Shown piece by piece: positions 1 through 64,000 of a DNA stretch of 64,000 nt. Origin of the DNA: Longimicrobiales bacterium (GTDB taxonomy: Bacteria; Gemmatimonadota; Gemmatimonadetes; Longimicrobiales; Gaopeijiaceae). Position numbers and translations under genes: made by a program. Where the stretch lies: assembly GCA_951813395.1 (NCBI GenBank), contig OX638356.1:2430501-2494500 (forward strand), given 5' to 3'. The notes under the pieces are model-generated. The model saw only the letters and a list, made by a program, of their open reading frames with translations. It was not told where the DNA came from and ran no database searches. Every line of letters starts with the position of its first letter. Positions within the stretch are counted from its first letter, which is position 1.

Positions 1-1
1 T

Positions 2-1849
2 CAACTGAGGGGGTCGAGTGTGCTGCCGATGCTCGACACGATCGAACGGGAGCACTTCATCCTCCCCCGGGAAGCGGCCGACCTGCGCGATGCGTACCGG
101 ACGCTGCGGCGAATCGAGCACCGTGTCCAGATGGTGAACGACCAGCCGACCCGCGCGCTGCCCGCGTCGAGAAGCGGTCTCGACAACGTGGCCTGCCTGG
201 CAGGATTCGAGTCTGGGGACGAGCTGACCATGGTCGCGCAACGAGCGATGGAGCGCGTCCACCAGCTTTTCCGGACCCGCTTCACGGCACCCGAGAAGAA
301 GCGGGACCTCGCGGAGCTGATCCTCGACGGCCCGGTCGGCGGCTCCGAGTCGGAACCGTTGTTGAAAAAGGAGGGATTCCGGAAGCCCGGGGACGCCGTG
401 GAGATCTTCAAGGGCTGGGCCGAAGGAGGGCACCCGTCCACCTCGTCCACGCGCGCGCGCGCTGCGGTCAGAGCGGTGCTGCCGGAACTGGTTGCCGCTC
501 TGGGGCGCACGCCGGAACCCGACCGGACGCTGGCCCGAGTCGACCGCTTCTTCCATGCCCTGCCGGCCGACATCTCGTTTTTTCCAATGGTCAAGGCAAA
601 CACCTGGCTGCTCAATCTGGTAGCGGTGGTGATGGGCAGCGCACCACGGCTGGCGGAATCGCTTCGTCTCAACCCGCGTATCCTCGAGGCCGTCCTGGAT
701 CCCGCCTTCTTTCTCCCGCTGCCCGGCAAGGAAGCGTTGGCCGGGGCGCTTGCAGAGAGACTGGATGGGGTGGACGACTTTCGAGAGCGCGTCGCCGTAT
801 TGGAGACGTGGACCCGCGAACACCGGTTCCAGGTCGGGATCCAGACGCTCCAGAACCTGGTCACGGCCGAAGACGCGCTGCGATGCCATTCCGATTTGGC
901 GGACATCGCGACGGCCACGATTCTGCAGATGGCGATTGCGGAGACCGAGAAACGCTTCGGAGCAGTCGCCGCAGGCCGCTGTGCGGTTCTCGCCCTGGGT
1001 GACCTGGGCGCCAGCGAACTCACGCGGGATTCGGAACTCGACCTCGTACTGGTCGCGGACTACCCGTCGTCCGGCTACGTCGGCGATGCCGTCGACGCAC
1101 GCGGTCATGTCGACTGGGCCCGATTCTACGACCGGGCGGCCAACCGCCTCTTCTCCACCCTGGAACGCCACGCCGAGCGCGGTTCGCTCTACCGGATCCG
1201 GGAGCGAAGCCGCGGCGACGTCCCCGGCGCATCGCCGATGATCACGCTCTCCGGGCTCAAGGCGCGACTCTCCGGCACCACGAGTACGCGTGACCTGATG
1301 GCGCTCGTGGGGGCACGCGTGATCTGTGGAGACGAACAGGTTCGGGAGGCCGTAGAGCAGAGCATCGGTGGTGTCTTCTCCCGGCGCGCGGACCCCGCGC
1401 GGCTCGCCGCGGACGCCTCCGAGATACGCAGGATGCATGCGAAGGAGTCTCCGGACGATCCATTCGGCCTTCTTCGCGCCGCCGGTGGACTGCTGGACCT
1501 GCGGTTGCTTGCCCAGTATCTTGTCGTGCGGCATGTTCACCAACTTCCAGGAACCATCCCCGGAGAGACCCTCAACTGTTTCGAAACCCTGGCCGCCGCC
1601 GACGTGATCAGTGCGGACGAGTTGCGGGCGCTGTCAGGTGCCACGCGCATGCAACGCGCGATCGGAGACATGTTGAGGCTGGCTTCCGAAGGAGGCATCA
1701 CGATTCATGACGCCCCAGGCGTGCTGCGCGAGAAGCTGGCGGTCGCGCTCCAGTATGACAGCCCCGAGGCCATGGAAGAGGGCTATGGTAGTGCGCGCGA
1801 GCGGGTTCTCGGTATCTTTCAGAATCGTGTTGAATTGAAGTCCGGATGA
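2..1849 (+). CDS. glnE: Glutamine synthetase adenylyltransferase/adenylyl-removase, 5' end outside window
   Basis: The bifunctional enzyme adenylylates and deadenylylates glutamine synthetase in response to nitrogen status. The frame is open from the window edge, so about 300 N-terminal residues (most of the adenylyl-removase domain) are missing. Visible parts are the end of the first domain (AYRTLRRIEHRVQM), the connecting block LARVDRFFHALPAD, and the second nucleotidyltransferase domain with GDLGASELTRDSELDL. In that motif the usual SDLDL is SELDL (GAA at 1034-1036), so the first metal-binding Asp position of the adenylyltransferase site is Glu. The C-terminal GlnD_UR_UTase-like helical part is intact. 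The nearby ammonium transporter gene fits a nitrogen-control context. The family assignment is firm; the effect of the Glu is unknown. Confidence 0.93.
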   Translation, partial: QLRGSSVLPMLDTIEREHFILPREAADLRDAYRTLRRIEHRVQMVNDQPTRALPASRSGLDNVACLAGFESGDELTMVAQRAMERVHQLFRTRFTAPEKKRDLAELILDGPVGGSESEPLLKKEGFRKPGDAVEIFKGWAEGGHPSTSSTRARAAVRAVLPELVAALGRTPEPDRTLARVDRFFHALPADISFFPMVKANTWLLNLVAVVMGSAPRLAESLRLNPRILEAVLDPAFFLPLPGKEALAGALAERLDGVDDFRERVAVLETWTREHRFQVGIQTLQNLVTAEDALRCHSDLADIATATILQMAIAETEKRFGAVAAGRCAVLALGDLGASELTRDSELDLVLVADYPSSGYVGDAVDARGHVDWARFYDRAANRLFSTLERHAERGSLYRIRERSRGDVPGASPMITLSGLKARLSGTTSTRDLMALVGARVICGDEQVREAVEQSIGGVFSRRADPARLAADASEIRRMHAKESPDDPFGLLRAAGGLLDLRLLAQYLVVRHVHQLPGTIPGETLNCFETLAAADVISADELRALSGATRMQRAIGDMLRLASEGGITIHDAPGVLREKLAVALQYDSPEAMEEGYGSARERVLGIFQNRVELKSG

Positions 1850-1875
1850 CGCATCTCTCGTGGAGGGACCGTTAA

Positions 1876-2295
1876 GTGGACGTCAAGCTCGAGATGGAAG
1901 TGGGGCTCGGCCAGGATGAGCCGCGGCGCGCGGTGGAGCGTTTCGAGCGCTTTGCCAACGCCCACGAATTGCCAATGGGGCTGGTCTTCAAGTTCCAGCT
2001 TGCCCTTGACGAGCTTCTGACCAATGTGGTTTCGTATGCGTTCGACGAAAGTGAGTCCGATCCCGTGATCACCGTGGGCCTGCGCCTTACGGATGCGCAG
2101 CTGGAGGCGGTATTGCAGGACAACGGACGGCCCTTCAATCCGTTGCTTGACGCACCGGAACCCGATCTGGAACTTTCCGCCGCAGATCGCCGCGTGGGCG
2201 GCCTCGGCATCCACCTCACCAAGGCGTTCGTCCATGGACTCAGGTACGAGCGAGTGGACGGATGGAATCGCCTGAACCTCGTGCAGCCCTTGTAG
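1876..2295 (+). CDS. RsbW/SpoIIAB-like serine kinase (anti-sigma type ATPase)
   Basis: A 139-residue stand-alone GHKL ATPase of the HATPase_c_2 type, as in RsbW, SpoIIAB and BtrW. Visible boxes are the N box ALDELLTNVVSYAF (about 43-56), the G1 box DNGRPFNP (about 90-97) and the glycine lid GGLGIHLTKA (about 116-125). The start is GTG at 1876, preceded by GGAGGG at 1862-1867. The next gene, 19 bp downstream, is a STAS-domain antagonist, so the two probably form a partner-switching pair in which this kinase phosphorylates the STAS serine. No sigma factor or PP2C phosphatase is adjacent, so the regulated target is unknown. It may regulate a sigma factor or another process. Confidence 0.85.
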   Translation: MDVKLEMEVGLGQDEPRRAVERFERFANAHELPMGLVFKFQLALDELLTNVVSYAFDESESDPVITVGLRLTDAQLEAVLQDNGRPFNPLLDAPEPDLELSAADRRVGGLGIHLTKAFVHGLRYERVDGWNRLNLVQPL

Positions 2296-2314
2296 GCGCC
2301 GGGAGGAACCAAAC

Positions 2315-2653
2315 ATGAATGTGGAGACCAGCTATTCCGGAAGCACCGCCGTCGCCGTGGTGGACGGACGAGTCGATTCCGCGAATGCCAAGGACTTCGA
2401 CGAGGAGTTGAGTGCGATTATCGACCGCGGGGTGAGCAGCCTGGTGGTCGATTGCGGTGGGCTCAACTACATCAGCAGCGCCGGACTGCGCGTCCTGCTG
2501 ATCGCGATCAGGAAAACCAACGAAGCCGGCGGAGGTCTGGCCCTGTGCGCCGTGCCGGACCACATCCGGGAAGTCCTCGAGGTCAGCGGCTTCGTACGGC
2601 TCACCAAGGTCTTCGCTACGGCCGACGAGGCGCGCGCGAGCTTCGCCGGGTAG
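2315..2653 (+). CDS. STAS-domain anti-anti-sigma factor (RsbV/SpoIIAA-like)
   Basis: A 112-residue single STAS domain. The diagnostic segment is GGLNYISSAGLRVLL (about 49-63), whose SSAG serine is the phosphorylation site in SpoIIAA/RsbV. The ATG at 2315 follows GGGAGGAACC, a good ribosome binding site. Spacing of 19 bp from the RsbW-like kinase suggests one transcript and a kinase/antagonist pair. A strong hairpin lies 6 bp after the stop codon, so the pair probably ends here rather than continuing into the amt gene. Confidence 0.88.
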   Translation: MNVETSYSGSTAVAVVDGRVDSANAKDFDEELSAIIDRGVSSLVVDCGGLNYISSAGLRVLLIAIRKTNEAGGGLALCAVPDHIREVLEVSGFVRLTKVFATADEARASFAG

Positions 2654-2658
2654 CGATC

Positions 2659-2679
2659 CGGCCCTGCCCTTCAGGGCCG
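2659..2679 (+). terminator. Hairpin after the STAS gene
   Basis: A perfect 8-bp inverted repeat, CGGCCCTG (2659-2666) and CAGGGCCG (2672-2679), with a 5-nt loop. It begins 6 bp after the STAS stop codon. No T-run follows, so the terminator call rests on the stem strength and position only. Confidence 0.5.
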
Positions 2680-3019
2680 CACCATCCCCGTGAGTTGTGG
2701 TTCGCGTCGGTCGCCGGTACGGGGTCGGCGTCGGATTGCGACGGGTTCGTTGAGCGCCTCGCGGAAGCGTGTGTCCCGCCGGAGTGCCAGGGCCGTGGGG
2801 GACCGGCCGATGGCCATTCACGAGCTTCCAGCCTCGGGCTGTTCCCTAGGACAGAACCGGAACACGAATACGTCAGGACCGGCCAACTCCACCGGGCGCC
2901 AGGGCCCGCGCCAGCCCCTTGCGCCACCGTGCTGCACCGATACTTTGACCGCCCACTCCTGTATGATTGATCAGCGCATTCGAGGACGCCACCGCTTTCT
3001 CCCGACGAATGGACACACG
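2680..3019. other. Non-coding gap before amt
   Basis: About 340 bp between the STAS hairpin and the ammonium transporter. Open frames here are arginine- and serine-rich with no recognisable family and look like chance frames in GC-rich DNA. A TATGAT hexamer at 2962-2967 could be a -10 element for amt, but there is no matching -35 at a normal distance. I see no sigma-54 element or other convincing regulatory site. Confidence 0.4.
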
Positions 3020-4438
3020 ATGACCCGCCGCGCGTTCATGCCGAGGATGCTCGGCCAACCGTCCAGAGTTGGCGGCTTCGCCGTGACCTTTGGAATCCTC
3101 CTGCTTGCCGGACTGGCGGCACCGGCCGTCGCCACGGCGCAGGAGGCGGCGGTCCAGGACACCGCCTTCGTCCTCAACACCTTCTCGTTCCTCATCTGGG
3201 GGGCATTGGTGATGTGGATGTGCGCCGGCTTCACCATGCTGGAATCCGGATCCGTACGGTCCAAGAACGCATCGGTGATCTGCCTGAAGAACATCGGGCT
3301 CTACTCGATCGCCGGGCTCACGTACTACATCATCGGCTATGGCCTGATGTACACCGACGTGGGCAGCTTCATCGGCTCGCTGGACTGGTTCTACGGACCG
3401 TCCGCGGATGAAGTCGCGCTCCTCGGAGGCGACGAGAGCGCGGCCGCGGCGGTGGTCGAAAACGGCTACGCCGTGACGTCGGACTGGTTCTTCCAGATGG
3501 TCTTCGTGGCGACAACCGCATCCATCGTCTCGGGAGCACTGGCCGAGCGGGTCAACCTGTGGGCGTTCTTCGCGTTCACCGCGGTACTTACCGCCTTCAT
3601 CTACCCGGTCGTCGGGGCGTGGACCTGGGGCGGCGGCTGGCTCGGTTCGATGGGCTTCACGGATTTCGCCGGGTCGACCATCGTGCACTCGACGGGAGGC
3701 TGGGCCGCTCTGGCCGGGGCCATCGTCGTCGGTCCGCGCTGGGGCAAGTTCCGTAAGGACGGTTCCGTCAAGGTCACGGCTCCCTCCAACATCCCCGCGG
3801 TCACGCTTGGCGTCTTCATCCTGTGGCTGGGATGGTTCGGCTTCAACGGCGGCTCCCAGCTGGCGCTCGGCAGCGCCGCCGACGCGGTGGCCATGAGCAA
3901 CGTGCTCGTCAACACCAACCTCGCGGCGGCGGCGGGAGTGGTTACCGCGATTTTTGTGTCGAAGCCGATCCTGGGGCGCACCGATCTGTTCGCCGCGCTC
4001 AACGGCGCGATCGCCGGTCTGGTGGCGATCACGGCCGGCCCCAACCTCGACGATCCCCGCTGGGCGATCGTCATCGGCGCAGTCGGCGCCCTGCTCTGTA
4101 CCGCGGGTCTGAAGCTGCTGGAACAGAGGAGGATCGACGACGTGGTCGGCGCGGTCCCCGCGCACCTGTTTGCCGGTATCTGGGGCACGCTGGCCACGGC
4201 GATAGCGGCCGGCGGCGACATCATGACCCAGCTGATCGGCGTGGTCGCCGTCGGCGCCTTCGTGTTCACGTTCTCGTTTGCGCTGTGGTCGCTGCTCGAG
4301 AAGACCATCGGCGTCCGCGTCTCTCGCAGCGTGGAGGAGATCGGACAGGATGCGGCCGAACTCGGGATCGATGCATACCCCGAATTTGCGCTGATGGTGG
4401 ACCCCGATGACGGCGGCGACTTCAGGGACCCCGACTGA
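3020..4438 (+). CDS. amt: Ammonium transporter (Amt/MEP/Rh family)
   Basis: An inner-membrane channel for ammonium uptake, 472 residues from the ATG at 3020. The N-terminus is signal-peptide-like with a hydrophobic stretch (about 19-38) ending in AVATAQEA, as in proteobacterial AmtB precursors. Family signatures are AGFTMLESGSVRSKN, the His-containing GSTIVHSTGGWAALAGA, LGWFGFNGGS, and the late helix region with VPAHLFAGIWGT. Roughly eleven further membrane segments are visible. The frame is open upstream to 2690, but that part does not look like protein, so 3020 is preferred (ATG at 2963 is an alternative). No glnK/glnB gene is adjacent, although glnE lies about 1.2 kb upstream. Confidence 0.93.
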   Translation: MTRRAFMPRMLGQPSRVGGFAVTFGILLLAGLAAPAVATAQEAAVQDTAFVLNTFSFLIWGALVMWMCAGFTMLESGSVRSKNASVICLKNIGLYSIAGLTYYIIGYGLMYTDVGSFIGSLDWFYGPSADEVALLGGDESAAAAVVENGYAVTSDWFFQMVFVATTASIVSGALAERVNLWAFFAFTAVLTAFIYPVVGAWTWGGGWLGSMGFTDFAGSTIVHSTGGWAALAGAIVVGPRWGKFRKDGSVKVTAPSNIPAVTLGVFILWLGWFGFNGGSQLALGSAADAVAMSNVLVNTNLAAAAGVVTAIFVSKPILGRTDLFAALNGAIAGLVAITAGPNLDDPRWAIVIGAVGALLCTAGLKLLEQRRIDDVVGAVPAHLFAGIWGTLATAIAAGGDIMTQLIGVVAVGAFVFTFSFALWSLLEKTIGVRVSRSVEEIGQDAAELGIDAYPEFALMVDPDDGGDFRDPD

Positions 4439-5948
4439 TCCGGCGATGAGGAGTCGCGGTTTCCAGTCCGACGACGGCGGTGCAGGCTCTGACGGCACCG
4501 TCGTCGCCGGCACGGGCGCGTTTGCGGACTACGCGCTGGACCCGCGCTTCTACGATGAGCTGTTTGGTGGCGACGGTCGGCCCCGCGATGCCTGTGGACG
4601 CCTGAGCGAGGCACTGGACCGGTTTCCCGCGGAAGAGCTGGTCAAGCTGCAGGAAGGCGTCTACCGCCGTTTCCTCCATGAGGGGATCACGTTCACCGTG
4701 CTGGGGGCGGACGAGGTCTCGGAGCATATCATCCCGATCGATTGCGTGCCGCGTCTGATCGCGGCTGCGGAGTGGGACCACATCGAATCCGGCCTGAAAC
4801 AGCGCCTGATGGCCATCAACCTCTTCCTCCGCGACATCTACAACGAGGGCAGATCGCTGCGCGACGGGGTGGTTCCTCCCGACCTGGTGCTGGGATGCCC
4901 GCAATACCGCGTCGAGATGCGGGGCGTCAACGTGCCTCACGATGTCTACGTTGCCGTCGGCGGAACCGATGTGGTGCGCACGGATGCCGGATTCGCGGTG
5001 TTGGAGGACAACGTGCGCGTGCCCTCCGGCGTGTCCTACATGCTCGCCTGCCGTGCGGCCACCAAGCGCTCGGTCCCCGGCCTCTATCGAGAGCACGGTG
5101 TTCGCGAGGTCGAAGGATATCCCCGGCGCCTGTATTCCACGCTCGCGTCGCTGAGTTCGTCAACCGCCCGGCCGCGCGTGGCCATTCTTACCCCGGGCCG
5201 CTACAACTCCGCGTACTACGAGCACGCCTTCCTCGCCGGTGAAATGGGGATCGATCTCGTGGAAGGACGTGATCTGGTTGTCCACAACGCCACTCTGTAC
5301 GCGCGGATGGCGTCGGGCCTGCGTCGCATCGACGTCCTGTACCGGCGCATCGACGACGACTTCGTCGATCCCGTCACGTTCCGCCGGGACTCGGTCCTCG
5401 GCGCTCCCGGGCTTTTTTACGCGTACCGCGCGGGGAACGTCGTGCTGGCAAACGCCCCCGGGACGGGAGTCGCCGACGACAAGGCCGTGTACGCCTATCT
5501 CCCGCGGATTATCCGCTACTTCCTCAATGAAGAGCCCATTCTGGCGAATGTGGACACCTACCTGTGCCGCGAACCCGAGGGCCTTGCATTCACGCTCGAC
5601 AATCTTCGGGACCTCGTGGTAAAGGAGGTCGGCGGATCCGGGGGCTACGGCATGCTGGTCGGCCCCCATTCCACTGCACGCGAACGGGAGGAGTTCGCAA
5701 CCAGACTCAGGGACAACCCCACGAACTATATCTCGCAGCCGGTCCTGCCGCTTTCGAGGGCGGGCTGCTTTGTGGACGGCGCGCTGCAGCCTCGCCATGT
5801 GGACCTCCGGCCCTTCACCCTGCATGGCGCGGATGGACAGAATGTGGTCCCGGGCGGCCTGTGCCGCGTAGCGTTGCGCAAGGGAAGCCTTGTGGTGAAT
5901 TCGAGCCAGGGCGGCGGCTGCAAGGACCTCTGGGTTCTGCGGTCCTGA
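4407..5948 (+). CDS. Circularly permuted ATP-grasp protein (DUF404/DUF407)
   Basis: A 513-residue protein of the circularly permuted ATP-grasp type 2 family. The N-terminal part has the DUF404 region (YRRFLHEGITFTVLG, about 85-100), followed by DUF407 elements including VLEDNVRVPSGVSY (about 195-208) and the glycine-rich nucleotide loop KEVGGSGGYGMLVGP (about 404-418). Family members are thought to act in ATP-dependent ligation, possibly peptide or amino acid linked, but no substrate is established. The start at 4407 overlaps the end of amt by 32 bp; ATG 4446 would remove the overlap. It is followed at 27 bp by an alpha-E protein and then a transglutaminase, the usual three-gene neighbourhood. 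Confidence 0.9.
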   Translation: MTAATSGTPTDPAMRSRGFQSDDGGAGSDGTVVAGTGAFADYALDPRFYDELFGGDGRPRDACGRLSEALDRFPAEELVKLQEGVYRRFLHEGITFTVLGADEVSEHIIPIDCVPRLIAAAEWDHIESGLKQRLMAINLFLRDIYNEGRSLRDGVVPPDLVLGCPQYRVEMRGVNVPHDVYVAVGGTDVVRTDAGFAVLEDNVRVPSGVSYMLACRAATKRSVPGLYREHGVREVEGYPRRLYSTLASLSSSTARPRVAILTPGRYNSAYYEHAFLAGEMGIDLVEGRDLVVHNATLYARMASGLRRIDVLYRRIDDDFVDPVTFRRDSVLGAPGLFYAYRAGNVVLANAPGTGVADDKAVYAYLPRIIRYFLNEEPILANVDTYLCREPEGLAFTLDNLRDLVVKEVGGSGGYGMLVGPHSTAREREEFATRLRDNPTNYISQPVLPLSRAGCFVDGALQPRHVDLRPFTLHGADGQNVVPGGLCRVALRKGSLVVNSSQGGGCKDLWVLRS

Positions 5949-5975
5949 CGGCGAGCGAGAAACGGGAGTCGGCTG

Positions 5976-6977
5976 ATGCTGGCAAGGGTCGCGGCGGACT
6001 TGTACTGGATGGGCCGCTATATCGAGCGGACCGAGCACACGGCACGTCTGCTGAAATACCAGTTGGCCGGCCTTGTCGATTCCCCGGCCGACGAACTGGC
6101 GCTCGGGTGGCAGGTCATCTACCGCGCGCTGGGGCAGTCATCTCCGATGACGCCCGCCGACGTCGACGAGGCCGAAGCGTTCATGATGGCCGACGCGTAC
6201 ACGCTGGCCGGCAGTCTCGTTGAGGACCACACCAACCCGGACTCGATGGTCACCTGCTGGGCCATGGCGCGCGAGAACGCCACGCAATTGCGACCGCAGC
6301 TTCCGCTGGAGGTTTGGACCACACTCAATCGGGGGTTTCTGTGGATCCGGGACTGCGACTTCCCGGAAGCGTGGAAGGAGGGCCCGGCCGCACTCGTCTC
6401 CGAGGGCATCGACCGGCTCCGACTCCTGGCCGGGGTTGTCGAAGCGACGATGTCGAGGGACAACACCTGGCGCTTCCTGCAGCTCGGCCGATTCGTGGAG
6501 CGTTTCCAGCACCAGGCCAACCTGCTGTGCACGTGGGACCAACTGGGTGCCCCCGCCGGCGCGGACCCCTCCCTTTCGTGGAGCGATCTGCTTCGCGTAT
6601 GCGTTGCGTTCGAGCTGTACTGCCGCCGGCACGGCATGACTGCTGAGCGCGATACCGTGCTCGAGTTCCTCATTCGCGACCCCGAGGTGCCGCGCTCTCT
6701 CCGCTTCGCCCTGCAACGGATCGAACAGATGCTCGTCGGCATCGACCCGCTCGGAAGCAGGCACCCCATCGCTCCCCCGAGAAGGGTGGCCCTCCGCCTG
6801 ACCGCCACGCTCGAGGCCACGGCCGAAATCGTTCCGAGTGAAGAACGGACGGAGCCGGCACGCAACAGGTTCACCCAGCACCTCTTCGGGCAACTCGCCG
6901 GCGATGGCAGGAGGCTGCATGATCTCCTCATGGCCGAATACGTCGACTATGCCGTCTCGGAGGGGCTGCCGTCGTGA
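5976..6977 (+). CDS. Alpha-E domain protein (DUF403)
   Basis: A 333-residue all-helical protein of the alpha-E/DUF403 family, which almost always sits next to a circularly permuted ATP-grasp gene. The N-terminal hallmark is present: MLARVAADLYWMGRYIERTE. Repeated helices containing QLGRFVERFQHQANLL (about 167-182) resemble the N-terminal motif and suggest an internal repeat. The function is not established; it is inferred to be a partner of the ATP-grasp enzyme. The last four bases overlap the GTG start of the transglutaminase gene (GTGA), indicating translational coupling. Confidence 0.9.
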   Translation: MLARVAADLYWMGRYIERTEHTARLLKYQLAGLVDSPADELALGWQVIYRALGQSSPMTPADVDEAEAFMMADAYTLAGSLVEDHTNPDSMVTCWAMARENATQLRPQLPLEVWTTLNRGFLWIRDCDFPEAWKEGPAALVSEGIDRLRLLAGVVEATMSRDNTWRFLQLGRFVERFQHQANLLCTWDQLGAPAGADPSLSWSDLLRVCVAFELYCRRHGMTAERDTVLEFLIRDPEVPRSLRFALQRIEQMLVGIDPLGSRHPIAPPRRVALRLTATLEATAEIVPSEERTEPARNRFTQHLFGQLAGDGRRLHDLLMAEYVDYAVSEGLPS

Positions 6978-7843
6978 TTGCCAGGCACACCATAGAACAT
7001 TCAGTGGACTTCGCCTACGACGCGCCGGTCCATTCTTCGGTGATGGCGCTGTACCTGCGGCCCATCCAGGACCGGCGCCAGGTGTTGGTGGATTTCGAAA
7101 TCCAGACCGATCCGCCGGGTACGTTGTTCGATTTCGTCGGTCCGTTCGGCAACCACGGACACTTCCTCGATCGCCCGGGCGCACACGAACGGCTTGTGAT
7201 CCGGAGCCGGTCCACGGTCGAGGTAGGGCCAATCCCCCGAATTCCAGCTCGCCTCGGCTCCGGTGCGTGGAAGGAACTTGGCAATGTGATTCGGGACCCC
7301 GAGTTGTGGCTGATGCTGCAGCCGAGTCACTATGCGGGTGCCTCCGAGGTCCTGGACCGGTTCCTCGACGAACAGGGGATCAGACCGGGCGACGACCCCC
7401 TGCAGAGCGCGGTCGAACTACGCACGAGACTCCATGACATCTTCGAGTACACGCCCGGCAGCACGGCGGTCGACTCCCCGATCGACCGCATCCTCGAGAC
7501 CGGACGTGGCGTGTGTCAGGACTACGCGCACGTAATGGCGTCCATACTCCGCGGGTGGGGCGTACCCTGCCGATACGTGTCGGGCTATCTCGGTCCCGAC
7601 GCCGACTTCACGACACCCGGCGAGAGTCACGCCTGGGTGGAGTGCTGGTATCCCGGGTCGGGATGGATCGGCCTGGATCCGGCCAACGACAGCCAGAGCG
7701 ACCACCGCCACGTGCGCGTCGCGGTCGGAAGGGACTATGCGGACGTGCCCCCGACCCGCGGCGTCTACCGAGGTGCAGCCGATTCGAAGTTGACCACGAC
7801 GGTGATGGTCACCCGTCACCAGGAAACCGGCGGGACCGCGTGA
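6974..7843 (+). CDS. Transglutaminase-like cysteine protease-fold protein
   Basis: A 289-residue protein with an N-terminal bacterial transglutaminase beta domain (about 1-80) and a transglutaminase core. The catalytic triad is visible: Cys181 in GRGVCQDYAH, His219 in GESHAWVEC and Asp235 in IGLDPAND. No signal peptide is seen, so it is probably cytoplasmic. The GTG start overlaps the upstream alpha-E stop codon by 4 bp. The ATP-grasp, alpha-E and transglutaminase trio is a widespread conserved set in which this enzyme may hydrolyse or transfer an amide bond made by the ATP-grasp protein. That role is inference. Confidence 0.9.
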   Translation: MIARHTIEHSVDFAYDAPVHSSVMALYLRPIQDRRQVLVDFEIQTDPPGTLFDFVGPFGNHGHFLDRPGAHERLVIRSRSTVEVGPIPRIPARLGSGAWKELGNVIRDPELWLMLQPSHYAGASEVLDRFLDEQGIRPGDDPLQSAVELRTRLHDIFEYTPGSTAVDSPIDRILETGRGVCQDYAHVMASILRGWGVPCRYVSGYLGPDADFTTPGESHAWVECWYPGSGWIGLDPANDSQSDHRHVRVAVGRDYADVPPTRGVYRGAADSKLTTTVMVTRHQETGGTA

Positions 7844-7910
7844 GGCCCGGTCAATGAACGACCACCCCCGTGTTGCGGGACTCGCTCCAGACTGGAAAGG
7901 ACGCTGTCTC

Positions 7911-8515
7911 ATGCATTTGTCAACCGACTACCGTCGCGTCCTCGCCGTGGCCGCGCTGGGCACGCTCGCCACCCTCGCGATCATGCCGTCCCGTGCCGCC
8001 GCTCAATCCGTCTCCATCGGTGCCGATGTCGTTCTCCGCCGACGGCGCCTCCGCCAACGAGAACGACCTCTGGTTCACCTATACGGTCACGACCTCTTCG
8101 GGGGCTTCCTTCGCAGGGGCCACGGACTACTACTTCCCCGGTCCGGGCGCCGACGTCTTCAGCTACAAGAGCGCCCACACATGGGAGTTCTCATTGGCCT
8201 TTGCCGGATCCGAGGCCTTCCCGCTGTCGCTGTTCGCGGGCCTCATAAGCGATGACGACAAGCCCGTGTACCTGGAGGCGGGCCTGCCACTGCCGGCGGG
8301 CGAAGGGATGGAGCTCGGCCTGCACGCGGGAATGGTCACCGCCGCGAGCGGATTCTACGACAACGAGGGCGCGTCCGTGGTCAACCTTGGAATCACGGTC
8401 CGGCAAGGAACTGCAGATCACCGAATCCTTCGCGCTTCCGATGAGCGTGTCGTACGTCATCAATCCCGACCAGGATCGTGCGTTCCTGGTATTCGGGATC
8501 AGCCTGGCGCCGTAG
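7911..8515 (+). pseudogene. Broken TorF-like outer-membrane porin gene
   Basis: The ATG at 7911 has GGAAAGGA upstream and gives a clean signal peptide (LAVAALGTLATLAIMPSRAAAQ) followed by SVSIGADV, the usual mature start of TorF-family putative porins. The frame then changes near 8025 to one reading FSADGASANENDLWFTYT and later FPLSLFAGLI, and changes again near 8400 to KELQITESFALPMSVSYVIN, ending IFGISLAP-like (VFGISLAP). Together the three segments read as one beta-barrel protein, but the region that normally follows SIGADV (RYVWRG and about 20 more residues) is missing. So there is a deletion with frame change plus a second frameshift. A dead gene is likelier than two sequencing errors plus a deletion. 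Confidence 0.7.
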
Positions 8516-8568
8516 GCGGACCGGTCGTCCGGGCGTGGCTTTCCCTCATCGGTCCCCGTTGAGAGCTG

Positions 8569-9774
8569 TCAGGCCGGGATCCGATATCGGTGGATCTCCT
8601 CGCGGTCGAGCGCGTCGCGCACAACGCCGATGACCCAATCCGGTCCCCACCGCTTCACGTCGAGAGCGCCCGGGATTTCGATCGCGTTGACGGCCCCGTC
8701 CGGATTCACCGTGATCCAGACTCGCGGCGAGGTCGTGTCCAGCGTGAACTCGCCGATGGCCACACCACCCCCGGTCGTGCCTCGGATCACACCGAAGCTC
8801 GGCGCGGTCGTGTGCCGGGCAATGTCACGCTGGTCACGCTTCAGATCCTCCAGGGTGGGGACCTGAGCGGCATGCTGGTACCTCGCGCTGATCCACGCCT
8901 CGAGGAGCTGGTCGGTCACCGCCGCGGGACTGGCGGAAGACCGGACAATCATGCCTGGAACGCCGCGGCCAGAGTACTTGCGCAACTGCCACCGATCGTC
9001 GTCGCCGATCCAGACACCGTCCCGCCCGGTCACGACGTGGAGGCGTCGACCAAACGGTGGCTGAGTGACCTGCAGCTGCCCATCCTGGCGGAAGAGGGCG
9101 AGTTCCTCACCGGGCCACGTCCCCAACGTGTGCACGGTGTCGCCCGTGGAGGATGCTGCCACGATCTCGACCGCCGGACGCACGACGCCCTCTGCCGCAG
9201 AAGGCCCGTCGTAGAACGCGCCGATCGCAGAGCCGTCCGCGAGCATGCCCAAGGGCACGGGAGGAACGGAGCGGGTGGTCGGGTCGACGGCATTCGCGAT
9301 CGCGAAGCTTCGGGCGAATCCCCCCTCGGAATCGAGGATGGTAACACGCCTGAGACCGCGGTCACCCGCCGCAAGGGAGTCCGAGGGCGAGGAGGCCAGC
9401 CATTCGAGGTACCGAAACTCCCCGGGCCCGTCCCCGGTCCCGCCCCACGTGGCAACGTGCTCGCCGGCGTCGTCGAACACCAGGATGTCGTTTTCGCTGC
9501 CGTTGATCACTGCGATACGGCCGCCCGACAGCACTTCCACATCCCGTACATCCGAGAGCACGATGGCGCCGTCGTCCTCGTTACTCCGAATGACCAGGTC
9601 GGGCTCGTCCGCCAGGGCGCGACGCTCCACCCATGCCAGCGGCGCGGGGCCGAGATCGACGACCCTCACGCCGAGGCTGTCGAAGACGGTCGCAGTCGCG
9701 GCCGACGGGGGCGACTCGCAGCCCGCAACGGCGAGCGCGAGCAGAAGGGCCGGCATGCGCATCGTTTCAGTCAC
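8569..9774 (-). CDS. 6-bladed beta-propeller lipoprotein
   Basis: A 401-residue exported lipoprotein with signal peptide and lipobox LAVAGC (Cys19). The rest is made of propeller-blade repeats with the motif TWGGTGDGPGEFR (about 108-120), typical of NHL/6-bladed propeller lipoproteins that are expanded in Gemmatimonadota and relatives. The function is unknown; such proteins are presumed periplasmic binding or sensing modules. Its ATG (9774) overlaps the stop of the upstream response regulator gene (ATGA), so the two are probably co-translated. A related propeller lipoprotein is divergently encoded just beyond the regulator. Confidence 0.85.
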   Translation of the reverse strand: MTETMRMPALLLALAVAGCESPPSAATATVFDSLGVRVVDLGPAPLAWVERRALADEPDLVIRSNEDDGAIVLSDVRDVEVLSGGRIAVINGSENDILVFDDAGEHVATWGGTGDGPGEFRYLEWLASSPSDSLAAGDRGLRRVTILDSEGGFARSFAIANAVDPTTRSVPPVPLGMLADGSAIGAFYDGPSAAEGVVRPAVEIVAASSTGDTVHTLGTWPGEELALFRQDGQLQVTQPPFGRRLHVVTGRDGVWIGDDDRWQLRKYSGRGVPGMIVRSSASPAAVTDQLLEAWISARYQHAAQVPTLEDLKRDQRDIARHTTAPSFGVIRGTTGGGVAIGEFTLDTTSPRVWITVNPDGAVNAIEIPGALDVKRWGPDWVIGVVRDALDREEIHRYRIPA

Positions 9775-10439
9775 TCCTCAAGCAGCAGGCCCGACTTTAG
9801 CGCCAGATCGACCCAGTCCGACCGGTCGTGCAACCCGAGTTTCTCCTTCAGGCGAGCCCGGTAGTTCTCGATCGTCTTGGGTGCCAGGTGCAGCTTGTCC
9901 GCAATCTGCCTCGCCGTGTAGCCCCGAGCCGTGAGCCTCAGAACCTTGCGTTCGCGATCACTCAGTCGGGACACCGGAGTTTCCGGCCGGGAGTCGAATT
10001 CCTGCCGTCTCCGCATGTAGAGTCGGGTGGCCTCGCGGGGCATCGTTGTCCGTCCGGCAGCGATCAGATCCACGGCCCGGACCAGATCTTCCGGCCCCCG
10101 GCTCTTTCTGATGAAGCCCATCGCGCCGGCGGACATGATGGGTTCAAGATACTCCTTGTGGTCGTGCCTGGTCAGGATAAGCACACCCGTGCCGAGCTCG
10201 AGCGCGCTGATTCGGCGGGTTGCCTCGATGCCGTCCAGGCGAGGCATGTCGATATCCATCAATATAACGTCCGGCTTGAGCTGCTTCGCCAGTCGAATCG
10301 CCTCTTCGCCGTCGGCCGCCTCGGCGACCACCTCCATTCGACCGGTGCCTTCGATGATCGCTCGAAGACCGGCGCGAACCATCTCATGATCGTCGACGAT
10401 GAGCTGCGTATTGTAGTATCCGCTACTACCGCGTGACAT
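9771..10439 (-). CDS. NarL/FixJ-family response regulator
   Basis: A 222-residue two-domain regulator. The receiver domain has the acidic pair Asp16-Asp17, the phosphorylation site Asp62 in VILMDIDMP and the conserved Lys in GFIRK. The C-terminal LuxR-type helix-turn-helix reads LSDRERKVLRLTARGYTARQ and continues with KTIENYRARLKEKLG. The ATG at 10439 is chosen because further upstream residues do not fit the receiver fold. It lacks an adjacent histidine kinase. Coupling to the downstream propeller lipoprotein and the 41-bp divergent gap to a second propeller lipoprotein suggest it may control these genes. That link is inference. Confidence 0.92.
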   Translation of the reverse strand: MSRGSSGYYNTQLIVDDHEMVRAGLRAIIEGTGRMEVVAEAADGEEAIRLAKQLKPDVILMDIDMPRLDGIEATRRISALELGTGVLILTRHDHKEYLEPIMSAGAMGFIRKSRGPEDLVRAVDLIAAGRTTMPREATRLYMRRRQEFDSRPETPVSRLSDRERKVLRLTARGYTARQIADKLHLAPKTIENYRARLKEKLGLHDRSDWVDLALKSGLLLEE

Positions 10440-10480
10440 GCGGGGGCCAGTGGTCTTACGCCAACAGGGAGCGTCGGCAA

Positions 10481-11731
10481 ATGAGGAACGTTCACGCAAC
10501 CGAGCGCGCGAGGCGGTCCACCAATCCCGGGGCCGAGGTCGTGCGGCCAGCACGGCTAATCCAGCCGACTCGGTATGCGTGGGCCGTCGTCGCGGCGGTC
10601 TGTGTCCCTGCCTGCGGCGATTCGGGCGCCGGGGGCACGAGCACGGACGATTACGTACAACCCGAACCGCTCGGCCCGCCCGACGCGGTCTTTCCCGACG
10701 ACTTCGGCTACGTGCATTCCGCCGTCGAACTATCCGGCGGTCATGTCCTTGTGGCTGACCCGCTGGGGAAGGCGCTCTACCGCGTCGACATGGACGACGC
10801 TACGCGCGCCGTCGTCGGGAGTATCGGCCAGGGGCCGGGCGAATACCGGCAACCCGATGCGGTCTGGCCTTTCCGGGGCGACTCCATCCTCCTCGTGGAT
10901 CTGGGCAATGCACGACTGGTGCGTATCGGGCCGGATCTCGTGTTCGGCGGGAGCCGCCCAATCGCCACGTTCGCCGGGGACGATGCGCCCGTAATGGTGC
11001 TGCCCGACGCCGTGGATGAGGAAGGCAACGCCTTTGTCTCTGTGTTGGGAGGCTATCCGCCACCGGACAGCGGCGCGATTCTGAGGATCGGCCTGACGAC
11101 CGTGGACACCGTAGCCAGGTACAAGCTACGCGAGTACGAGGTCACCGAGACCGACGACGGCACTTACGTCATTCCGATTCGACTGTCGCCCCAGGACGCC
11201 TGGGGTGTCGCCGCCGACGGATCGGTGGTCATTGTCCGTGCCGGGCATTACGGCGTGAACTGGTACGCGCCGAACGGTGCCGTGACCCACGGCGACACCA
11301 TCCCGCACGCACCGGTTCCCGTCACCCGGGAAGACATGGCGGAGGACCTGCGGGCCGCGCAACGGCACGGCGGGATTTCCATAGATGTCGGAGTGCGCGA
11401 GGACGGCACCAGGGCCGCCAACTTCTCGCGCGGGGGATTCGGGCCATCGGACGAAGAAGTCGACTACGACGACTACACCTGGCACGACGTGAAGCCGGCC
11501 TTTCACAACGCGCCAGTGCGCGTGGATCCGCTCGGCCGGGCCTGGGTGCGCCGGCACCTGCCGGCGGACAGCGGTACCCGTTACGACCTGTTCAACCGCC
11601 GGGGGCAACTGGTGAGCGCGCTGACTCTTGAGGGCGACCGGATCGTGGCGGGGTTCGGCCGTGCGCACGTCTACATCGTCGCCTTCGACGACGTGGATCT
11701 GGCGTATCTGGAGCGGTATCGGCCGCCGTAG
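10481..11731 (+). CDS. 6-bladed beta-propeller lipoprotein
   Basis: A 416-residue protein from the ATG at 10481, with a hydrophobic segment and lipobox-like VCVPACGDS (Cys45), then propeller repeats including GSIGQGPGEYRQPDAVW (about 101-117), the same family signature as the lipoprotein at 8569-9774. The n-region before the hydrophobic stretch is unusually long, so the true start may be a later GTG. It is divergent from the response regulator gene across 41 bp. Probably exported and membrane anchored; its ligand is unknown. Confidence 0.75.
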   Translation: MRNVHATERARRSTNPGAEVVRPARLIQPTRYAWAVVAAVCVPACGDSGAGGTSTDDYVQPEPLGPPDAVFPDDFGYVHSAVELSGGHVLVADPLGKALYRVDMDDATRAVVGSIGQGPGEYRQPDAVWPFRGDSILLVDLGNARLVRIGPDLVFGGSRPIATFAGDDAPVMVLPDAVDEEGNAFVSVLGGYPPPDSGAILRIGLTTVDTVARYKLREYEVTETDDGTYVIPIRLSPQDAWGVAADGSVVIVRAGHYGVNWYAPNGAVTHGDTIPHAPVPVTREDMAEDLRAAQRHGGISIDVGVREDGTRAANFSRGGFGPSDEEVDYDDYTWHDVKPAFHNAPVRVDPLGRAWVRRHLPADSGTRYDLFNRRGQLVSALTLEGDRIVAGFGRAHVYIVAFDDVDLAYLERYRPP

Positions 11732-11842
11732 CCAGGGGCGATCGAATGTCCGGGCCGGCCGCTCAAGAGTCGTTCAGCGGAGCGTTCAGCCATTCTGACC
11801 AGGCGTACGGATCCGCTCCGAAGTCCTCACCGCTTACGATCT

Positions 11843-12241
11843 TCAAGAGATCAATTGCGGCTTCTCGCGTCGTTGTTCAACCGTCCCGTCCGCGTCCATG
11901 CAGTAGACCGCCATCACCACGGGTTCGGGTTCAACGGGGACGGCGGGGACCGATGCCGACGCCGACGCGCCAGCCGCTAACGACAGGTTGGCCCCGAGCA
12001 TTAGTAGCGTAGCCACCGGGATCCGTTGTTTCCACGCCCGCAGCTTCCGCACTCCGACGACGCTGCAGACAACCCAAATCACGGCTGCGCCAGCAAACCC
12101 GGCTTCCAAGCCCACGCTGAACGCGCCGACCATGATAGCGGCAAACATCAGTACCGCTGTGGGGATAGCGTAGCGGGCGACCCGCTTCCAAGTCTCCAAT
12201 ATCTGATTGTCCGTCATTTGGCGAGCCCGGGATATGTCCAT
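11843..12241 (-). CDS. Hypothetical small membrane protein
   Basis: A 132-residue unrecognised protein. Hydrophobic segments at about 25-45, 48-66 and 80-96 suggest three membrane helices, followed by a polar tail containing DADGTVEQRREKP. ATG at 12217 (MTDNQ) is an alternative start. It is divergent from the BrnT gene across a 96-bp gap. The hydrophobic pattern favours a real gene, but no family is recognised. Confidence 0.5.
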   Translation of the reverse strand: MDISRARQMTDNQILETWKRVARYAIPTAVLMFAAIMVGAFSVGLEAGFAGAAVIWVVCSVVGVRKLRAWKQRIPVATLLMLGANLSLAAGASASASVPAVPVEPEPVVMAVYCMDADGTVEQRREKPQLIS

Positions 12242-12305
12242 GTTCGCCGTCCACTTGGACGCCTCGGTCCTCTGTCATGAGCTCCTCAGCGACCGAGGAC
12301 TGGCC

Positions 12306-12336
12306 TTGACAGCGCAATTTCTGTAGTAACATTAAT
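12306..12336 (+). promoter_or_regulatory. Putative promoter of brnTA
   Basis: A consensus -35 box TTGACA at 12306-12311 is followed by the AT-rich stretch TAACATTAAT (12327-12336), which can supply a -10 at 15-19 bp spacing. The BrnT ATG at 12338 begins immediately afterwards, so the transcript would be nearly leaderless. BrnA proteins of this family usually repress their own promoter. Confidence 0.45.
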
Positions 12337-12337
12337 C

Positions 12338-12606
12338 ATGCGGATCGAGTTCGACGGGACGAAACGCGCGGAGACGATCAAGGCCCGAGGGCTGGACATG
12401 GGCCGGGCAGCGGACGTGTTCGCCGGCGCGACGCTGACCGTCGAGGACGATCGGCAGGACTACGGCGAGGTTCGCTACATCACCGTCGGCTTTCTGGACG
12501 AGGCGATGGTGGTACCGTCTGGACGCGCCGCGACGACGCACACAGGATCATCAGCATGAGGAGGGCCAATGAACGAGAACGACGGCTCTACGGCCCGAGG
12601 TTTTGA
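12338..12606 (+). pseudogene. brnT: BrnT-family toxin gene with a single-base frameshift
   Basis: BrnT is a ribonuclease toxin of type II toxin-antitoxin systems. The N-terminal part from 12338 reads MRIEFDGTKRAETIKARG and RYITVGFLDEAMVV, as in BrnT. The frame then leaves the family, but reading one base back from about 12510 gives VWTRRDDAHRIISMRRANER, the conserved C-terminal half with the RRIISMRKANERE-type motif, ending at TGA 12604-12606. One missing base near 12508-12512 explains everything. As written, the toxin would end at 12559 with a wrong tail. It is followed by brnA with overlap. A genuine mutation or an assembly error are both possible. Confidence 0.8.
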
Positions 12607-12826
12607 CCCCGACACAGCCCCCGATCTCTCGAAGGACGGCTGGCCGGAAAAGTCCGCCAAGGCCCCCGTTCGTCGGGGGCGTCCCCCCAAGGCGCAGCCG
12701 AAAGTATCGACCACCATCCGGTTGTCCCAGGAGGTCATCGAACATTTCCGTGCCGGAGGGCGCGGTTGGCAGACACGGATCGACCACGCCCTGCGAGACT
12801 GGATCAAGAAGCACGACGTTGCCTGA
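12569..12826 (+). CDS. brnA: BrnA-family antitoxin
   Basis: An 85-residue antitoxin with a disordered N-terminus (RRGRPPKAQPK) and the BrnA ribbon-helix-helix region VSTTIRLSQEVIEHFRAG followed by GWQTRIDHALRDWIKKH. AGGAGG at 12558-12563 gives a strong ribosome binding site for the ATG at 12569. It overlaps the repaired reading frame of brnT by 38 bp, the usual toxin-first order of this system. If the toxin is really frameshifted this is an orphan antitoxin. Confidence 0.9.
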   Translation: MNENDGSTARGFDPDTAPDLSKDGWPEKSAKAPVRRGRPPKAQPKVSTTIRLSQEVIEHFRAGGRGWQTRIDHALRDWIKKHDVA

Positions 12827-13320
12827 CGGGGCCGGACGCTTGGGTAGGGTCGATACGGGCAACCCATGCCGCCGAAACCGCTCTTCGCGAGTATATCGGA
12901 GGGCGGGCTGACCTCACCGACTAGCCTCGCTTCACCTCGCCCCCCCGGCCGCGCCAATATCGGCGAAGTGCGGCCATGCCTTCACGAAGGCCCCATGTAG
13001 CCGAGTCGCCCTAACGTGGATCGCCTCCTCGTCCCACTGGTCGTCTCGTGAGGAGTGTCGCAGCAAGTCCTTGTTGAGGAAGAGCGTACTGTGACAGGAT
13101 ATCCCCTTTCGCTTGTCCGCCCAAGGTCCGTTGGAGAGTTCCGAATTCAAAGGCTGAGTCAGCAGGGTCAGATTGCCGAGCGAGACCCGCCAGCCGGAAT
13201 GAAACCATTTGCCGATGAAAGCCGCAAAATGTCGCCCTTCGGGTCACCGAAGCGCGACTCCAGAGGCGATGGTGCGCACGCCGCGCCCAGTCAACCGCAT
13301 CCTCGGAAGGAGATCCAGGC
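12827..13320. other. Non-coding gap between brnA and the methyltransferase
   Basis: Nearly 500 bp without a convincing gene. Short open frames on both strands have no recognisable motif. The one structured item is a 64-bp segment (13191-13254) that recurs inside the island at 32125-32188. The last bases carry the ribosome binding site of the methyltransferase (AAGGAG at 13308-13313). Confidence 0.5.
13191..13254. repeat. 64-bp dispersed repeat, copy 1, with hairpin
   Basis: This segment aligns without gaps to 32125-32188 at 53 of 64 positions, with the last 22 bases identical. The conserved end contains a perfect hairpin CTTCGG-GTCA-CCGAAG (13237-13252). One copy is outside and one inside the genomic island. 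It may be a small dispersed element or a remnant of a longer one; no function is known to me. Confidence 0.65.
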
Positions 13321-14175
13321 GTGAACCTCTACGACGCATACGACCCCTTCGCGCGCGTCTACAACCAGCATTGGGGTTTCTTCGCGACCAAGGCGTACCC
13401 GATCCTCGAACATCTGGTGTTGGAGAAACTCTCGCCCGGATGCGCCGTCCTGGATCTCTGCTGTGGTACCGGCCAGCTCGCCGCCGAGCTCTCGCGGCGA
13501 GGATACCGCACAACGGGCCTGGACGGCTCGGAGGGGATGATCGAGATCGCGAGGAAGAACGCCCCGGACGTGGACTTCGTCGTCCAGGACGCCCGCAACA
13601 TCGCTTTGACCCGCAAGTTCGCGGCGGCTTTATCGACCTTCGACAGCCTGAATCACGTGATGAGCTTGGACGAACTGGAACAGGTGTTTCGAAGTGTATT
13701 CAGCGTTCTGGATGGCGGCGGCTACTTCGTGTTCGACCTCAACATGGAAGAAGGCTTCCGGTCCAGATGGTGTGGTTCGTTCGAGTTGGTGGAGGAGGAC
13801 CACGTCTGCGTGGTTCGATCATCACATGATGCAAATGAGAAGACCGGACGGATGGATGTCACCCTGTTCGAGCTGGACGGCTCGCGCTGGGTGCGGACGG
13901 ACATCCCTCTGATTCAACGCTGGTATGAAGAGGTTGAAATCAAGGAACGACTGCGGAAAGCAGGATTCGAAGAGCTGCAGTCTTTCGATGGGAACGAACC
14001 CATCGTAGAGGGCTCGGTGCATGAAGGCCGGATGTTCTTCGTCGGAAGAAAGCGCGACGCCCGTCAGGCCCGCAGCGAACGGCACCCCGATGTCCTCAAA
14101 GAGCTGGTCACCGTCCCCGACAGCTTCTTCGATCCGTTGCCGGAGGAAGACCTGAAATCATGGGAAGGCGAGTAA
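13321..14175 (+). CDS. Class I SAM-dependent methyltransferase with antitoxin-like C-terminal tail
   Basis: A 284-residue protein from a GTG start with AAGGAGATCC just upstream. SAM-binding motif I is VLDLCCGTGQLAAE (about 43-56), motif II acid in TTGLDGSEGM, motif III VVQDARNIAL, and motif IV STFDSLNHV. Substrate unknown; small-molecule methyltransferases of this type are common. The methyltransferase fold appears to end near EGRMFFVGRK (about 240-249). The final 30 residues (VTVPDSFFDPLPEEDLKSWE) resemble the toxin-binding tail of Phd/YefM-type antitoxins, which suggests a fusion or a recombination scar. The next gene is a truncated kinase at the island border. Confidence 0.85.
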   Translation: MNLYDAYDPFARVYNQHWGFFATKAYPILEHLVLEKLSPGCAVLDLCCGTGQLAAELSRRGYRTTGLDGSEGMIEIARKNAPDVDFVVQDARNIALTRKFAAALSTFDSLNHVMSLDELEQVFRSVFSVLDGGGYFVFDLNMEEGFRSRWCGSFELVEEDHVCVVRSSHDANEKTGRMDVTLFELDGSRWVRTDIPLIQRWYEEVEIKERLRKAGFEELQSFDGNEPIVEGSVHEGRMFFVGRKRDARQARSERHPDVLKELVTVPDSFFDPLPEEDLKSWEGE

Positions 14176-14182
14176 CCTCGCA

Positions 14183-14366
14183 ATGCGCCTCGCTTCCCTG
14201 GTCGGCAACCGCATCCACGTCATCGGCAACAGCTCATGGGGCAAGAGTACACTCGCGGCGCGGTTGGCGGATGCGCTCGATGCGCCCGTCGTCGAACTTG
14301 ACGCCATCAACTGGCAGCCGGGATGGGTCGGCCTCAACGCGACGGATCCCGACGAGTTCAAGCGCC
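14183..14366 (+). pseudogene. Truncated P-loop kinase (FlaR/adenylate-kinase-like), cut by the island border
   Basis: About 61 residues from ATG 14183 are preserved: RIHVIGNSSWGKSTLAARLA carries a Walker A motif, followed by VVELDAINWQPGW, the typical start of FlaR-type DNA topology modulation kinases. After FKRR the sequence changes abruptly at 14367 into the integrase-derived direct repeat. The remaining two thirds of the kinase are absent, also from the far side of the island. This marks a deletion junction between chromosome and an older integrated element. Confidence 0.75.
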
Positions 14367-14852
14367 GCCCACGAGACCGGGCACCGAATCGGTGCCATTC
14401 GGCAGCTTCGCTGGGCCGACATCGACCTCGATGGCCGGACCATCCGGTGGCGGGGAGAGCACGAGAAGACCGGTTACGAGCACCGGACGCCGGTCACCTC
14501 CAAGGCGCTCGTAGCCCTGGAGGAAGCGCGGAGGCACAACCCCGGGATCGGGGACGCGCCCCTGCTGGCCGCGCCGAAGGATCCCTTCGCGAGCATGAGC
14601 CGCTCGCTGGCGCGGGACTGGTGGAAGAAGGCCGAGACGCTTGCGGAGCTGGAACCCAAACGCGGCCGCGGCTGGCACTCGCTGAGGCGGAAATTCGCCT
14701 CCGACCTGATGGACCTGCCGCTGAAGGTGCTCTGCGACCTCGGCGGCTGGAAGACCGCCGAGACGGTCCTCCAGTGCTATCAGCGCCCCGAAGAGGACCG
14801 GCTCAGAAAAGCCATCGAAGAGTACCGGGGGGTTGGCTCCACGTCCAAATAG
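14367..14852 (+). pseudogene. Remnant of a tyrosine integrase (catalytic domain only)
   Basis: An in-frame fragment of 161 residues beginning AHETGHRIGAIRQLRWADID and ending GVGSTSK. Catalytic residues are visible: Arg in GHRIGA, HSLRR, and the nucleophile Tyr in VLQCYQRP. It keeps TGG (Trp) at 14412-14414 where the right copy has TGA. The N-terminal half and start are gone; the fragment is fused to the truncated kinase in another frame. It is read as the leftover of an earlier element at the same tRNA-Pro site. Confidence 0.88.
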
Positions 14853-14901
14853 CGGACATAATTAGCGAACATCGAACCCCCCCAAATCACGCCAACTCCA
14901 A

Positions 14902-14945
14902 TCGGGGCGGCCGGATTCGAACCGGCGACCTCCTGCTCCCAAAGC
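14902..14945 (-). repeat. attL: 3' half of tRNA-Pro
   Basis: These 44 bp are identical to 35846-35889, the T arm, variable loop and anticodon side of the tRNA-Pro(TGG) gene. After AAAGC the sequence departs from tRNA. Tyrosine recombinase elements at tRNA genes typically leave such a 3'-end duplication at the distal border. Confidence 0.85.
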
Positions 14946-15094
14946 GATCAAATCGGGACGCGAATCACGGCATAAGATCACGTAAGTCTAACTGGGACTG
15001 CACGATCTGCGCTTCTTGCCGTTGGGGTGTGCCGGGGTCTGCCGGTCCGAAAAGGCCGGAAAACCGGGCCAAATGGAGGGCATTTGGACGTGCT

Positions 15095-15886
15095 TCACTC
15101 ATCCGATTCGCGCACGTGCGGATGCCGGTCCGCCACGTACACCATTTCCATCGGAAGACCGTACGAGTCCATGGTCGGGTGTTCCGGTAGAGTCTTGAGC
15201 GCCACCGGATCGGTCGAGGCTGTGATGGCCGCAGCCATCGCGTCCAATATGTCGTCGTCGGACACGTCCCATGATCGGAATCCGGTTCGAATCCGGGCGA
15301 AGTCCTCACCGACGGATGCGCGGCAACCCTCCAGCAACGCGTACCTCTCTTGAAAGCCACCGCCCGTCTTCTTGCCGTTTCTCAACGGGCTGCGTCCTGC
15401 GAGCGCCCAAAAGCAGATCTCCGGGTGGACCTCGCGGACGATGTGGCGAGCCTTTTCGCTTTTCCGTAGCAGGCAGTCCACTTCCCTGATCCTCGGCAGG
15501 ATCGCGAAGGTCTGCTGTGTCATCCCCCTTCCGGTTTCCTCCCGGCTGATCCGGTTCGCGTCCTCGTAGGTGCCGGCAGCCAGCCCTGCGCGCACGGGAG
15601 CCGGGAAGACGGTGCTCGCGTGAAGCGCGCCCAGCCTCCTGCGCGCCTCCCTATCGCAGGAGCGCCGCTCGGGACCGTTCGGCAGCCCGATCGGAATGTC
15701 AACGAAGATGCGGTCCGAATCGTCTGCCCTGGCAACCAGCTCCTCGATAGCTCCTACTACTCCCCATCCGGGCTCTCCAGAATGAGCCAGGGCGAAGTAA
15801 AGCCAACCCGCGCTGCAACCGTCGATTCCGTACGCCGTCCCAGACAACGGCGTCGGTCGGCCGGCTTCAGTACCCCGGTGATTCAT
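15095..15886 (-). CDS. DUF429 domain protein (RNase H-like fold)
   Basis: A 263-residue protein of the DUF429 family, whose members have a predicted RNase H-like nuclease or ATPase fold. Typical elements are YGIDGCSAGWLYF (about 19-31), IFVDIPIGLPNG (about 59-70), CDREARRRLG, the central EVHPEICFWALAG (about 151-163), and an acidic DDDILDAMAAA near the C-terminus. The three acid-containing blocks match the expected catalytic positions. It lies alone at the left end of the island, transcribed outward. Function is unknown; it could be part of the island's nucleic-acid-directed equipment. Confidence 0.8.
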   Translation of the reverse strand: MNHRGTEAGRPTPLSGTAYGIDGCSAGWLYFALAHSGEPGWGVVGAIEELVARADDSDRIFVDIPIGLPNGPERRSCDREARRRLGALHASTVFPAPVRAGLAAGTYEDANRISREETGRGMTQQTFAILPRIREVDCLLRKSEKARHIVREVHPEICFWALAGRSPLRNGKKTGGGFQERYALLEGCRASVGEDFARIRTGFRSWDVSDDDILDAMAAAITASTDPVALKTLPEHPTMDSYGLPMEMVYVADRHPHVRESDE

Positions 15887-16041
15887 GGCACGCCCAACTT
15901 ATCGTCGGCCCCCGTTCGTGTCATGCGCCCGATGTTAGACTACGTTGGGTCCGGCGCCCTCGGCGTGCCGTGACGCCTCCAGATCATGAACGATCCCAAA
16001 CATCCCCCCCAGCACCGGGAGAACCACAGGTGGCAGGTGAG

Positions 16042-19000
16042 ATGCATCTGCGCGAAGGCCGAGTCCTGACCGGTCCCTACTTCAGTGAGCCGATGCTGGT
16101 GGAGACGGTGCGGGAGAACGGGAGCGGCGTCTGGATGGTCGGCATGGTCGGCCAGCATTCCGAGCGGTTCCGTCGGGTGACGCTGACGGAAGAGGACATC
16201 TCAGAGCTGACGATTGCCGAGGCCGTGCTCTCCTACTCCGGAGACGGTCGGCGCTTGCGCTTGGCCTTGCAGGCCTACGCACTGGGCATTGCGCACGAGT
16301 TCGATCCGTACTTCGGACTTTCGATCTCGCGGGTGGATCCACTGCCCCACCAGCTTGAAGCTGTCTACGACCACCTACTGAAGCTTCCGAGCGTCCGTTT
16401 CCTGCTCGCCGACGACGCCGGCGCGGGGAAGACGATCATGGCCGGACTGCTCATCCGCGAACTGAAGCTGCGGGGATTGGTCGAGCGGATTCTCGTGGTC
16501 TGTCCCGCGAACCTCTCGTTCCAGTGGCAGCGGGAGTTGAAGGAGAAGTTCGACGAGCAGTTTCTGGTTCTGAAGGGTGGGGACATCCGCGACCAGTTCG
16601 GCGTCAACCAGTGGATGGAACGGAAGCGGGTAATCACGTCGCTCGACCTTGCGAAACGTGATGAGATCCTGCCCGGGCTGCGGCAGGCGCATTGGGATCT
16701 GGTCGTCGTGGACGAGGCGCACCGGATGTCTGCGCGGGACGAGAGCCACAAGAGCCAGCGTTACCGGCTCGGGGAACTGCTCCGGGACAGTTCGGATCAC
16801 ATGCTCCTCCTCACGGCCACCCCACACAAGGGTGATCCGCAGAACTTCACGCTGTTCCTCCAGTTGCTCGACCGGGACGCTTACGGCGACGTGAAGTCGA
16901 TACGGGAGGCGATGGATCGCCAGCGAGCGCCGTTCTATCTGAGGCGTACCAAGGAAGCGATGGTCTACTTCCCCGAGCGGGAAGCAGATGGTACGTGGAC
17001 CGCAAGGCCGGTCTTCACGAAACGCATCGCGCGCACGGCCGACTTCGCCATCGACGGCGCGGAGTTCGAGCTCTACCGGGAGATCACACGGTTCGTGAAG
17101 CGGCAGAGCCGACGCGCCGCCGATGAGAGCGACAACCCGAGGGCGAGGGCGGTTGGATTCCTGATGTCGCTGTACCAGCGGCGCCTTGCTTCGAGCACTC
17201 ATGCCATGAGGCGGTCTCTGGAGAACCGGGCCAGGCGGCTTGAGGAGGGACTCAAGCAGGCTCGGGAGCTTATACGGACGATCCCGCCCGATCTGCCCGA
17301 CTGGGACGAACTCGACGAGTTCGAGGACGCCGAGCGCGAACGTCTGGAACGCATGCTGGAGGCAGTGACGCTGGCGGGCAACGCCGAACACGTGCGCGAG
17401 GAGATCGCCGAACTCCGGCAATTCGCCGAGCAGGCCAAGGCCGTCGAGCGCTCAGGCACCGAAGCGAAGCTCAAGCGGCTACGGCGGATCATGGAGGCCG
17501 AAGGGTTCTTCGACCGACCGGACCAGCGGCTGCTCCTGTTCACGGAGTTCAAGGACACGCTCGACTACCTGATGGAGCGGTTGGTGGAGTGGGGCTTCCG
17601 CGTCGGCTGCATCCACGGAGGTATGAAGCCCGGTTCCAGGGACGAGCCCGGTACCCGGCTCCACGCCGAACAGCAGTTCCGGGAAGGCGGAATTCAGGTC
17701 CTGGTGGCGACCGAGGCGGCTGGCGAGGGGATCAACCTCCAGTGCTGCCACATCCTGTTCAACTACGACATACCGTGGAACCCGAATCGCTTGGAGCAGC
17801 GGATGGGGCGCATCCACCGCTACGGCCAGCAGCGCGACTGCCTGATCTTCAACTTCGTGGCGACGAACACGATCGAGGGTAGTGTGCTGCAACGGCTCTT
17901 GGACAAGCTCCAAGAGATCCGCGACGCGCTCGACGATGACGCCGTGTTCAACGTGGAGGGCGAGGTTCTGCCTTCCGCGCGGGTCGAACGGGTGCTCCGG
18001 GACTACTACGCCGGACGGCTCGGTGACTCCGATCTTGAGGAGCGGATCCTCAGGGACGTGGACGAGGGCCACTTTCGGGCGATATGCCAGACGGCGCTTG
18101 AGGGTCTGGCGGCCAAGAAGCTGAACCTCGACCTGCTAGTCGAGCGGCGCGCGCGTGCGAAGGAGCGCCGCGTCGTCCCGGAAACGATTTCGCGGTTCAT
18201 GGGTGAGGCGGCCAAAGATGCCGCCCTTCCGCTCAAGCCGGTGCGGAGGCTGCCCCACACCTTCCATCCCGGGAGGACGCCCCTCGGGCTCAAGCGATAC
18301 GAGCGCGACGAGGACTGGGGGTTCTCCGAACTCGCCGTCCGGTATCCACGGCTGTCCACCGACCGAGAGACGGCAGAGGCGAACAACCTGGAATGGGTGA
18401 CGCCGGGCCACCCCCTTTTTGAAGCCCTGCGCCGCCACGGCTACGACTCGGGGCAGGAGGCCTTCGCGAAGGGAGCCTGTTTCCACTCGCTGGCCCACGA
18501 CGAACCGGCCCGGCTGGACTTGTACCGTGCACGCGCGGTGGATGGACTGGGCCGAGTCATCCACGAGCGACTGTTCGCGATCGAGTTGAGGGCTGGGAGC
18601 GCCCCGTGTCCACGTGATCCGGGCGTGCTGGCAGACATGACTCCAGCACCCGCGCCGAACGGGCTGCCGGCCGCCGCACAGCTTCCGGAAGAGACCGCAT
18701 GGCTCAACGAGAACGCGCTGGTCCCCTTCGTGGAGGACATCCGTTCCGAACGCCAGACCGAGGTGGGCCGGGTCGCCGAACACGTCGAGCTTTCGCTGAC
18801 CGAGATTCTGCAGCGGCTCGACGAGGAAATCGGCCGCGCCGCCGACGAAGTGGACGGTGGGGCTGCCGGGGCCGAGGGGCGCTTGGCATTGGCCGAGAGG
18901 CGGCACGCGGAGGTGCTGACGCGGCGCGAGCGCCGGCGCGAAGAGCTTGAGCGCCAGGGGGCTGTCACCCTCCAAGGTGTCGAGAGACTCGCGAGCGCGC

Positions 19001-19467
19001 TGGTGCTGCCGCACCCCGAGAGCGATGTGCTCGATCTCCGCCGCCTGCGCCCCCACCCCGAGACCGAAATGACGGCCATGCGTGTAGCGATGGAGTACGA
19101 GGCCGGGCAGGGACGTAGGGTTTACGATGTCCACAAGGAGAATCTGGGCTACGACGTGACGAGTCTCGATCTCCAAACCGGCGAGTTGCGGCTGATCGAG
19201 GTGAAGGGGCTCGCCGCGCCGAGCGGGAGCATCCTGCTGACACCGAACGAGCGGCGCGTGGCCGAGGACCGACGGGACTGCTTTTGGCTGTATGTGGTGA
19301 CGAACTGCGCGAGCGCTCCCGAATTGCAGGAGCCGATCCGGGATCCCGCCCGGTTCCCGTGGCACGAGGTGACGAAGGTCCAGCACTACTGGATGGATGT
19401 GAAGGCGATGACCGGGCCGATGCCTGCGGCGGGCCGGGACGGTCCCGATGGCGGCTCGACGGCATGA
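16042..19467 (+). CDS. SNF2-family helicase with C-terminal DUF3883
   Basis: A 1141-residue superfamily 2 helicase. Walker A is DDAGAGKT (about 123-130), Walker B/DEAH is VVVDEAHRM (about 221-229), motif III is LLTATPHKG, and the C-terminal helicase lobe has HILFNYDIPWNPNRLEQR and GRIHRYGQ (about 590). A DUF3883 module near the C-terminus (about 1020-1130) has GYDVTS and LIEVKG, a restriction-endonuclease-like pattern. ATG 16042, preceded by GGCAGGTGA, is preferred to the longer GTG 15970 start. It is the first gene of a four-gene operon and overlaps the next gene by ATGA. DrmD of DISARM and other defence helicases are related. A motor for DNA remodelling or cleavage is the inferred role. Confidence 0.9.
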   Translation: MHLREGRVLTGPYFSEPMLVETVRENGSGVWMVGMVGQHSERFRRVTLTEEDISELTIAEAVLSYSGDGRRLRLALQAYALGIAHEFDPYFGLSISRVDPLPHQLEAVYDHLLKLPSVRFLLADDAGAGKTIMAGLLIRELKLRGLVERILVVCPANLSFQWQRELKEKFDEQFLVLKGGDIRDQFGVNQWMERKRVITSLDLAKRDEILPGLRQAHWDLVVVDEAHRMSARDESHKSQRYRLGELLRDSSDHMLLLTATPHKGDPQNFTLFLQLLDRDAYGDVKSIREAMDRQRAPFYLRRTKEAMVYFPEREADGTWTARPVFTKRIARTADFAIDGAEFELYREITRFVKRQSRRAADESDNPRARAVGFLMSLYQRRLASSTHAMRRSLENRARRLEEGLKQARELIRTIPPDLPDWDELDEFEDAERERLERMLEAVTLAGNAEHVREEIAELRQFAEQAKAVERSGTEAKLKRLRRIMEAEGFFDRPDQRLLLFTEFKDTLDYLMERLVEWGFRVGCIHGGMKPGSRDEPGTRLHAEQQFREGGIQVLVATEAAGEGINLQCCHILFNYDIPWNPNRLEQRMGRIHRYGQQRDCLIFNFVATNTIEGSVLQRLLDKLQEIRDALDDDAVFNVEGEVLPSARVERVLRDYYAGRLGDSDLEERILRDVDEGHFRAICQTALEGLAAKKLNLDLLVERRARAKERRVVPETISRFMGEAAKDAALPLKPVRRLPHTFHPGRTPLGLKRYERDEDWGFSELAVRYPRLSTDRETAEANNLEWVTPGHPLFEALRRHGYDSGQEAFAKGACFHSLAHDEPARLDLYRARAVDGLGRVIHERLFAIELRAGSAPCPRDPGVLADMTPAPAPNGLPAAAQLPEETAWLNENALVPFVEDIRSERQTEVGRVAEHVELSLTEILQRLDEEIGRAADEVDGGAAGAEGRLALAERRHAEVLTRRERRREELERQGAVTLQGVERLASALVLPHPESDVLDLRRLRPHPETEMTAMRVAMEYEAGQGRRVYDVHKENLGYDVTSLDLQTGELRLIEVKGLAAPSGSILLTPNERRVAEDRRDCFWLYVVTNCASAPELQEPIRDPARFPWHEVTKVQHYWMDVKAMTGPMPAAGRDGPDGGSTA

Positions 19468-20624
19468 AGAAGCCGGTTCCGTCCACAGGCGAGGCCGCGC
19501 GGTACGAGACGGTCTTTGGCGAGGTCTCCGAGATCGTCGAAGCCGCCCGGAGGTCGGCGGCCCGTTCGGTAAACGCCGTTATGACCGCCGCGTACTGGTT
19601 GATCGGACGGCAGATCGCCGAACTCGAACAGGAAGGGCGGAGCCGGGCGGAGTACGGCAAGGAGACCGTCGAGCGGCTCGCGGCCGATCTTTCGGCGCGA
19701 TACGGCCGGGGTTTCTCGGTCCGTAACGTGTGGCTCATGCGTGCGTTCTACCTCGGATGGCCGATTGTGCAGACACCGTCTGCAGAATCGGGAGACGATC
19801 GAATTATGCAGACAGTGTCTGCAGAATCCCTGCTGGACACCATCCGGGCACGGTTTCCGCTCCCCTGGTCCGCCTACGTTCGGCTGCTCTCGGTGCGGAA
19901 CGAACGTGCCCGTACCTTCTACGAGGCCGAAGCGCTTCGCGGAGGCTGGACCGTTCGCCAACTCGACCGACAGATCAACACCCAGTTCTACGAGCGGACC
20001 GCCCTTTCGAGGAACAAGGCCGCCTTGCTCGGCGAGGGCGGTACGGCGCGTCCCGGAGACAGCATTCTTCCTGAGGAAGAGATCAAGGACCCGTTCGTCC
20101 TCGAATTCCTCGACCTGAAGGACGAATACTCCGAGAGCGACCTTGAGGACGCGCTGATCCGCCACCTTGAGTCCTTCCTCTTGGAACTGGGAGGGGGTTT
20201 CTGTTTCATCGCCCGGCAAAGGCGGCTGCGCATCGGCGACCAGTGGTATCGCGTCGATCTTCTCTTCTTTCACCGCCGCCTTCGGTGTCTCGTGGTCATC
20301 GACTTGAAGATTGGTAGGTTCACGCACGCCGACGCCGGGCAGATGCACCTCTACCTGAACTACGCCCGGGAGCATTGGGTCCGCCGGGAGGAAAACCCCC
20401 CGGTCGGGTTGATCCTTTGCGCTCAGAAGGACGAGGCCGTCGCGCGGTATGCGTTGGAAGGCCTCCCCAACAAGGTCATGGCAGCCGAGTACCGGACTAC
20501 GCTGCCGGACGAGGAGCTCCTCGCTTCGGAGATCGAACGCACCCGGACGATGCTCATCGAGGGCATGGCGACCGATGACCCGAATGGTAGGTCCTCCACC
20601 CCGAAAGGGGGAGGGTTCTCATGA
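19464..20624 (+). CDS. YhcG-type PD-(D/E)XK nuclease (DUF1016)
   Basis: A 386-residue protein. The N-terminal DUF1016 domain has AAYWLIGRQIAELEQEG (about 41-57) and RGFSVRNVWLMRAFY; the C-terminal nuclease has Asp265 in YRVDLLFFHRR and the D280-L-K282 motif of VVIDLK, with QMHLYLNYAREH following, as in the YhcG family. Start ATG overlaps the helicase stop by 4 bp. The segment at about 103-120 contains two near-copies of QTxSAES encoded by palindromic DNA. YhcG proteins frequently sit beside restriction-modification genes; a nuclease partner of the helicase and methylase is inferred. Confidence 0.9.
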   Translation: MKKPVPSTGEAARYETVFGEVSEIVEAARRSAARSVNAVMTAAYWLIGRQIAELEQEGRSRAEYGKETVERLAADLSARYGRGFSVRNVWLMRAFYLGWPIVQTPSAESGDDRIMQTVSAESLLDTIRARFPLPWSAYVRLLSVRNERARTFYEAEALRGGWTVRQLDRQINTQFYERTALSRNKAALLGEGGTARPGDSILPEEEIKDPFVLEFLDLKDEYSESDLEDALIRHLESFLLELGGGFCFIARQRRLRIGDQWYRVDLLFFHRRLRCLVVIDLKIGRFTHADAGQMHLYLNYAREHWVRREENPPVGLILCAQKDEAVARYALEGLPNKVMAAEYRTTLPDEELLASEIERTRTMLIEGMATDDPNGRSSTPKGGGFS

Positions 20625-23599
20625 TCCCGCGAGAGTGCAAGCGGCTGGCCGAGGTCGATTTCCCGATTGCCGAGGTCTCGCGCCACGCTGTTCGGGAGAA
20701 GTCGATCCGGCACGGTCATCCGTCCACGCTTCACCTCTGGTGGGCACGTCGTCCGCTCGCATCGTCGCGGGCCGTGCTGATGGCTCTCCTGCTCCCGGAT
20801 CCGTGCGACCCGCACTGCCCGCCCGCGTTTAGGAAGGAGGCACGGCGGGTTCTGCTCGGCATGGCGGGACGCCCCTCCGGCTGGACCGGCGAGGTCGAGA
20901 CGGAAGAGGGCCTTCGTCGAATCATCCTGAAGTTTATCGCAGACTTCGCGAACTGGGATCACGCGGCGAAGCAACCATGGCTGGAAACGGCCAGGGCGCT
21001 GGTGAGAGCCGCCCACGGGAACGACGTGCCGCTGGTAGCGGATCCGTTCGCTGGCGGCGGTTCGATTCCGCTGGAAGCGCTTCGGCTCGGTTGCGAGACG
21101 TTCGCCAGCGACCTCAACCCGGTGTCTTGCCTGATCCTCAAGGTCTTGCTTGAGGACATCCCACAGCAGGGGCCGGGGTTGGCCGAAGAACTCCGAAGAG
21201 TTGGCAAAGCGATCCGTCACCACGCCAAGCGGGAACTTGCCGATCTCTACCCGATCGATCCGGATGGCGCGACGCCCATCGCCTACTTGTGGGCGCGCAC
21301 GGTGCGCTGCGAGTCGCCGAGGTGCGGCGCGGAAATCCCGCTTATGCGGTCTTTCTGGCTATGTACGAAGCCAAACCTCAAGCGGGGTAAGAACCGCAAC
21401 CGCAAGCGGGCGCTGAGGCTTTCCGTCGAGAGAAACGACAACGGACCGCCTCGGGTCGCCTTCGAGATATTCCAACCGGAAGCAGCAAGCGAAGTGCCTT
21501 CGGGAACCGTGTACCGGGCAAAGGCAACGTGCCCATGCTGCCGAGCAGTCTTGCCGCCGGAACGCGTGCGTTCGCAACTCGCCGCTCAGCGCGGGGGCGC
21601 CGACGTAATCTTCGACGCGGACGGCAACCGGATCGGCGGAGCACGCATGACGGCTGTGGTAACGCTGCGGCCAGGTGAGAGGGGGCGGCACTACAGGCTG
21701 CCAACGGCCGCAGACTACGCGGCGGTGCGTCGGGCCCAGGCGCGCGTGGCGCGGACCTTGGCCGCGTGGGATTCTGGCGGTAGCCAGGGGCTCCGCCCGG
21801 TGCCGGACGAGCCTCTCCCGCCGATTGGGACGCTCGGCTTTCGCGTCCAGCGCTACGGAATGTGCCAGTGGGGCGACCTGTTCACGGCTAGGCAGAAGGC
21901 CGCGCTGACGTCTTTGGTCTCCCGGACGGCTTCGACGCTGATGGACGATACCTGGGCTTCGCTGCTTGCGCTCGGGAAGCTCGTCGATCTTGGAAACGCA
22001 CTATGTGAATGGATGCCCGGACAAGAGTGTCCATCCGCCGTATTCAAGCTCGGCAGAGTCAAACCGGGTTGGGACTTCGTCGAAGGCTGTGTCACCAGCG
22101 AGTCAAGCGGCTCGTTGCATAAATGCACTGCCAATCTCGCAGCAGGTGTTGTATCAGCGCATGTGAACAGTGCTTCGAATGGCCAAGTCATGCAGGCCAT
22201 GGCGCAGGACTCACCTCTGCCCGACTCCTCGTCACTTGTCTACTTCACAGACCCACCGTACTACGACGCGATTCCCTACTCCGACCTATCGGACGTCTTT
22301 CTTGTGTGGATGAAACGTACGCTATCGGATCACCCCGTACTATGGGATCCGTTCGATCCCGACAATCCCCTCTCGCCAAAGATCAGCGAGGTCGTCCAGG
22401 ACGAGACCAAGCAGGTCGACGGTCGACCTAAGGACCGTGAGTGGTTCGAGGAAACGATGGCGAAGGCTTTCGCAGAGGGTCGCCGTGTCCTGCGCGAGGA
22501 CGGCGTGGGCTCGGTGGTCTTCGCCCACAAGACCACGGAGGGGTGGGAGGCCCTACTTTCGGGAATGATTCGCGGCGGATGGACTGTGTCCGCGTCGTGG
22601 CCCATCGCTACCGAGATGCCCCATCGGATTCGAGCACGAGAGTCCGCTGCTCTGGCCACGAGTGTTCACCTCATCTGTAGGCCTAGGCCCGACGATGCCC
22701 CGGTCGGCGACTGGGCCGATGTCCTTGGGGAATTGCCGAATCGCGTAGGAGCATGGATGAAACGGCTTCAAGCGGAAGGTGTTCGCGGTGCCGATCTGGT
22801 GTTCGCTTGCGTTGGGCCTGCGCTTGAGGTGTTCAGTCGTTACCGCGCCGTCGAAACCGCCGAAGGGAGCGAAGTCGGCTTGCCCGAGTACCTGGAGAGA
22901 GTTTGGCAGGTCGTGGGGCGTGCCGCGCTCGAGCAGGTGCTCGGCGCGGCCGACGCAGGCACGCTCGAAGAGGATGCGCGACTCACTGCGCTGTTCCTCT
23001 GGACGCACCAGAGCACCGAGGTTGCTGAAGAGGAATCGGCCAAGAACGCCAAAGCGGATCGTGTCGCTGCCAAGGCAGCGGCGCGAGGGCTTAGCCTTCC
23101 CTTCGATGTAGTGCGCCGATTCTCGCAGCCCATGGGCATCGGACTCGAACGATGGACCGGTCGGGTGATCGGCCAGGCGAAGGGTGTCGTGCGCCTGTTG
23201 CCCGTATCGGAGCGAGCCGATGAGCTGTTCGGCCGTGACGGCACCGACACGGCCGCCGATTGGATCGAGAAGGATCCGCAGGCGGATCTGCAACCGGCTC
23301 TCTTCCCCGATTGGGAGACGACGCTGGCGCCAAGCGTCCGCCGTCGTCGCGGGGCGAAGTCGATCCTCGATTCGGACGACGCGTTGCACGTACCCGAAGC
23401 GACGACGCTGGACCGGGTCCATGCGGGCATGCTCCTCCAAGCAAGCGGTCACGCGAACGCGCTCAGGAAGCTGATCCAAGCCGAGCAGGACCGGGGACCC
23501 GACTTCCTTCGGCTGGCCAACGCGCTCTCCGCCCTCTATCCCCGTTGGAGCCGCGAGAAGCGCCTTCTGGACGCGATGATCCTGGTCGTCCCGCGTTGA
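20621..23599 (+). CDS. DUF1156 DNA methyltransferase
   Basis: A 992-residue protein starting with the DUF1156 region (FPIAEVSRHAVREKSIRHGH) and LHLWWARRPLASSR. The SAM motif DPFAGGGSIPLEALRLGCE begins at Asp141, and the amino-methyltransferase motif IV is DPPYYD at 544-549. In between are cysteine pairs that could form zinc ribbons (CESPRCG, CPCC). This family is found in predicted anti-phage clusters with a DUF499 ATPase and a helicase. It would methylate adenine or cytosine N in host DNA or act as the sensing part; specificity cannot be read from sequence. ATGA overlap with the nuclease gene shows tight coupling. Confidence 0.9.
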   Translation: MIPRECKRLAEVDFPIAEVSRHAVREKSIRHGHPSTLHLWWARRPLASSRAVLMALLLPDPCDPHCPPAFRKEARRVLLGMAGRPSGWTGEVETEEGLRRIILKFIADFANWDHAAKQPWLETARALVRAAHGNDVPLVADPFAGGGSIPLEALRLGCETFASDLNPVSCLILKVLLEDIPQQGPGLAEELRRVGKAIRHHAKRELADLYPIDPDGATPIAYLWARTVRCESPRCGAEIPLMRSFWLCTKPNLKRGKNRNRKRALRLSVERNDNGPPRVAFEIFQPEAASEVPSGTVYRAKATCPCCRAVLPPERVRSQLAAQRGGADVIFDADGNRIGGARMTAVVTLRPGERGRHYRLPTAADYAAVRRAQARVARTLAAWDSGGSQGLRPVPDEPLPPIGTLGFRVQRYGMCQWGDLFTARQKAALTSLVSRTASTLMDDTWASLLALGKLVDLGNALCEWMPGQECPSAVFKLGRVKPGWDFVEGCVTSESSGSLHKCTANLAAGVVSAHVNSASNGQVMQAMAQDSPLPDSSSLVYFTDPPYYDAIPYSDLSDVFLVWMKRTLSDHPVLWDPFDPDNPLSPKISEVVQDETKQVDGRPKDREWFEETMAKAFAEGRRVLREDGVGSVVFAHKTTEGWEALLSGMIRGGWTVSASWPIATEMPHRIRARESAALATSVHLICRPRPDDAPVGDWADVLGELPNRVGAWMKRLQAEGVRGADLVFACVGPALEVFSRYRAVETAEGSEVGLPEYLERVWQVVGRAALEQVLGAADAGTLEEDARLTALFLWTHQSTEVAEEESAKNAKADRVAAKAAARGLSLPFDVVRRFSQPMGIGLERWTGRVIGQAKGVVRLLPVSERADELFGRDGTDTAADWIEKDPQADLQPALFPDWETTLAPSVRRRRGAKSILDSDDALHVPEATTLDRVHAGMLLQASGHANALRKLIQAEQDRGPDFLRLANALSALYPRWSREKRLLDAMILVVPR

Positions 23600-23743
23600 C
23601 ATCCCGGAGCCGGTTCGTCGAGCTTACTGGCAGGTCGCCGGAAGCGCCGCCGTCCGAACCCTTCCCTCACCGAACCGCAGCCGCGAAGCTATCCGCCCCT
23701 GATTGTTAGCACGGACATGCGCGAGCCTTGAGGACAGTCGAGA

Positions 23744-26503
23744 ATGGATCCTTGGTACAGAGTCGCGACGTTGCGCCGGGAGGTGCGGGAAGGCCGCTCC
23801 TTCAGTCCAGACGAGTTCGCCATCGCGCTCGAACAGGTGGTCGCCGGCACTGCGCCGCCCGACTACAGCGACCCGGAGCAGTTCTTCGCGAGAACCTGCT
23901 TCACGCGGGCGCTCAGGGAGCACGCCGGTATGGCGCTGCGCCGACTCTCGGGCAAGACGGAGAACACCGCTCCGGTCCTCACTCTCATCACGCAGTTCGG
24001 CGGCGGGAAGACCCACACCCTCACCTCTCTGTATCACCTCGCCAGCACGGGCGAGGCGGCCGCCGGATTCCCCGGCGTGGAAGGTCTCCTCGGAGGGGAG
24101 GGGCTTGGATCCGTGCCTTCGGCCCGGGTCGGCGTGTTCGTCGGCAACGCTTGGGATCCGGCAGAGGGCAGGGAGACGCCATGGATCGACTTGGCTCGCC
24201 AGGTAGCGGGCGAGCCAGGTGTCACGGCGCTCGGGACTGCGGCAAGGACCACGCCCCCCGGGACCGCGACGCTGGGCAAGGTGTTCGCCGCCGCAGAGGC
24301 GCCGGTGCTGCTCCTGTTCGACGAGGTGCTCAACTTCGTAAACCGCCACCGCGCCATGGCCGACAGCTTTCACGCATTCATCCAGAACCTCACGGTCGCT
24401 GTCACTGGGACCACTTGCGCGGCCGCGGTCATCAGCCTGCCGCGCAGTCAAGTCGAAATGACCGACTGGGACCAGAAGTGGCAGGACCGGATCAGGAAGG
24501 TCGTCGGCCGCGTCGCGCGCGACCTCATCGCAAACGACGAGGCGGAGATCAGCGAGGTCGTCCGGCGTCGTCTCTTCGAGAATCTCGGCGGGGCTCGGCT
24601 CCGCAGGAGAGTGGCCAACACTTACGCTAACTGGTGTTTCGAGCGCACCGCACGGCTCCCGCGCGAATGGCTGGCCGTGGACACGGCGACGACCGAGGCA
24701 AAGGCCCGGGAGTTCCTACGCACTCGGTTTGAGGCATGCTATCCGTTTCACCCGGCGACGCTCTCGGTTTTTCAGCGGAAATGGCGGGCGCTGCCGCAGT
24801 TTCAGCAGACCCGGGGCGCGCTTGCGATGCTCGCCCAGTGGGTGTCGTGGGCTGCTCGCGAACACTTCCGCAAGGCGCGCACGGAGCCGCTGATCACGCT
24901 CGGATCCGCTCCGATGCATGTGCCGGAGTTCCGCGCGGTCGTGCTGGGCCAGTTGGGCGAGGCGCGCCTCGACGCCGCCATCGAGGCCGACCTAGCCGGA
25001 CAACAGGCCCACGCACGCGCGCTGGACGCGGACGCTAGGGGCGCACTGCGCGACATCCATCGGCGCACAGGCACGGCTATCCTCTTCGAGTCGTCCGGCG
25101 GTCAGGTGGACAAGGTTGCTCACCTGCCCGAATTGCGGTTCGCGCTCGGCGAGCCCGAGATCGACACAACGACCGTGGACAACGCGGCGGCCGCGTTGGA
25201 GGCGGCCGGGTTCTTCATCCGCAGCGTCGGAACAGACGGATACCGCATCCACTACCAGGCCACTCTGAGAAAGGTGGTGAGCGACCGGCGCGCCTCGCTC
25301 GACGAGGAGACCGAAATCAGACCGGCCGTCCGGAAGCTCGTCGAGGCGGAATTCGCGCGAGGAGCCACGTTGCCCCTCGTCCCCTTCCCCGGCACCGCGA
25401 CGGACATTCCAGACACGCCGCGCCTCTCGCTCGTGGTGTGCGATCCGGAGACGGAGTGGACGGACGCCGGGGCGGCGGCCGGACGAATCGCCGAGTGGAC
25501 TAGAAGGCGCGGCAACTCGGATCGGCTCTATCCCGCATCGCTCGTATGGTGCGTCAGAAAGCCCGGGCGGGCAGTGATCGACAAGGTGGAGCTTTGGCTG
25601 GCGTGGCAGCGAGTCGCCACCGAAGTGGCGCAGGGCGTGTTGGGCGCGGACTTTGACCGCGCGGATCGCGCCGGCGTGAGCGCCATGGTCAGGGACTCGG
25701 AGGAGGCCGCCAGGGACGAGGTTTGGGCGAGCTACCGTTTCGCCGTACTGTCCGACAACAGCGAGGAGACCGGCCTCAGGGTCATCGACTTGGGTGCGGG
25801 CCATTCCAGCGGAAGCCAGACCCTTTGCGGCCGTGTTGTGAGCGCCATGAAGGCCGAGGCACTTCTCAACGAGTCGGTCGGGGCTGGCTACATCGACCGC
25901 CATTGGCCACCCGCGTTCACGGATTCGGGGGCGTGGCCGCTCAGGAGCCTGCGCCAGAGCTTCCTCGATGGCTCGCTGACGCGGCTGAGCGATCCAGAGA
26001 AGGTCCTTCGGCGGCAGATCGCCGCGCTCGTGGCCGCAGGCGAGTTCGGTTTGGCGTCCGGTGATCGACCCGATGGAGGCTACGGCAGATTTTCGTATGC
26101 GGAGCCGATCCGGCAGGAGGAGATCACGTTCGATCCAGATGTGTTTCTCCTCACCAGAAGGAAATCCGAAGCCCTGACAACCCCGCCCGAGCCGGATCCG
26201 CCGCCCCGCGAGCCGCAGCCCGGCGACACCGGGGCAGAGCCCGAGCCGGATCCGGCACCGCGAGCCACCGCTGAGGAGTCGAGGGCGATCCTTCAGGTTC
26301 TCGGCACGATACCCGCCGAAGTCTGGAACCGGCTCGGCATCAGGATTCTGCCGAAGCTTCGGCCCTTGGACGATCTCAGAGTCGGCATTGAACTGTCAGC
26401 GACCGTCAGCCCCGAGAGGGTTCAGAGTCTTGAGGCCGAACTGACTCAAGCCCTTCGGGATCTCGACCTGGAAGGCCGGGTTCGCATCGTCATGCGAGCC
26501 TAA
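23744..26503 (+). CDS. DUF499 AAA+ ATPase
   Basis: A 919-residue protein of the DUF499 family. The N-terminus has FFARTCFTRALREHAG and Walker A TQFGGGKTHTL (83-93, Lys89); Walker B is LLLFDEVLNFV (about 188-198). The C-terminal region holds a proline-rich linker (PEPDPPPREPQPGD) before a small terminal domain. It lies 144 bp after the DUF1156 gene, the longest gap in this otherwise overlapping operon. DUF1156 and DUF499 proteins recur together in predicted anti-phage systems. The last 14 bp overlap the 3' end of the oppositely oriented Cap5 gene. Confidence 0.9.
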   Translation: MDPWYRVATLRREVREGRSFSPDEFAIALEQVVAGTAPPDYSDPEQFFARTCFTRALREHAGMALRRLSGKTENTAPVLTLITQFGGGKTHTLTSLYHLASTGEAAAGFPGVEGLLGGEGLGSVPSARVGVFVGNAWDPAEGRETPWIDLARQVAGEPGVTALGTAARTTPPGTATLGKVFAAAEAPVLLLFDEVLNFVNRHRAMADSFHAFIQNLTVAVTGTTCAAAVISLPRSQVEMTDWDQKWQDRIRKVVGRVARDLIANDEAEISEVVRRRLFENLGGARLRRRVANTYANWCFERTARLPREWLAVDTATTEAKAREFLRTRFEACYPFHPATLSVFQRKWRALPQFQQTRGALAMLAQWVSWAAREHFRKARTEPLITLGSAPMHVPEFRAVVLGQLGEARLDAAIEADLAGQQAHARALDADARGALRDIHRRTGTAILFESSGGQVDKVAHLPELRFALGEPEIDTTTVDNAAAALEAAGFFIRSVGTDGYRIHYQATLRKVVSDRRASLDEETEIRPAVRKLVEAEFARGATLPLVPFPGTATDIPDTPRLSLVVCDPETEWTDAGAAAGRIAEWTRRRGNSDRLYPASLVWCVRKPGRAVIDKVELWLAWQRVATEVAQGVLGADFDRADRAGVSAMVRDSEEAARDEVWASYRFAVLSDNSEETGLRVIDLGAGHSSGSQTLCGRVVSAMKAEALLNESVGAGYIDRHWPPAFTDSGAWPLRSLRQSFLDGSLTRLSDPEKVLRRQIAALVAAGEFGLASGDRPDGGYGRFSYAEPIRQEEITFDPDVFLLTRRKSEALTTPPEPDPPPREPQPGDTGAEPEPDPAPRATAEESRAILQVLGTIPAEVWNRLGIRILPKLRPLDDLRVGIELSATVSPERVQSLEAELTQALRDLDLEGRVRIVMRA

Positions 26504-28088
26504 CCATCGGTTCGTTGCCCACGTTGAGGATCCGCAGTCTCGGCACCATACGATCGCCCTCCGTTGAGAAATCGTAGACCACCAGCTCAGGGTGATAGCT
26601 GTCGAACGCCTGTCCGAAGAACACGCATGCCGCATTGGAAGCGCACGGCAGCACATGTACACGGCGAACACCATGAGCGTCGCCCAACCGGTGCAGCAAC
26701 TCCTGCATGTGCTGTCGGAAAGAAGTGCCATCGTCCGGATGACCCAAAGCGCCGTTGCCTCGGTAGTGCCTCCAGGCGACGACAGATACGACGCTCATAC
26801 CAAGAGACTCCGCTGTAGACCGCGTTGCTTCCGGCACCCCCGTTAGCCCCAACAATAGGGACACGTCGTCCTCCGAATCCGTGAGCAGGTCGAGACCCTC
26901 GATCGTGTAGAACTCGCCCCGTGGCTCGTTGACCGGCCAATACCACAGGCCCCTCTCTCGGTACCGCAACATCGGTGTGATGTCGCACTTGTTCCCGAGC
27001 TTCGCACCGAGTGCGATCAGAGCCGGCATCAGGCCCATCGCAAACAGCGCCGCACGATATCGTTCGCCGTGCGCCTGTTTCAAGATCTCTTCGGCCGTCC
27101 GCTCCACCGCAGCGGCAATGACGTCCCAAAGGACCTCGCCCTTCAAGAGCCGCAGGACAAGCTCGTTGTCGTTGACGGTCTGGAGCCTGCCGTCGAGCCG
27201 CGCACCAATGGGCTTGAGCGCCCGAGCCGCCTGCTTGGACGACGGCAGTGCGATTCTCTGCCGATGCACGGGCCATGCTACTCCAAATGCTGGCATTGGC
27301 TCAAGAGATAGCCCGTCGAGCAGCTCGGTCGCCGTCTCGCAGAAGTGACGCCGTATCGCCGAGAGGACGGATGCCGGATAGTCGGCTTTGGCGATCGCAT
27401 CCACCAGCCGGTGGTGCGTGTCGCAGAGAAGCAGGATGTTCTCAGGGTCGTCCGCAAGGTCGCCCGACAGGTGCAGCACGCCACGGGTGCCCCTCTCCGA
27501 CGACGCGACGTTGTGCGCCAGTGTGGCGAAGTTACCTCGCTCATGGGTAACAGGGTCTTTGGTTAGGTCCGCTCCGCACCCCTCGAACATGCAGCGCCCG
27601 TGGGCGTCCAACAGCACTTGGTTGCGCGTTGGCACACTGATCGCTGAGCCGCGGCCCTTCTCGCGGGTTTTCTGTTCGAGTTTTGCGAAGAACGCACTCC
27701 ATCCAGCCTCCGCCTGTTGCCTGCGCTGGTCGTACGACTCCCGCCACACCGCCGTCAACTCGGCCAGGTTGCCCGTGTGTTCCTCGGTCAACGTATGGCC
27801 CTGCCAGCACCGCAGTTCCATCGGGACGACCATGCCTTCGTTGTACGCCTGCAGAGCGCTGACGCTCTCCGCCGCTGAGAGACAGAAGCGCGAGGCCACA
27901 ACCACCACCCCGCCCCTCAGGAGCACAGCCACGACTGCTTCCGGCCCTTCGTCCATCAGCACACCGACGCTATCCCAAGACACCAGTGCCCGCACAGCCT
28001 CAGCGTGGTCCTTGACCGCGTCAAGCTCCGTCATCGGCAGCTCGCGCGTCTGCACGACCGCCAACTCCCGGGGATCAACCATCACCAT
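26490..28088 (-). CDS. cap5: CBASS effector Cap5: HNH endonuclease with SAVED domain
   Basis: A 532-residue effector. The HNH nuclease is at about 160-235 with zinc Cys in GRCMFEGCG, AHNVAS, and CDTHHRLVD. The SAVED cyclic-oligonucleotide receptor follows (about 290-530) with LFAMGLMPALIALG, DDVSLLLGLTG and VHVLPCASNAACVFFGQAF. In CBASS the ligand activates double-strand DNA degradation. Known Cap5 proteins begin close to the HNH domain; here about 150 extra residues precede it with no recognised motif. ATG 28088 is chosen (28082 is alternative). Last gene of the CBASS operon, overlapping cap3 by 14 bp and the DUF499 gene tail to tail by 14 bp. Confidence 0.88.
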   Translation of the reverse strand: MVMVDPRELAVVQTRELPMTELDAVKDHAEAVRALVSWDSVGVLMDEGPEAVVAVLLRGGVVVVASRFCLSAAESVSALQAYNEGMVVPMELRCWQGHTLTEEHTGNLAELTAVWRESYDQRRQQAEAGWSAFFAKLEQKTREKGRGSAISVPTRNQVLLDAHGRCMFEGCGADLTKDPVTHERGNFATLAHNVASSERGTRGVLHLSGDLADDPENILLLCDTHHRLVDAIAKADYPASVLSAIRRHFCETATELLDGLSLEPMPAFGVAWPVHRQRIALPSSKQAARALKPIGARLDGRLQTVNDNELVLRLLKGEVLWDVIAAAVERTAEEILKQAHGERYRAALFAMGLMPALIALGAKLGNKCDITPMLRYRERGLWYWPVNEPRGEFYTIEGLDLLTDSEDDVSLLLGLTGVPEATRSTAESLGMSVVSVVAWRHYRGNGALGHPDDGTSFRQHMQELLHRLGDAHGVRRVHVLPCASNAACVFFGQAFDSYHPELVVYDFSTEGDRMVPRLRILNVGNEPMVRLA

Positions 28089-28563
28089 CGCCCCTACATT
28101 CCTCACGCAGCGGCTTGAATCGCCACCGTTTTCGCACGAAAACGCGGGTCTTTTCCGTCCCTACCAACGCAAAGGCCAGCGGCCGCCCTGGGTTCGCCCG
28201 TAGGCACTCGGCCCAATCCTTCCTATCGATTCCCGATGGTGTCGGCACCGGCTCTGGATGCGTGTGCCAGGTTCCGAGGTATATCGACCGGTCATCCGAA
28301 CGGGCGAACGTCCTGCACACGACGCGTTGATGCCCGGGGTCACAAAGCGCAAAGGAGAACCGCGTGCGGCGATCGCGGGGCATCGGGGTAGTAACCTCTT
28401 CGATCCAGATGTCCCGCCGGTCGACGGATGTCGTTCCGATCAATACGCCGAACGACTCGGTCGCGTCCGGCGCAATCTGACGATGCGCATGCCAGACGGC
28501 CATCACTTCATCGCACACAGCCACCCGCCGCCCGTATCCCTTGAAACGGCGCAATGCCCTCAC
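28075..28563 (-). CDS. cap3: CBASS Cap3: JAB/MPN isopeptidase
   Basis: A 162-residue JAMM metalloprotease-like protein. The Glu in ATESFGVLIG and the HxH...D motif in TWHTHPEPVPTPSGIDRKDW give the zinc site. In type II CBASS Cap3 removes the CD-NTase from conjugated targets and so counters Cap2. The GTG at 28563 is preferred because it overlaps the cap2 stop as GTGA, matching the spacing of the rest of the operon; the frame is open to ATG 28638, which would overlap cap2 by 79 bp. Confidence 0.9.
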   Translation of the reverse strand: MRALRRFKGYGRRVAVCDEVMAVWHAHRQIAPDATESFGVLIGTTSVDRRDIWIEEVTTPMPRDRRTRFSFALCDPGHQRVVCRTFARSDDRSIYLGTWHTHPEPVPTPSGIDRKDWAECLRANPGRPLAFALVGTEKTRVFVRKRWRFKPLREECRGDGDG

Positions 28564-30281
28564 CCACCGCAGATGTCGCAGTCGCGATCGTGCAGCGGCA
28601 AGATCTGCAACGACTCGGCGAAGTGCCGGTGTCGCCACGTCACCGCAAGAGACGCCCGCTTTGCTTCCGTTTCACTCCCCTTCCAGCTTACCTTCGACGA
28701 TGTTGGCACTTCGCCCGCGAGGAATCGCACGGCCAAGTCCGCTGCGACGGAAGCCGTGTAGCTCGCAGCAATCCCGCTGTAGGGCAGGAACTGGGTGCCG
28801 CAGCCTCCGTGGTTTCGCATCACAACTTGGTCTGGTGCCAGGAAGTTCAGGTTCGACGCGAGTCCCCGCCCGAGCGTCTTCGGGTCGACGTAGGCGCAGA
28901 GCCAACACCCCTTCATCCCTGGCAGCGCCAAGATAGCATGGCCGCCAATCCCATAGCCCTCCAGCCAGCAGCTCAGGACCGGCACGTCTACGGATTCCGT
29001 ACGACAGTATTCCGCGAAGACTCGTTCCACCGTCGGTACACCGATCGCAATCACCACGAGGTCAAACGACCGAAGTACGGCTGGATCCCGCAGGCTTTGG
29101 AGCCGCTTGGGCCAGTGCGTCACTTCCGCCCACGGGTGCCTTAGGGCGATTTCGCCCGCCAGTGCCTCGGTCTTGAGCCGGCCGATGTCCTTCGCCGACA
29201 GGGTGTGGCGGTAGAGGTTCTTCTCAGACAACGTGTCCGGGTCGGACAACGTCAGACTCCCGACCCCAGCCGATGTCAACCGCAGTGCCAATTCGCTGCC
29301 GACCGACCCGCAACCCACGAGCAGAACGGCCTTCTTCCCCAAGTCCAGTGAACCACCTCCCCGCGGCACCAAAGACCGCCGTGCCAGCGATCTGACTCGG
29401 TAGGGGGTCACCGACCAGCGTGCAGTCTCCTCCTCCGAGATCGGCAGCCGACCCCGCTCACTCCTGTGCAAGCGGATCGCGAACATTGTCTCCCCCTCGG
29501 GGATCGGAGCCGAGAAGACCAGCCAGTACAGGCCACTGCTTTTCTTGTTCAACCTTCGGAGGTCACGAGCGCCGGTGGCGTCCACGTGGTCAATCGCCTT
29601 CAAGTACCATGGCACCAAGTCGATCAGCGTATCCGGCGCGGGCTCCAGGTTTTTCAACCGCAGAGCTACGGCCTTCCCGACCGTCTGGCGCGTTCCCCAT
29701 CGCGCGCAGCCGCGCACAGAGTCCAGCCGCCGGTTGTTGGCCAACGAACCCGCCAATGCGATCGGTCTGTTCCGCAAGTCCACGCCGGGCTCCGCGCGTG
29801 GCGGTCTCACCTGCAGCCCCTCGGACTCCTCACCATCCCATGCCACGAAGAGTTCGTTCGGCCCGCCATCCGCCGCGCGGCACAGAATCGCCCAGTGGGC
29901 CTCGAACTCCCGCAACAGCTCCGCCCGGTTGTACTTGGGATCCTCGATCAGCCGCCTCAGCAGTCCAACGTGCTCCTCGACCGTGTCTTGGTAGACGCGC
30001 TCGGGGCATTCGATGTTTACTGACGTTGACGCGACATCGCCGATACAGACTTCGCCCCCGTGCCCGTTCCCATCCGAGAGTACGTGCGCCAACTTCCCGA
30101 AGCCGTGGCCACCTTCGAGATCGAACTTCGGGACACGAAGGATTTCTTTTTCGAAGTCGTGGACGAGCTTGATGGGCCGACCACCAAGCTGGAACGTCAC
30201 TCTCAGCCGCAATCCGCCGTCGATCAGCGCCGCATCGTGGCCAGCCGTCCGGAGGCTCTGACAGATCGACTCCCGGTTCAT
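28560..30281 (-). CDS. cap2: CBASS Cap2: E2-E1 fusion conjugating enzyme
   Basis: A 573-residue protein with an N-terminal E2-like region (HGGEVCIGDVAS holds a candidate catalytic Cys) and a C-terminal ThiF/E1 adenylation domain: VLLVGCGSVGSELALRL, LSDPDTLSEKNLYRH, and later VPVLSCWLEG and GCWLCAY. In type II CBASS Cap2 activates and transfers the C-terminus of the CD-NTase to target molecules, which primes the cyclase. The ATG at 30281 overlaps the CD-NTase stop as ATGA; the open frame reaches 30404 but that would run through the upstream gene. Confidence 0.92.
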   Translation of the reverse strand: MNRESICQSLRTAGHDAALIDGGLRLRVTFQLGGRPIKLVHDFEKEILRVPKFDLEGGHGFGKLAHVLSDGNGHGGEVCIGDVASTSVNIECPERVYQDTVEEHVGLLRRLIEDPKYNRAELLREFEAHWAILCRAADGGPNELFVAWDGEESEGLQVRPPRAEPGVDLRNRPIALAGSLANNRRLDSVRGCARWGTRQTVGKAVALRLKNLEPAPDTLIDLVPWYLKAIDHVDATGARDLRRLNKKSSGLYWLVFSAPIPEGETMFAIRLHRSERGRLPISEEETARWSVTPYRVRSLARRSLVPRGGGSLDLGKKAVLLVGCGSVGSELALRLTSAGVGSLTLSDPDTLSEKNLYRHTLSAKDIGRLKTEALAGEIALRHPWAEVTHWPKRLQSLRDPAVLRSFDLVVIAIGVPTVERVFAEYCRTESVDVPVLSCWLEGYGIGGHAILALPGMKGCWLCAYVDPKTLGRGLASNLNFLAPDQVVMRNHGGCGTQFLPYSGIAASYTASVAADLAVRFLAGEVPTSSKVSWKGSETEAKRASLAVTWRHRHFAESLQILPLHDRDCDICGG

Positions 30282-31315
30282 GCACCCTGCGATGTCCTGA
30301 CGAACCCAGGCGTCAGATAAGTCGCCTTCGCGGTTTTGGATCCACCGTTCGGCGAATCGGGTATCTCGAAGTCGTCGCCGAAGAGTTCGTTCAGGATCTT
30401 GCACTGCTCTCGCTCGTCGCTCAGCGCCTCCGCCTTCCTCAGCTGTTCCTTTAGGCGGCTGAGCTTGTTGTAGAGTTGCGTCCCGGTGTCGAGGCTCGAT
30501 CCGTAGAAGATGTCGCGGTACGGTTCGACTGGCAGATCCACACGGACACGGTACTTTCCGTCCTCCTCTTCATCGAAGTAGCCAGCGTCGAGGATCGCCT
30601 CCACCGTCGCGCGCAGTGCCTCCAGATCCTGGGAGGCGCCCTCCGTGCTGAACGACGATTCCAGGTTTTGTTTCACCATGACGGTGAGTCCGATCGAGAA
30701 TACTTTGGCGCCGACCGTTTCGCTGAACTGCTCGTCGCGCCAGCGCTTGACGTAACGCACCAGCCGATAGAACTGGCTGCGCACGTCTTGCGCTTCGTCG
30801 TCGTCGCAGTCACTGAAGTCAACGACCCACTCCATTAGCCCGAGGGGGTCCGCAATCGCCCACTCCCGGTTATTCTCATCGGAGTTCTTCTTCCCCACCG
30901 CGAGGTAGTGCTGGTCACCCGACCTCTTGTAGATGATGAGGTCGATGTGGAGATCGTCGCCGGCGTAATCGGCGGTCACGCACGGCTTCTTGATCTTGGC
31001 ATTCTTGAAGCCCCGATTCTCAAGAACTTCGAGTGCCTTCTTTTTCGGCGTAACCGGGTTCTCCGGCGCGGTATCCGCGTCGACCACCAGCGCACGGTCA
31101 ATGTCGTAGTCGCCCGAGATCGGGATGATTCCCGTGTGTGTCTTCAGCGATCCCTGGATGAAGTCGTCCACGATCGGGTAGCCGGCGTCCTTGAATTCCT
31201 TGGTGACGTGCCGCTTAATGCTGTCGTCGCGGTCCCGTGCCTTCTTGTAGGCATCGTCCTCGCGGCCCAGCTTGATCTTGCCGCGGAACTTGTTGAAGTG
31301 GGTCTGGATGCCCAT
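30278..31315 (-). CDS. CBASS CD-NTase (cyclic oligonucleotide synthase)
   Basis: A 345-residue nucleotidyltransferase. The active site has Gly55-Ser56 in DFIQGSLKTHTG and the metal-binding acids in GDYDIDRAL (69-73), with a third acid in DLHIDLIIYK (about 115-125). It makes the cyclic di- or trinucleotide signal that activates Cap5. ATG 31315 is chosen because GGAGGGACCC precedes it. The protein ends in TSQGA; a small C-terminal residue fits its use as a Cap2 conjugation substrate. Clade and product cannot be assigned from sequence alone. First gene of the operon; a tRNA gene ends 73 nt upstream on the same strand. Confidence 0.92.
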   Translation of the reverse strand: MGIQTHFNKFRGKIKLGREDDAYKKARDRDDSIKRHVTKEFKDAGYPIVDDFIQGSLKTHTGIIPISGDYDIDRALVVDADTAPENPVTPKKKALEVLENRGFKNAKIKKPCVTADYAGDDLHIDLIIYKRSGDQHYLAVGKKNSDENNREWAIADPLGLMEWVVDFSDCDDDEAQDVRSQFYRLVRYVKRWRDEQFSETVGAKVFSIGLTVMVKQNLESSFSTEGASQDLEALRATVEAILDAGYFDEEEDGKYRVRVDLPVEPYRDIFYGSSLDTGTQLYNKLSRLKEQLRKAEALSDEREQCKILNELFGDDFEIPDSPNGGSKTAKATYLTPGFVRTSQGA

Positions 31316-31388
31316 GGGTCCCTCCATTGGACTGTGTGACTGACGTTGTTACTTGCGAGAAGGAGACCTTCCGCGCTAGCTTCTCCAA

Positions 31389-31477
31389 CGGAATGGGGCG
31401 GGATTCGAACCCGCAAAGGCCTCGCGGCCTCCGGACCTTGAAGTGTCCGGTGTGTTCGCCAACACACAGCCCATCCC
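31389..31477 (-). tRNA. tRNA-Sec-like gene (anticodon TCA), divergent second copy
   Basis: An 89-nt cloverleaf on the minus strand. It has an 8-bp acceptor stem (GGGATGGG with CCCATTCC, one G-T pair), discriminator G, 6-7 bp D stem with a 4-nt loop (GGCG), anticodon stem CCGGAC/GTCCGG, a long variable arm AGGCC-GCGA-GGCCT and a 5-bp T stem GCGGG/CCCGC with TTCGAAT loop. An 8+5 acceptor branch, long D stem, G73 and anticodon TCA are bacterial tRNA-Sec features. The anticodon loop is odd: ACTTCAAG is 8 nt, one more than normal. No CCA is encoded. It differs strongly from the canonical tRNA-Sec at 49842-49938. Confidence 0.6.
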
Positions 31478-31481
31478 TTCT

Positions 31482-31514
31482 AGCCCCTCGGCGGTCCGCC
31501 AACCGTCGAGGGGC
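31482..31514 (-). terminator. Strong inverted repeat just 5' of the tRNA-Sec-like gene
   Basis: A perfect 9-bp inverted repeat AGCCCCTCG (31482-31490) and CGAGGGGCT (31506-31514) encloses a second small palindrome GGCGGTCCGCC. It could end transcription coming from the right, insulating the tRNA and CBASS unit, or be a mobile-element end. No T-run on the minus strand side is obvious. Confidence 0.4.
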
Positions 31515-32124
31515 TGTTATAGAGGGGAACCTTAGAGATAACCTCGGCTCACCCCGTGCGCTAGGGGTTGAAGCAAAAACCACTAGTCCTAGTGCCACAG
31601 GATCGCGGGTACGCTGTATGTTGGGGTGGTGGGATTCCGCCGACCAAGTGCAGTCCGGTACTCGGCCCGGCCCCCGCTCAGCTGACCTCGGTCCCCTCGC
31701 ACGACCAGCGACACGGGCAAAACGTCCTCAATCCCACAGCACGCTTGTGTCAATCGGCGCGGGAACGGGCGCGGCCTGAGCCGCTCGCTGAGGCACCGCG
31801 GTTCGGCTCGGGCGAAGCAGTGGCGCTCACCGTGCCGCGGTCGGCGGTGGGCAGCCAGCAGGTGACGGTCGGGTGCGCAACATCGGACGGCACCGTGACG
31901 GGCGGAAAACGACTACACGGCCTCGTCGCACCCCCCATGCCAACCCGGTCCTGTACAGCGCCAAGCTGCTGGAGGTCGCGGCAGACGACTAACGAGCGTG
32001 ACGATCCGGAGGACTACGCGACCGCCATCTAACGGCAGGGCGAGGGGGCGCTCTCGCTAGGGCAGTCCCGCCCGCGAAGGCCCCCTGAGATGGTCGGGGA
32101 TCGGAATCGATGGCCTCGTCCCCC

Positions 32125-32188
32125 CGGCCGGATTGAAACCGATTGCGGATGGAATCCGTAGTATGCCGCCCTTCGGGTCACCGAAGCG
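32125..32188. repeat. 64-bp dispersed repeat, copy 2, with hairpin
   Basis: It aligns to 13191-13254 without gaps (53 of 64 identical). The hairpin CTTCGG-GTCA-CCGAAG is at 32171-32186. It lies in the gap upstream of the mobilization module. Confidence 0.65.
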
Positions 32189-32497
32189 TGAAGGGTATCA
32201 CGACCACGAGGCGAAACGCGGGAGGAGACGCGTAGTTCAGGTTGATTCATCCCACGGCGGAGCTGGTGCCCGTGCCCATCGTCAGGGGCGCTGGCGGGAA
32301 CCGGTCGCCGCTCTGGCTTGGCAGGGACATGGACGGCCCGGCATCGCGGGTCTTCATCCCATCGGTGGCCGCGCTCCGCGAGGCCCGTTGAACGGCTTCT
32401 CCGAAGCGTTTGCGGGGGTGCTCCGCCACCGCACCGCTTGCAGTCGCGGGCGGGTCTCGGACACGCCGCCGCCGGGGGTGTCGGACGCGGCTAAGGC

Positions 32498-32545
32498 CGG
32501 TAAGCCAGCCTACCCCCGGTATAACCGCGGGGCTGGCGAGGGACG
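32498..32545 (-). other. Candidate oriT of the ColE1 (MOB-P5) type
   Basis: On the minus strand the sequence GGCTGGCTTACC (centre 32501-32508) contains CTGGCTTA, the core around the ColE1/pBR322 bom nick (CTGG/CTTA). Immediately 5' of it on the same strand is a hairpin with ACCG/CGGT flanked by CCCC/GGGG (about 32511-32532). A hairpin 5' to nic is the usual relaxase-binding arrangement. It lies about 130 bp upstream of mobC, the expected position for this class. Nicking is not shown. Confidence 0.5.
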
Positions 32546-32594
32546 TTGCCCCTTCGATCCCCAACAGACCCGCGCTCCGATGGATTGCGCGGGC

Positions 32595-32609
32595 GGGGGC
32601 GTCGCCCCC
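32595..32609 (+). promoter_or_regulatory. Hairpin 25 bp before mobC
   Basis: A perfect stem GGGGGC-GTC-GCCCCC between the oriT candidate and the mobC start. It could be part of an operator or leader structure of the mob operon. Position is the only support. Confidence 0.3.
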
Positions 32610-32634
32610 GTTCCCCCCGTGACGGCGCATCCCG

Positions 32635-32973
32635 ATGGCTAGACGCCGACCGGTTCTGGTTGCCGTCCGCCTGACGCCGGGCGAGTCCGCCGACTGGCGG
32701 GCCAAGGCGAAGGCCGCAGGCGTGCCGCTGTCCGCGCTGATCCGGCGGGCCATGGTCCGAACACGGACCTGGACCGCACGCGCGGCCGAGGTCGAGCGCG
32801 AGCGCACCCGGCAGGTGTCGCGGATCGGGAACAACCTCAACCAGATCGCCAAGTGGGCGAATACCCACAAGGGGGCGGCCGAGGCCGTCGAGGTCCTCGC
32901 CCGCCTTGTCGCCATCGAGCGGGCGCTCGGTGCGCTGGCTCGCTTTGAGAATCCGGAGCGCGATGCACGTTAA
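32635..32973 (+). CDS. mobC: MobC-like relaxosome accessory protein
   Basis: A 112-residue basic protein. The N-terminal half resembles a ribbon-helix-helix DNA-binding domain (VAVRLTPGESADWRAKAKAAG, shortened here to its core), and the C-terminal half has the MobC signature RIGNNLNQIAKWANTHKG (about 62-79). It would help open DNA at oriT for the relaxase. It corresponds to MbeC of ColE1. Its end overlaps the relaxase start by 11 bp. Confidence 0.88.
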   Translation: MARRRPVLVAVRLTPGESADWRAKAKAAGVPLSALIRRAMVRTRTWTARAAEVERERTRQVSRIGNNLNQIAKWANTHKGAAEAVEVLARLVAIERALGALARFENPERDAR

Positions 32974-34531
32974 GTTCCTCGCGCACGGGACCGGCTCGGC
33001 CGGCAAGGCGGCAAGCTACCTCCTCGGGGAGCGGGACGCCGCCGGGAAGCTGCGCGAGGGCGTCGAGGTGTTGCGCGGGAACCCGGACATGGTGGCCGCA
33101 GTTGCCGACTCGCTCGACTTCGAGCACAGGTACACCTCCGGCGTAATCGCCTGGGCACCGGACGACCACCCCACCGACGAGCAGATCGAAGCTGTGCTCG
33201 ACGAGTTCGAGAAGACGGCTTGGGCGGGGCTGGAGCCCGACCGCTACGCCTGGGCGGCCGTCCTGCACCGTGAGGAGCGCGGAGGCGCTCACGTCCATGT
33301 CCTCGCCGCTCGGTGCGACCTGGAGACCGGCCGAAGCCTCAACATCGCGCCTCCGGGTTGGCAGCGGACGTTCGATCCGCTCCGAGACGCCTTCAACCAC
33401 GAGCACGGCTGGGCTCGCCCGGACGATCCCCAGCGGGCCAGAGTGCAGCAGCCCGGCCACCGCGCCTACGTCGAAGCGGCACAGCTGCGGACCGGCCTCC
33501 GACTCGAAGCCTCTCCCCGCGATCTGATCCGGGACTACCTGCTCCAGCGCGTCGAGAGCGGGACGGTGCGGAATCGCCACGAGATCGTCGCCGCGCTCCG
33601 GGAGGCGGGCCTCGAAGTGCCGCGCCAAGGCATGGACTACATCACCGCGCTGGACCCGAAAACCGGGGACCGGTGGCGACTGAAAGGAGAACTGTACGGA
33701 GTTGATTTCCAACGCGAACGATTTGACCGAACGGCTGCGAATGCGGCTGGAACACGAGCGCAGGGAGATCGAGGAGTTGACCGCGAACGAGCTCGAAAGG
33801 CTCGCCGAGCACTCGCGGCGCGTCGCGAGGAGCGCGGTGCGTACCATCGAGCGCGATACGGAGGAGGCGACCGGCAAGATGCGCGAGTTGCTGGTCAAGG
33901 CATGGCAACGGCCGCTGATCGTCGGCCTGAGTCTTTGGATCGGTTTCTTCGGCGGAAGCTGGGCGACGATGCGCTGGTTGGCGAGCAGCATTCAGGACCG
34001 GATCGTGACCCGGGCCGAACTGAACCGGGACATCGAGGACGCCCGGCGGACGCTGGCCCAGCTGGAGGTGGACACCTGGGGGCTCGTGTTCCACGAGATC
34101 AAGGGCGAGCGGTTCGTAGTGGTGCCGGACGGGGTGCTGGCCGATCCGCCCTGGTGGGTGGACGGGGATCGTCCGGCGTTGAAGCTGTCGAACGAGTGAA
34201 GGAGGTCTATGACCGCGTTAGAGGAGCAGTTGACGAGGGCCTTGCGGAGGCTGTGCGCGCAGTACGAAACGGAACAGCAACGGCACTCCGAGCAGGTCGA
34301 AGCCTTGCAAGGGCACGTCGAGCGGCAAGGCGGAGAGATCGAAGCCTTGCGGCAGCACGTCGAGCGGCAGAGCGCGGAGTACGAAGTCTTGCAGATGCGA
34401 ATCGAGCGGCTCGACGCGCTGGCGACACGCTTGGCCGAGTATTTCGGGACATCCGCCGTCGCGAGACCGCGCGGCCTCCGTATCTGATGCGCCGCCCGGG
34501 ACCGGACCGCGATCAGGGTCCGAGCCGCTGA
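32963..34531 (+). CDS. mobA: MobA/MbeA-like relaxase
   Basis: A 522-residue relaxase, close in size to ColE1 MbeA. The N-terminus MHVKFLAHGTGSAGKAASYL is followed by metal-binding histidines in GGAHVHVLAARCD (about 107-119) and a conserved HEIVAALREAGL block (about 208-219). It would nick oriT and pilot the strand in helper-dependent transfer. ATG 32963 is chosen over the upstream frame because it makes the known MobC-MobA overlap. Its C-terminal third is arginine- and glycine-rich and low in complexity because two other genes, mobB and mobD, are read from the same DNA in other frames. Confidence 0.88.
   Translation: MHVKFLAHGTGSAGKAASYLLGERDAAGKLREGVEVLRGNPDMVAAVADSLDFEHRYTSGVIAWAPDDHPTDEQIEAVLDEFEKTAWAGLEPDRYAWAAVLHREERGGAHVHVLAARCDLETGRSLNIAPPGWQRTFDPLRDAFNHEHGWARPDDPQRARVQQPGHRAYVEAAQLRTGLRLEASPRDLIRDYLLQRVESGTVRNRHEIVAALREAGLEVPRQGMDYITALDPKTGDRWRLKGELYGVDFQRERFDRTAANAAGTRAQGDRGVDRERARKARRALAARREERGAYHRARYGGGDRQDARVAGQGMATAADRRPESLDRFLRRKLGDDALVGEQHSGPDRDPGRTEPGHRGRPADAGPAGGGHLGARVPRDQGRAVRSGAGRGAGRSALVGGRGSSGVEAVERVKEVYDRVRGAVDEGLAEAVRAVRNGTATALRAGRSLARARRAARRRDRSLAAARRAAERGVRSLADANRAARRAGDTLGRVFRDIRRRETARPPYLMRRPGPDRDQGPSR
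33702..34199 (+). CDS. mobB: MobB/MbeB-like membrane protein nested in mobA
   Basis: A 165-residue protein fully inside mobA in another frame. The N-terminal half is charged coiled coil (LRMRLEHERREIEELTANEL); a membrane helix follows at about 68-88 (PLIVGLSLWIGFFGGSW); the C-terminal part is soluble (GERFVVVPDGVLADPPWW). ColE1 mbeB is likewise nested in mbeA and its product anchors the relaxosome at the membrane. The start is TTG at 33702 with AAGGAG upstream; ATG near 33738 is an alternative. Protein-like composition here, against the poor composition of mobA in this stretch, supports it. Confidence 0.8.
   Translation: MISNANDLTERLRMRLEHERREIEELTANELERLAEHSRRVARSAVRTIERDTEEATGKMRELLVKAWQRPLIVGLSLWIGFFGGSWATMRWLASSIQDRIVTRAELNRDIEDARRTLAQLEVDTWGLVFHEIKGERFVVVPDGVLADPPWWVDGDRPALKLSNE
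34209..34487 (+). CDS. mobD: MobD/MbeD-like coiled-coil protein nested in mobA
   Basis: A 92-residue protein nested in the 3' end of mobA. It begins MTALEEQLTRALRRL, as in MbeD, and is mostly coiled coil with repeated units HVERQGGEIEALRQ and HVERQSAEYEVLQ. A strong AAGGAGG precedes the ATG at 34209. In ColE1 the mbeD product blocks entry of related plasmids; here the role is inferred from position and resemblance. With mobB it gives the exact ColE1 gene order C-A(B,D). Confidence 0.8.
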   Translation: MTALEEQLTRALRRLCAQYETEQQRHSEQVEALQGHVERQGGEIEALRQHVERQSAEYEVLQMRIERLDALATRLAEYFGTSAVARPRGLRI

Positions 34532-34623
34532 TGGCTCAGGGCAGGGCTGGATCTGGCGCAGGCAACGCGGCTTCGCGAAGTTTCGGACGCGCAGATCGTG
34601 CGGTCCATCACGAGAGGAATCGA

Positions 34624-35796
34624 ATGATGGCACGCACGAAACGAAGTCGGCGCTCGTACAGCGCCGGCGAATGGGGCCGGAATCGGGTCCGGGTCTTTAC
34701 CGATCCGAGAACCGGCATCATCCAGGTCGAGTGGCGCGAGAACGGGCGCAGGCTCACCCGGTCGCTGAAGCACCGTAACTGGAACCGGGCCAAGCGGCAG
34801 GCGGACAAGATCGCCGCCGGACTCGCCGAGCCCGCGACCACGGACACGGCGGAAGCCGAGTCCGAGCCGCTCACCTTGGAAACGCTGCTTGAAATCTACG
34901 GTGAAGAGGTCACCCCCACGAAGAGCGGGCGGTCGCAGAACCACGACCGGGCCATGATGAGGAGGTTCCTTCGGTTCTTCGGGAGGCACCGGAAGGCCGA
35001 GACCCTTTCGCAACGCGACTGGGACCGCTTCATCCGGGCGCGGCGCGTGGGCAAGGCCGGCGGTAGCCGCAGACCCGTGTCCGAACGGACGATCGAATAC
35101 GATCTGAGGCTGCTACTCGCGATCCTTAACTGGGCCGCGAAGTCAAGGGACGCGGAGGGACGGCTCCTCCTCGAATCCAACCCGCTCCGGGGCCTCAAGC
35201 TGCCAAAGGAGAAGAATCCGAGACGGGTGGTGCTCACCCAGACAGAGTACGAAGCGTTGCTCGGGGTGTCCGCCCAGGTGGACTGGCGGTTCCGAGTGGC
35301 CTTGGTGCTCGCCCACGAGACCGGGCACCGAATCGGTGCCATTCGGCGGCTTCGTTGAGCCGACATCGAACTCGATGGCCGGACCATCCGGTGGCGGGGA
35401 GAGCACGAGAAGACCGGTTACGAGCACCGGACGCCGGTCACGGCCATGGCGGGGGCCGTTCTGGAGGAAGCGCGGAGGCACAACCCCGGGATCGGGGACG
35501 CGCCCCTGCTGGCCGCGCCGAAGGATCCCTTCGCGAGCATGAGCCGCTCGCTGGCGCGGGACTGGTGGAAGAAGGCCGAGACGCTTGCGGAGCTGGAACC
35601 CAAACGCGGCCGCGGCTGGCACTCGCTGAGGCGGAAATTCGCCTCCGACCTGATGGACCTGCCGCTGAAGGTGCTCTGCGACCTCGGCGGCTGGAAGACC
35701 GCCGAGACGGTCCTCCAGTGCTATCAGCGCCCCGACGAGGACCGGCTCAGAAAAGCCATCGAAGAGTACCGGGGGGTTGGCTCCACGTCCAAATAG
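34624..35796 (+). pseudogene. int: Tyrosine integrase with an in-frame TGA
   Basis: 390 codons from ATG 34624 (GAGAGGAA upstream), ending 50 bp before the tRNA-Pro gene, the position expected for the island integrase. The N-terminal arm-binding and core-binding domains are complete. The catalytic domain has Arg in GHRIGA, HSLRR, and Tyr in VLQCYQRP. Codon 245 (35356-35358) is TGA where the left remnant and the family have Trp (LRWADI). Reading continues in frame to 35796 with no other defect. Without readthrough the product lacks most catalytic residues, so the gene is probably dead; a UCA-anticodon tRNA on the same island makes readthrough worth testing. Confidence 0.85.
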
Positions 35797-35889
35797 CGGA
35801 CATAATTAGCGAACATCGAACCCCCCCAAATCACGCCAACTCCAATCGGGGCGGCCGGATTCGAACCGGCGACCTCCTGCTCCCAAAGC
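35311..35889. repeat. 579-bp direct repeat, right copy
   Basis: The partner of 14367-14945. It covers the 3' part of the integrase gene and the 3' half of the tRNA-Pro gene (attR). The sequence beyond 35889 completes the tRNA and is chromosomal. Confidence 0.93.
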
Positions 35890-35919
35890 AGGCGCGCTAC
35901 CGAACTGCGCCACGCCCCG
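35846..35919 (-). tRNA. tRNA-Pro (anticodon TGG)
   Basis: A 74-nt cloverleaf without encoded CCA. Acceptor stem CGGGGCG/CGCCCCG with discriminator A, anticodon stem CCTGC/GCAGG around loop TTTGGGA (anticodon TGG, reads CCA), and T stem with TTCGAAT. It is the integration site of the island: the last 44 bases are repeated at 14902-14945. The gene is intact, so the island restored it. Confidence 0.95.
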
Positions 35920-36114
35920 CATCCAGGCAAGTTGTAGGAAGATGGCCCAATAGGCACGTCCGGGGTAGGTGAGGCCAGGTCCGGGCCATGGTACCGCCGG
36001 GTCCCGGCCACAGGGCCTTGCCGCGACCGCCGCTTGACCCCCTTGCGGCCTCTGAACGATGTTCTCCGGAGAGTGTGGAAGCCCCGTTGTGACGAGTGGA
36101 GGAAGCCGGCTCAG

Positions 36115-37476
36115 GTGAAAAAGGTGCGCGCGGCAAGCCGGAAGGCATCTCCCTGGTTTACATCGGCTGTTCTCCCGGCACTCCTCGCATCCGTTGCACT
36201 GGTCGCCCCCACTTCGCCGGCGGCAGGCCTGCAGGACCCGACGGAGGCCGACGCAGCCACGGACGATGTCGTGCCGGGGTCCTCGCTGTCAGTGCATTTG
36301 CTCACGGTGGAGCCCGGAGACGCGGTCTGGGAGCTGTTCGGGCACAACGCGCTGGTGGTCAGCGACCTGGATACGGGGTATTCGCAGGCGTTCAACTACG
36401 GACTCTACGACCTCTACTCGGAGGGGTTCTATTTCGAGTTTCTGAAGGGTCGAATGATGTACGTCGTCGGGGCGGTGCCTACGGATCGGCTGATTGCGGG
36501 CTACCGGGCGCAGAATCGTCGGGTTTGGGCCCAGGAGCTCGATCTGGAGCCCGGCCGGAAGGCCGAACTGCTTCGCTTGCTGCAAACGGCAGTTCTCCCG
36601 GAAAACATGCGGTACCGATACGAGTACTACCTCAACAACTGCTCGACGAAGCTCCGGGACATCCTCGACACCGTGCTGGACGGCCAACTTCGACAGGCGA
36701 CCGACGGGTCGCCCACGGGCACGAACTGGCGGGAGCAGACCCGCCGGCTGACCGCTCCGGACCTGTTGGGATACGTCGGCATCGACCTCCTGCTGGGCCC
36801 CAAGGGGGACGAGCCGACGAACCGCTGGCAGGAGATGTGGATCCCCATGAAGCTCCGGGATACGGTCGGGGCCTTGTGGGTGAGCCGGAGCGACGGGAGC
36901 CGGGTAAGACTGGTTCGCTCCGAGGCGCTTCTGGTGACATCCGACAGGAGTCACGAAGCCGCTGCGGCACCCTCATTCGTCCTTCTGTTCCTGCTGTGCG
37001 GCATGCTGGCGGGATTGCTCATGCTGCTCGTCGGGCGCGCGGCCTCACGCGGGACGCTTCTTGCGCGGCTGGGACTCGGCTTCTTCGGCGGACTGTGGGG
37101 GACCTTCTGCTTTGTCGCGGGAGCGATTCTTATCGCCGTCCACTGGACAGACCACGAGTTCATGTACTGGAACCAGAACGTCCTGCTCTTCAGCCCACTG
37201 GGAGCCGGCGTCGCGTTCGGCCTCGTTCGCGTATCCGCGCGAGGGCGTACGAGCGTCTGGGGACGCAGATTCGCGCTCGCCACGCTCGGGCTGGCTTGTG
37301 TCGCGCTGCTGCTGAACCTGATCCCGGCACTGGCAACGGGAAACCGTGAACTGATCGCCTTGACTGTGCCGGTACACCTGGCCGTGTGCTGGGTATTGCT
37401 ACGCGTTCACCCCACTGACCGCGCGCTACTGTACGGTCACGGCGGGGGTCCGGGGGACACCAGGTACGCCGTGTAG
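36115..37476 (+). CDS. DUF4105 (Lnb N-terminal periplasmic domain) membrane protein
   Basis: A 453-residue protein from GTG 36115 with a signal segment (VLPALLASVALVAPTSPAAG). The DUF4105 domain has LLTVEPGDAVWELFGHNALV (about 64-83), FNYGLYDLYSEGFYFEF and YYLNNCSTKLRDIL (about 178-191) with a conserved Cys. Four or so C-terminal membrane helices follow. Related Lnb enzymes transfer an acyl chain within lipoproteins, so a role in lipoprotein or envelope maturation is possible, not shown. It is the first chromosomal gene after the island and converges with rdgB. Confidence 0.82.
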   Translation: MKKVRAASRKASPWFTSAVLPALLASVALVAPTSPAAGLQDPTEADAATDDVVPGSSLSVHLLTVEPGDAVWELFGHNALVVSDLDTGYSQAFNYGLYDLYSEGFYFEFLKGRMMYVVGAVPTDRLIAGYRAQNRRVWAQELDLEPGRKAELLRLLQTAVLPENMRYRYEYYLNNCSTKLRDILDTVLDGQLRQATDGSPTGTNWREQTRRLTAPDLLGYVGIDLLLGPKGDEPTNRWQEMWIPMKLRDTVGALWVSRSDGSRVRLVRSEALLVTSDRSHEAAAAPSFVLLFLLCGMLAGLLMLLVGRAASRGTLLARLGLGFFGGLWGTFCFVAGAILIAVHWTDHEFMYWNQNVLLFSPLGAGVAFGLVRVSARGRTSVWGRRFALATLGLACVALLLNLIPALATGNRELIALTVPVHLAVCWVLLRVHPTDRALLYGHGGGPGDTRYAV

Positions 37477-37492
37477 GTCGGGCCCTGCCGGA

Positions 37493-38116
37493 TCAGGACC
37501 GCAGATGGGCCGCCAGTTCCCGAAATGCCTGTCCCCGGTGGCTCCGCTCGTGCTTTTCGTCCGACGTGAGCTGGGCGTAGGTCCTGTTGGTGTCCACGTC
37601 CAGGAAGAGGGGATCGTAGCCGAACCCACCCCTGCCGCGCGGTCTGACAACGATGCGGCCGGGGGCCTCGCCCCGGAAGTGGACCGTGTCTTCCGTCCGC
37701 GGATCGACGTAGCAGGCCACGCAGACGTAACGCGCCCCCCGCCCCGCCGGCGCGACCCCACGAAGGCATTCCAGCAAATGACTGTTGTTGGCATCGTCGC
37801 GTTCAAGACCCGGGTAGCGCTCGAGCGGTGCGAAGCGCCTGGTTCTGACGCCGGGCCGGCCATCCAGCGCCATGACTTCCAGGCCTGAGTCGTCCGCCAC
37901 CGTCGGGAGTCCCGTCAAACCGGCGAAGTAGCGAGCCTTGGAGGCCGCGTTCTCCTCGAACGTCTCGAAGGGCTCCAGCGACTCCTCCACCGCCGACCAC
38001 GGCACGGACTCGTCCTCCAGCGTGACGACTCGGGGTCCGCCCCCGGGGGCCGTCTCGAAGATGCGAACCACCTCCGCGGCCTTGTGAGTGCTCCGCGTGG
38101 CAAGCAGGAGCTTCAC
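37493..38116 (-). CDS. rdgB: Non-canonical purine NTP pyrophosphatase (RdgB/HAM1)
   Basis: A 207-residue HAM1 enzyme that hydrolyses ITP, dITP and XTP to monophosphates, keeping them out of nucleic acids. Signatures are LLLATRSTHKAAEV at the N-terminus, FEENAASKARYFAG (about 52-65), VADDSGLEVMALDGRPGV (about 72-89), and GFGYDPLFL (about 164-172) with TSDEKHERSHRGQA near the end. It overlaps the upstream heptose adenylyltransferase gene by 4 bp. Confidence 0.95.
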   Translation of the reverse strand: MKLLLATRSTHKAAEVVRIFETAPGGGPRVVTLEDESVPWSAVEESLEPFETFEENAASKARYFAGLTGLPTVADDSGLEVMALDGRPGVRTRRFAPLERYPGLERDDANNSHLLECLRGVAPAGRGARYVCVACYVDPRTEDTVHFRGEAPGRIVVRPRGRGGFGYDPLFLDVDTNRTYAQLTSDEKHERSHRGQAFRELAAHLRS

Positions 38117-38619
38117 GTTTCTCCCTTCCCCTTCAGGCGCCGGACGAGACCGCTGGTCGAGTGGCCCGCCACGCGCGGCACGATCACGACCCGGCCTCCC
38201 CGATCCCTCACGGCCGCGGCTCCGGCCACCTCGGCTTCGGCGTAGTCGCCGCCCTTGACGAGCACATCGGGTTCGAGTTCGGCGATCAGGGCCTCCGGCG
38301 TGTCCTCATGAAACGAGGTGACCCAGTCCACGCACTCAAGCGCGGCCAGCACCATCGCTCGATCCGCCTCGGTCACCAGCGGGCGGTCAACACCCTTGCC
38401 CAGCCTCCCGGCCGACGCATCCGTGTTGATGGCCACCAGCAGCGCGTCACCCTGCTCCCGCGCCCGAACCAGACACTCGACGTGGCCACGGTGCAGCAGG
38501 TCGAAGCAGCCGTTCGTGAACACCAGCCGGAACGATCGTCCCGGACCCGCCTCCCTGACCGCTTCGGCACGGCTGAGGATCTTCTCCGCCGGCGACCTGA
38601 GCGGCCCGGACACCCTCAC
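38113..38619 (-). CDS. rfaE2: D-glycero-beta-D-manno-heptose 1-phosphate adenylyltransferase
   Basis: A 168-residue cytidylyltransferase-fold enzyme for ADP-heptose synthesis in the LPS core pathway. The nucleotide motif is FTNGCFDLLHRGHVECL (about 33-49), followed by LVAINTDASAGRLGKG and RPLVTEADRAMVLAALE, DVLVKGGDY (about 125-133) and HSTSGLVRR, which fits ISTSxxxxR. It is a stand-alone C-terminal half of HldE (RfaE domain II). LPS genes lptE and lpxH lie further along the window. Confidence 0.92.
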   Translation of the reverse strand: MRVSGPLRSPAEKILSRAEAVREAGPGRSFRLVFTNGCFDLLHRGHVECLVRAREQGDALLVAINTDASAGRLGKGVDRPLVTEADRAMVLAALECVDWVTSFHEDTPEALIAELEPDVLVKGGDYAEAEVAGAAAVRDRGGRVVIVPRVAGHSTSGLVRRLKGKGET

Positions 38620-38666
38620 GGCCGCCCCACTCCCCTACCCACCCCGCGCACCGCGCACCCGCCCCG

Positions 38667-40376
38667 TCAGAGGAGCTCCAGGAGCAGGAACGCGGCCAGG
38701 ATGATCGACACCCACAGCACCATGCTTCCCGCGGGCCACGTTCGCGCGAGAATGCCCCGCGGTCCGTGCGACCTGAACGCGCCGCGCAGCACCCCGCGCA
38801 CGGTGCCGACCACCGCGCTGCGAACCGCCGCGTCGGCAGCACCCACCGCGGCGCCCGTAAACCGCACCACGCGGGCCGCGGCCCTCCGGTAGACCCAGTC
38901 CGCGTCGAGGTTCACCGATGGAATCTCCGCAGGGTAGATCTTCCAGAGGTGGAAGGCCGCGACGGCACCGATCGCGAACGCCAGCAACTGCAGCTGGGTC
39001 AGGATGTGCGTCGCGGTGTACGGCTCGTAGTCGACGGCGTAGGGCAGGATGCCATACAGCAGATCGGGCCGCCAGCCGATCGCCATGCACGCGAACGCGC
39101 CGACCCCCATCGCCACCAGCATGTTCCAGGGCGGCTCCCGGGTTCGTATCCCCGAATCGTGGGCGAAGAAGGCGAAGAACGGGATCTTGATGCCCGCGTG
39201 CTCCACCACGCCCGCGGACGCGAAGAGCATCACCGGCCAGATCCAGTTGAAATGCTCCTCCAGCAGCGCCGACATGATCATGCTCTTGGACACGAAGGCA
39301 TTGAACAGGGGCACCGCGGAAATCGACAGCGCGCCAATGATGCAGAGCGTGGCGGTCCACGGCATCGTCTTGTAGAGCCCCCCGAGATCGGACGCCTTCG
39401 TCTTTCCGGTCATGTGCATGACCGCCCCCATCGACATGAACAGCAGCCCCTTGAAGAGCACGTCGTTGAACGCGTGCGACACCGCGCCGTTGATCGCGAG
39501 CTGCGTCCCCACCCCGATTCCGCAGACCATGAACCCGATCTGGTTGATCATCGAGTAGCCGAGCGTGCGCCGCAGGTCGTTCTCGATGACCGCGTAGAAG
39601 ATGGGGAAGCACGCCATGACCGCGCCGACATAGATCAGGGCGTCCGTCCCGGCGTAGCCGCGCGCCAGCGCGTACACGGCCACCTTCGTGGTGAAGGCGC
39701 TGAGGAAGACGGTGCCCGTGGGGGTCCCCTCCGGATACGCATCGATCAGCCAGCTGTGCAGGAGCGGGAATGCGGCCTTCACGCCGAAGCCGAGCAGCAC
39801 CAGCCAGCCCGCAAGACCCTCCAGTCCCATGGGCCCGAATTCGAGGCTTCCCGTGTTGTGGGCATGCACCATCGCCCCGGCGAGCAACGTGACCCCGGAC
39901 ACGATGTGAACCAGCAGGTACCGCATGCCGGCCGACACCGCGCGTGGCGTCTTCCGGGTCCAGATCAGGAACACGGAACTGACGGCCAGCAGTTCCCAGA
40001 AGACGAACAGCGTGATGAAGTCTCCGGCGAACACCGCGCCGAGTGCGCTCCCCGCGTACACCACGGCCGAAGTGTGCTGCACCGTCGCGTGATCGCCCTT
40101 CTTCAGGTGCAGCGAGTAGACGATCGCGATGAACGCACCCAGATGGAACAGGTGGCCGAACATGATCGCGAGCCTGTCCGCCCGCACCAGCGTCAGCGTA
40201 TAGCCGAGCAGCTCGTATTGCAGCTGGTACCCTTCCTCGATCCCCATCGCGTTGAGCGCGCCGACGACGGGAATCAGCACGAGCCACAGCATGCGCACGC
40301 GCGGCACGCGGCCCAGCAGCGGGACCACCAGGGCCCCGACGAGGAAGATCAGGAACGGAGGGACGCTACTCGGCAT
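38667..40376 (-). CDS. NuoLMN/MrpD-type antiporter subunit (third copy)
   Basis: A 569-residue integral membrane protein of the proton-conducting transporter family, with about 14-16 helices. Characteristic blocks are LFVFWELLAVSSVFLIW (about 125-141), the conserved Lys in FGVKAAFPLLHSWL (about 198-211) and HAFNDVLFKGLLFMSMGAV (about 290-308). The C-terminus carries extra helices (SMVLWVSIILAAFLLLELL). It is the last gene of the Mrp-like operon and overlaps the small 82-residue membrane protein gene by 11 bp. It would form one of the proton/cation translocation modules. Confidence 0.9.
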   Translation of the reverse strand: MPSSVPPFLIFLVGALVVPLLGRVPRVRMLWLVLIPVVGALNAMGIEEGYQLQYELLGYTLTLVRADRLAIMFGHLFHLGAFIAIVYSLHLKKGDHATVQHTSAVVYAGSALGAVFAGDFITLFVFWELLAVSSVFLIWTRKTPRAVSAGMRYLLVHIVSGVTLLAGAMVHAHNTGSLEFGPMGLEGLAGWLVLLGFGVKAAFPLLHSWLIDAYPEGTPTGTVFLSAFTTKVAVYALARGYAGTDALIYVGAVMACFPIFYAVIENDLRRTLGYSMINQIGFMVCGIGVGTQLAINGAVSHAFNDVLFKGLLFMSMGAVMHMTGKTKASDLGGLYKTMPWTATLCIIGALSISAVPLFNAFVSKSMIMSALLEEHFNWIWPVMLFASAGVVEHAGIKIPFFAFFAHDSGIRTREPPWNMLVAMGVGAFACMAIGWRPDLLYGILPYAVDYEPYTATHILTQLQLLAFAIGAVAAFHLWKIYPAEIPSVNLDADWVYRRAAARVVRFTGAAVGAADAAVRSAVVGTVRGVLRGAFRSHGPRGILARTWPAGSMVLWVSIILAAFLLLELL

Positions 40377-40614
40377 CGTAGTAGTCCTCCCTCCTCATGA
40401 CCAGCCGGCGCAGCACCTTCGACAGCAGGATCAGGCAGGAAATCCCGACGAATCCGAACAGGGGATAGAAGACCGTCCAGCCCTCCAGCGGATGCTCCAC
40501 GTACCGATCGACCACGAAGTCGAGCACCACCAGAATGGCACACACCACCGCGAACGCGATGAGGATAATCCCCGCCCAGGGCGGCGGCACGCTGTTCGGC
40601 TTGTGGTCGCTCAT
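40366..40614 (-). CDS. Small two-helix membrane protein of the antiporter operon
   Basis: An 82-residue protein with two predicted membrane helices (IILIAFAVVCAILVVLDFVV at about 16-35 and YPLFGFVGISCLILLSKVL at about 50-68) and a charged tail RREDYYDAE. The ATG at 40614 overlaps the upstream antiporter gene by ATGA, and its end overlaps the next one by 11 bp, so it is surely part of the operon. I do not recognise the family. It may be an accessory subunit. Confidence 0.8.
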   Translation of the reverse strand: MSDHKPNSVPPPWAGIILIAFAVVCAILVVLDFVVDRYVEHPLEGWTVFYPLFGFVGISCLILLSKVLRRLVMRREDYYDAE

Positions 40615-42074
40615 GGTCCCGCCACCATGGTCATGAGCCGGTAGAAGGGCTCCGGGTACAGGAAGAGGGCCAGACAGGCCACCGCGGTGGTCACGATCGC
40701 GACCAGCGACCACTTGGGCCCCTCGTGGATTCCCTCGTGGCGAGGCGGCTCGTCCGGCTTGTGGAAGAAACCCTTGAGCGGGATCTCCATCAGGTAGGCG
40801 AGCGAGAGCAGCGAGCTGACCATGAGCACCGCCATCAGGCCGACCTGACCCGCCTCGAGCGATCCCACGCCCAGGAACCACTTGCTCCACGACCCGCCGG
40901 TGGGCGGCAGTCCCACGATCGACAGGGTCCCGATGAAAAACGCGCCGAAGGTCACCGGCATCGTGCGTCCCAGGCCCTTGAGCTGGCTGACTTCGGACTT
41001 GTGCCCGGCCACCATGATCGCCCCGGCGCAGAAGAACAGCGTGATCTTGCCGAAGGCGTGCATCAGGATGTGCAGGCCGCTGCCGATGACGCCCCAGCTG
41101 TTGGCCAGCATGGCCCCCAGCACGACGTACGACAGCTGGCTCACCGTCGAGTAGGCGAGGCGCGCCTTCAGATTGTCCTTCGTGAACGCGACCAGGGATC
41201 CGAGGACGATTGTCGCCGCGGCCACCCACATCAGCCATATCGACGCCCCGGCGGCCGCGAGGAAGTCGATGCCGAACACGTATACCGAGATCTTCAACAC
41301 CGAGAAGACGCCCGCCTTGACCACCGCGACCGCGTGCAGCAGGGCGCTCACGGGGGTTGGCGCCACCATGGCCGCCGGCAGCCACCGGTGGAACGGCATC
41401 ACCGCGGCCTTGCCGATCCCGAAGACGAACAGGCCCAGGAGCACCGGGACCGCGATCCCGGCCAGCCGTCCATCGAGGATGCCCCCGGTGCGGAAGTCCA
41501 GGGTGCCCGCAACCGAGTACGTCCACACGATGGCCAGAAGCTGGAACGCGATGGACGTGCCGAAGAGGATCCCCAGGTAGACGCGTCCGGCACGTCTTGC
41601 GGCGTCGGTGCCCGCGTGCGTGACCAGGGGGAAGGTCGTGAGCGACAGAACCTCGTAGAACAGGAAGAGGGTGAACAGGTTGCCCGCGAAGGCCACCCCC
41701 ATCACCGAGGCGATCGCGAACGCGAAGAACACGTAGAAGCGGGTCTGGTTCTTCTCGTGGTGCCCCCTCATGTACCCGATCGAGTACATCGTGGTGACGA
41801 TCCAGAGGAACGAAGCGATCAGCGCGAAGAGCACGCCGAGCGGCTCGGCCTCGAGCGCGATCGGGATTCCCCGGATCGGTTCGGCCAGCACCACCGCTGG
41901 ACGCTCGCCGGAGCTCACGACACCGTAGATGCGCAGCACGATCGCGAACAGCGCGCCCGCCGTGACCAGGCTTGCCGCCTCGCGGGCGTTGGGGCTCCGG
42001 CGCAGTAGCAGGATCAGGAACGTGCCCGCCGCGGGGACCGCCAGCGACAGCGCCAACAGCAGCTCGATGCTCAT
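40611..42074 (-). CDS. NuoLMN/MrpD-type antiporter subunit (second copy)
   Basis: A 487-residue proton-conducting transporter family protein. Signatures are LFLFYEVLSLTTFPLVTHAG (about 134-153, with the conserved Glu), FGIGKAAVMPFHRWLP (about 217-232) and HAFGKITLFFCAGAIMVA (about 334-351). It has about 13-14 helices. It starts 13 bp after the first MrpD-like gene and overlaps the next gene by 4 bp. It is closest in shape to MrpD/MbhH subunits. Confidence 0.9.
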   Translation of the reverse strand: MSIELLLALSLAVPAAGTFLILLLRRSPNAREAASLVTAGALFAIVLRIYGVVSSGERPAVVLAEPIRGIPIALEAEPLGVLFALIASFLWIVTTMYSIGYMRGHHEKNQTRFYVFFAFAIASVMGVAFAGNLFTLFLFYEVLSLTTFPLVTHAGTDAARRAGRVYLGILFGTSIAFQLLAIVWTYSVAGTLDFRTGGILDGRLAGIAVPVLLGLFVFGIGKAAVMPFHRWLPAAMVAPTPVSALLHAVAVVKAGVFSVLKISVYVFGIDFLAAAGASIWLMWVAAATIVLGSLVAFTKDNLKARLAYSTVSQLSYVVLGAMLANSWGVIGSGLHILMHAFGKITLFFCAGAIMVAGHKSEVSQLKGLGRTMPVTFGAFFIGTLSIVGLPPTGGSWSKWFLGVGSLEAGQVGLMAVLMVSSLLSLAYLMEIPLKGFFHKPDEPPRHEGIHEGPKWSLVAIVTTAVACLALFLYPEPFYRLMTMVAGP

Positions 42075-42087
42075 CGCAAGGCCCCGT

Positions 42088-43572
42088 TCATGATCCGATT
42101 CCGGCCATCAGCACCTCGGCGGCCTGCCGGGCCACTCCCGCGGTCCTGACCGCGTCGATCCCGAAGTACACGTTGGCTGCCACCAGGACCCAGGTGGGGG
42201 CCAGGAGGCTCAGCGGTGCCTCGCGTGTTCCCTCGTCGCCCGAGAATTCCCGCAAGTAGGCGGACTCGACCACGCGCCACACGTAAACCAGCGCCATGAC
42301 CGAAGTCACCAGCACGAGCACGGCCACCGCGATCCACAACCCTCCCTTTTCGAGAGCCCCCAGAATCAGGTACCACTTGCTGATGAAGCCCACCGTGAGC
42401 GGCACGCCCACCAGGCTGAGTCCCCCCACCACGAAGGCGGCCATGGTCCACGGCATTCGCTTGCCCAGTCCGGCCATGGCGTCGATATGCACCGACCCGA
42501 TCCGGTAGACCACGCACCCGAGCGCCATGAAGAGGGCGCCTTTCATGAGCGCGTGGTTGAAGAGGTGCAGAAGCGTCGCCGTGAGTCCCGTGACCGAGGC
42601 GAATGAGAGACCGAGGATCATGTACCCGATCTGCGCGACCGAGGAATAGGCTAGCAATCGCTTGACATCGACCTGGAAGATCGCCACGAGAGACATGCTG
42701 AACACCGCGACCAGTGCCAGGGGCAGGAGTATCCGGTCGAGCGCCATGACTTCGAACGAGAACGCCGCGCCAAAGATCGAGAGGAAGAACCTGAGCAGCA
42801 TGTAGACGGCGACCTTGGTGGCGGTCGACGCCATGAAGGCGGTGACGGGTGAAGGCGCGAAGGCATACGCGTTGGGCAGCCAGAGGTGGAGGGGGAAGAG
42901 CGCCAGCTTCAGGCAGATCCCGACACCCAGAAAGCCGTATGCCACCTTGACCGTTCGGGAATCCCACACGCCGGGCAGCAGTTCCGCCAGGTCCGCCATG
43001 TTCAGGGACCCCGTCATGACGTACAGCAGCCCGATGCCGATGACGATGAACGTGGCTCCGACGGACCCCATGATCAGGTAGCGGTAGGCCGCGGTCAGCG
43101 CGCGGCGGGGTCGGCCGAGCGAGATCAGGGCGTAGGCGGAAAGCGACGAGATCTCGAGGAAGACGAACACGTTGAAGACGTCACCGGTGATCGCAATGCC
43201 CAGGAGCCCCGAAAGAGAGAGGAGATAGGCCGCGTAGAAGAGCGGAATCCGCCTGGCCGCGATCTCGTGTTCGACGCTGGCAATCGCATACGGGGCCACG
43301 ACCGCACCGATCGAGGCGACGATCACCAGCACCCACGCGTTGACGATGTCGACCCTGTACTCGATTCCGATGGGGGGCACCCAGTCGCCGATATGATAGG
43401 AGATGACGCCGCCCGCCATGACCTGACCCAGCAGGGCCAGCGCGATGCCGAGCACCGACCAGCTCGCCAGCACGGCCAGCCACGCAGCCGCCCGGCCGTG
43501 GCGCAACACCGCGCAGATCGGCGCCGCCAGCAGCGGCACGACGACCTGGAGGATGGGGAGATGGGCGGTCAC
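42088..43572 (-). CDS. mrpD: NuoLMN/MrpD-type antiporter subunit (first copy)
   Basis: A 494-residue membrane protein with FNVFVFLEISSLSAYALISLG (shortened core VFVFLEISSLSAY, about 130-142), the conserved Lys in CLKLALFPLHLWLP and HLFNHALMKGALFMALGCVV. The GTG at 43572 is preferred over ATG 43593 because GAAGGAG lies 8 bp before it. It follows the mrpC-like gene by 64 bp. In Mrp complexes MrpD and MrpA share this fold and carry protons; this is the most MrpD-like of the three copies by position after mrpC. Confidence 0.9.
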   Translation of the reverse strand: MTAHLPILQVVVPLLAAPICAVLRHGRAAAWLAVLASWSVLGIALALLGQVMAGGVISYHIGDWVPPIGIEYRVDIVNAWVLVIVASIGAVVAPYAIASVEHEIAARRIPLFYAAYLLSLSGLLGIAITGDVFNVFVFLEISSLSAYALISLGRPRRALTAAYRYLIMGSVGATFIVIGIGLLYVMTGSLNMADLAELLPGVWDSRTVKVAYGFLGVGICLKLALFPLHLWLPNAYAFAPSPVTAFMASTATKVAVYMLLRFFLSIFGAAFSFEVMALDRILLPLALVAVFSMSLVAIFQVDVKRLLAYSSVAQIGYMILGLSFASVTGLTATLLHLFNHALMKGALFMALGCVVYRIGSVHIDAMAGLGKRMPWTMAAFVVGGLSLVGVPLTVGFISKWYLILGALEKGGLWIAVAVLVLVTSVMALVYVWRVVESAYLREFSGDEGTREAPLSLLAPTWVLVAANVYFGIDAVRTAGVARQAAEVLMAGIGS

Positions 43573-43636
43573 GCGGCCGGCTCCTTCACCCATCCCGGCC
43601 GCCTGCAGGCGCGCCGGTCGGTCGAGGGCCCGAAAT

Positions 43637-44035
43637 TCATTCCGACGCCTCCACCTGCGCCTCGATGCGGTTGATCTCGTCCTCCTCGAGCGTTCCGTAC
43701 GCCTCCTTGATGCGCACCGCCAACGCGAGCCCGACGGACGTGGTCGCGATGCCCACGACGATCGCCGTGAGAATCAGCACGTGCGGCAGCGGGTTCGAGT
43801 AGACCACGTGCCCCGCCGCTTCGCCGCCGTGCGCGTCGCCGATCAGGATGGGGGGCGTCCCGCCGGTGATCTTCCCCATGCTGATGTACAACATGAATAC
43901 GGAGGTCTGAAATACATTGAGACCAATGATTTTCTTGATCAGATTCCCGCGCGAGATGAGGATGTAGAAGCCCACCATCATCAGGAAGATCACGACCCAG
44001 TAGTTGTAGTGCGAGACGAAGAAATCGAGGCTCAC
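43637..44035 (-). CDS. mrpC: Mrp antiporter subunit C (NuoK-like)
   Basis: A 132-residue protein with three helices. The NuoK/MrpC pattern is clear: GFYILISRGNLIKKIIGLNV (about 22-41), then NPLPHVLILTAIVVGIAT (about 80-97, with PLPHALVLTAIVI-type signature). A charged C-terminal tail (EEDEINRIEAQVEASE) follows. It overlaps mrpB by ATGA and precedes the first MrpD-like gene. Confidence 0.95.
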   Translation of the reverse strand: MSLDFFVSHYNYWVVIFLMMVGFYILISRGNLIKKIIGLNVFQTSVFMLYISMGKITGGTPPILIGDAHGGEAAGHVVYSNPLPHVLILTAIVVGIATTSVGLALAVRIKEAYGTLEEDEINRIEAQVEASE

Positions 44036-44457
44036 GAGTCCCTCCTTCCCCGCCCTGCAAAGAGATAGAACACCGATGCCATGACCCCGAAAACCGTGAC
44101 GAGCACCCCCAGCTCAACCAGGAGGATGCCGTAGTGCTGGCCGTGTTCGGGGTCGTGGGCCAGCGCGTTGTAGCCCAGGTAGTTGTGGCCCAGCAACATC
44201 GTCACCACGCCGACTCCGCCGTAGATCACGACTCCGAGCGCGGCGCACAGGCGCGTGAACCACGGCGGCAGCACGCGCTGCACCGCGCCGAGTCCGTACA
44301 CGAGCGCGAGCAGCGCGAACGCGGCAGCCAGGATCACTCCCGCCTGGAACCCGCCGCCGGGGCTGTAGTCGCCGTGGAAATGCACATAGAGCGCGAACAT
44401 GATGATGAAGGGAGTCAGGATCTTGGCTCCCACCCGGACGATGATCTCTTCTCTCAT
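44032..44457 (-). CDS. mrpB: Mrp antiporter subunit B
   Basis: A 141-residue membrane protein with the MrpB signature HGDYSPGGGFQAGVILAAAF (about 28-47) and a conserved N-terminal TPFIIMFALYVHFHG. Four helices are visible. It overlaps the DUF4040 gene and mrpC by 4 bp each. Confidence 0.95.
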   Translation of the reverse strand: MREEIIVRVGAKILTPFIIMFALYVHFHGDYSPGGGFQAGVILAAAFALLALVYGLGAVQRVLPPWFTRLCAALGVVIYGGVGVVTMLLGHNYLGYNALAHDPEHGQHYGILLVELGVLVTVFGVMASVFYLFAGRGRRDS

Positions 44458-45029
44458 CGGTGCCCCGCCCCGCCTTCTTCGCCGTCGTCGCCCGCCGCGG
44501 CCCGTGAGCGCCTGCGCCCCGCGAGCAACAGCATTACCGCCACCGCCGCCGCGAAGACCACCGTGGTTTCGCCCATGGTGTCGTATCCCCGGTACGAGGC
44601 CAACACGGCCGTCACGACGTTGGGGATGCCGATCTCGTGCGGGCTCTCCTCCAGGTAGTGGTCGGCCACATGGTGGTGCACAGGGTTGTCCGCGCCTCCG
44701 AACCCGGGCATGTCGACGGTGCCGTAGACCAGCGCCAGTCCCGTCACGCCGACGACGACCAGCGGCAGCAGGGGCGTGTGGCCGGGCCTGTTCTCGTGGT
44801 GTCCGGCCAGGGCCAGCGCCGCCAGGAAGAGCACGGTCGAAATGCCGGCGCCCACCGCCGCCTCCGTAAAGGCGACGTCCACCGCGTCCATCACGGTGAA
44901 CAGCCCCGCCGACAGCAACGAGTAGATCCCGGCGAGCATGACCACCGCGAACAGATTGCGGATCCTAAGAAGCGCGATGCCCGTCGCCGCCAGCAGGGTG
45001 AGGAGCACGATGTCGACGACCGTACTCAT
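44454..45029 (-). CDS. MrpA C-terminal-like subunit (DUF4040 / MbhD-E)
   Basis: A 191-residue protein equivalent to the C-terminal part of MrpA. It has FAVVMLAGIYSLLSAGLFTV (about 27-46), DVAFTEAAVGAGISTVLFL (about 51-69), and a second half ending with the MbhE-like YRGYDTMGETTVVFAAAVA (about 146-164). In classic Mrp operons this domain is fused to a NuoL-like N-terminal part; here it is separate and the NuoL-like role must be taken by one of the three downstream subunits. Overlaps mrpG and mrpB by 4 bp each. Confidence 0.9.
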   Translation of the reverse strand: MSTVVDIVLLTLLAATGIALLRIRNLFAVVMLAGIYSLLSAGLFTVMDAVDVAFTEAAVGAGISTVLFLAALALAGHHENRPGHTPLLPLVVVGVTGLALVYGTVDMPGFGGADNPVHHHVADHYLEESPHEIGIPNVVTAVLASYRGYDTMGETTVVFAAAVAVMLLLAGRRRSRAAAGDDGEEGGAGHR

Positions 45030-45445
45030 CGTGTATCCCCTCCCCCGCGCTCGCCGTCACCGGGCGCCTTCCGTGCGGCTTCCGGCGCGGCACCGGTGCG
45101 GTCATCCACTTCGCCCCCCGCCTCGGCGCCTCGCACCGTGTAGGGCGTGGTGCCTCCCGACAGCGCGGCCTTGGCGACGGCATGGGTCGCGATCGGGCTG
45201 GTGAACCACAGGAACGCGAGGACGAGCACGAGGCGGACCGCAACCAGATTGGCGCCGTCGTGGAGGCTGTAGACGCACAGTCCCGCCAGGGTCAGTCCGG
45301 CGCCCATGGTGTCCACCATTCCCGCCGCGTGCATGCGGGTGAATACGTCCGGCAGCCGCACCATTCCCAGCGACCCAGTCACCAGGAAGAACGCGCCCGA
45401 CAGCAGCAGCACCCAGACGACGACGGAAACGATGTCGCCCATCAC
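45026..45445 (-). CDS. mrpG: Mrp antiporter subunit G
   Basis: A 139-residue protein; MrpG features are LLLSGAFFLVTGSLGMVRLP and DVFTRMHAAGMVDTMGAGL (about 33-51), followed by a third helix and FTSPIATHAVAKAA. The C-terminal 40 residues are polar and low in complexity. It overlaps mrpF and the DUF4040 gene by 4 bp each. Confidence 0.95.
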   Translation of the reverse strand: MMGDIVSVVVWVLLLSGAFFLVTGSLGMVRLPDVFTRMHAAGMVDTMGAGLTLAGLCVYSLHDGANLVAVRLVLVLAFLWFTSPIATHAVAKAALSGGTTPYTVRGAEAGGEVDDRTGAAPEAARKAPGDGERGGGDTR

Positions 45446-45726
45446 TCGGTGCCCGTCTCGCGGGGCGTGCCCACCCCGAGATCGCCGTACTCGATGTACT
45501 TGAGCACGGCGATGGTGCCGATGAAGTTGATCAGCGCGTACGCCAGGGCGAGGTCGAGAAAGTCGGGACGACCATTGACGAACCCGAGCACCGCGATGAG
45601 CACCACGGTCTTGGCGCCGATGTTGTTGAGCGCGAGGACCCGGTCGTAGGCCGTCGGCCCCAACGCCGCGCGCACCATCGCAAGCACCATGCTCACGAGC
45701 ACCGCGGCGGCGGCTACCGCGAACAC
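45442..45726 (-). CDS. mrpF: Mrp antiporter subunit F
   Basis: A 94-residue three-helix protein with the MrpF segment RAALGPTAYDRVLALNNIG (about 19-37) and DFLDLALAYALINFIGTIA (about 55-73, with the conserved Asp). It begins one base after mrpE and overlaps mrpG by ATGA. Confidence 0.95.
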   Translation of the reverse strand: MFAVAAAAVLVSMVLAMVRAALGPTAYDRVLALNNIGAKTVVLIAVLGFVNGRPDFLDLALAYALINFIGTIAVLKYIEYGDLGVGTPRETGTE

Positions 45727-45727
45727 G

Positions 45728-46207
45728 TTACGCGACCTCTCCCTCGAGCCGGGCCACGCGCCGGTTCATGACGTTCTCCTCCGTGCCGTCGATCTCTTCC
45801 TGCACGATGGCGTGCACCTCGAAATCGTCGCCCACGATTCCGGTGGTGACGGTGCCGGGCGTCAGCGTGATCGAATTGGCGTAGATGAAGCGCCCCAGAT
45901 CGGTGCGCTGAGATGCCCGGAAGTGCACGATCGACGGATCGACGCGGATCCTGGGCGAAAGGATGATCCTCGCCACCCGCACGTTGGACTTGAAGATCTC
46001 CCACACCAGCCAGGGGACGTACGTGGCGGCGCGCCAGACCAGGTGCACCGGCAGGGACTCGCCGTCCACGATGGCCATCCGCATCGCCACGAAAACCGCG
46101 ACCGAGCAGGTCACCACACCGAAAAACAGGAAAAGCGGGGTGAAATGCCAGGACAGAACGAGCCAGAGCGCGAACAGGATCGCCCAGAGCCACGGCGCGT
46201 GCTTCAA
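45728..46207 (-). CDS. mrpE: Mrp antiporter subunit E
   Basis: A 159-residue protein with N-terminal helices and the MrpE soluble domain: YVPWLVWEIFKSNVRVARII (about 63-82), followed by YANSITLTPGTVTTGI (about 109-124) and VHAI. It is the first gene of the nine-gene antiporter operon (E-F-G-A' -B-C-D-D-x-D). A 52-bp gap separates it from lptE, which is transcribed in the same direction, so these may share a transcript. Confidence 0.95.
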   Translation of the reverse strand: MKHAPWLWAILFALWLVLSWHFTPLFLFFGVVTCSVAVFVAMRMAIVDGESLPVHLVWRAATYVPWLVWEIFKSNVRVARIILSPRIRVDPSIVHFRASQRTDLGRFIYANSITLTPGTVTTGIVGDDFEVHAIVQEEIDGTEENVMNRRVARLEGEVA

Positions 46208-46259
46208 GTCATCGATCTCCCGGCTACCGGTCAGGTCGTCACAAGTGCCGCGGGCGAAT

Positions 46260-46796
46260 CTACCAGTTGGATTGTGCTCCGTCCACTATCTCCTGCACGA
46301 GCAGTTCGATCGCCTCTGTCCTTCCGTTTTCTTCCGTCTCGCTGGCATCCAGGTACTGCCCCACCACCCTCAGACGGGAATCGTCCCAAAGAATGGTGTA
46401 CGCCTCGCGATCGAGCACCTCGACATGCACCGTCAGCACGACTTCGCGCTGCAGAACCTGAACGCTTTCCGTCTGGTCGCCCCGACGATAGAGCGGAGCG
46501 GTAAGCTCGTAGTTGAGGATGCTCCCGCTGACGACAGCGTCCGCCGCCCCCTCTCCCGCGGGATTGAGGCCCAGGGCGCGCGGCAGCTGGCGCAGAAGCG
46601 CCTCGTGGATCTCCTGCGTGAGCTCGAATCGGGCGGTCTCGTTGTCGAACGGCAGGACGGCGATGGTGCGAATGTGCTCCGGGAAACCGGCGCCCGCAAT
46701 GAAGGAATAGTTACAGCCGGCCCCCGAGAGAAGCAGGATCGCGACGGCTGCCGCGACGGCCCGGATTCCAGATGTCGGGGGGAAACGAATCCACAT
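46260..46796 (-). CDS. lptE: LptE-like LPS-assembly lipoprotein
   Basis: A 178-residue lipoprotein with signal and lipobox LLLSGAGC (Cys28) followed by NYSF, as in LptE/RlpB proteins (C-x-Y-x-F). Its core has FPEHIRTIAVLPFDNETARF (about 38-57), ELTQEIHEALLRQL and ILNYELTAPLYRR. LptE plugs the LptD barrel for LPS insertion in the outer membrane. The ATG at 46796 lies inside the upstream lipoprotein gene (86-bp overlap in another frame). Confidence 0.8.
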   Translation of the reverse strand: MWIRFPPTSGIRAVAAAVAILLLSGAGCNYSFIAGAGFPEHIRTIAVLPFDNETARFELTQEIHEALLRQLPRALGLNPAGEGAADAVVSGSILNYELTAPLYRRGDQTESVQVLQREVVLTVHVEVLDREAYTILWDDSRLRVVGQYLDASETEENGRTEAIELLVQEIVDGAQSNW

Positions 46797-47472
46797 GTTC
46801 GAAGGTCTCCAGTCGCAGCCTGAGTTCACGGTATTCCCGAAGGTTACGGTAGGTCGCTTCCGCGGGGTAGTCCGACCCCGGCTCGCGGTCGGAGGCATCG
46901 ACACGCTCCGCGACCGCGCCGCCGTCCAGGACCATCGCATCCACCACCGAGTGGCCGCGCAGACGGAAGCGGACGCGGTCTCCCATGGGAAGTCGATACT
47001 CCAACTCCATCGTACCGTTGTCTTCGCGGCCGGCGAGCAGCATCGCGCCACTACCTGGTCTAAACACGCCCAGCGCGGCCCAGAACAGGGCCGGCGGCGG
47101 CACCAGCTCGCTGGGCAGTTCCGCCGGGATCCGCAGCTCGTCCCCCACAAGCGCCGCGATGGCCGCGACCTCCCCGTTGCCGAGGAACAGGTCCAGCCGC
47201 GCCCGGTCGGGTGGCTCGACGCGGGCCACGCCCGTACCCTCACCCCGGAAATCGGGCTCCCGCGCCCTCCAGGCGAAGACCAGGCGGGCCGCCCTGGCAA
47301 TCCGCGTCGCCTGCTCGGCCCTGATCGCCTCCGCGGCTACGGTCGGCGGCGGCTCCGGGGGTTGAAACGCCTGGTCCACGCTTCGCCCCGGCGCGCAAGC
47401 GGAGATGAGGCAGAGGCCGAGCGCCCGGCTCACTACCGCTCTTTTCGGTCTCGTCGTACTTTCGGCGGTCAT
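46711..47472 (-). CDS. Outer-membrane lipoprotein, LolA/LolB-fold-like
   Basis: A 253-residue protein with a lipoprotein signal (ALGLCLISACAPG). The body (ARLVFAWRAREPDFRGEGTG, VEPPDRARLDLFLGNGEV, FRLRGHSVVDAMVL) resembles the convex beta-sheet of LolB-type or DUF4292 proteins; this is inference from pattern only. Written start ATG 47472; GTG 47433 gives a more normal signal peptide and avoids the overlap with the divergent lpxH start. Its 3' end overlaps lptE by 86 bp, so the two are likely co-expressed. Confidence 0.65.
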   Translation of the reverse strand: MTAESTTRPKRAVVSRALGLCLISACAPGRSVDQAFQPPEPPPTVAAEAIRAEQATRIARAARLVFAWRAREPDFRGEGTGVARVEPPDRARLDLFLGNGEVAAIAALVGDELRIPAELPSELVPPPALFWAALGVFRPGSGAMLLAGREDNGTMELEYRLPMGDRVRFRLRGHSVVDAMVLDGGAVAERVDASDREPGSDYPAEATYRNLREYRELRLRLETFEHVDSFPPDIWNPGRRGSRRDPASLGGRL

Positions 47473-48214
47473 GCCCTCCAAACCCGTCTTCCTTGTATCC
47501 GACATCCACCTCGGCGCAGTTCCCCTGGAAACCGAGGAGGCTTTCCGGAGATGGCTTCTGCACGTAAGGGAAGCCGGCAGCTTCCTGATCATCAACGGGG
47601 ACCTCTTCGATTTCTGGTTCGAGTATCGCAGGGTGATCCTGGCCGAGCACGTGCGGGTGCTGGCGCTCCTCGCGGACCTCGTCGAGTCGGGGGTGCGAGT
47701 GCTGGCGATGGGCGGCAACCACGACTGGTGGGGCGGAGACTTCCTGCGTGACCGCATCGGCATCGAATTCCGACAGGACCCTGTTCGACTCGAGATCGGC
47801 AACGCGTCCCTTCTGGTCGCCCACGGGGACGGCCTGGGGTCGGGCGATCTGGGATACCGGACCGTCCGCCTGGTGCTGCGCGCGCGCCTGACGCGCTGGC
47901 TCTTCCGCTGGTTGCACCCGGACCTGGGGATCCCGATTGCCGACCGGGTCTCCGGGACGCGCCATCATCTGGAGTCCCCTGGCTCGCGGCCCGACGACGG
48001 CAGGGCGAGGTTCCTGGCGAAGTGGGCCGCGGAACAAATCGAGCGCGACGCATCGATCGACATTGTGGCCCTCGGCCATGCCCATAAGCCGGTCGTGAGC
48101 GAGGTCGCACCGGGGCGCTTCTACGTGAACACGGGGGATTGGGTCGTGCACCGCTCATACGTGACCATCGGACCCTCCGGGACGCCCGAACTGCACGAGT
48201 GGGAGCGCGGGTAG
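47471..48214 (+). CDS. lpxH: UDP-2,3-diacylglucosamine pyrophosphatase
   Basis: A 247-residue calcineurin-like phosphoesterase of lipid A synthesis. Metal-binding motifs are FLVSDIHLG (about 8-16), INGDLFDFWFEY (about 43-54), GGNHDWWGG (about 80-88), VAHGDGLG and ALGHAHKP (about 198-205), the LpxH set. ATG 47471 shares the CATG palindrome with the start of the opposite lipoprotein gene. The frame is open upstream to 47405 but the extra residues do not fit the family. Confidence 0.88.
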   Translation: MPSKPVFLVSDIHLGAVPLETEEAFRRWLLHVREAGSFLIINGDLFDFWFEYRRVILAEHVRVLALLADLVESGVRVLAMGGNHDWWGGDFLRDRIGIEFRQDPVRLEIGNASLLVAHGDGLGSGDLGYRTVRLVLRARLTRWLFRWLHPDLGIPIADRVSGTRHHLESPGSRPDDGRARFLAKWAAEQIERDASIDIVALGHAHKPVVSEVAPGRFYVNTGDWVVHRSYVTIGPSGTPELHEWERG

Positions 48215-48226
48215 CGCCGGGCAGGC

Positions 48227-48856
48227 TCATCCGACGGGGATCCGGACCGCGACCTCGACGCCCCCTCCGACGGGGTCGCCCTCCACTGTCAGCGGCTCGG
48301 GAAAGTTCTGGAGGTGGGCCGACACGAAGGCATCGACTCCGGACAGCAGGAGCGTGAAGATCGCCACCGCAAACCAGTCCTCCCGCTGCTCTTCGCGCGC
48401 GTCGACGAGTCCGCGAAAGCGGGACACCTGCTCGTGCTCGCCCAGAAGAGTCTCGATCTCCATCGGATCGGTCACGCCCTCAATCATGAGCTGAGCCGTG
48501 ACACGCTCCTCCCAGACACGGGCCTGTTCGCGCGCCACGCCCAGTCGGCGCGCGGTCTTGTAGAGCATCCACCCCGCGAGAGACTCGGCCCCGAAGTAGA
48601 AGGCACCGCGCGTAAGCGACCCCGAGGCCGCGTGTCCCCACCCGGGGATGAGCGAACCGCGCAGAAAAGCGCCCGAGGGACTGGGTCCGGCGGCCGCCGT
48701 GTCGGGCGCCGCCAGGGCGTCGGCCACCTGGGTGGTGTCCGCAGCGGCGCCCCCCGTCTCCTGCGCAACGAGGCGCCCGGATTCGAGCGCCAGCAGGCAG
48801 AGCGGCAACAGGAATGTCACCTGCCACAGTCTCCCGTGTCTCATTCTATTGATCAT
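48227..48856 (-). CDS. DUF5683 family exported protein
   Basis: A 209-residue protein with a signal peptide (FLLPLCLLALESGRLVAQ) and the DUF5683 core: GAFLRGSLIPGWGHAASGSL (about 62-81), FYFGAESLAGWMLY (about 87-100) and FAVAIFTLLLSGVDAFVSAH (about 163-182). Two or three hydrophobic segments. Function unknown; such proteins are common in Gemmatimonadota and Bacteroidota. Its start overlaps the lipid kinase gene end by 11 bp. Confidence 0.8.
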   Translation of the reverse strand: MINRMRHGRLWQVTFLLPLCLLALESGRLVAQETGGAAADTTQVADALAAPDTAAAGPSPSGAFLRGSLIPGWGHAASGSLTRGAFYFGAESLAGWMLYKTARRLGVAREQARVWEERVTAQLMIEGVTDPMEIETLLGEHEQVSRFRGLVDAREEQREDWFAVAIFTLLLSGVDAFVSAHLQNFPEPLTVEGDPVGGGVEVAVRIPVG

Positions 48857-49814
48857 CGGACACCAGTACGGGGAATGCTCCCGGAATCACCTCCACCCGC
48901 AGTTCCGGCGCGGGCTCCGGGGCGAGCTCGCCATCGAGTTCGAACCAAATCGGTTCGCCGTCGGGGTGACGGATGACCGCGCGATCCAGCCGCCGCATCG
49001 TCACCAGCGGAGACCCTGCGTGCCTGCCTCGCACTACCTTCGGCACGAGCCGCAGGACCGGGACCACACCGGGGGCGCCGATGTGACAGAGGTCCAGCCG
49101 GCCATCCGATCCTTCCGCATCCGGGTTGATCATGAACCCGCCCCCGATTGAAGGTCCCACGGTGATAACCGATAGAGTCGTCTTGCCGCGAATACGTTGC
49201 CGCTCGGAGCCCACCGCATGTTCGGGTCCCGCCGCGCGTGCGGATCCCGCCACCTCGATGTCGACGTCCTGCGGCCGGAATCGCGCCAGCGCGTGCAGGA
49301 ACGAGGCCAGGTACTGCGGAAGCCCGGGCAGGCGCGAGTAGAGCGCCCGACACCGCAGGACCTCCACGTCCACGCCCACACCCAGAAGGTTGACGAAGAC
49401 ACGCTCTCCGTTCTCCCAGCGCACCCTTCCGACATCGAAGCGCTTGACCGCGCCTTCGCGCAGCAGCCTGGGAAGTTCCCTCGGGCCACGCCGCGGCGAG
49501 ACCATCCGGTAGAAGTCGTTTCCCGTGCCCACCGGGCTGATCGCGACCGTCGGCACGCGATCGGCACCGCTGTCCAGCAAACCGCCGGCGACCTCGTGGA
49601 TCGTACCGTCGCCTCCGACCACGACCATCCGGTCGACCCCGTCCAGGGCCGCCTGGGCCGCAAGGCGCGAGGCGTGTCCGGGTGCCTCGGTGTATCTGGC
49701 GTCGCACGGTACGCCCTGGCCTTCCAGCTCGCGGAGCAACACCCGTGCGGCCCTGTCGCCGCGGCCGTTCGAGGCGGCCGGGTTCACGATCACACGAAGC
49801 GGTGCGGTGGACAT
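48846..49814 (-). CDS. Diacylglycerol/lipid kinase family protein
   Basis: A 322-residue DagK/YegS-type lipid kinase. N-terminal VIVNPAASNGRGDRAARVL (about 8-26), the ATP-binding VVVGGDGTIHEVAGGLL (about 63-79), SPVGTGNDFYRM (about 92-103) and a C-terminal FMINPDAEGSDGRLDL. The ATG at 49814 begins 28 nt after the 3' end of tRNA-Sec on the same strand. Phosphorylation of diacylglycerol or a related lipid in membrane turnover is the likely role. Confidence 0.9.
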   Translation of the reverse strand: MSTAPLRVIVNPAASNGRGDRAARVLLRELEGQGVPCDARYTEAPGHASRLAAQAALDGVDRMVVVGGDGTIHEVAGGLLDSGADRVPTVAISPVGTGNDFYRMVSPRRGPRELPRLLREGAVKRFDVGRVRWENGERVFVNLLGVGVDVEVLRCRALYSRLPGLPQYLASFLHALARFRPQDVDIEVAGSARAAGPEHAVGSERQRIRGKTTLSVITVGPSIGGGFMINPDAEGSDGRLDLCHIGAPGVVPVLRLVPKVVRGRHAGSPLVTMRRLDRAVIRHPDGEPIWFELDGELAPEPAPELRVEVIPGAFPVLVSDDQ

Positions 49815-49841
49815 GGGTGGAAGATAAGGCAACGGTCCCGG

Positions 49842-49938
49842 TGGCGGGGGCGTGTGGGAATCGAACCCACCCACCCGGGTCTTAGCCGGGCGCACTGGTT
49901 TTGAAGACCAGACGGAACACCAGTCCCGATCCGCCCCC
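49842..49938 (-). tRNA. selC: tRNA-Sec (anticodon TCA)
   Basis: A 97-nt selenocysteine tRNA including an encoded CCA. Acceptor stem GGGGGCGG with ACGCCCCC (last pair mismatched), discriminator G, 6-bp D stem CGGGAC/GTTCCG with 4-nt loop TGGT, anticodon arm CTGGT-CTTCAAA-ACCAG, long variable arm and T stem GTGGG/CCCAC. These are the bacterial tRNA-Sec identity features. It sits between the acyltransferase stop (2 bp away) and the lipid kinase start, on the same strand. No selA, selB or selD is in the window. Confidence 0.92.
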
Positions 49939-49939
49939 C

Positions 49940-51355
49940 TTACTCCTCCGGGCGTACCGACCCTCGGGCCGACACGTTGTCAGGATCCGGCGGCAAGGGC
50001 AACTCCTCGCTCCCCCAGCGCTCCTCCAGCTGTCGAAATGCGGCAGCCAGTTCGGCCCGCATCCGGGCGAAGCGGTCGCGCACGTCGGGCCGGCCCTGTA
50101 GCCGCAGGAACAGTGCCGCGTCCTCCCGCACCTCCCGGGCCAGTTCCACCCACTGAAGCGCCAGGTAGCCCAAAAACGGGGCCGCGGCCAGGACAATGCC
50201 CGCGAGGACGATGCCTCCCAGGAGGAAGGCCAGCGTCACCCAGAGTGCCCAGGCCACCACAACACCCCCGATGAGCGCCAGGATCTTGTGGGTGGCGGTA
50301 ACCTCGTAATCCGGGCGGGTCCGCTTGAGCACGACGCCCGGGAGCCGTGTCACGGGCGCCCACAGCACCGCTCCCGCGACGGCGACCGGCAGCCCCAGCA
50401 GCAGGAGCGTACCGCGAACGGCGATGTAGCGCGCGACAGGGACCAGGCCGAACCGGGGCGGCACATCTCCCTCCCCCGCCCCGACCCGCTCATTCAGCGC
50501 GGCGTAGCGCTCCACCTTGCGGCGCAGCGCGCGGTGCTCCTCCGGAGCCTCCCGGCGAATCCACTCCAGACCCGCCGCAAAGCGCTGCAACCGCGGGAAA
50601 CGGACGCCCAACTGCTCCCTGGCGCGCCACGGCACCCATCGGAATTCCCGCACATACAGCTGCTCCGCCACTTCCACCAGCTCCCGGTCCCCGTGGTGCA
50701 CGAAGTTCAGCGTCTGCCTGCGAATGCCCGCCTCGATCCTCCCGGTCAGGATTCGCGCGGCCTCCACCGGATCTCGCCGATACGCGTCCTCCAGGTCCGC
50801 GCAGCGAACGGCCCGCCCGTAGCGCACGGTCACGGGGGTCCGGGCCCGCTCCTTGCGCGAATAGGTGATGCCGACCGGAACGATCGAGACCCCCAGTCTC
50901 CAGCCGGCGGCCGCTTCCGCCTGCAGCGCGATGCGCGCGGCCCCGGTCCGGAGCTCGGCGATCTGCGCCCCGGAGTGGCTCTTGCCTTCCGGGAAGATCT
51001 GAATCGCGCCGCCCTCGTGGAGTGCCTGGACCGCGGCCCGAAACATGTGCTCGTTGAGGTGCATCGCGTCGGGATCGTCCTGTCGCCGGTAGACCGGGAT
51101 GGCCCCGAGGGATCGAAGCACCGGACCCAGCAGCGGCTGGTCGAAGAGCGGCGCCCGCCCCAGAGCCCGGACGTAGCGCGCGCTGCAGCGCATGATCAGC
51201 ACGGGGTCGAGCAGGCTGTTCGGATGGTTTGCCGCAACCAGCACGGGTCCCGCGGGAAGCGGCGGTCCGTGCCTGTCGACGCGGTAGAAGAGTCCGGCCG
51301 CAGTCCCTACCACTCGGGTGATCACGGCGGCGATCCGGCTCGGCGGTCCTTCCAA
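49940..51355 (-). CDS. Lysophospholipid/1-acylglycerol-3-phosphate acyltransferase
   Basis: A 471-residue PlsC-type acyltransferase. The catalytic motif NHPNSLLD (about 43-50) is preceded by VLVAA, and the substrate motif is IQIFPEGKSHSG (about 116-127) with VSIVPVGITY. The C-terminal half has three or four membrane helices (GTLLLLGLPVAVAGAVLW; ALIGGVVVAWALWVTLAF), more than in small PlsC enzymes. It would acylate membrane lipid precursors; the gene ends 1 bp before tRNA-Sec. Divergent from deoC with 87 bp between starts. Confidence 0.88.
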   Translation of the reverse strand: MEGPPSRIAAVITRVVGTAAGLFYRVDRHGPPLPAGPVLVAANHPNSLLDPVLIMRCSARYVRALGRAPLFDQPLLGPVLRSLGAIPVYRRQDDPDAMHLNEHMFRAAVQALHEGGAIQIFPEGKSHSGAQIAELRTGAARIALQAEAAAGWRLGVSIVPVGITYSRKERARTPVTVRYGRAVRCADLEDAYRRDPVEAARILTGRIEAGIRRQTLNFVHHGDRELVEVAEQLYVREFRWVPWRAREQLGVRFPRLQRFAAGLEWIRREAPEEHRALRRKVERYAALNERVGAGEGDVPPRFGLVPVARYIAVRGTLLLLGLPVAVAGAVLWAPVTRLPGVVLKRTRPDYEVTATHKILALIGGVVVAWALWVTLAFLLGGIVLAGIVLAAAPFLGYLALQWVELAREVREDAALFLRLQGRPDVRDRFARMRAELAAAFRQLEERWGSEELPLPPDPDNVSARGSVRPEE

Positions 51356-51442
51356 CGCTCCACTCCCTCAAGGCTTCGAATCTGTGACGCGGACAGGTTA
51401 TCTTGGGCATCACGGCAACAGCTCGCCACCTTGACGGAACGG

Positions 51443-52459
51443 ATGGTCGTGCCCGATCCAGCGACAACGGTCGAATACAGCCCGGGGGGTCACCAGGCCG
51501 CGGCTGCGGGCTTCCCCCGCAACCCCGGCATCCCGCTCGACCTCAAGGCGGTACGCGGTGTACGCGTCAACCGCTTCGCCGCCGACCACCGGGCCGGCAC
51601 CCTGACCAAACGGCGCTCGGTCAAGCGCGACTGGCAGGCCGGCTGGCTGCTCCGCGCGGTGACGATGATCGACCTGACGACGCTGGCGGGTGACGACACG
51701 GCCGGGCGCGTACGGCGCCTCTGCGGAAAGGCCAGACGCCCGGTCCGCGCCGACCTCCTGGCCGACCTGGGTGTTCCCCCGGCCGAAATCAGGGCCGCGG
51801 CCGTGTGCGTCTACCACGCGCTCGTCCCCACCGCCTGCGCAGCGCTCACCGGAAGCGGCGTCCCCGTTGCCGCGGTCTCGACCGGCTTCCCCGCCGGCTT
51901 GTCGCCCTTTGCGACCCGGATCGCCGAAATCCGTGAATCCGTTGCCGCGGGAGCCGAGGAGGTCGACGTGGTGATCACCCGCGGGTCGGTCCTCGGTGGG
52001 GGCTGGGAACGGCTCTACGATGAGGTCGCGGGCTTCCGCGAGGCCTGCGGCGAGGCTCACGTCAAGGTGATTCTCGCGACCGGCGAGCTCGGGACGCTCG
52101 CCAACGTGAAGCGGGCTGCGACCGTCGCCATGATGGCCGGGGCGGACTTCGTAAAGACGTCCACCGGCAAGGAACCGGTGAACGCGACCCTGCCGGTGGG
52201 CATCGTGCTGGCGCGCGCAATCCGCGAGTACCACCGGGCAACCGGCATCCGGGTCGGGCTGAAGGCGGCCGGTGGGCTCAAGACGGCCAGGGACGCGCTC
52301 GCCTGGCTCATCCTGGTCAAGGAGGAGCTGGGAGACGCCTGGATGGACCCGCGCCTCTTTCGCATCGGCGCCAGCTCGCTCCTCGCGGACATCGAACGGC
52401 AGCTCGAGCATCACGTCACCGGTCGCTACTCGGCGTTCCACCGCCATCCCCTGGGGTAG
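51443..52459 (+). CDS. deoC: Deoxyribose-phosphate aldolase
   Basis: A 338-residue class I aldolase of the long DeoC type. N-terminal RNPGIPLDLKAVRGVRVNR and RRSVKRDWQAGWLLRAVTMI (about 30-75) precede the barrel; the Schiff-base Lys is in DFVKTSTGK, and EVDVVI, KVILATGELG and GLKAAGGLKT are visible. It cleaves 2-deoxyribose 5-phosphate to glyceraldehyde 3-phosphate and acetaldehyde. The next gene, 15 bp downstream, is an aldehyde dehydrogenase that could oxidise the acetaldehyde. ATG 51443 is chosen; the frame is open far upstream only as an antisense shadow of the acyltransferase. Confidence 0.93.
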   Translation: MVVPDPATTVEYSPGGHQAAAAGFPRNPGIPLDLKAVRGVRVNRFAADHRAGTLTKRRSVKRDWQAGWLLRAVTMIDLTTLAGDDTAGRVRRLCGKARRPVRADLLADLGVPPAEIRAAAVCVYHALVPTACAALTGSGVPVAAVSTGFPAGLSPFATRIAEIRESVAAGAEEVDVVITRGSVLGGGWERLYDEVAGFREACGEAHVKVILATGELGTLANVKRAATVAMMAGADFVKTSTGKEPVNATLPVGIVLARAIREYHRATGIRVGLKAAGGLKTARDALAWLILVKEELGDAWMDPRLFRIGASSLLADIERQLEHHVTGRYSAFHRHPLG

Positions 52460-52474
52460 AGGAGCAACATCGAC

Positions 52475-54925
52475 ATGACCCGCCAGGGCGCCACGACACG
52501 AGACGGCACCAACGCCCCGCCAGCGGCCGGAAGCGCTTCGGCGTCCCGCGTCCACGAGGCCTTTCGGCAGCTCGGGTACGGACCGGCGCCCGAGGGCGAT
52601 CAGACGGCCAGGGAATGGCTGGAGGAAGGCGAGCGGGTCTTCGGGCACTACGTCGGGGGAAGCTGGATCGACGGCGCGGGCGACATCCGACCGACACATT
52701 GCCCGGCGGACGGTCGTCTCCTGGCCGGCTTCCGCGACGGCACGGGCGACGATGTCGACCGGGCGGTGTCGGCGGCCGCGGACGCGCTCGCCTCCTGGCA
52801 GGAGATCGGCGGCCACGCCCGCGCGCGGCACCTGTACCGGCTGGCCCGACAGCTGCAGAAGCGGTCCCGCCTGTTCGCCGTGGTGGAGTCGCTGGACAAC
52901 GGCAAGCCCGTGCGGGAGTCGCGCGACCTCGACATCCCGCTCGCGATCCGGCACTTCTACCACCATGCCGGGTGGGCCCAGCTCGCCCCTTCGGAGTTTC
53001 CGGGATACGAGCCCGTGGGCGTTGTGGGGCAGATCATCCCCTGGAACTTCCCGCTGCTCATGCTGGCCTGGAAGGTCGCGCCGGCATTGGCCGCGGGCTG
53101 CACGGTCGTCCTCAAGCCCGCCGAATACACGCCGCTCTCGGCGCTGCTCTTCGCCGAGGTCGCGCACGAGGCCGGGCTGCCGCCGGGCGTTCTCAACGTC
53201 GTGACCGGGGGTGGAGCAACCGGCGCCGCCGTGGTCCGTCATCCGGAGACCCGCAAGATCGCGTTCACGGGATCCACCGAGGTGGGGCGCGAGATCAGGC
53301 GGGTGACCGCCGGTACGGGCAAGCACCTCTCCCTGGAACTGGGGGGCAAGTCGCCGTTCGTCGTATTCGACAGCGCCGATCTGGACGCGGCCGTAGAGGG
53401 TGTGGTGGACGGCGTCTGGTTCAACCAGGGCCAGGTTTGCTGCGCCGGGTCGCGCCTGCTCGTGCAGGAAAGCGTCGAAGCGGAGATGCTGGACCGCCTG
53501 CGGGCCCGCATGGAGACCATTCGGGTCGGGCATCCGCTGGACAAGGCGATCGACATGGGCGCGATCGTGGACCGCGTACAGATGGAGCGCGTGGAGGCTT
53601 ACCTGGAGGCCGGCAGGGCGGACGGCGCGGAGATCTGGCAACCCGACCGGCCCCTGCCGAAGGACGGGCTGTTTCTCCCGCCGACGCTGTGCACCGGCGC
53701 CCCTCCCTCGAGCACCATCGTCACCGAGGAGATCTTCGGACCCGTGCTGGTGAGCCTTACCTTCCGGACTCCGGCCGAAGCGGTCGCGCTGGCGAACGAC
53801 ACGCGCTACGGCCTGGCGGCCAGCATCTGGACGGAGGACATGAGCCTGGCTCTTGACGTGGCCCCGGGGATCAAGGCGGGCACGGTGTGGGTCAACTGCA
53901 CGAACATGTTCGACGCCGCCTCCGGGTTCGGCGGCTACCGCGAGTCGGGGTTCGGCCGAGAGGGCGGCCGGGAGGGAATGTGGGAGTACCTGAAGCCCGT
54001 GCCGCCAGCGCGCGGCGGGCGGGCGGCGAGCGTACCCGGGCCCGAGTCGGGCGAAGCCGCACCCGCCGCCGATGATGGGGTCGACCGGACCCGCAAGCTG
54101 TGGATCGGTGGGAAGCAGACGCGTCCGGACGGCGGCTACTCGCTTCCGGTCGTAGACGCCGCCGGCGCCGTCTACGCCGAGGCGCCGCGCGGGAACCGCA
54201 AGGACGTCCGCAACGCGGTCGAGGCGGCGGCGAAGGCGCGAAGTGGCTGGGCGGGGCAGAGCGGACATCTGCGGGCCCAGATCCTGTACTACCTGGCGGA
54301 GAACCTCGCGGTGCGGCAGGGGGAGTTCGCGCACCAGCTCCGTCGCGCGACCGGTGCCGACGCGCGGGCCGCACGAGGCGAGGTAGACGCCGCCGTACAG
54401 ACCCTCTTCACGTTCGCGGCGTGGGCCGACAAGCACGACGGCAGCGTGCACTCGACCCCGTTCCGCAACGTCACCTTCGCCATGAACGAGCCCGTGGGCA
54501 CGGTCGGGATCAGGTGCGGCGACCACGCGCCTCTCGCCGGCGTGATCGGACCCGTGGCGGCCGCGCTGTCTCAGGGCAACGTGGTGGCGCTGGTGGTCCC
54601 GGAGCGCTTCCCCATCCCGGCACTCGACCTGGTGCAGGTCATGGAGACCTCGGACGTGCCCGCCGGCACGGTGAACATGCTGTCGGGGATCCACGGCGAA
54701 GTCGTACCCACCCTGGCCTCGCACGATGACGTCGATCAGCTGTGGGACTTCGTGGCCGATGACCTTTCCGGGGACTCGGAGCGCCTGTCCGCAGGCAATC
54801 TCAAGAGGGTCTGGGTGGACCGGGAAGGCGCGGTGGACTGGCTGGAGCCGACCGGGCGCGACACCGGGATGCTCCTGCGCAAGGCCACTCGGGTCAAGAA
54901 CATCTGGGTGCCGTACGGAGTCTGA
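52475..54925 (+). CDS. ALDH16-like aldehyde dehydrogenase with two tandem ALDH domains
   Basis: An 816-residue protein. The first ALDH domain (about 50-520) is complete: PWNFPLLMLAWKVAPALAAG, FTGSTEVGREI, catalytic Glu in LELGGKSP (about 288) and Cys in NQGQVCCAGSR (about 321). A Pro/Ala-rich linker leads to a second domain (about 545-816) starting WIGGKQTRPDGGY; it lacks the Cys motif and the Glu context, so it is catalytically dead, as in ALDH16 proteins where it has a structural role. Coupled to deoC by a 15-bp gap, it probably converts acetaldehyde from deoxyribose breakdown to acetate. Confidence 0.9.
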   Translation: MTRQGATTRDGTNAPPAAGSASASRVHEAFRQLGYGPAPEGDQTAREWLEEGERVFGHYVGGSWIDGAGDIRPTHCPADGRLLAGFRDGTGDDVDRAVSAAADALASWQEIGGHARARHLYRLARQLQKRSRLFAVVESLDNGKPVRESRDLDIPLAIRHFYHHAGWAQLAPSEFPGYEPVGVVGQIIPWNFPLLMLAWKVAPALAAGCTVVLKPAEYTPLSALLFAEVAHEAGLPPGVLNVVTGGGATGAAVVRHPETRKIAFTGSTEVGREIRRVTAGTGKHLSLELGGKSPFVVFDSADLDAAVEGVVDGVWFNQGQVCCAGSRLLVQESVEAEMLDRLRARMETIRVGHPLDKAIDMGAIVDRVQMERVEAYLEAGRADGAEIWQPDRPLPKDGLFLPPTLCTGAPPSSTIVTEEIFGPVLVSLTFRTPAEAVALANDTRYGLAASIWTEDMSLALDVAPGIKAGTVWVNCTNMFDAASGFGGYRESGFGREGGREGMWEYLKPVPPARGGRAASVPGPESGEAAPAADDGVDRTRKLWIGGKQTRPDGGYSLPVVDAAGAVYAEAPRGNRKDVRNAVEAAAKARSGWAGQSGHLRAQILYYLAENLAVRQGEFAHQLRRATGADARAARGEVDAAVQTLFTFAAWADKHDGSVHSTPFRNVTFAMNEPVGTVGIRCGDHAPLAGVIGPVAAALSQGNVVALVVPERFPIPALDLVQVMETSDVPAGTVNMLSGIHGEVVPTLASHDDVDQLWDFVADDLSGDSERLSAGNLKRVWVDREGAVDWLEPTGRDTGMLLRKATRVKNIWVPYGV

Positions 54926-54928
54926 TCC

Positions 54929-54945
54929 GGCCAGATTGTCTGGCC
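54929..54945 (+). terminator. Hairpin after the aldehyde dehydrogenase
   Basis: A perfect 7-bp stem GGCCAGA-TTG-TCTGGCC beginning 3 bp after the stop codon, in the short convergent gap. No T-run follows. Confidence 0.5.
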
Positions 54946-54987
54946 AGATTCACGGTACTCCGGTGCCGGCCTGCCCTCCCGGACGTT

Positions 54988-55362
54988 CTAGCGCCGCAGC
55001 AGCGAGCGGTACAGCGGGTTCGTAATCGTCAGGTACACCGTGTCGCCCGGCCCCACCGAAATCCGGTTGGTAAGGATGTCGTCACCCGCCAGCAGGTCGA
55101 TCCGGATTCGCAGGTCGTCGACCGTGGGCCACGCGACCGTGAAGCTCTCCTGTCCGTTGCCCGGCACGATTCCGAGACGGCGCTCCGTCCGCGCCACGGC
55201 GCGCAGCGTCGCCTCGTTGAAGTTGTTGTTGATGACGTTGATCCGTATGCTGCGCGCCGCCGCACCGCCTTCAAAGGGATTGGGCGGCTCGACCGAACCG
55301 GCGCATCCCGCCAGGGCCATGGCCGTCACGGCCATCGCCAGGTACTTCACTCGCCGAGTCAT
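54988..55362 (-). CDS. Small lipoprotein
   Basis: A 124-residue protein with lipoprotein signal VTAMALAGC (Cys20) and a beta-rich body (SIRINVINNNFNEATL, VAWPTVDDLRIRIDLLAG, DTVYLTITNPLYRSLLRR). GAGGAGG 6 bp before the ATG supports the start. I do not recognise the family, but short lipoproteins ending in this way recur in Gemmatimonadota. It follows the BNR-repeat gene by 65 bp on the same strand. Confidence 0.75.
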   Translation of the reverse strand: MTRRVKYLAMAVTAMALAGCAGSVEPPNPFEGGAAARSIRINVINNNFNEATLRAVARTERRLGIVPGNGQESFTVAWPTVDDLRIRIDLLAGDDILTNRISVGPGDTVYLTITNPLYRSLLRR

Positions 55363-55427
55363 CCGAGCCTCCTCGCCTCTTGGTGGAGTCCCTTTGGACT
55401 CCTGTCTCTCGGCCGCTCGACGAGCGT

Positions 55428-58400
55428 CTAGCTCACGAGCCGTCTGTCCTCTATCGGTTCCAGACCCTCCCGGATCAACAGTTCGTTCAGACGGCCCAGA
55501 TCCCGCTGGATCACGATCTCCATCTGTGACATCTGTTCGTCCAGCAGCGCCGAGAGGTGCTGGAACACCTCGTGCGACTGGTCGGTCGGGCGGTTTTCCG
55601 CACCCTCGACCACCCCCAGCAGCGCGGCCAGCTTGTTGTTCAGCTTGATCGGGAAGTTGAGCGGATCCTGGTTGCTCTGGTTGCGGACCTGGTAGATCTC
55701 CGCCTCGACCACGCTCAGGTTGTCGTCCACGACGACCGCCTGGGCCTCCACTTCGTCGTCGTCCGTCTCCTCGAGCCGCTCGTCGATCTGGCCCTTGATG
55801 TCGCGGACCTTGATCACCGCCTCGTTGGCCTCGGTCACGCGGTCCCGGATCTCGATCGCCAGCTCGAAGCGGGCCCGCAGGTCGGCCACGGTCACGCCCT
55901 CGAGATTCGGATTGATCCCGATTTCGAAGTCGCGCGTCAGCGGGGCGCCGCCGTTCACCGTCATCCGCACCGTGTAGCTCCCGGGCACGGCGGTCGGGCC
56001 CATCGGCCGCGCCGCCCACATGATCCGGCCCTCGAAGTCCGTCCACGCGGGATACCGCATGTCCCAGCGGAACGAGTGGGCCCCCTGCTCCACCGCCGGC
56101 TGCCCACCACCGCCGCCACCGAAGAACGCGGCGAAGGGGTTCGGGGCCTCCTCCTCTTCCTCTTCACCCGCCACCGCTTCGTAGGTGCGGATGACCTCTC
56201 CCGCGGCATCGAGAACCTCGAAGGTGACGCTTTCGGCGTCCTCCGCGAGGTAGTACTGGAATTCGGCCCCGAAATCGAGCCCGCGGATGGGGTCGATCGG
56301 ATCGAATAGCCATGCATCCGCGGCCGCGATCTCATCGGTCAGCTGGCGCAGCGGCCCGATGTTCTCGAGCACCCAGAAGGAACGGCCGTGGGTGGCGATC
56401 ACCAGGTCGTTCTCTTCAACGACCAGATCGGACACCTGGACCACGGGAAGGTTGAGCGACAGGGGCTGCCACATTCCGCCATCGTCGAACGACACGTACA
56501 CCGTGCGCTCCGACGCCGCGTACAGCAGGCCCGGGCGCTGCGGATCCTCGCGCGTCGCACGGATGAAGTCGTCGGCCGGCAGTCCCCCGACGATCTTCGT
56601 CCACGTCTGCCCGTAGTCGTCCGTCTTCCAGATGTAGGGTGCGCGGTCGTCGTCCACGAGGTAGCGGATGCCCGACACGTATGCCTTGCCCGGCCTGGTC
56701 GGAGACGCCTCGACGGTGTTGATGCGCACGAAGTCCGGCGCGTCCGGCGGCGTCACGTTCGACCAGTTCAGGCCCGCGTCGCGGGTGACGTGTACCAGCC
56801 CGTCGTCCGAACCCGCCCAGATCACCTCGGCGTCGTGGTAGGACGGCGCGATCGCGAACACGGTCGCGTACGTTTCCACGCCCGTCTGGTCCTTCGTGAT
56901 GGGGCCGCCCGAGGGACCCATAGTCATTGCGTCGGCACGGGTCAGGTCCGGGCTGATCTGCTCCCAGTTCTGACCCTCGGTCGTGGTCTTCCAGACCTTC
57001 TGCGTACCCGTGTAGAGCACGTCGGGGTCGTGGTGGGAGAATACGATGGGGAACGTCCACTGCACCCTTTCGATCAGGTCCTCCGAAGACTGCCCCATGG
57101 GGTTTTCGGGCCAGACATTGACCGCGCGGGAGGCCCCCGTGGCCATGTCGAAGCGCGACAGCGCGCCCCCGTAGCAGCCCGCGTAGAAGACGTCGAGGTC
57201 AATCGGGTTCGGAGCCACGTAACCGCTCTCGCAGCCGCCCACGGCGTAGTACCACGCCCTGCTCCCGGGCCCGCGGGCCGCCATCTGGTTCCAGCCTCGC
57301 ACCGGGATACACGCCGTCGAGTTGTCCTGCTGGCCGCCGCAGATGTGGTACGGGGTGTGCTCGGTCGTGATCACCCGGTAGAACTGGGCGGTCGAATAGT
57401 CCTGGTCGGTCCAGCTCTGGCCTCCGTTGAACGTCACGTTGGCGCCGCCGTCGTTGGCGTTGACCATGCGGTCCGAGTCGCCGGGGGCGATCCAAAGGTC
57501 GTGGTTGTCGCCGTGCGGCACCTGAATTCCGCGGGGGAAGGTCTCCCCGCCGTCCCGCGAGCGGTACAGTCCCGTGTTGAGGGCGTACATGACGTCCTCG
57601 TCATTGGGATCGGCGTACACGCGCGTGTAGTAGAAGGCGCGCTGCCTCAGCTTGCGCTCGTCGTTCACGCGCTCCCAGGTGGCCCCGGCATCGTCCGACC
57701 GCCACACGCCCCCGTCGGGCTCGTGTTCGATCAGCGCCCACACCCGATCCGGGTTCGCGGGCGACACGGCCACGCCGATCTTCCCGACCGGTCCCGCGGC
57801 CAGCCCGATATTGGCGGTGATCTCGGTCCAGCTCTCCCCTTCGTCGGTGGATTTGTAGAGGCCGCTGTCCTCACCCCCCGACGACATCCCCCAGGAACGC
57901 CGCCAGGCTTCCCAGATCGCCGCGTAGATGATGTCCGGATTCGTCACGTCGACGCTGATATCCACCGCGCCGGCCTTGTCGCTCTTGTAGAGGACCCGCC
58001 GCCACGTCGCGCCGCCGTCAGTCGTCTTGAACACGCCCCGCTCGGGGTTCTGGGCGGAGTGCTTGCCGAAGGCCGCGGCCCAGGCCACGTCGCAGTTGTC
58101 CGGATGGACGCGGATGCGCGCGATGTTCTGGGTCTCGCCCAACCCGATGTGCTCCCAGGTCTCGCCCGCGTCGGTCGACTTGTAGGCCCCGTCGCCCTGT
58201 TGGATGTTCCCGCGGATCTGGGTCTCGCCGGTCCCCATGTAGACGATGTCGGGGTTGCTCTCGCAGACCTGCACCGCGCCGATCGACGCACTGTTGATCT
58301 GGCCGTCGGTGATCGGATCCCAGTTCTGGCCGCCGTCGGTGGTCTTCCACAGACCGCCTCCCGTGGTGCCCATGTAGTACTCGAAGGGACGCGCGTCCGA

Positions 58401-58580
58401 TCCCGCCGCGGCGATGGACCGGCCGCCGCGCGGCGGACCGACGTTGCGCCACTCGAGGGAACCCCAGAGGGCTTCGTCGTAGGTCTGCTGGGCGTGGGCG
58501 GGGGTCGGCGGCCAGGCGGCGAAGACCGCCGCGCCGGCGACGACAGCGGCGAAGAATGCGGAACGACACTGCTTGGGCAT
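55428..58580 (-). CDS. Large exported BNR/sialidase-like repeat protein
   Basis: A 1050-residue protein with a signal peptide (AVVAGAAVFAAWPPTPAHAQ). It is built from BNR/Asp-box repeats: GLWKTTDGGQNWDPI, AYKSTDAGETWEHI, VFKTTDGGATWRRV, LYKSTDEGESWTEI, VWRSDDAGATWERV and more through about residue 640, which form beta-propellers (VPS10/xyloglucanase-like fold). The C-terminal part (about 760-1050) contains an acidic EEEEEEAPNP stretch and a helical end. No catalytic residues can be assigned. Proteins of this architecture are common in Gemmatimonadota; peptide or polysaccharide binding or hydrolysis is possible. Confidence 0.88.
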   Translation of the reverse strand: MPKQCRSAFFAAVVAGAAVFAAWPPTPAHAQQTYDEALWGSLEWRNVGPPRGGRSIAAAGSDARPFEYYMGTTGGGLWKTTDGGQNWDPITDGQINSASIGAVQVCESNPDIVYMGTGETQIRGNIQQGDGAYKSTDAGETWEHIGLGETQNIARIRVHPDNCDVAWAAAFGKHSAQNPERGVFKTTDGGATWRRVLYKSDKAGAVDISVDVTNPDIIYAAIWEAWRRSWGMSSGGEDSGLYKSTDEGESWTEITANIGLAAGPVGKIGVAVSPANPDRVWALIEHEPDGGVWRSDDAGATWERVNDERKLRQRAFYYTRVYADPNDEDVMYALNTGLYRSRDGGETFPRGIQVPHGDNHDLWIAPGDSDRMVNANDGGANVTFNGGQSWTDQDYSTAQFYRVITTEHTPYHICGGQQDNSTACIPVRGWNQMAARGPGSRAWYYAVGGCESGYVAPNPIDLDVFYAGCYGGALSRFDMATGASRAVNVWPENPMGQSSEDLIERVQWTFPIVFSHHDPDVLYTGTQKVWKTTTEGQNWEQISPDLTRADAMTMGPSGGPITKDQTGVETYATVFAIAPSYHDAEVIWAGSDDGLVHVTRDAGLNWSNVTPPDAPDFVRINTVEASPTRPGKAYVSGIRYLVDDDRAPYIWKTDDYGQTWTKIVGGLPADDFIRATREDPQRPGLLYAASERTVYVSFDDGGMWQPLSLNLPVVQVSDLVVEENDLVIATHGRSFWVLENIGPLRQLTDEIAAADAWLFDPIDPIRGLDFGAEFQYYLAEDAESVTFEVLDAAGEVIRTYEAVAGEEEEEEAPNPFAAFFGGGGGGQPAVEQGAHSFRWDMRYPAWTDFEGRIMWAARPMGPTAVPGSYTVRMTVNGGAPLTRDFEIGINPNLEGVTVADLRARFELAIEIRDRVTEANEAVIKVRDIKGQIDERLEETDDDEVEAQAVVVDDNLSVVEAEIYQVRNQSNQDPLNFPIKLNNKLAALLGVVEGAENRPTDQSHEVFQHLSALLDEQMSQMEIVIQRDLGRLNELLIREGLEPIEDRRLVS

Positions 58581-58717
58581 GAGGGAGACGACTCCTTTGG
58601 GGACTGAAGAGGGGATGGCCCGGTTGAGGGGGCAGGATAGGATAACACGGGTTGACGATCAAGTAACCTTGGACAATCAGGCGGATCCTGCGGACCACCG
58701 CTGTCCCGGACACGACG

Positions 58718-61033
58718 CTACGGGTTGCCGGTGACTGCATCCTCCAGCTGTGACAGCACCTGACGGGCGGTGGCGTCGTCCGGGGCAAACGACGCCCCGG
58801 TGCGCGCGTGGGCCAGCGCTTCCTGAACACGCCCGGCCTGGGCCAGGGCGATGGCCAGATTCACATGAGCCCGGGCGAGTTCCGGACCAACGGCAATCGC
58901 GCGTTCGTAGGCGCGGATCGCTTCCGTGACATTGCCTCCGCGCAGGTGAACGTTGCCGAGGTTGAAGTGCGCGAGCGGCTCGTACGGATTCAGGGCGATC
59001 GCGGACTGGTAGTCGCCAACGGCCGCGGCCGGATCGCCGGCGGCGGCGTACGCGATGCCCCGGTTCACGTGCACCAGAGGCTGGTCCGGGTCGGCCTGGA
59101 GACTCTCGGTGAATCGACGGATCGCGCCCTCGTAGTCCCCGGCCTGGCTCCTGACCAGTCCGAGCGACCTGAGTACGCCGGCATCGCCCGGCGTCACCGA
59201 CAGTGCCTTGACCAGCAGTTCCTCGGCTGCAACAAGCTCTCCGGCCGCCACAGCCTCGTCCGAGAAGAAGCCGAGAATCATGACCCACCGCCGACGCACG
59301 GCCAGGGGCTCCCTGGCGATCGCAGCGTCCGGATCGTGCGCCTCGGCCGGGCCGGACGCATGCAGCACCGCCAGCGCGAGCGCTCGCAGATCGGGATCCT
59401 CGGACGAGGCCAGCTGCGTGATTCGCTCCGCGGCCTCCGCTCCGAGCGGCTCGCCGGGATTCATCCAGCCGCCGGCGAACCGGGCCAGCGCCTGGAAGCG
59501 GGCCATGTCGCCCCGCTCCTCGGGGTGCAGGAGCAAACGCGCGGCCAGATCCTCGCCCATCCCATCGGTCACGGCGAGGAACCCGGCGGTGGATCGGTCG
59601 TGCGGCCTGGGCGTTCCCCACCATTCATCCACACGAGCCTGAAGCCCGAGTTCGCCCTGGTCGGCATGGCAGGTCCTGCACGCGCTCACCAGCCCCAGGC
59701 GCCCATCCAGAGCCGGCCGGGGGACGGGGATCGTATGGTCGGAGCGGGCGAACGGAACGGCGTCGCCAACCTCCGGATGCTGCAGGTACGGCATATGACA
59801 GGAGACGCAGCGGCTGCCCGGCGACCCGGACGGGTGGAAAGTGTGCGCCTCCGGGTTGGCGGCCTTGGAGGCATGGCAGGACGTGCATTGGCGGTCGTCG
59901 GTCTCGCTCTCCAGCGGAGTCCGGTTGATGTCCCAGTACCCCAGGCCGTGCGGCTCGTGGCAGCTCACGCAGGTCATGCCGCCGTCGACATAGCACGCCG
60001 ACGACAGATGCGTGGCCTGGTAGGCGAACGTCCTGACGCGACCGTCCGCCAGGTAGGGATCGTCGCCCAGCACCGGGAGCTTCAGCGCATGGTAGTCCGT
60101 CAACGGCGCTCCCGGCAGGTAGCCGTCCTGCACGACGTCCGTCAGCGCGTGGCAGGCGAAGCAGACCTCCAGCGACGCCTCCACACCGTCGGTTACCCGG
60201 CTCTGCAGGCCGATGTCACCATCGCCGGGAGATCCCGCGGCCATCACCTCGACATGTTGCCTTGCCGGACCGTGGCAGGATTCGCAGTTGATGTCCAGCG
60301 ACGTCCAGCCTGTCGACATGCCCCGTCCCGGCTCGAAGCTCGCCGTGATCTGGCTGCCGTGGCAGGACTGGCAGTTCGCGAAGCGCGCGTGCGTTCCGAG
60401 AATCCGGGAGGGCGGCCAGTCGCCGCAGTCCGCGAGGGCCATGTCAGCCGTAATCGGCGCCCATCCACGGTCCGCGCGCGTGGCCGTGTTGCAGAACCAG
60501 GTGTCCAGCTGCCGGGAGTAGTCGAAGGGCAGGAAGCGAACCGTCCCGTCGGACAACCGCGTGACGAACCCCTGCGTGCCGCCGCCCAGCATGTGGCCGC
60601 CGCCGATCACGCCGTCCACGGTGATGACGCGGTCCGCGCTGCCGTCCTCGCGGACAAGAAACAGGTAGCGCCCCTCGGAGTCGACGTGCGGAGTGACCGT
60701 GCCATCGAGAAAGGGGATCGGGGTGCCGTCGAAGGCGGCAATGACGGTTTCCGGCGACGGCAGCCCCCCCGCCCTGCCGTGCGTGGACGAAGCCCAGCTC
60801 GCGTACTGGTCGGCGTGGCATCCGCGGCACGCGCCGGAGCCTGCGAAGTCGTCCGGTGCGATAGCCCGTGTCTCCCCCGCCATTGTGCCGCTCTGGTCCG
60901 GTCGCGCGTCGTCGCCGATCGTGTCCGAGCATCCCGAGAAAGCGAGCGCCGCCGCGAGGCACACCGCCGGCCACTGCGTTTCGGTGCGAGCGGCCCGGCT
61001 GGCGGGTCTCGCGCTCGGGCCGCGCCCGGGCAT
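58718..61033 (-). CDS. Octaheme c-type cytochrome lipoprotein with TPR repeats
   Basis: A 771-residue exported protein with lipobox ALAFSGC. Eight CxxCH haem sites are visible: CRGCH, CQSCH, CESCH, CFACH, CVSCH, CTSCH, CVSCH and CRTCH (about residues 70-460). A HEAT-like helical stretch follows (about 490-580), then four or so TPR units (about 590-760) such as PLVHVNRGIAYAAAGDPAAA and PLAHFNLGNVHLRGGNV. It resembles cytochrome c554/NrfA-like octahaem proteins fused to TPR. It should be a periplasmic or surface electron carrier or reductase; the substrate is unknown. Its start is 4 bp after the next gene's stop in the same operon. Confidence 0.9.
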   Translation of the reverse strand: MPGRGPSARPASRAARTETQWPAVCLAAALAFSGCSDTIGDDARPDQSGTMAGETRAIAPDDFAGSGACRGCHADQYASWASSTHGRAGGLPSPETVIAAFDGTPIPFLDGTVTPHVDSEGRYLFLVREDGSADRVITVDGVIGGGHMLGGGTQGFVTRLSDGTVRFLPFDYSRQLDTWFCNTATRADRGWAPITADMALADCGDWPPSRILGTHARFANCQSCHGSQITASFEPGRGMSTGWTSLDINCESCHGPARQHVEVMAAGSPGDGDIGLQSRVTDGVEASLEVCFACHALTDVVQDGYLPGAPLTDYHALKLPVLGDDPYLADGRVRTFAYQATHLSSACYVDGGMTCVSCHEPHGLGYWDINRTPLESETDDRQCTSCHASKAANPEAHTFHPSGSPGSRCVSCHMPYLQHPEVGDAVPFARSDHTIPVPRPALDGRLGLVSACRTCHADQGELGLQARVDEWWGTPRPHDRSTAGFLAVTDGMGEDLAARLLLHPEERGDMARFQALARFAGGWMNPGEPLGAEAAERITQLASSEDPDLRALALAVLHASGPAEAHDPDAAIAREPLAVRRRWVMILGFFSDEAVAAGELVAAEELLVKALSVTPGDAGVLRSLGLVRSQAGDYEGAIRRFTESLQADPDQPLVHVNRGIAYAAAGDPAAAVGDYQSAIALNPYEPLAHFNLGNVHLRGGNVTEAIRAYERAIAVGPELARAHVNLAIALAQAGRVQEALAHARTGASFAPDDATARQVLSQLEDAVTGNP

Positions 61034-61037
61034 TCGG

Positions 61038-61553
61038 CTACCGGCCGATTGGAATGCGGATGATCGGGACCAGGGTGCCTATGGTTTGGCCGTCGTCGGG
61101 GTCCTCATCGTCGGATCCGCCGACCACCACCTGTCGGATGACCACTGCGACCAACGCGCTGCCAAGGGCGGCCATGGTGGTGCTGCGAAGAACGGACAGC
61201 TCCCGGGTGGCCAGCGCCTCCACTCCGGTTCGCGGGATGCCTACGGACTGACGCAGCTGTCGGCTTCCCGAGATCTCGGAGGGCAGTCGCAAGGTCACGA
61301 CCGATACGAAGACGGAGTCCTCGCTGGCGCCGACCAGGCGGCCGTCCACCGTGCGCGAGAGCTGGCCGGTCTGCTCGGTCAGCTCAAGAGCCTGCGCGTC
61401 GGAGACGGTGACGCGTACGTCGCTGCCCACCGGCGGTGTGGATGCCGTGGGCTGGAAGGTGTAGCAGGCGTTGGAATACAGCGCTGCCAGAACCGCGGCG
61501 GCAGCTGCCAGCCGCCGGTAGCGCGCCCTTCCCATCTGATCAGGTCGTTCCAT
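61038..61553 (-). CDS. Hypothetical lipoprotein
   Basis: A 171-residue protein with a hydrophobic segment and lipobox YSNAC (AAAAAVLAALYSNACYTF). The mature part has VRVTVSDAQALELTEQ, SVFVSVVTLRLPSEISG, and a C-terminal hydrophobic patch TTMAALGSALVAVVIRQVVV, then VPIIRIPIGR. No family recognised. It lies between the lipoprotein at 61557 and the octahaem cytochrome, with 3-4 bp spacings, so it is in their operon. Confidence 0.7.
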   Translation of the reverse strand: MERPDQMGRARYRRLAAAAAVLAALYSNACYTFQPTASTPPVGSDVRVTVSDAQALELTEQTGQLSRTVDGRLVGASEDSVFVSVVTLRLPSEISGSRQLRQSVGIPRTGVEALATRELSVLRSTTMAALGSALVAVVIRQVVVGGSDDEDPDDGQTIGTLVPIIRIPIGR

Positions 61554-61556
61554 GCG

Positions 61557-61997
61557 TCACAGAAGTTCGAAGTCCTGAAGGACATGCTGATTGAACAGGT
61601 ACATGTAGAGAATCGGGTTTCCCGGTCCGGCCTGCACCGTGTTGTCGACCGCCTGCTCGTCGTCGAGGAAGACCTGCACACGCACGGTAACCGTGGTCGT
61701 CGAGTCGGCCGGGACCGCCACCATGTAGAACCGCTGCTCTTCCTTGATATTCCAGTTCCGGTCGAAGGGCAGCGGCCCACGGATCGTGTCCGCCACGAAC
61801 ACCTGTGCCGCCAGATCGCCCAGGTCGTCGCTGGTCGCAAAGAATTCGGTGGACGTGATGACCACGAACGGCCGGGCATCGCCCTCCAGCGTGATCCGAA
61901 TCACGTCCGGGGCCGGGTCCTCGAACCAGTCACAGGCTCCAAATGCGAGGGCCAGCAGGAAGGATGCGCCAAGCGCGAGGCGAACTCTGCTCTTCAA
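61557..61997 (-). CDS. Hypothetical lipoprotein downstream of SusD
   Basis: A 146-residue lipoprotein from TTG 61997, with signal ALGASFLLALAFGAC and a beta-rich body (VIRITLEGDARPFVVITST, TVTVRVQVFLDDEQAVD, ILYMYLFNQHVLQDFELL). ATG 62084 and the longer open frame to 62108 would put 45 or more polar residues before the signal, so TTG is preferred though its ribosome binding site is weak. Family not recognised. It follows the SusD gene and a hairpin, and starts the group that ends with the cytochrome. Confidence 0.6.
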   Translation of the reverse strand: MKSRVRLALGASFLLALAFGACDWFEDPAPDVIRITLEGDARPFVVITSTEFFATSDDLGDLAAQVFVADTIRGPLPFDRNWNIKEEQRFYMVAVPADSTTTVTVRVQVFLDDEQAVDNTVQAGPGNPILYMYLFNQHVLQDFELL

Positions 61998-62092
61998 CGG
62001 GACTCTCAATCGCTGCAGGAAAACGTTTTGGACGGCGACGCGGGCCCGCTGGCTCCGCCGCCCGGGCTCGAACAAGGAGAGCATGGCACGGC

Positions 62093-62120
62093 GGGGCCCA
62101 GGAGGCAACTCCTGGACCCC
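62093..62120 (-). terminator. Hairpin downstream of susD
   Basis: Stem CCAGGAG-GCAA-CTCCTGG (62098-62115) extended after one mismatch by GGGG/CCCC. It lies about 65 bp after the SusD stop on the minus strand. No T-run; it could be an attenuator between the SusCD genes and the downstream lipoprotein. Confidence 0.45.
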
Positions 62121-62183
62121 GCCCGGTCATGCGTCGGCGGACCGACCGCCGTCAATCAATCTGCTGTTGTGCTCTTGCTACCC

Positions 62184-63509
62184 CTACCCGCAAGGATGGT
62201 TCGCGTTGTCCGGGTGGTGACAGTTCGCGAGGATCTCGATCCGGGTGATCGGCAGCATGAGGCCCGGCGTGGTGACCGCGGGAGAACCCGACAGCCAGTT
62301 CATGCTCTTCACGCCGAAGCGGTAGTGGTCCTGCAGCCGCTTGTACTGCATGAACAGATTCACCCGCCGCTCATGCTGGAGCATGTCGATCGCGGGGATC
62401 TGACCCGAGTAGGCCGTCAGACCGTCGAGCCCTTCACGAATCATGTTGATGTGGTTCGTGAACCCATCCATGTCACCGGTCGCCAGCGCTGCCTCGGCCA
62501 CCATCAGCCGCAGGCCACGCTCACCCACGACCGTCAGGGGCGCATACCCACCGTTGTCGAGGAACTCGTCCACGCGCGTCTTGTAGCGCGTATCCAGGGC
62601 ACCCTCGATCGGATCCATGAGGTTATGCGAAGTCAGGGTCGGCGGGTCGGCCGGGTCCTTCGTAGCGTACTCCGGCCCGATTTGCAGTTCGCCCCGCTCG
62701 TTGACCTGCCACGAGAGGTTGTTCCCCACGGTAGAGCCCGAGTATGAGAACCGGTACGCCCAATCAGTTCCGGCCACCGACGAAAGCACCGCCATGGCGT
62801 CGCTGTTCGCGTTGGAGTCGTTGATGAGCGGGTTGCCCGGCGTGGAACCCGGCGGGTTCAGCAGGCCCCAGATGGCCTTCTGGTGGTAGGCCTGCGCACG
62901 CGCAGCCTGAGCCCGCACGGCTGTCTCGCCCCCGCCCGCCATCGCCGCGCTGTAGTACGCGATGGCCTGATCGAAGACGGTGTGCATGTTGGCTTCGCCG
63001 ATAAGGGGTCCGGGTTCGGTGCGGTCGCTGAACGCGAAGTCGTCGAACATCTGCGCGATCGACGAGTAAGCCACGCCCGCGTACAGATTCGCCCGCGCCA
63101 GATCCGCCTGCAGGGTTGCGTTCCCTGCGCTCTCGGCGACGTGGCCCTCAAGCAGGCCGACGGCGAACTGGGACATCCACCGCGCCTGCGCTATCCCTGG
63201 GAACGACCCGTCAGCAAACTCGTTGCCGGGGTTGTCCGGCGTCCCCTGGTCAAGCTCGTTCCACGCGTCGCGGGAGCCGATCCAGGTGATCTCGTCCCCC
63301 ACCGTGGAGAACGCCGCGTAGATCCCGCCGACGCCGTTGGCCACCAGCGCCTGGGAGCCGTTTACGGCCGCTGCCGCGGCCTCGACCTTCTCGATGTCGG
63401 CCTGCACCAGAGCGTTGGGGTTGTCGACGTCGAGGATGTCGCAAGCGCCGAGAAAGGCAACCGCCCCCAGCGCGGTCAGATACGATCCTGATTTTCTGTT
63501 GATCATCAT
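62184..63509 (-). CDS. RagB/SusD-family outer-membrane lipoprotein
   Basis: A 441-residue SusD-like nutrient-binding lipoprotein. Lipobox FLGAC (Cys23) followed by DILDVDNPN, then TPR-like helices (ARANLYAGVAYSSIAQMFDD; AYHQKAIWGLLNPPG) and the C-terminal HERRVNLFMQYKRLQDHYRF. It pairs with the SusC-type TonB-dependent barrel encoded just upstream: AGGAGG overlaps the end of that gene 8 nt before the ATG. The two form an outer-membrane uptake complex for glycans or peptides; the substrate is not evident. Confidence 0.93.
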   Translation of the reverse strand: MMINRKSGSYLTALGAVAFLGACDILDVDNPNALVQADIEKVEAAAAAVNGSQALVANGVGGIYAAFSTVGDEITWIGSRDAWNELDQGTPDNPGNEFADGSFPGIAQARWMSQFAVGLLEGHVAESAGNATLQADLARANLYAGVAYSSIAQMFDDFAFSDRTEPGPLIGEANMHTVFDQAIAYYSAAMAGGGETAVRAQAARAQAYHQKAIWGLLNPPGSTPGNPLINDSNANSDAMAVLSSVAGTDWAYRFSYSGSTVGNNLSWQVNERGELQIGPEYATKDPADPPTLTSHNLMDPIEGALDTRYKTRVDEFLDNGGYAPLTVVGERGLRLMVAEAALATGDMDGFTNHINMIREGLDGLTAYSGQIPAIDMLQHERRVNLFMQYKRLQDHYRFGVKSMNWLSGSPAVTTPGLMLPITRIEILANCHHPDNANHPCG

Positions 63510-63521
63510 GTCATCTCCCTC

Positions 63522-64000
63522 CTAGAAGCCCGCACGCAGCGAGAAGGTGAACCGGCGCGGAATCGGCACGCCGAAGGCTTCCGTTCCCGTGAGGAAGTTG
63601 CAGTTGACGCCGCCGCCCGTGCAGTTGGCGGACGGGTTGATCTCCGGGTCGATTCCCCGGTAATCCCCGAACATCCAGAGCTTCACGTTGCGGCCGCCGA
63701 ATGTGATTGCGGCGTTGTCCAGCCCGAATCCCTCGATCATGTCGGAGGGCAGCCGGTACGTCAGCGAGATCTCACGCAGGCGCAGGAAGTCGGAGGTCCA
63801 GATCTGGTTCATTCCCGACATGGGCGCCAGCGCCCGATACTCCCTGGCCCATTCGAGCGCGGCCTCGAGCCGCTGCTCGGCGGTGGACGCCGGATTCTGC
63901 ATGACCGACGCCACGCGGGCGGTGCCCGGCACGTTGCGTCCGATGACCGCGTTGGCCTGGCGGAAGGCACCCGTCAGATCCTGGGTGTGGTAGTTGCCCG
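63522..64000 (-). CDS. SusC/RagA-type TonB-dependent receptor, C-terminal fragment
   Basis: The last 158 residues of an outer-membrane beta-barrel whose 5' part lies beyond the window. Typical barrel-end segments are TSDFLRLREISLTYRLPS, AAITFGGRNVKLW, YRGIDPEIN and the terminal IPRRFTFSLRAGF with C-terminal Phe, the barrel assembly signal. Directly upstream of the SusD gene (12 bp), forming a SusCD pair. Confidence 0.92.
   Translation of the reverse strand, partial: GNYHTQDLTGAFRQANAVIGRNVPGTARVASVMQNPASTAEQRLEAALEWAREYRALAPMSGMNQIWTSDFLRLREISLTYRLPSDMIEGFGLDNAAITFGGRNVKLWMFGDYRGIDPEINPSANCTGGGVNCNFLTGTEAFGVPIPRRFTFSLRAGF

What the first reader, a model, noticed from the sequence alone, without database searches (positions are those of the whole stretch)
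31389..31477. Second, divergent UCA-anticodon tRNA (tRNA-Sec-like) 73 nt upstream of the CBASS operon
It has the bacterial tRNA-Sec 8+5 acceptor branch, G73, long D stem with 4-nt loop and long variable arm, but an 8-nt anticodon loop and no encoded CCA, and it differs widely from the canonical selC at 49842-49938. A genome with two UGA-reading tRNAs is unusual. It may be an island cargo tRNA, a decoy for tRNA-cutting phage or host nucleases, a suppressor, or a decayed integration site.
Basis: partly seen in the sequence, partly recalled or inferred. Interest (0 to 1): 0.75.

Follow-up and report, generated by a model that had tools for sequence, protein, structure and literature searches.

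The report
Odd tRNA-Sec-like gene on defence island
A small, perfectly folding transfer-RNA-like gene, built like the bacterial selenocysteine tRNA but with an oversized anticodon loop, rides as one-off cargo on a mobile defence island; it is real and unusual, but nothing shows that it is used or belongs to the neighbouring anti-phage system.

Summary
31389-31477(-) folds as a complete class II tRNA with tRNA-Sec architecture: 8+5 acceptor branch, 6-7 bp D-stem with 4-nt loop, G73, and 29 of 30 pairs Watson-Crick; the one wobble is G3:U70. The anticodon loop has 8 nt (ACUUCAAG), so UCA is likely but not certain. The tRNA-Sec covariance model beats the general tRNA model for it (44.7 vs 30.2 bits), the reverse of the host's Ser/Leu tRNAs, but stays under the gathering score (47). 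Missing CCA is normal in this genome. The gene lies in the variable cargo of a 20.9-kb integrative element (14946-35889) inserted at tRNA-Pro, carrying Hma, type II CBASS, a relaxase and an integrase. It is a singleton: absent from the rest of its genome, two sister elements, 21 loci with related CBASS cyclases and about 1,170 genomes searched. The CBASS link is therefore accidental juxtaposition as far as can be tested. The element's integrase has one in-frame TGA at a Trp conserved in all 54 other gene copies examined, so opal suppression is testable, but that TGA is also what plain decay would give. Best reading: a mobile-element-borne, tRNA-Sec-like "allo-tRNA" of unproven function.

The parts
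31389..31477 (-). tRNA-Sec-like RNA gene (89 nt without CCA): 8-bp acceptor, 6-7 bp D-stem with 4-nt loop, 6-bp anticodon stem with 8-nt loop, 5-bp variable arm, 5-bp T-stem, G73; only wobble pair is G3:U70
   Evidence: fold z -4.1; Rfam RF01852 44.7 bits; RF00005 30.2 bits; ARAGORN
31437..31444 (-). 8-nt anticodon loop ACUUCAAG; probable anticodon UCA at 31439-31441
   Evidence: fold and sequence
31482..31515 (-). 34-nt near-perfect hairpin directly 5' of the tRNA (4 nt gap)
   Evidence: -26 kcal/mol, z -4.85; blastn self inverted match
30278..31315 (-). CD-NTase (CBASS cyclase), 73 nt 3' of the tRNA
   Evidence: PADLOC Cyclase E 1.4e-112; start placed by alignment to relatives
28560..30404 (-). 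CBASS E1-E2 (Cap2)
   Evidence: PADLOC E 2e-168
28075..28638 (-). CBASS JAB protease (Cap3)
   Evidence: PADLOC E 2.1e-50
26490..28106 (-). HNH-SAVED CBASS effector
   Evidence: PADLOC E 9.7e-177
15970..19467 (+). HmaA-like helicase
   Evidence: PADLOC E 1.9e-167
20621..23599 (+). HmaB-like methylase
   Evidence: PADLOC E 1.2e-96
23744..26503 (+). HmaC-like ATPase
   Evidence: PADLOC E 2.9e-86
31756..31921 (.). debris between tRNA and element backbone: integrase fragment (31756-31820) and a fragment similar to a repeated stretch in another genome of the genus (31810-31921)
   Evidence: blastn to integrase loci and to L202/L209
32906..34531 (+). relaxase-like gene of the element backbone; the shared backbone starts at 32065
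   Evidence: 84% DNA identity to sister elements over 32065-35950 (L195) and 32065-35750 (L181)
34531..35796 (+). tyrosine integrase with a single in-frame TGA
   Evidence: translation; 110 of 395 phylum genomes hold relatives
35356..35358 (+). in-frame TGA at a Trp position (TGG in 54 of 54 other gene copies examined)
14856..14945 (+). left 90-bp direct repeat (att)
   Evidence: 100% identical to 35800-35889
35800..35889 (+). right 90-bp direct repeat (att), overlapping the 3' half of tRNA-Pro
35846..35919 (-). tRNA-Pro(TGG), integration target
   Evidence: ARAGORN, Rfam 70.6 bits
49842..49938 (-). canonical selC (tRNA-Sec, UCA, encodes CCA), chromosomal, outside the element
   Evidence: Rfam 79.7 bits

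Best explanation
Shown: a structurally intact class II tRNA gene of the tRNA-Sec-like kind sits as private cargo in an integrative element. Inferred: it is transcribed towards CBASS, trimmed by RNase P/Z, receives CCA post-transcriptionally like nearly all tRNAs of this host, and is charged with serine (G73 and class II shape, the way SerRS charges tRNA-Sec) or alanine (G3:U70, the AlaRS signal). With UCA in an enlarged loop it would act, weakly, as an opal suppressor or simply be an accessory tRNA of the element; it most resembles the mobile, tRNA-Sec-like 'allo-tRNAs' described mainly from soil bacteria. It is not a working part of CBASS.
For: Fold with 30 pairs, no mismatch, z -4.1. Rfam Sec model beats the general tRNA model by 14.5 bits, while the host's Ser and Leu tRNAs are taken by the general model in clan competition. 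Inside an element bounded by 90-bp repeats at tRNA-Pro and outside the backbone shared with sister elements. Singleton. Sec machinery present in the host: SelB at genome position 2514120 and canonical selC. Allo-tRNA precedent, Ser/Ala charging and transposon association: PMC7609411.
Against: No homologue found, so no covariation and no conservation. No sigma-70-like promoter or terminator match in 31200-32700. The 8-nt loop may block decoding. Allo-tRNAs as defined have a 12-bp (8/4 or 9/3) branch, this one 13 bp (8/5). Expression and charging are unknown.
Confidence: 0.5

Rival explanations
1. Inert passenger: a tRNA-like sequence picked up during mosaic assembly of the cargo and not used.
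For: Next to gene debris (31756-31921); singleton; no promoter match; aberrant loop; lowest tRNA score in the genome.
Against: All stems are intact in a sequence far from any other tRNA found; random decay should have broken some pairs.
Confidence: 0.32
2. Element-specific opal suppressor: the tRNA reads the single TGA in the element's own integrase, so that full-length recombinase is made only when the tRNA is present.
For: The TGA at 35356 is the only place in the element where a stop interrupts a frame with coding-like sequence on both sides; the frame downstream stays open for 145 codons including the catalytic end; dN/dS against the sister element is equal on both sides (0.20 and 0.19).
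Against: The Trp is TGG in all 54 other gene copies examined, so the TGA is private and may be recent decay; two relatives carry internal TAGs (L193, L194), so nonsense alleles do occur. Ser or Ala would replace an invariant Trp. If the 8-nt loop reads four bases the frame would be lost. No significant fold after the TGA that could serve as a SECIS (z -0.61).
Confidence: 0.1
3. Cis-acting leader or RNA ligand of the CBASS operon (regulation of, or binding to, the cyclase).
For: Same strand, 73 nt upstream; a hairpin precedes it; an alternative fold pairs its 5' part with the cyclase leader.
Against: 21 related cyclase loci lack it and share no upstream DNA with it; the leader pairing is weak statistically (11 of 300 leader shuffles reach the energy gap; 10% of random segments pair as well).
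Confidence: 0.05
4. Bait that protects the cell's tRNAs from phage- or host-encoded anticodon nucleases.
For: Only its location in a defence island.
Against: No matching nuclease identified and no conservation near defence genes.
Confidence: 0.03

Closest known systems
Bacterial tRNA-Sec (selC; Rfam RF01852)
   Same: 8+5 acceptor branch, 6-bp or longer D-stem with 4-nt loop, G73, CUUCAA in the anticodon loop
   Different: 8-nt anticodon loop; short variable arm; under the Rfam gathering score; a normal selC exists elsewhere in the genome
Allo-tRNAs and tRNA-Sec-like RNAs (Mukai et al. 2017, as reviewed in PMC7609411)
   Same: tRNA-Sec-like shape, Ser-type features, G3:U70 seen in some, sporadic distribution, some linked to transposons
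   Different: those have 12-bp branches (8/4 or 9/3) and mostly sense anticodons; this one has 8/5 and a probable UCA in an 8-nt loop
Additional tRNA-Sec genes (PMC5330540: eight bacterial genomes with two)
   Same: second G73 tRNA-Sec-type gene beside a canonical one
   Different: those are copies with compensating mutations relative to the top candidate; this one is very divergent (the R1 model gives selC only 30.6 bits)
Yeast mitochondrial tRNA-Thr(UAG)
   Same: natural 8-nt anticodon loop (PMC7609411)
   Different: mitochondrial, different origin, real codon reassignment

Membership tests
Bacterial tRNA-Sec | 13-bp acceptor/T branch as 8+5 | tested here: met
   fold
Bacterial tRNA-Sec | 6-bp D-stem with 4-nt loop | tested here: met
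   (7 bp and 4-nt loop in the minimum-energy fold); aligned as such to RF01852
Bacterial tRNA-Sec | G73 | tested here: met
   G at 31389
Bacterial tRNA-Sec | score at or over the family cut-off | tested here: not met
   44.7 vs 47 bits
Bacterial tRNA-Sec | 7-nt anticodon loop with UCA | tested here: not met
   8-nt loop ACUUCAAG
Bacterial tRNA-Sec | very long variable arm | tested here: not met
   5-6 bp and 4-nt loop
Bacterial tRNA-Sec | Ser charging, conversion by SelA, delivery by SelB | not testable with these tools
   SelB gene present in the genome
Allo-tRNA | 12-bp branch, 8/4 or 9/3 | tested here: not met
   8/5
Allo-tRNA | class II tRNA with SerRS or AlaRS signals and a non-Ser anticodon | tested here: met
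   G73, G3:U70, UCA-type loop; charging itself not testable
tRNA-Ser/Leu | preferred by the general tRNA model over the Sec model | tested here: not met
   30.2 (general) vs 44.7 (Sec) bits; host Ser/Leu go the other way
CBASS component | kept next to related CBASS operons | tested here: not met
   0 of 21 loci
Decayed att site | partial or mismatched tRNA repeated at the element's ends | tested here: not met
   intact stems; att repeats are at tRNA-Pro
Opal suppressor tRNA | reads UGA | not testable with these tools
   one candidate UGA in the element

The most novel reading that the evidence does not exclude
A mobile defence island carries its own tRNA-Sec-like opal suppressor, and its integrase needs that tRNA because an invariant Trp codon has become TGA: a self-contained, tRNA-gated recombinase.
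Probability: 0.06. Interest if true: 0.8.

Novelty: new variant of a known kind. Interest (0 to 1): 0.38.

Why it matters
tRNA-Sec-like RNAs outside the Sec pathway are known mostly from soil metagenomes and their roles are open. This one has an uncommon combination (8/5 branch, 8-nt UCA loop, G3:U70), a defined mobile carrier and one concrete candidate codon, so its use can be tested directly. If it is inert, it is a caution that tRNA finders miss or mistype such genes.

Tried and rejected
(1) Relatives in phages and plasmids: only short scraps, mostly of the T-arm. (2) Viral contigs, loop + T-arm pattern: 8 hits; none showed a cloverleaf in single-sequence folding and none was called as this tRNA by ARAGORN; exact anticodon arm: none. 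(3) Single-sequence covariance model over the phylum: hits of 42-57 bits; those checked were ordinary Ser/Leu tRNAs. (4) Same model over 396 and 369 genomes of two further groups, centred on genomes with related cyclases: nothing at E 1e-8. (5) CBASS association: rejected. (6) RNA switch with the cyclase leader: not convincing. (7) Apparent conservation of 'one TGA' in many integrases: where the stop was located in fetched loci it was their normal C-terminal stop, not the internal site. (8) Sec insertion in the integrase: no significant hairpin after the TGA.

Full report
What is there. The minus strand of 31389-31477 reads GGGATGGGCTGTGTGTTGGCGAACACACCGGACACTTCAAGGTCCGGAGGCCGCGAGGCCTTTGCGGGTTCGAATCCCGCCCCATTCCG. 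It folds into a full cloverleaf at -48.7 kcal/mol; none of 200 shuffles does as well. Read with tRNA-Sec geometry the pairs are 8 acceptor, 6 D, 6 anticodon, 5 variable and 5 T; 29 of 30 are Watson-Crick and the remaining one is G3:U70 (direct from the sequence). ARAGORN reports an untyped tRNA. Rfam's tRNA-Sec model gives 44.7 bits, slightly under its cut-off of 47; the general tRNA model gives 30.2, the lowest of the 47 matches in the genome, where all others reach 49.7 or more. For the host's own Ser and Leu tRNAs the general model wins. So by covariance it lies on the tRNA-Sec side, as a poor member.

Features that weaken the tRNA-Sec label. The anticodon loop has 8 nt (ACUUCAAG), so UCA is only the likely anticodon; the variable arm is short. 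The missing CCA is not a defect: of 45 host tRNAs inspected, only canonical selC clearly encodes CCA behind the discriminator.

Where it lies. A 90-bp perfect direct repeat (14856-14945 and 35800-35889) that includes the 3' half of tRNA-Pro(TGG), with a duplicated integrase end beside it, bounds an integrative element of 20.9 kb. It carries Hma genes, a type II CBASS operon, a relaxase-like gene and a tyrosine integrase. Two elements in other genomes of the genus share 84% DNA identity with 32065-35950 and 32065-35750 and both stop matching at 32065; one of them also sits beside tRNA-Pro (L195). The tRNA lies beyond that border, in the variable cargo, behind a stretch of gene debris (31756-31921). 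No tRNA-like RNA of this kind was found in the parts of the sister elements that were read.

Is it conserved? There is no copy elsewhere in the genome and none in 23 genomes of the genus (only T-arm scraps). A covariance model made from this one sequence finds, in 395 genomes of the phylum, hits of at most 56.5 bits besides itself (118.6), and the hits inspected are ordinary Leu and Ser tRNAs. It finds nothing in 7 genomes with related cyclases or in 396 and 369 genomes of two further groups. The searches over 40 genomes used strict filters and the model has one sequence, so distant relatives could be missed. Of 21 loci with a related CBASS cyclase (50-75% identity), none has a tRNA-Sec-like gene and only one has any tRNA, a tRNA-Arg some 1.6 kb away. 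The CBASS neighbourhood is therefore not a functional argument.

Possible use. The integrase has exactly one in-frame stop, TGA at 35356-35358; the truncated copy at 14366 has TGG there, and TGG is found in 54 of 54 other gene copies examined (the loci partly overlap, so there are fewer independent genes). A scan for coding frames broken by a stop finds only this one in the element. A UCA tRNA could read it. Against this: the TGA is private to this copy; dN/dS is equal on both sides (0.20, 0.19), which fits a recent mutation as well as read-through; the tRNA's signals suggest Ser or Ala, not Trp; two other integrases carry internal TAGs. An apparent pattern of 'one TGA' in many relatives turned out, where the stop was located in fetched loci, to be their ordinary C-terminal stop.

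Other ideas tested. The transcript could fold so that the tRNA 5' part pairs with the cyclase leader, but the support is weak (11 of 300 leader shuffles do as well; 10% of random segments pair as well). A 34-nt hairpin lies just 5' of the tRNA (z -4.85), role unknown. No sigma-70-like promoter or terminator matches were found in 31200-32700.

Comparison. The nearest described things are bacterial tRNA-Sec and the tRNA-Sec-like allo-tRNAs, which are Ser- or Ala-accepting, sporadic and partly linked to transposable elements (PMC7609411). Membership in neither is met in full: loop, variable arm and score fail for tRNA-Sec; the 12-bp branch fails for allo-tRNA. Second tRNA-Sec genes are known in a few bacteria (PMC5330540) but not as divergent as this. 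I file it as a new variant of the tRNA-Sec-like kind, of unproven function. That G3:U70 is the AlaRS signal and G73 is favoured by SerRS is from these papers; RNase P/Z processing and CCA addition are general knowledge; expression, charging and decoding are inference.

Noticed in passing
window 34531-35796: Integrase of the element is interrupted by one in-frame TGA at an otherwise invariant Trp.
   Followed up: yes
window 14856-14945 and 35800-35889: 90-bp perfect att repeats at tRNA-Pro(TGG) delimit an element carrying both Hma and type II CBASS; a truncated integrase copy at 14366-14852 just outside it suggests an earlier related insertion.
   Followed up: partly
same-genus genomes G000-G022: This integrase family is strongly expanded in the genus: most genomes reached the limit of four scored matches, with up to 78 first-look candidates.
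   Followed up: no
G001:C79, G002:C47, G003:C84, G006:C88: Contigs begin at or within selC in several relatives, hinting that selC is an integration site or repeat boundary; G004 and G034 have two strong tRNA-Sec matches each.
   Followed up: no
window 49842-49938: Canonical selC is the only one of 45 host tRNAs inspected that clearly encodes CCA.
   Followed up: partly
window 31482-31515: 34-nt near-perfect hairpin 4 nt upstream of the tRNA-like gene.
   Followed up: partly
window 63524 (-) and 56307 (+): Frames with coding-like sequence on both sides of a TAG; could be pseudogenes or antisense artefacts.
   Followed up: no
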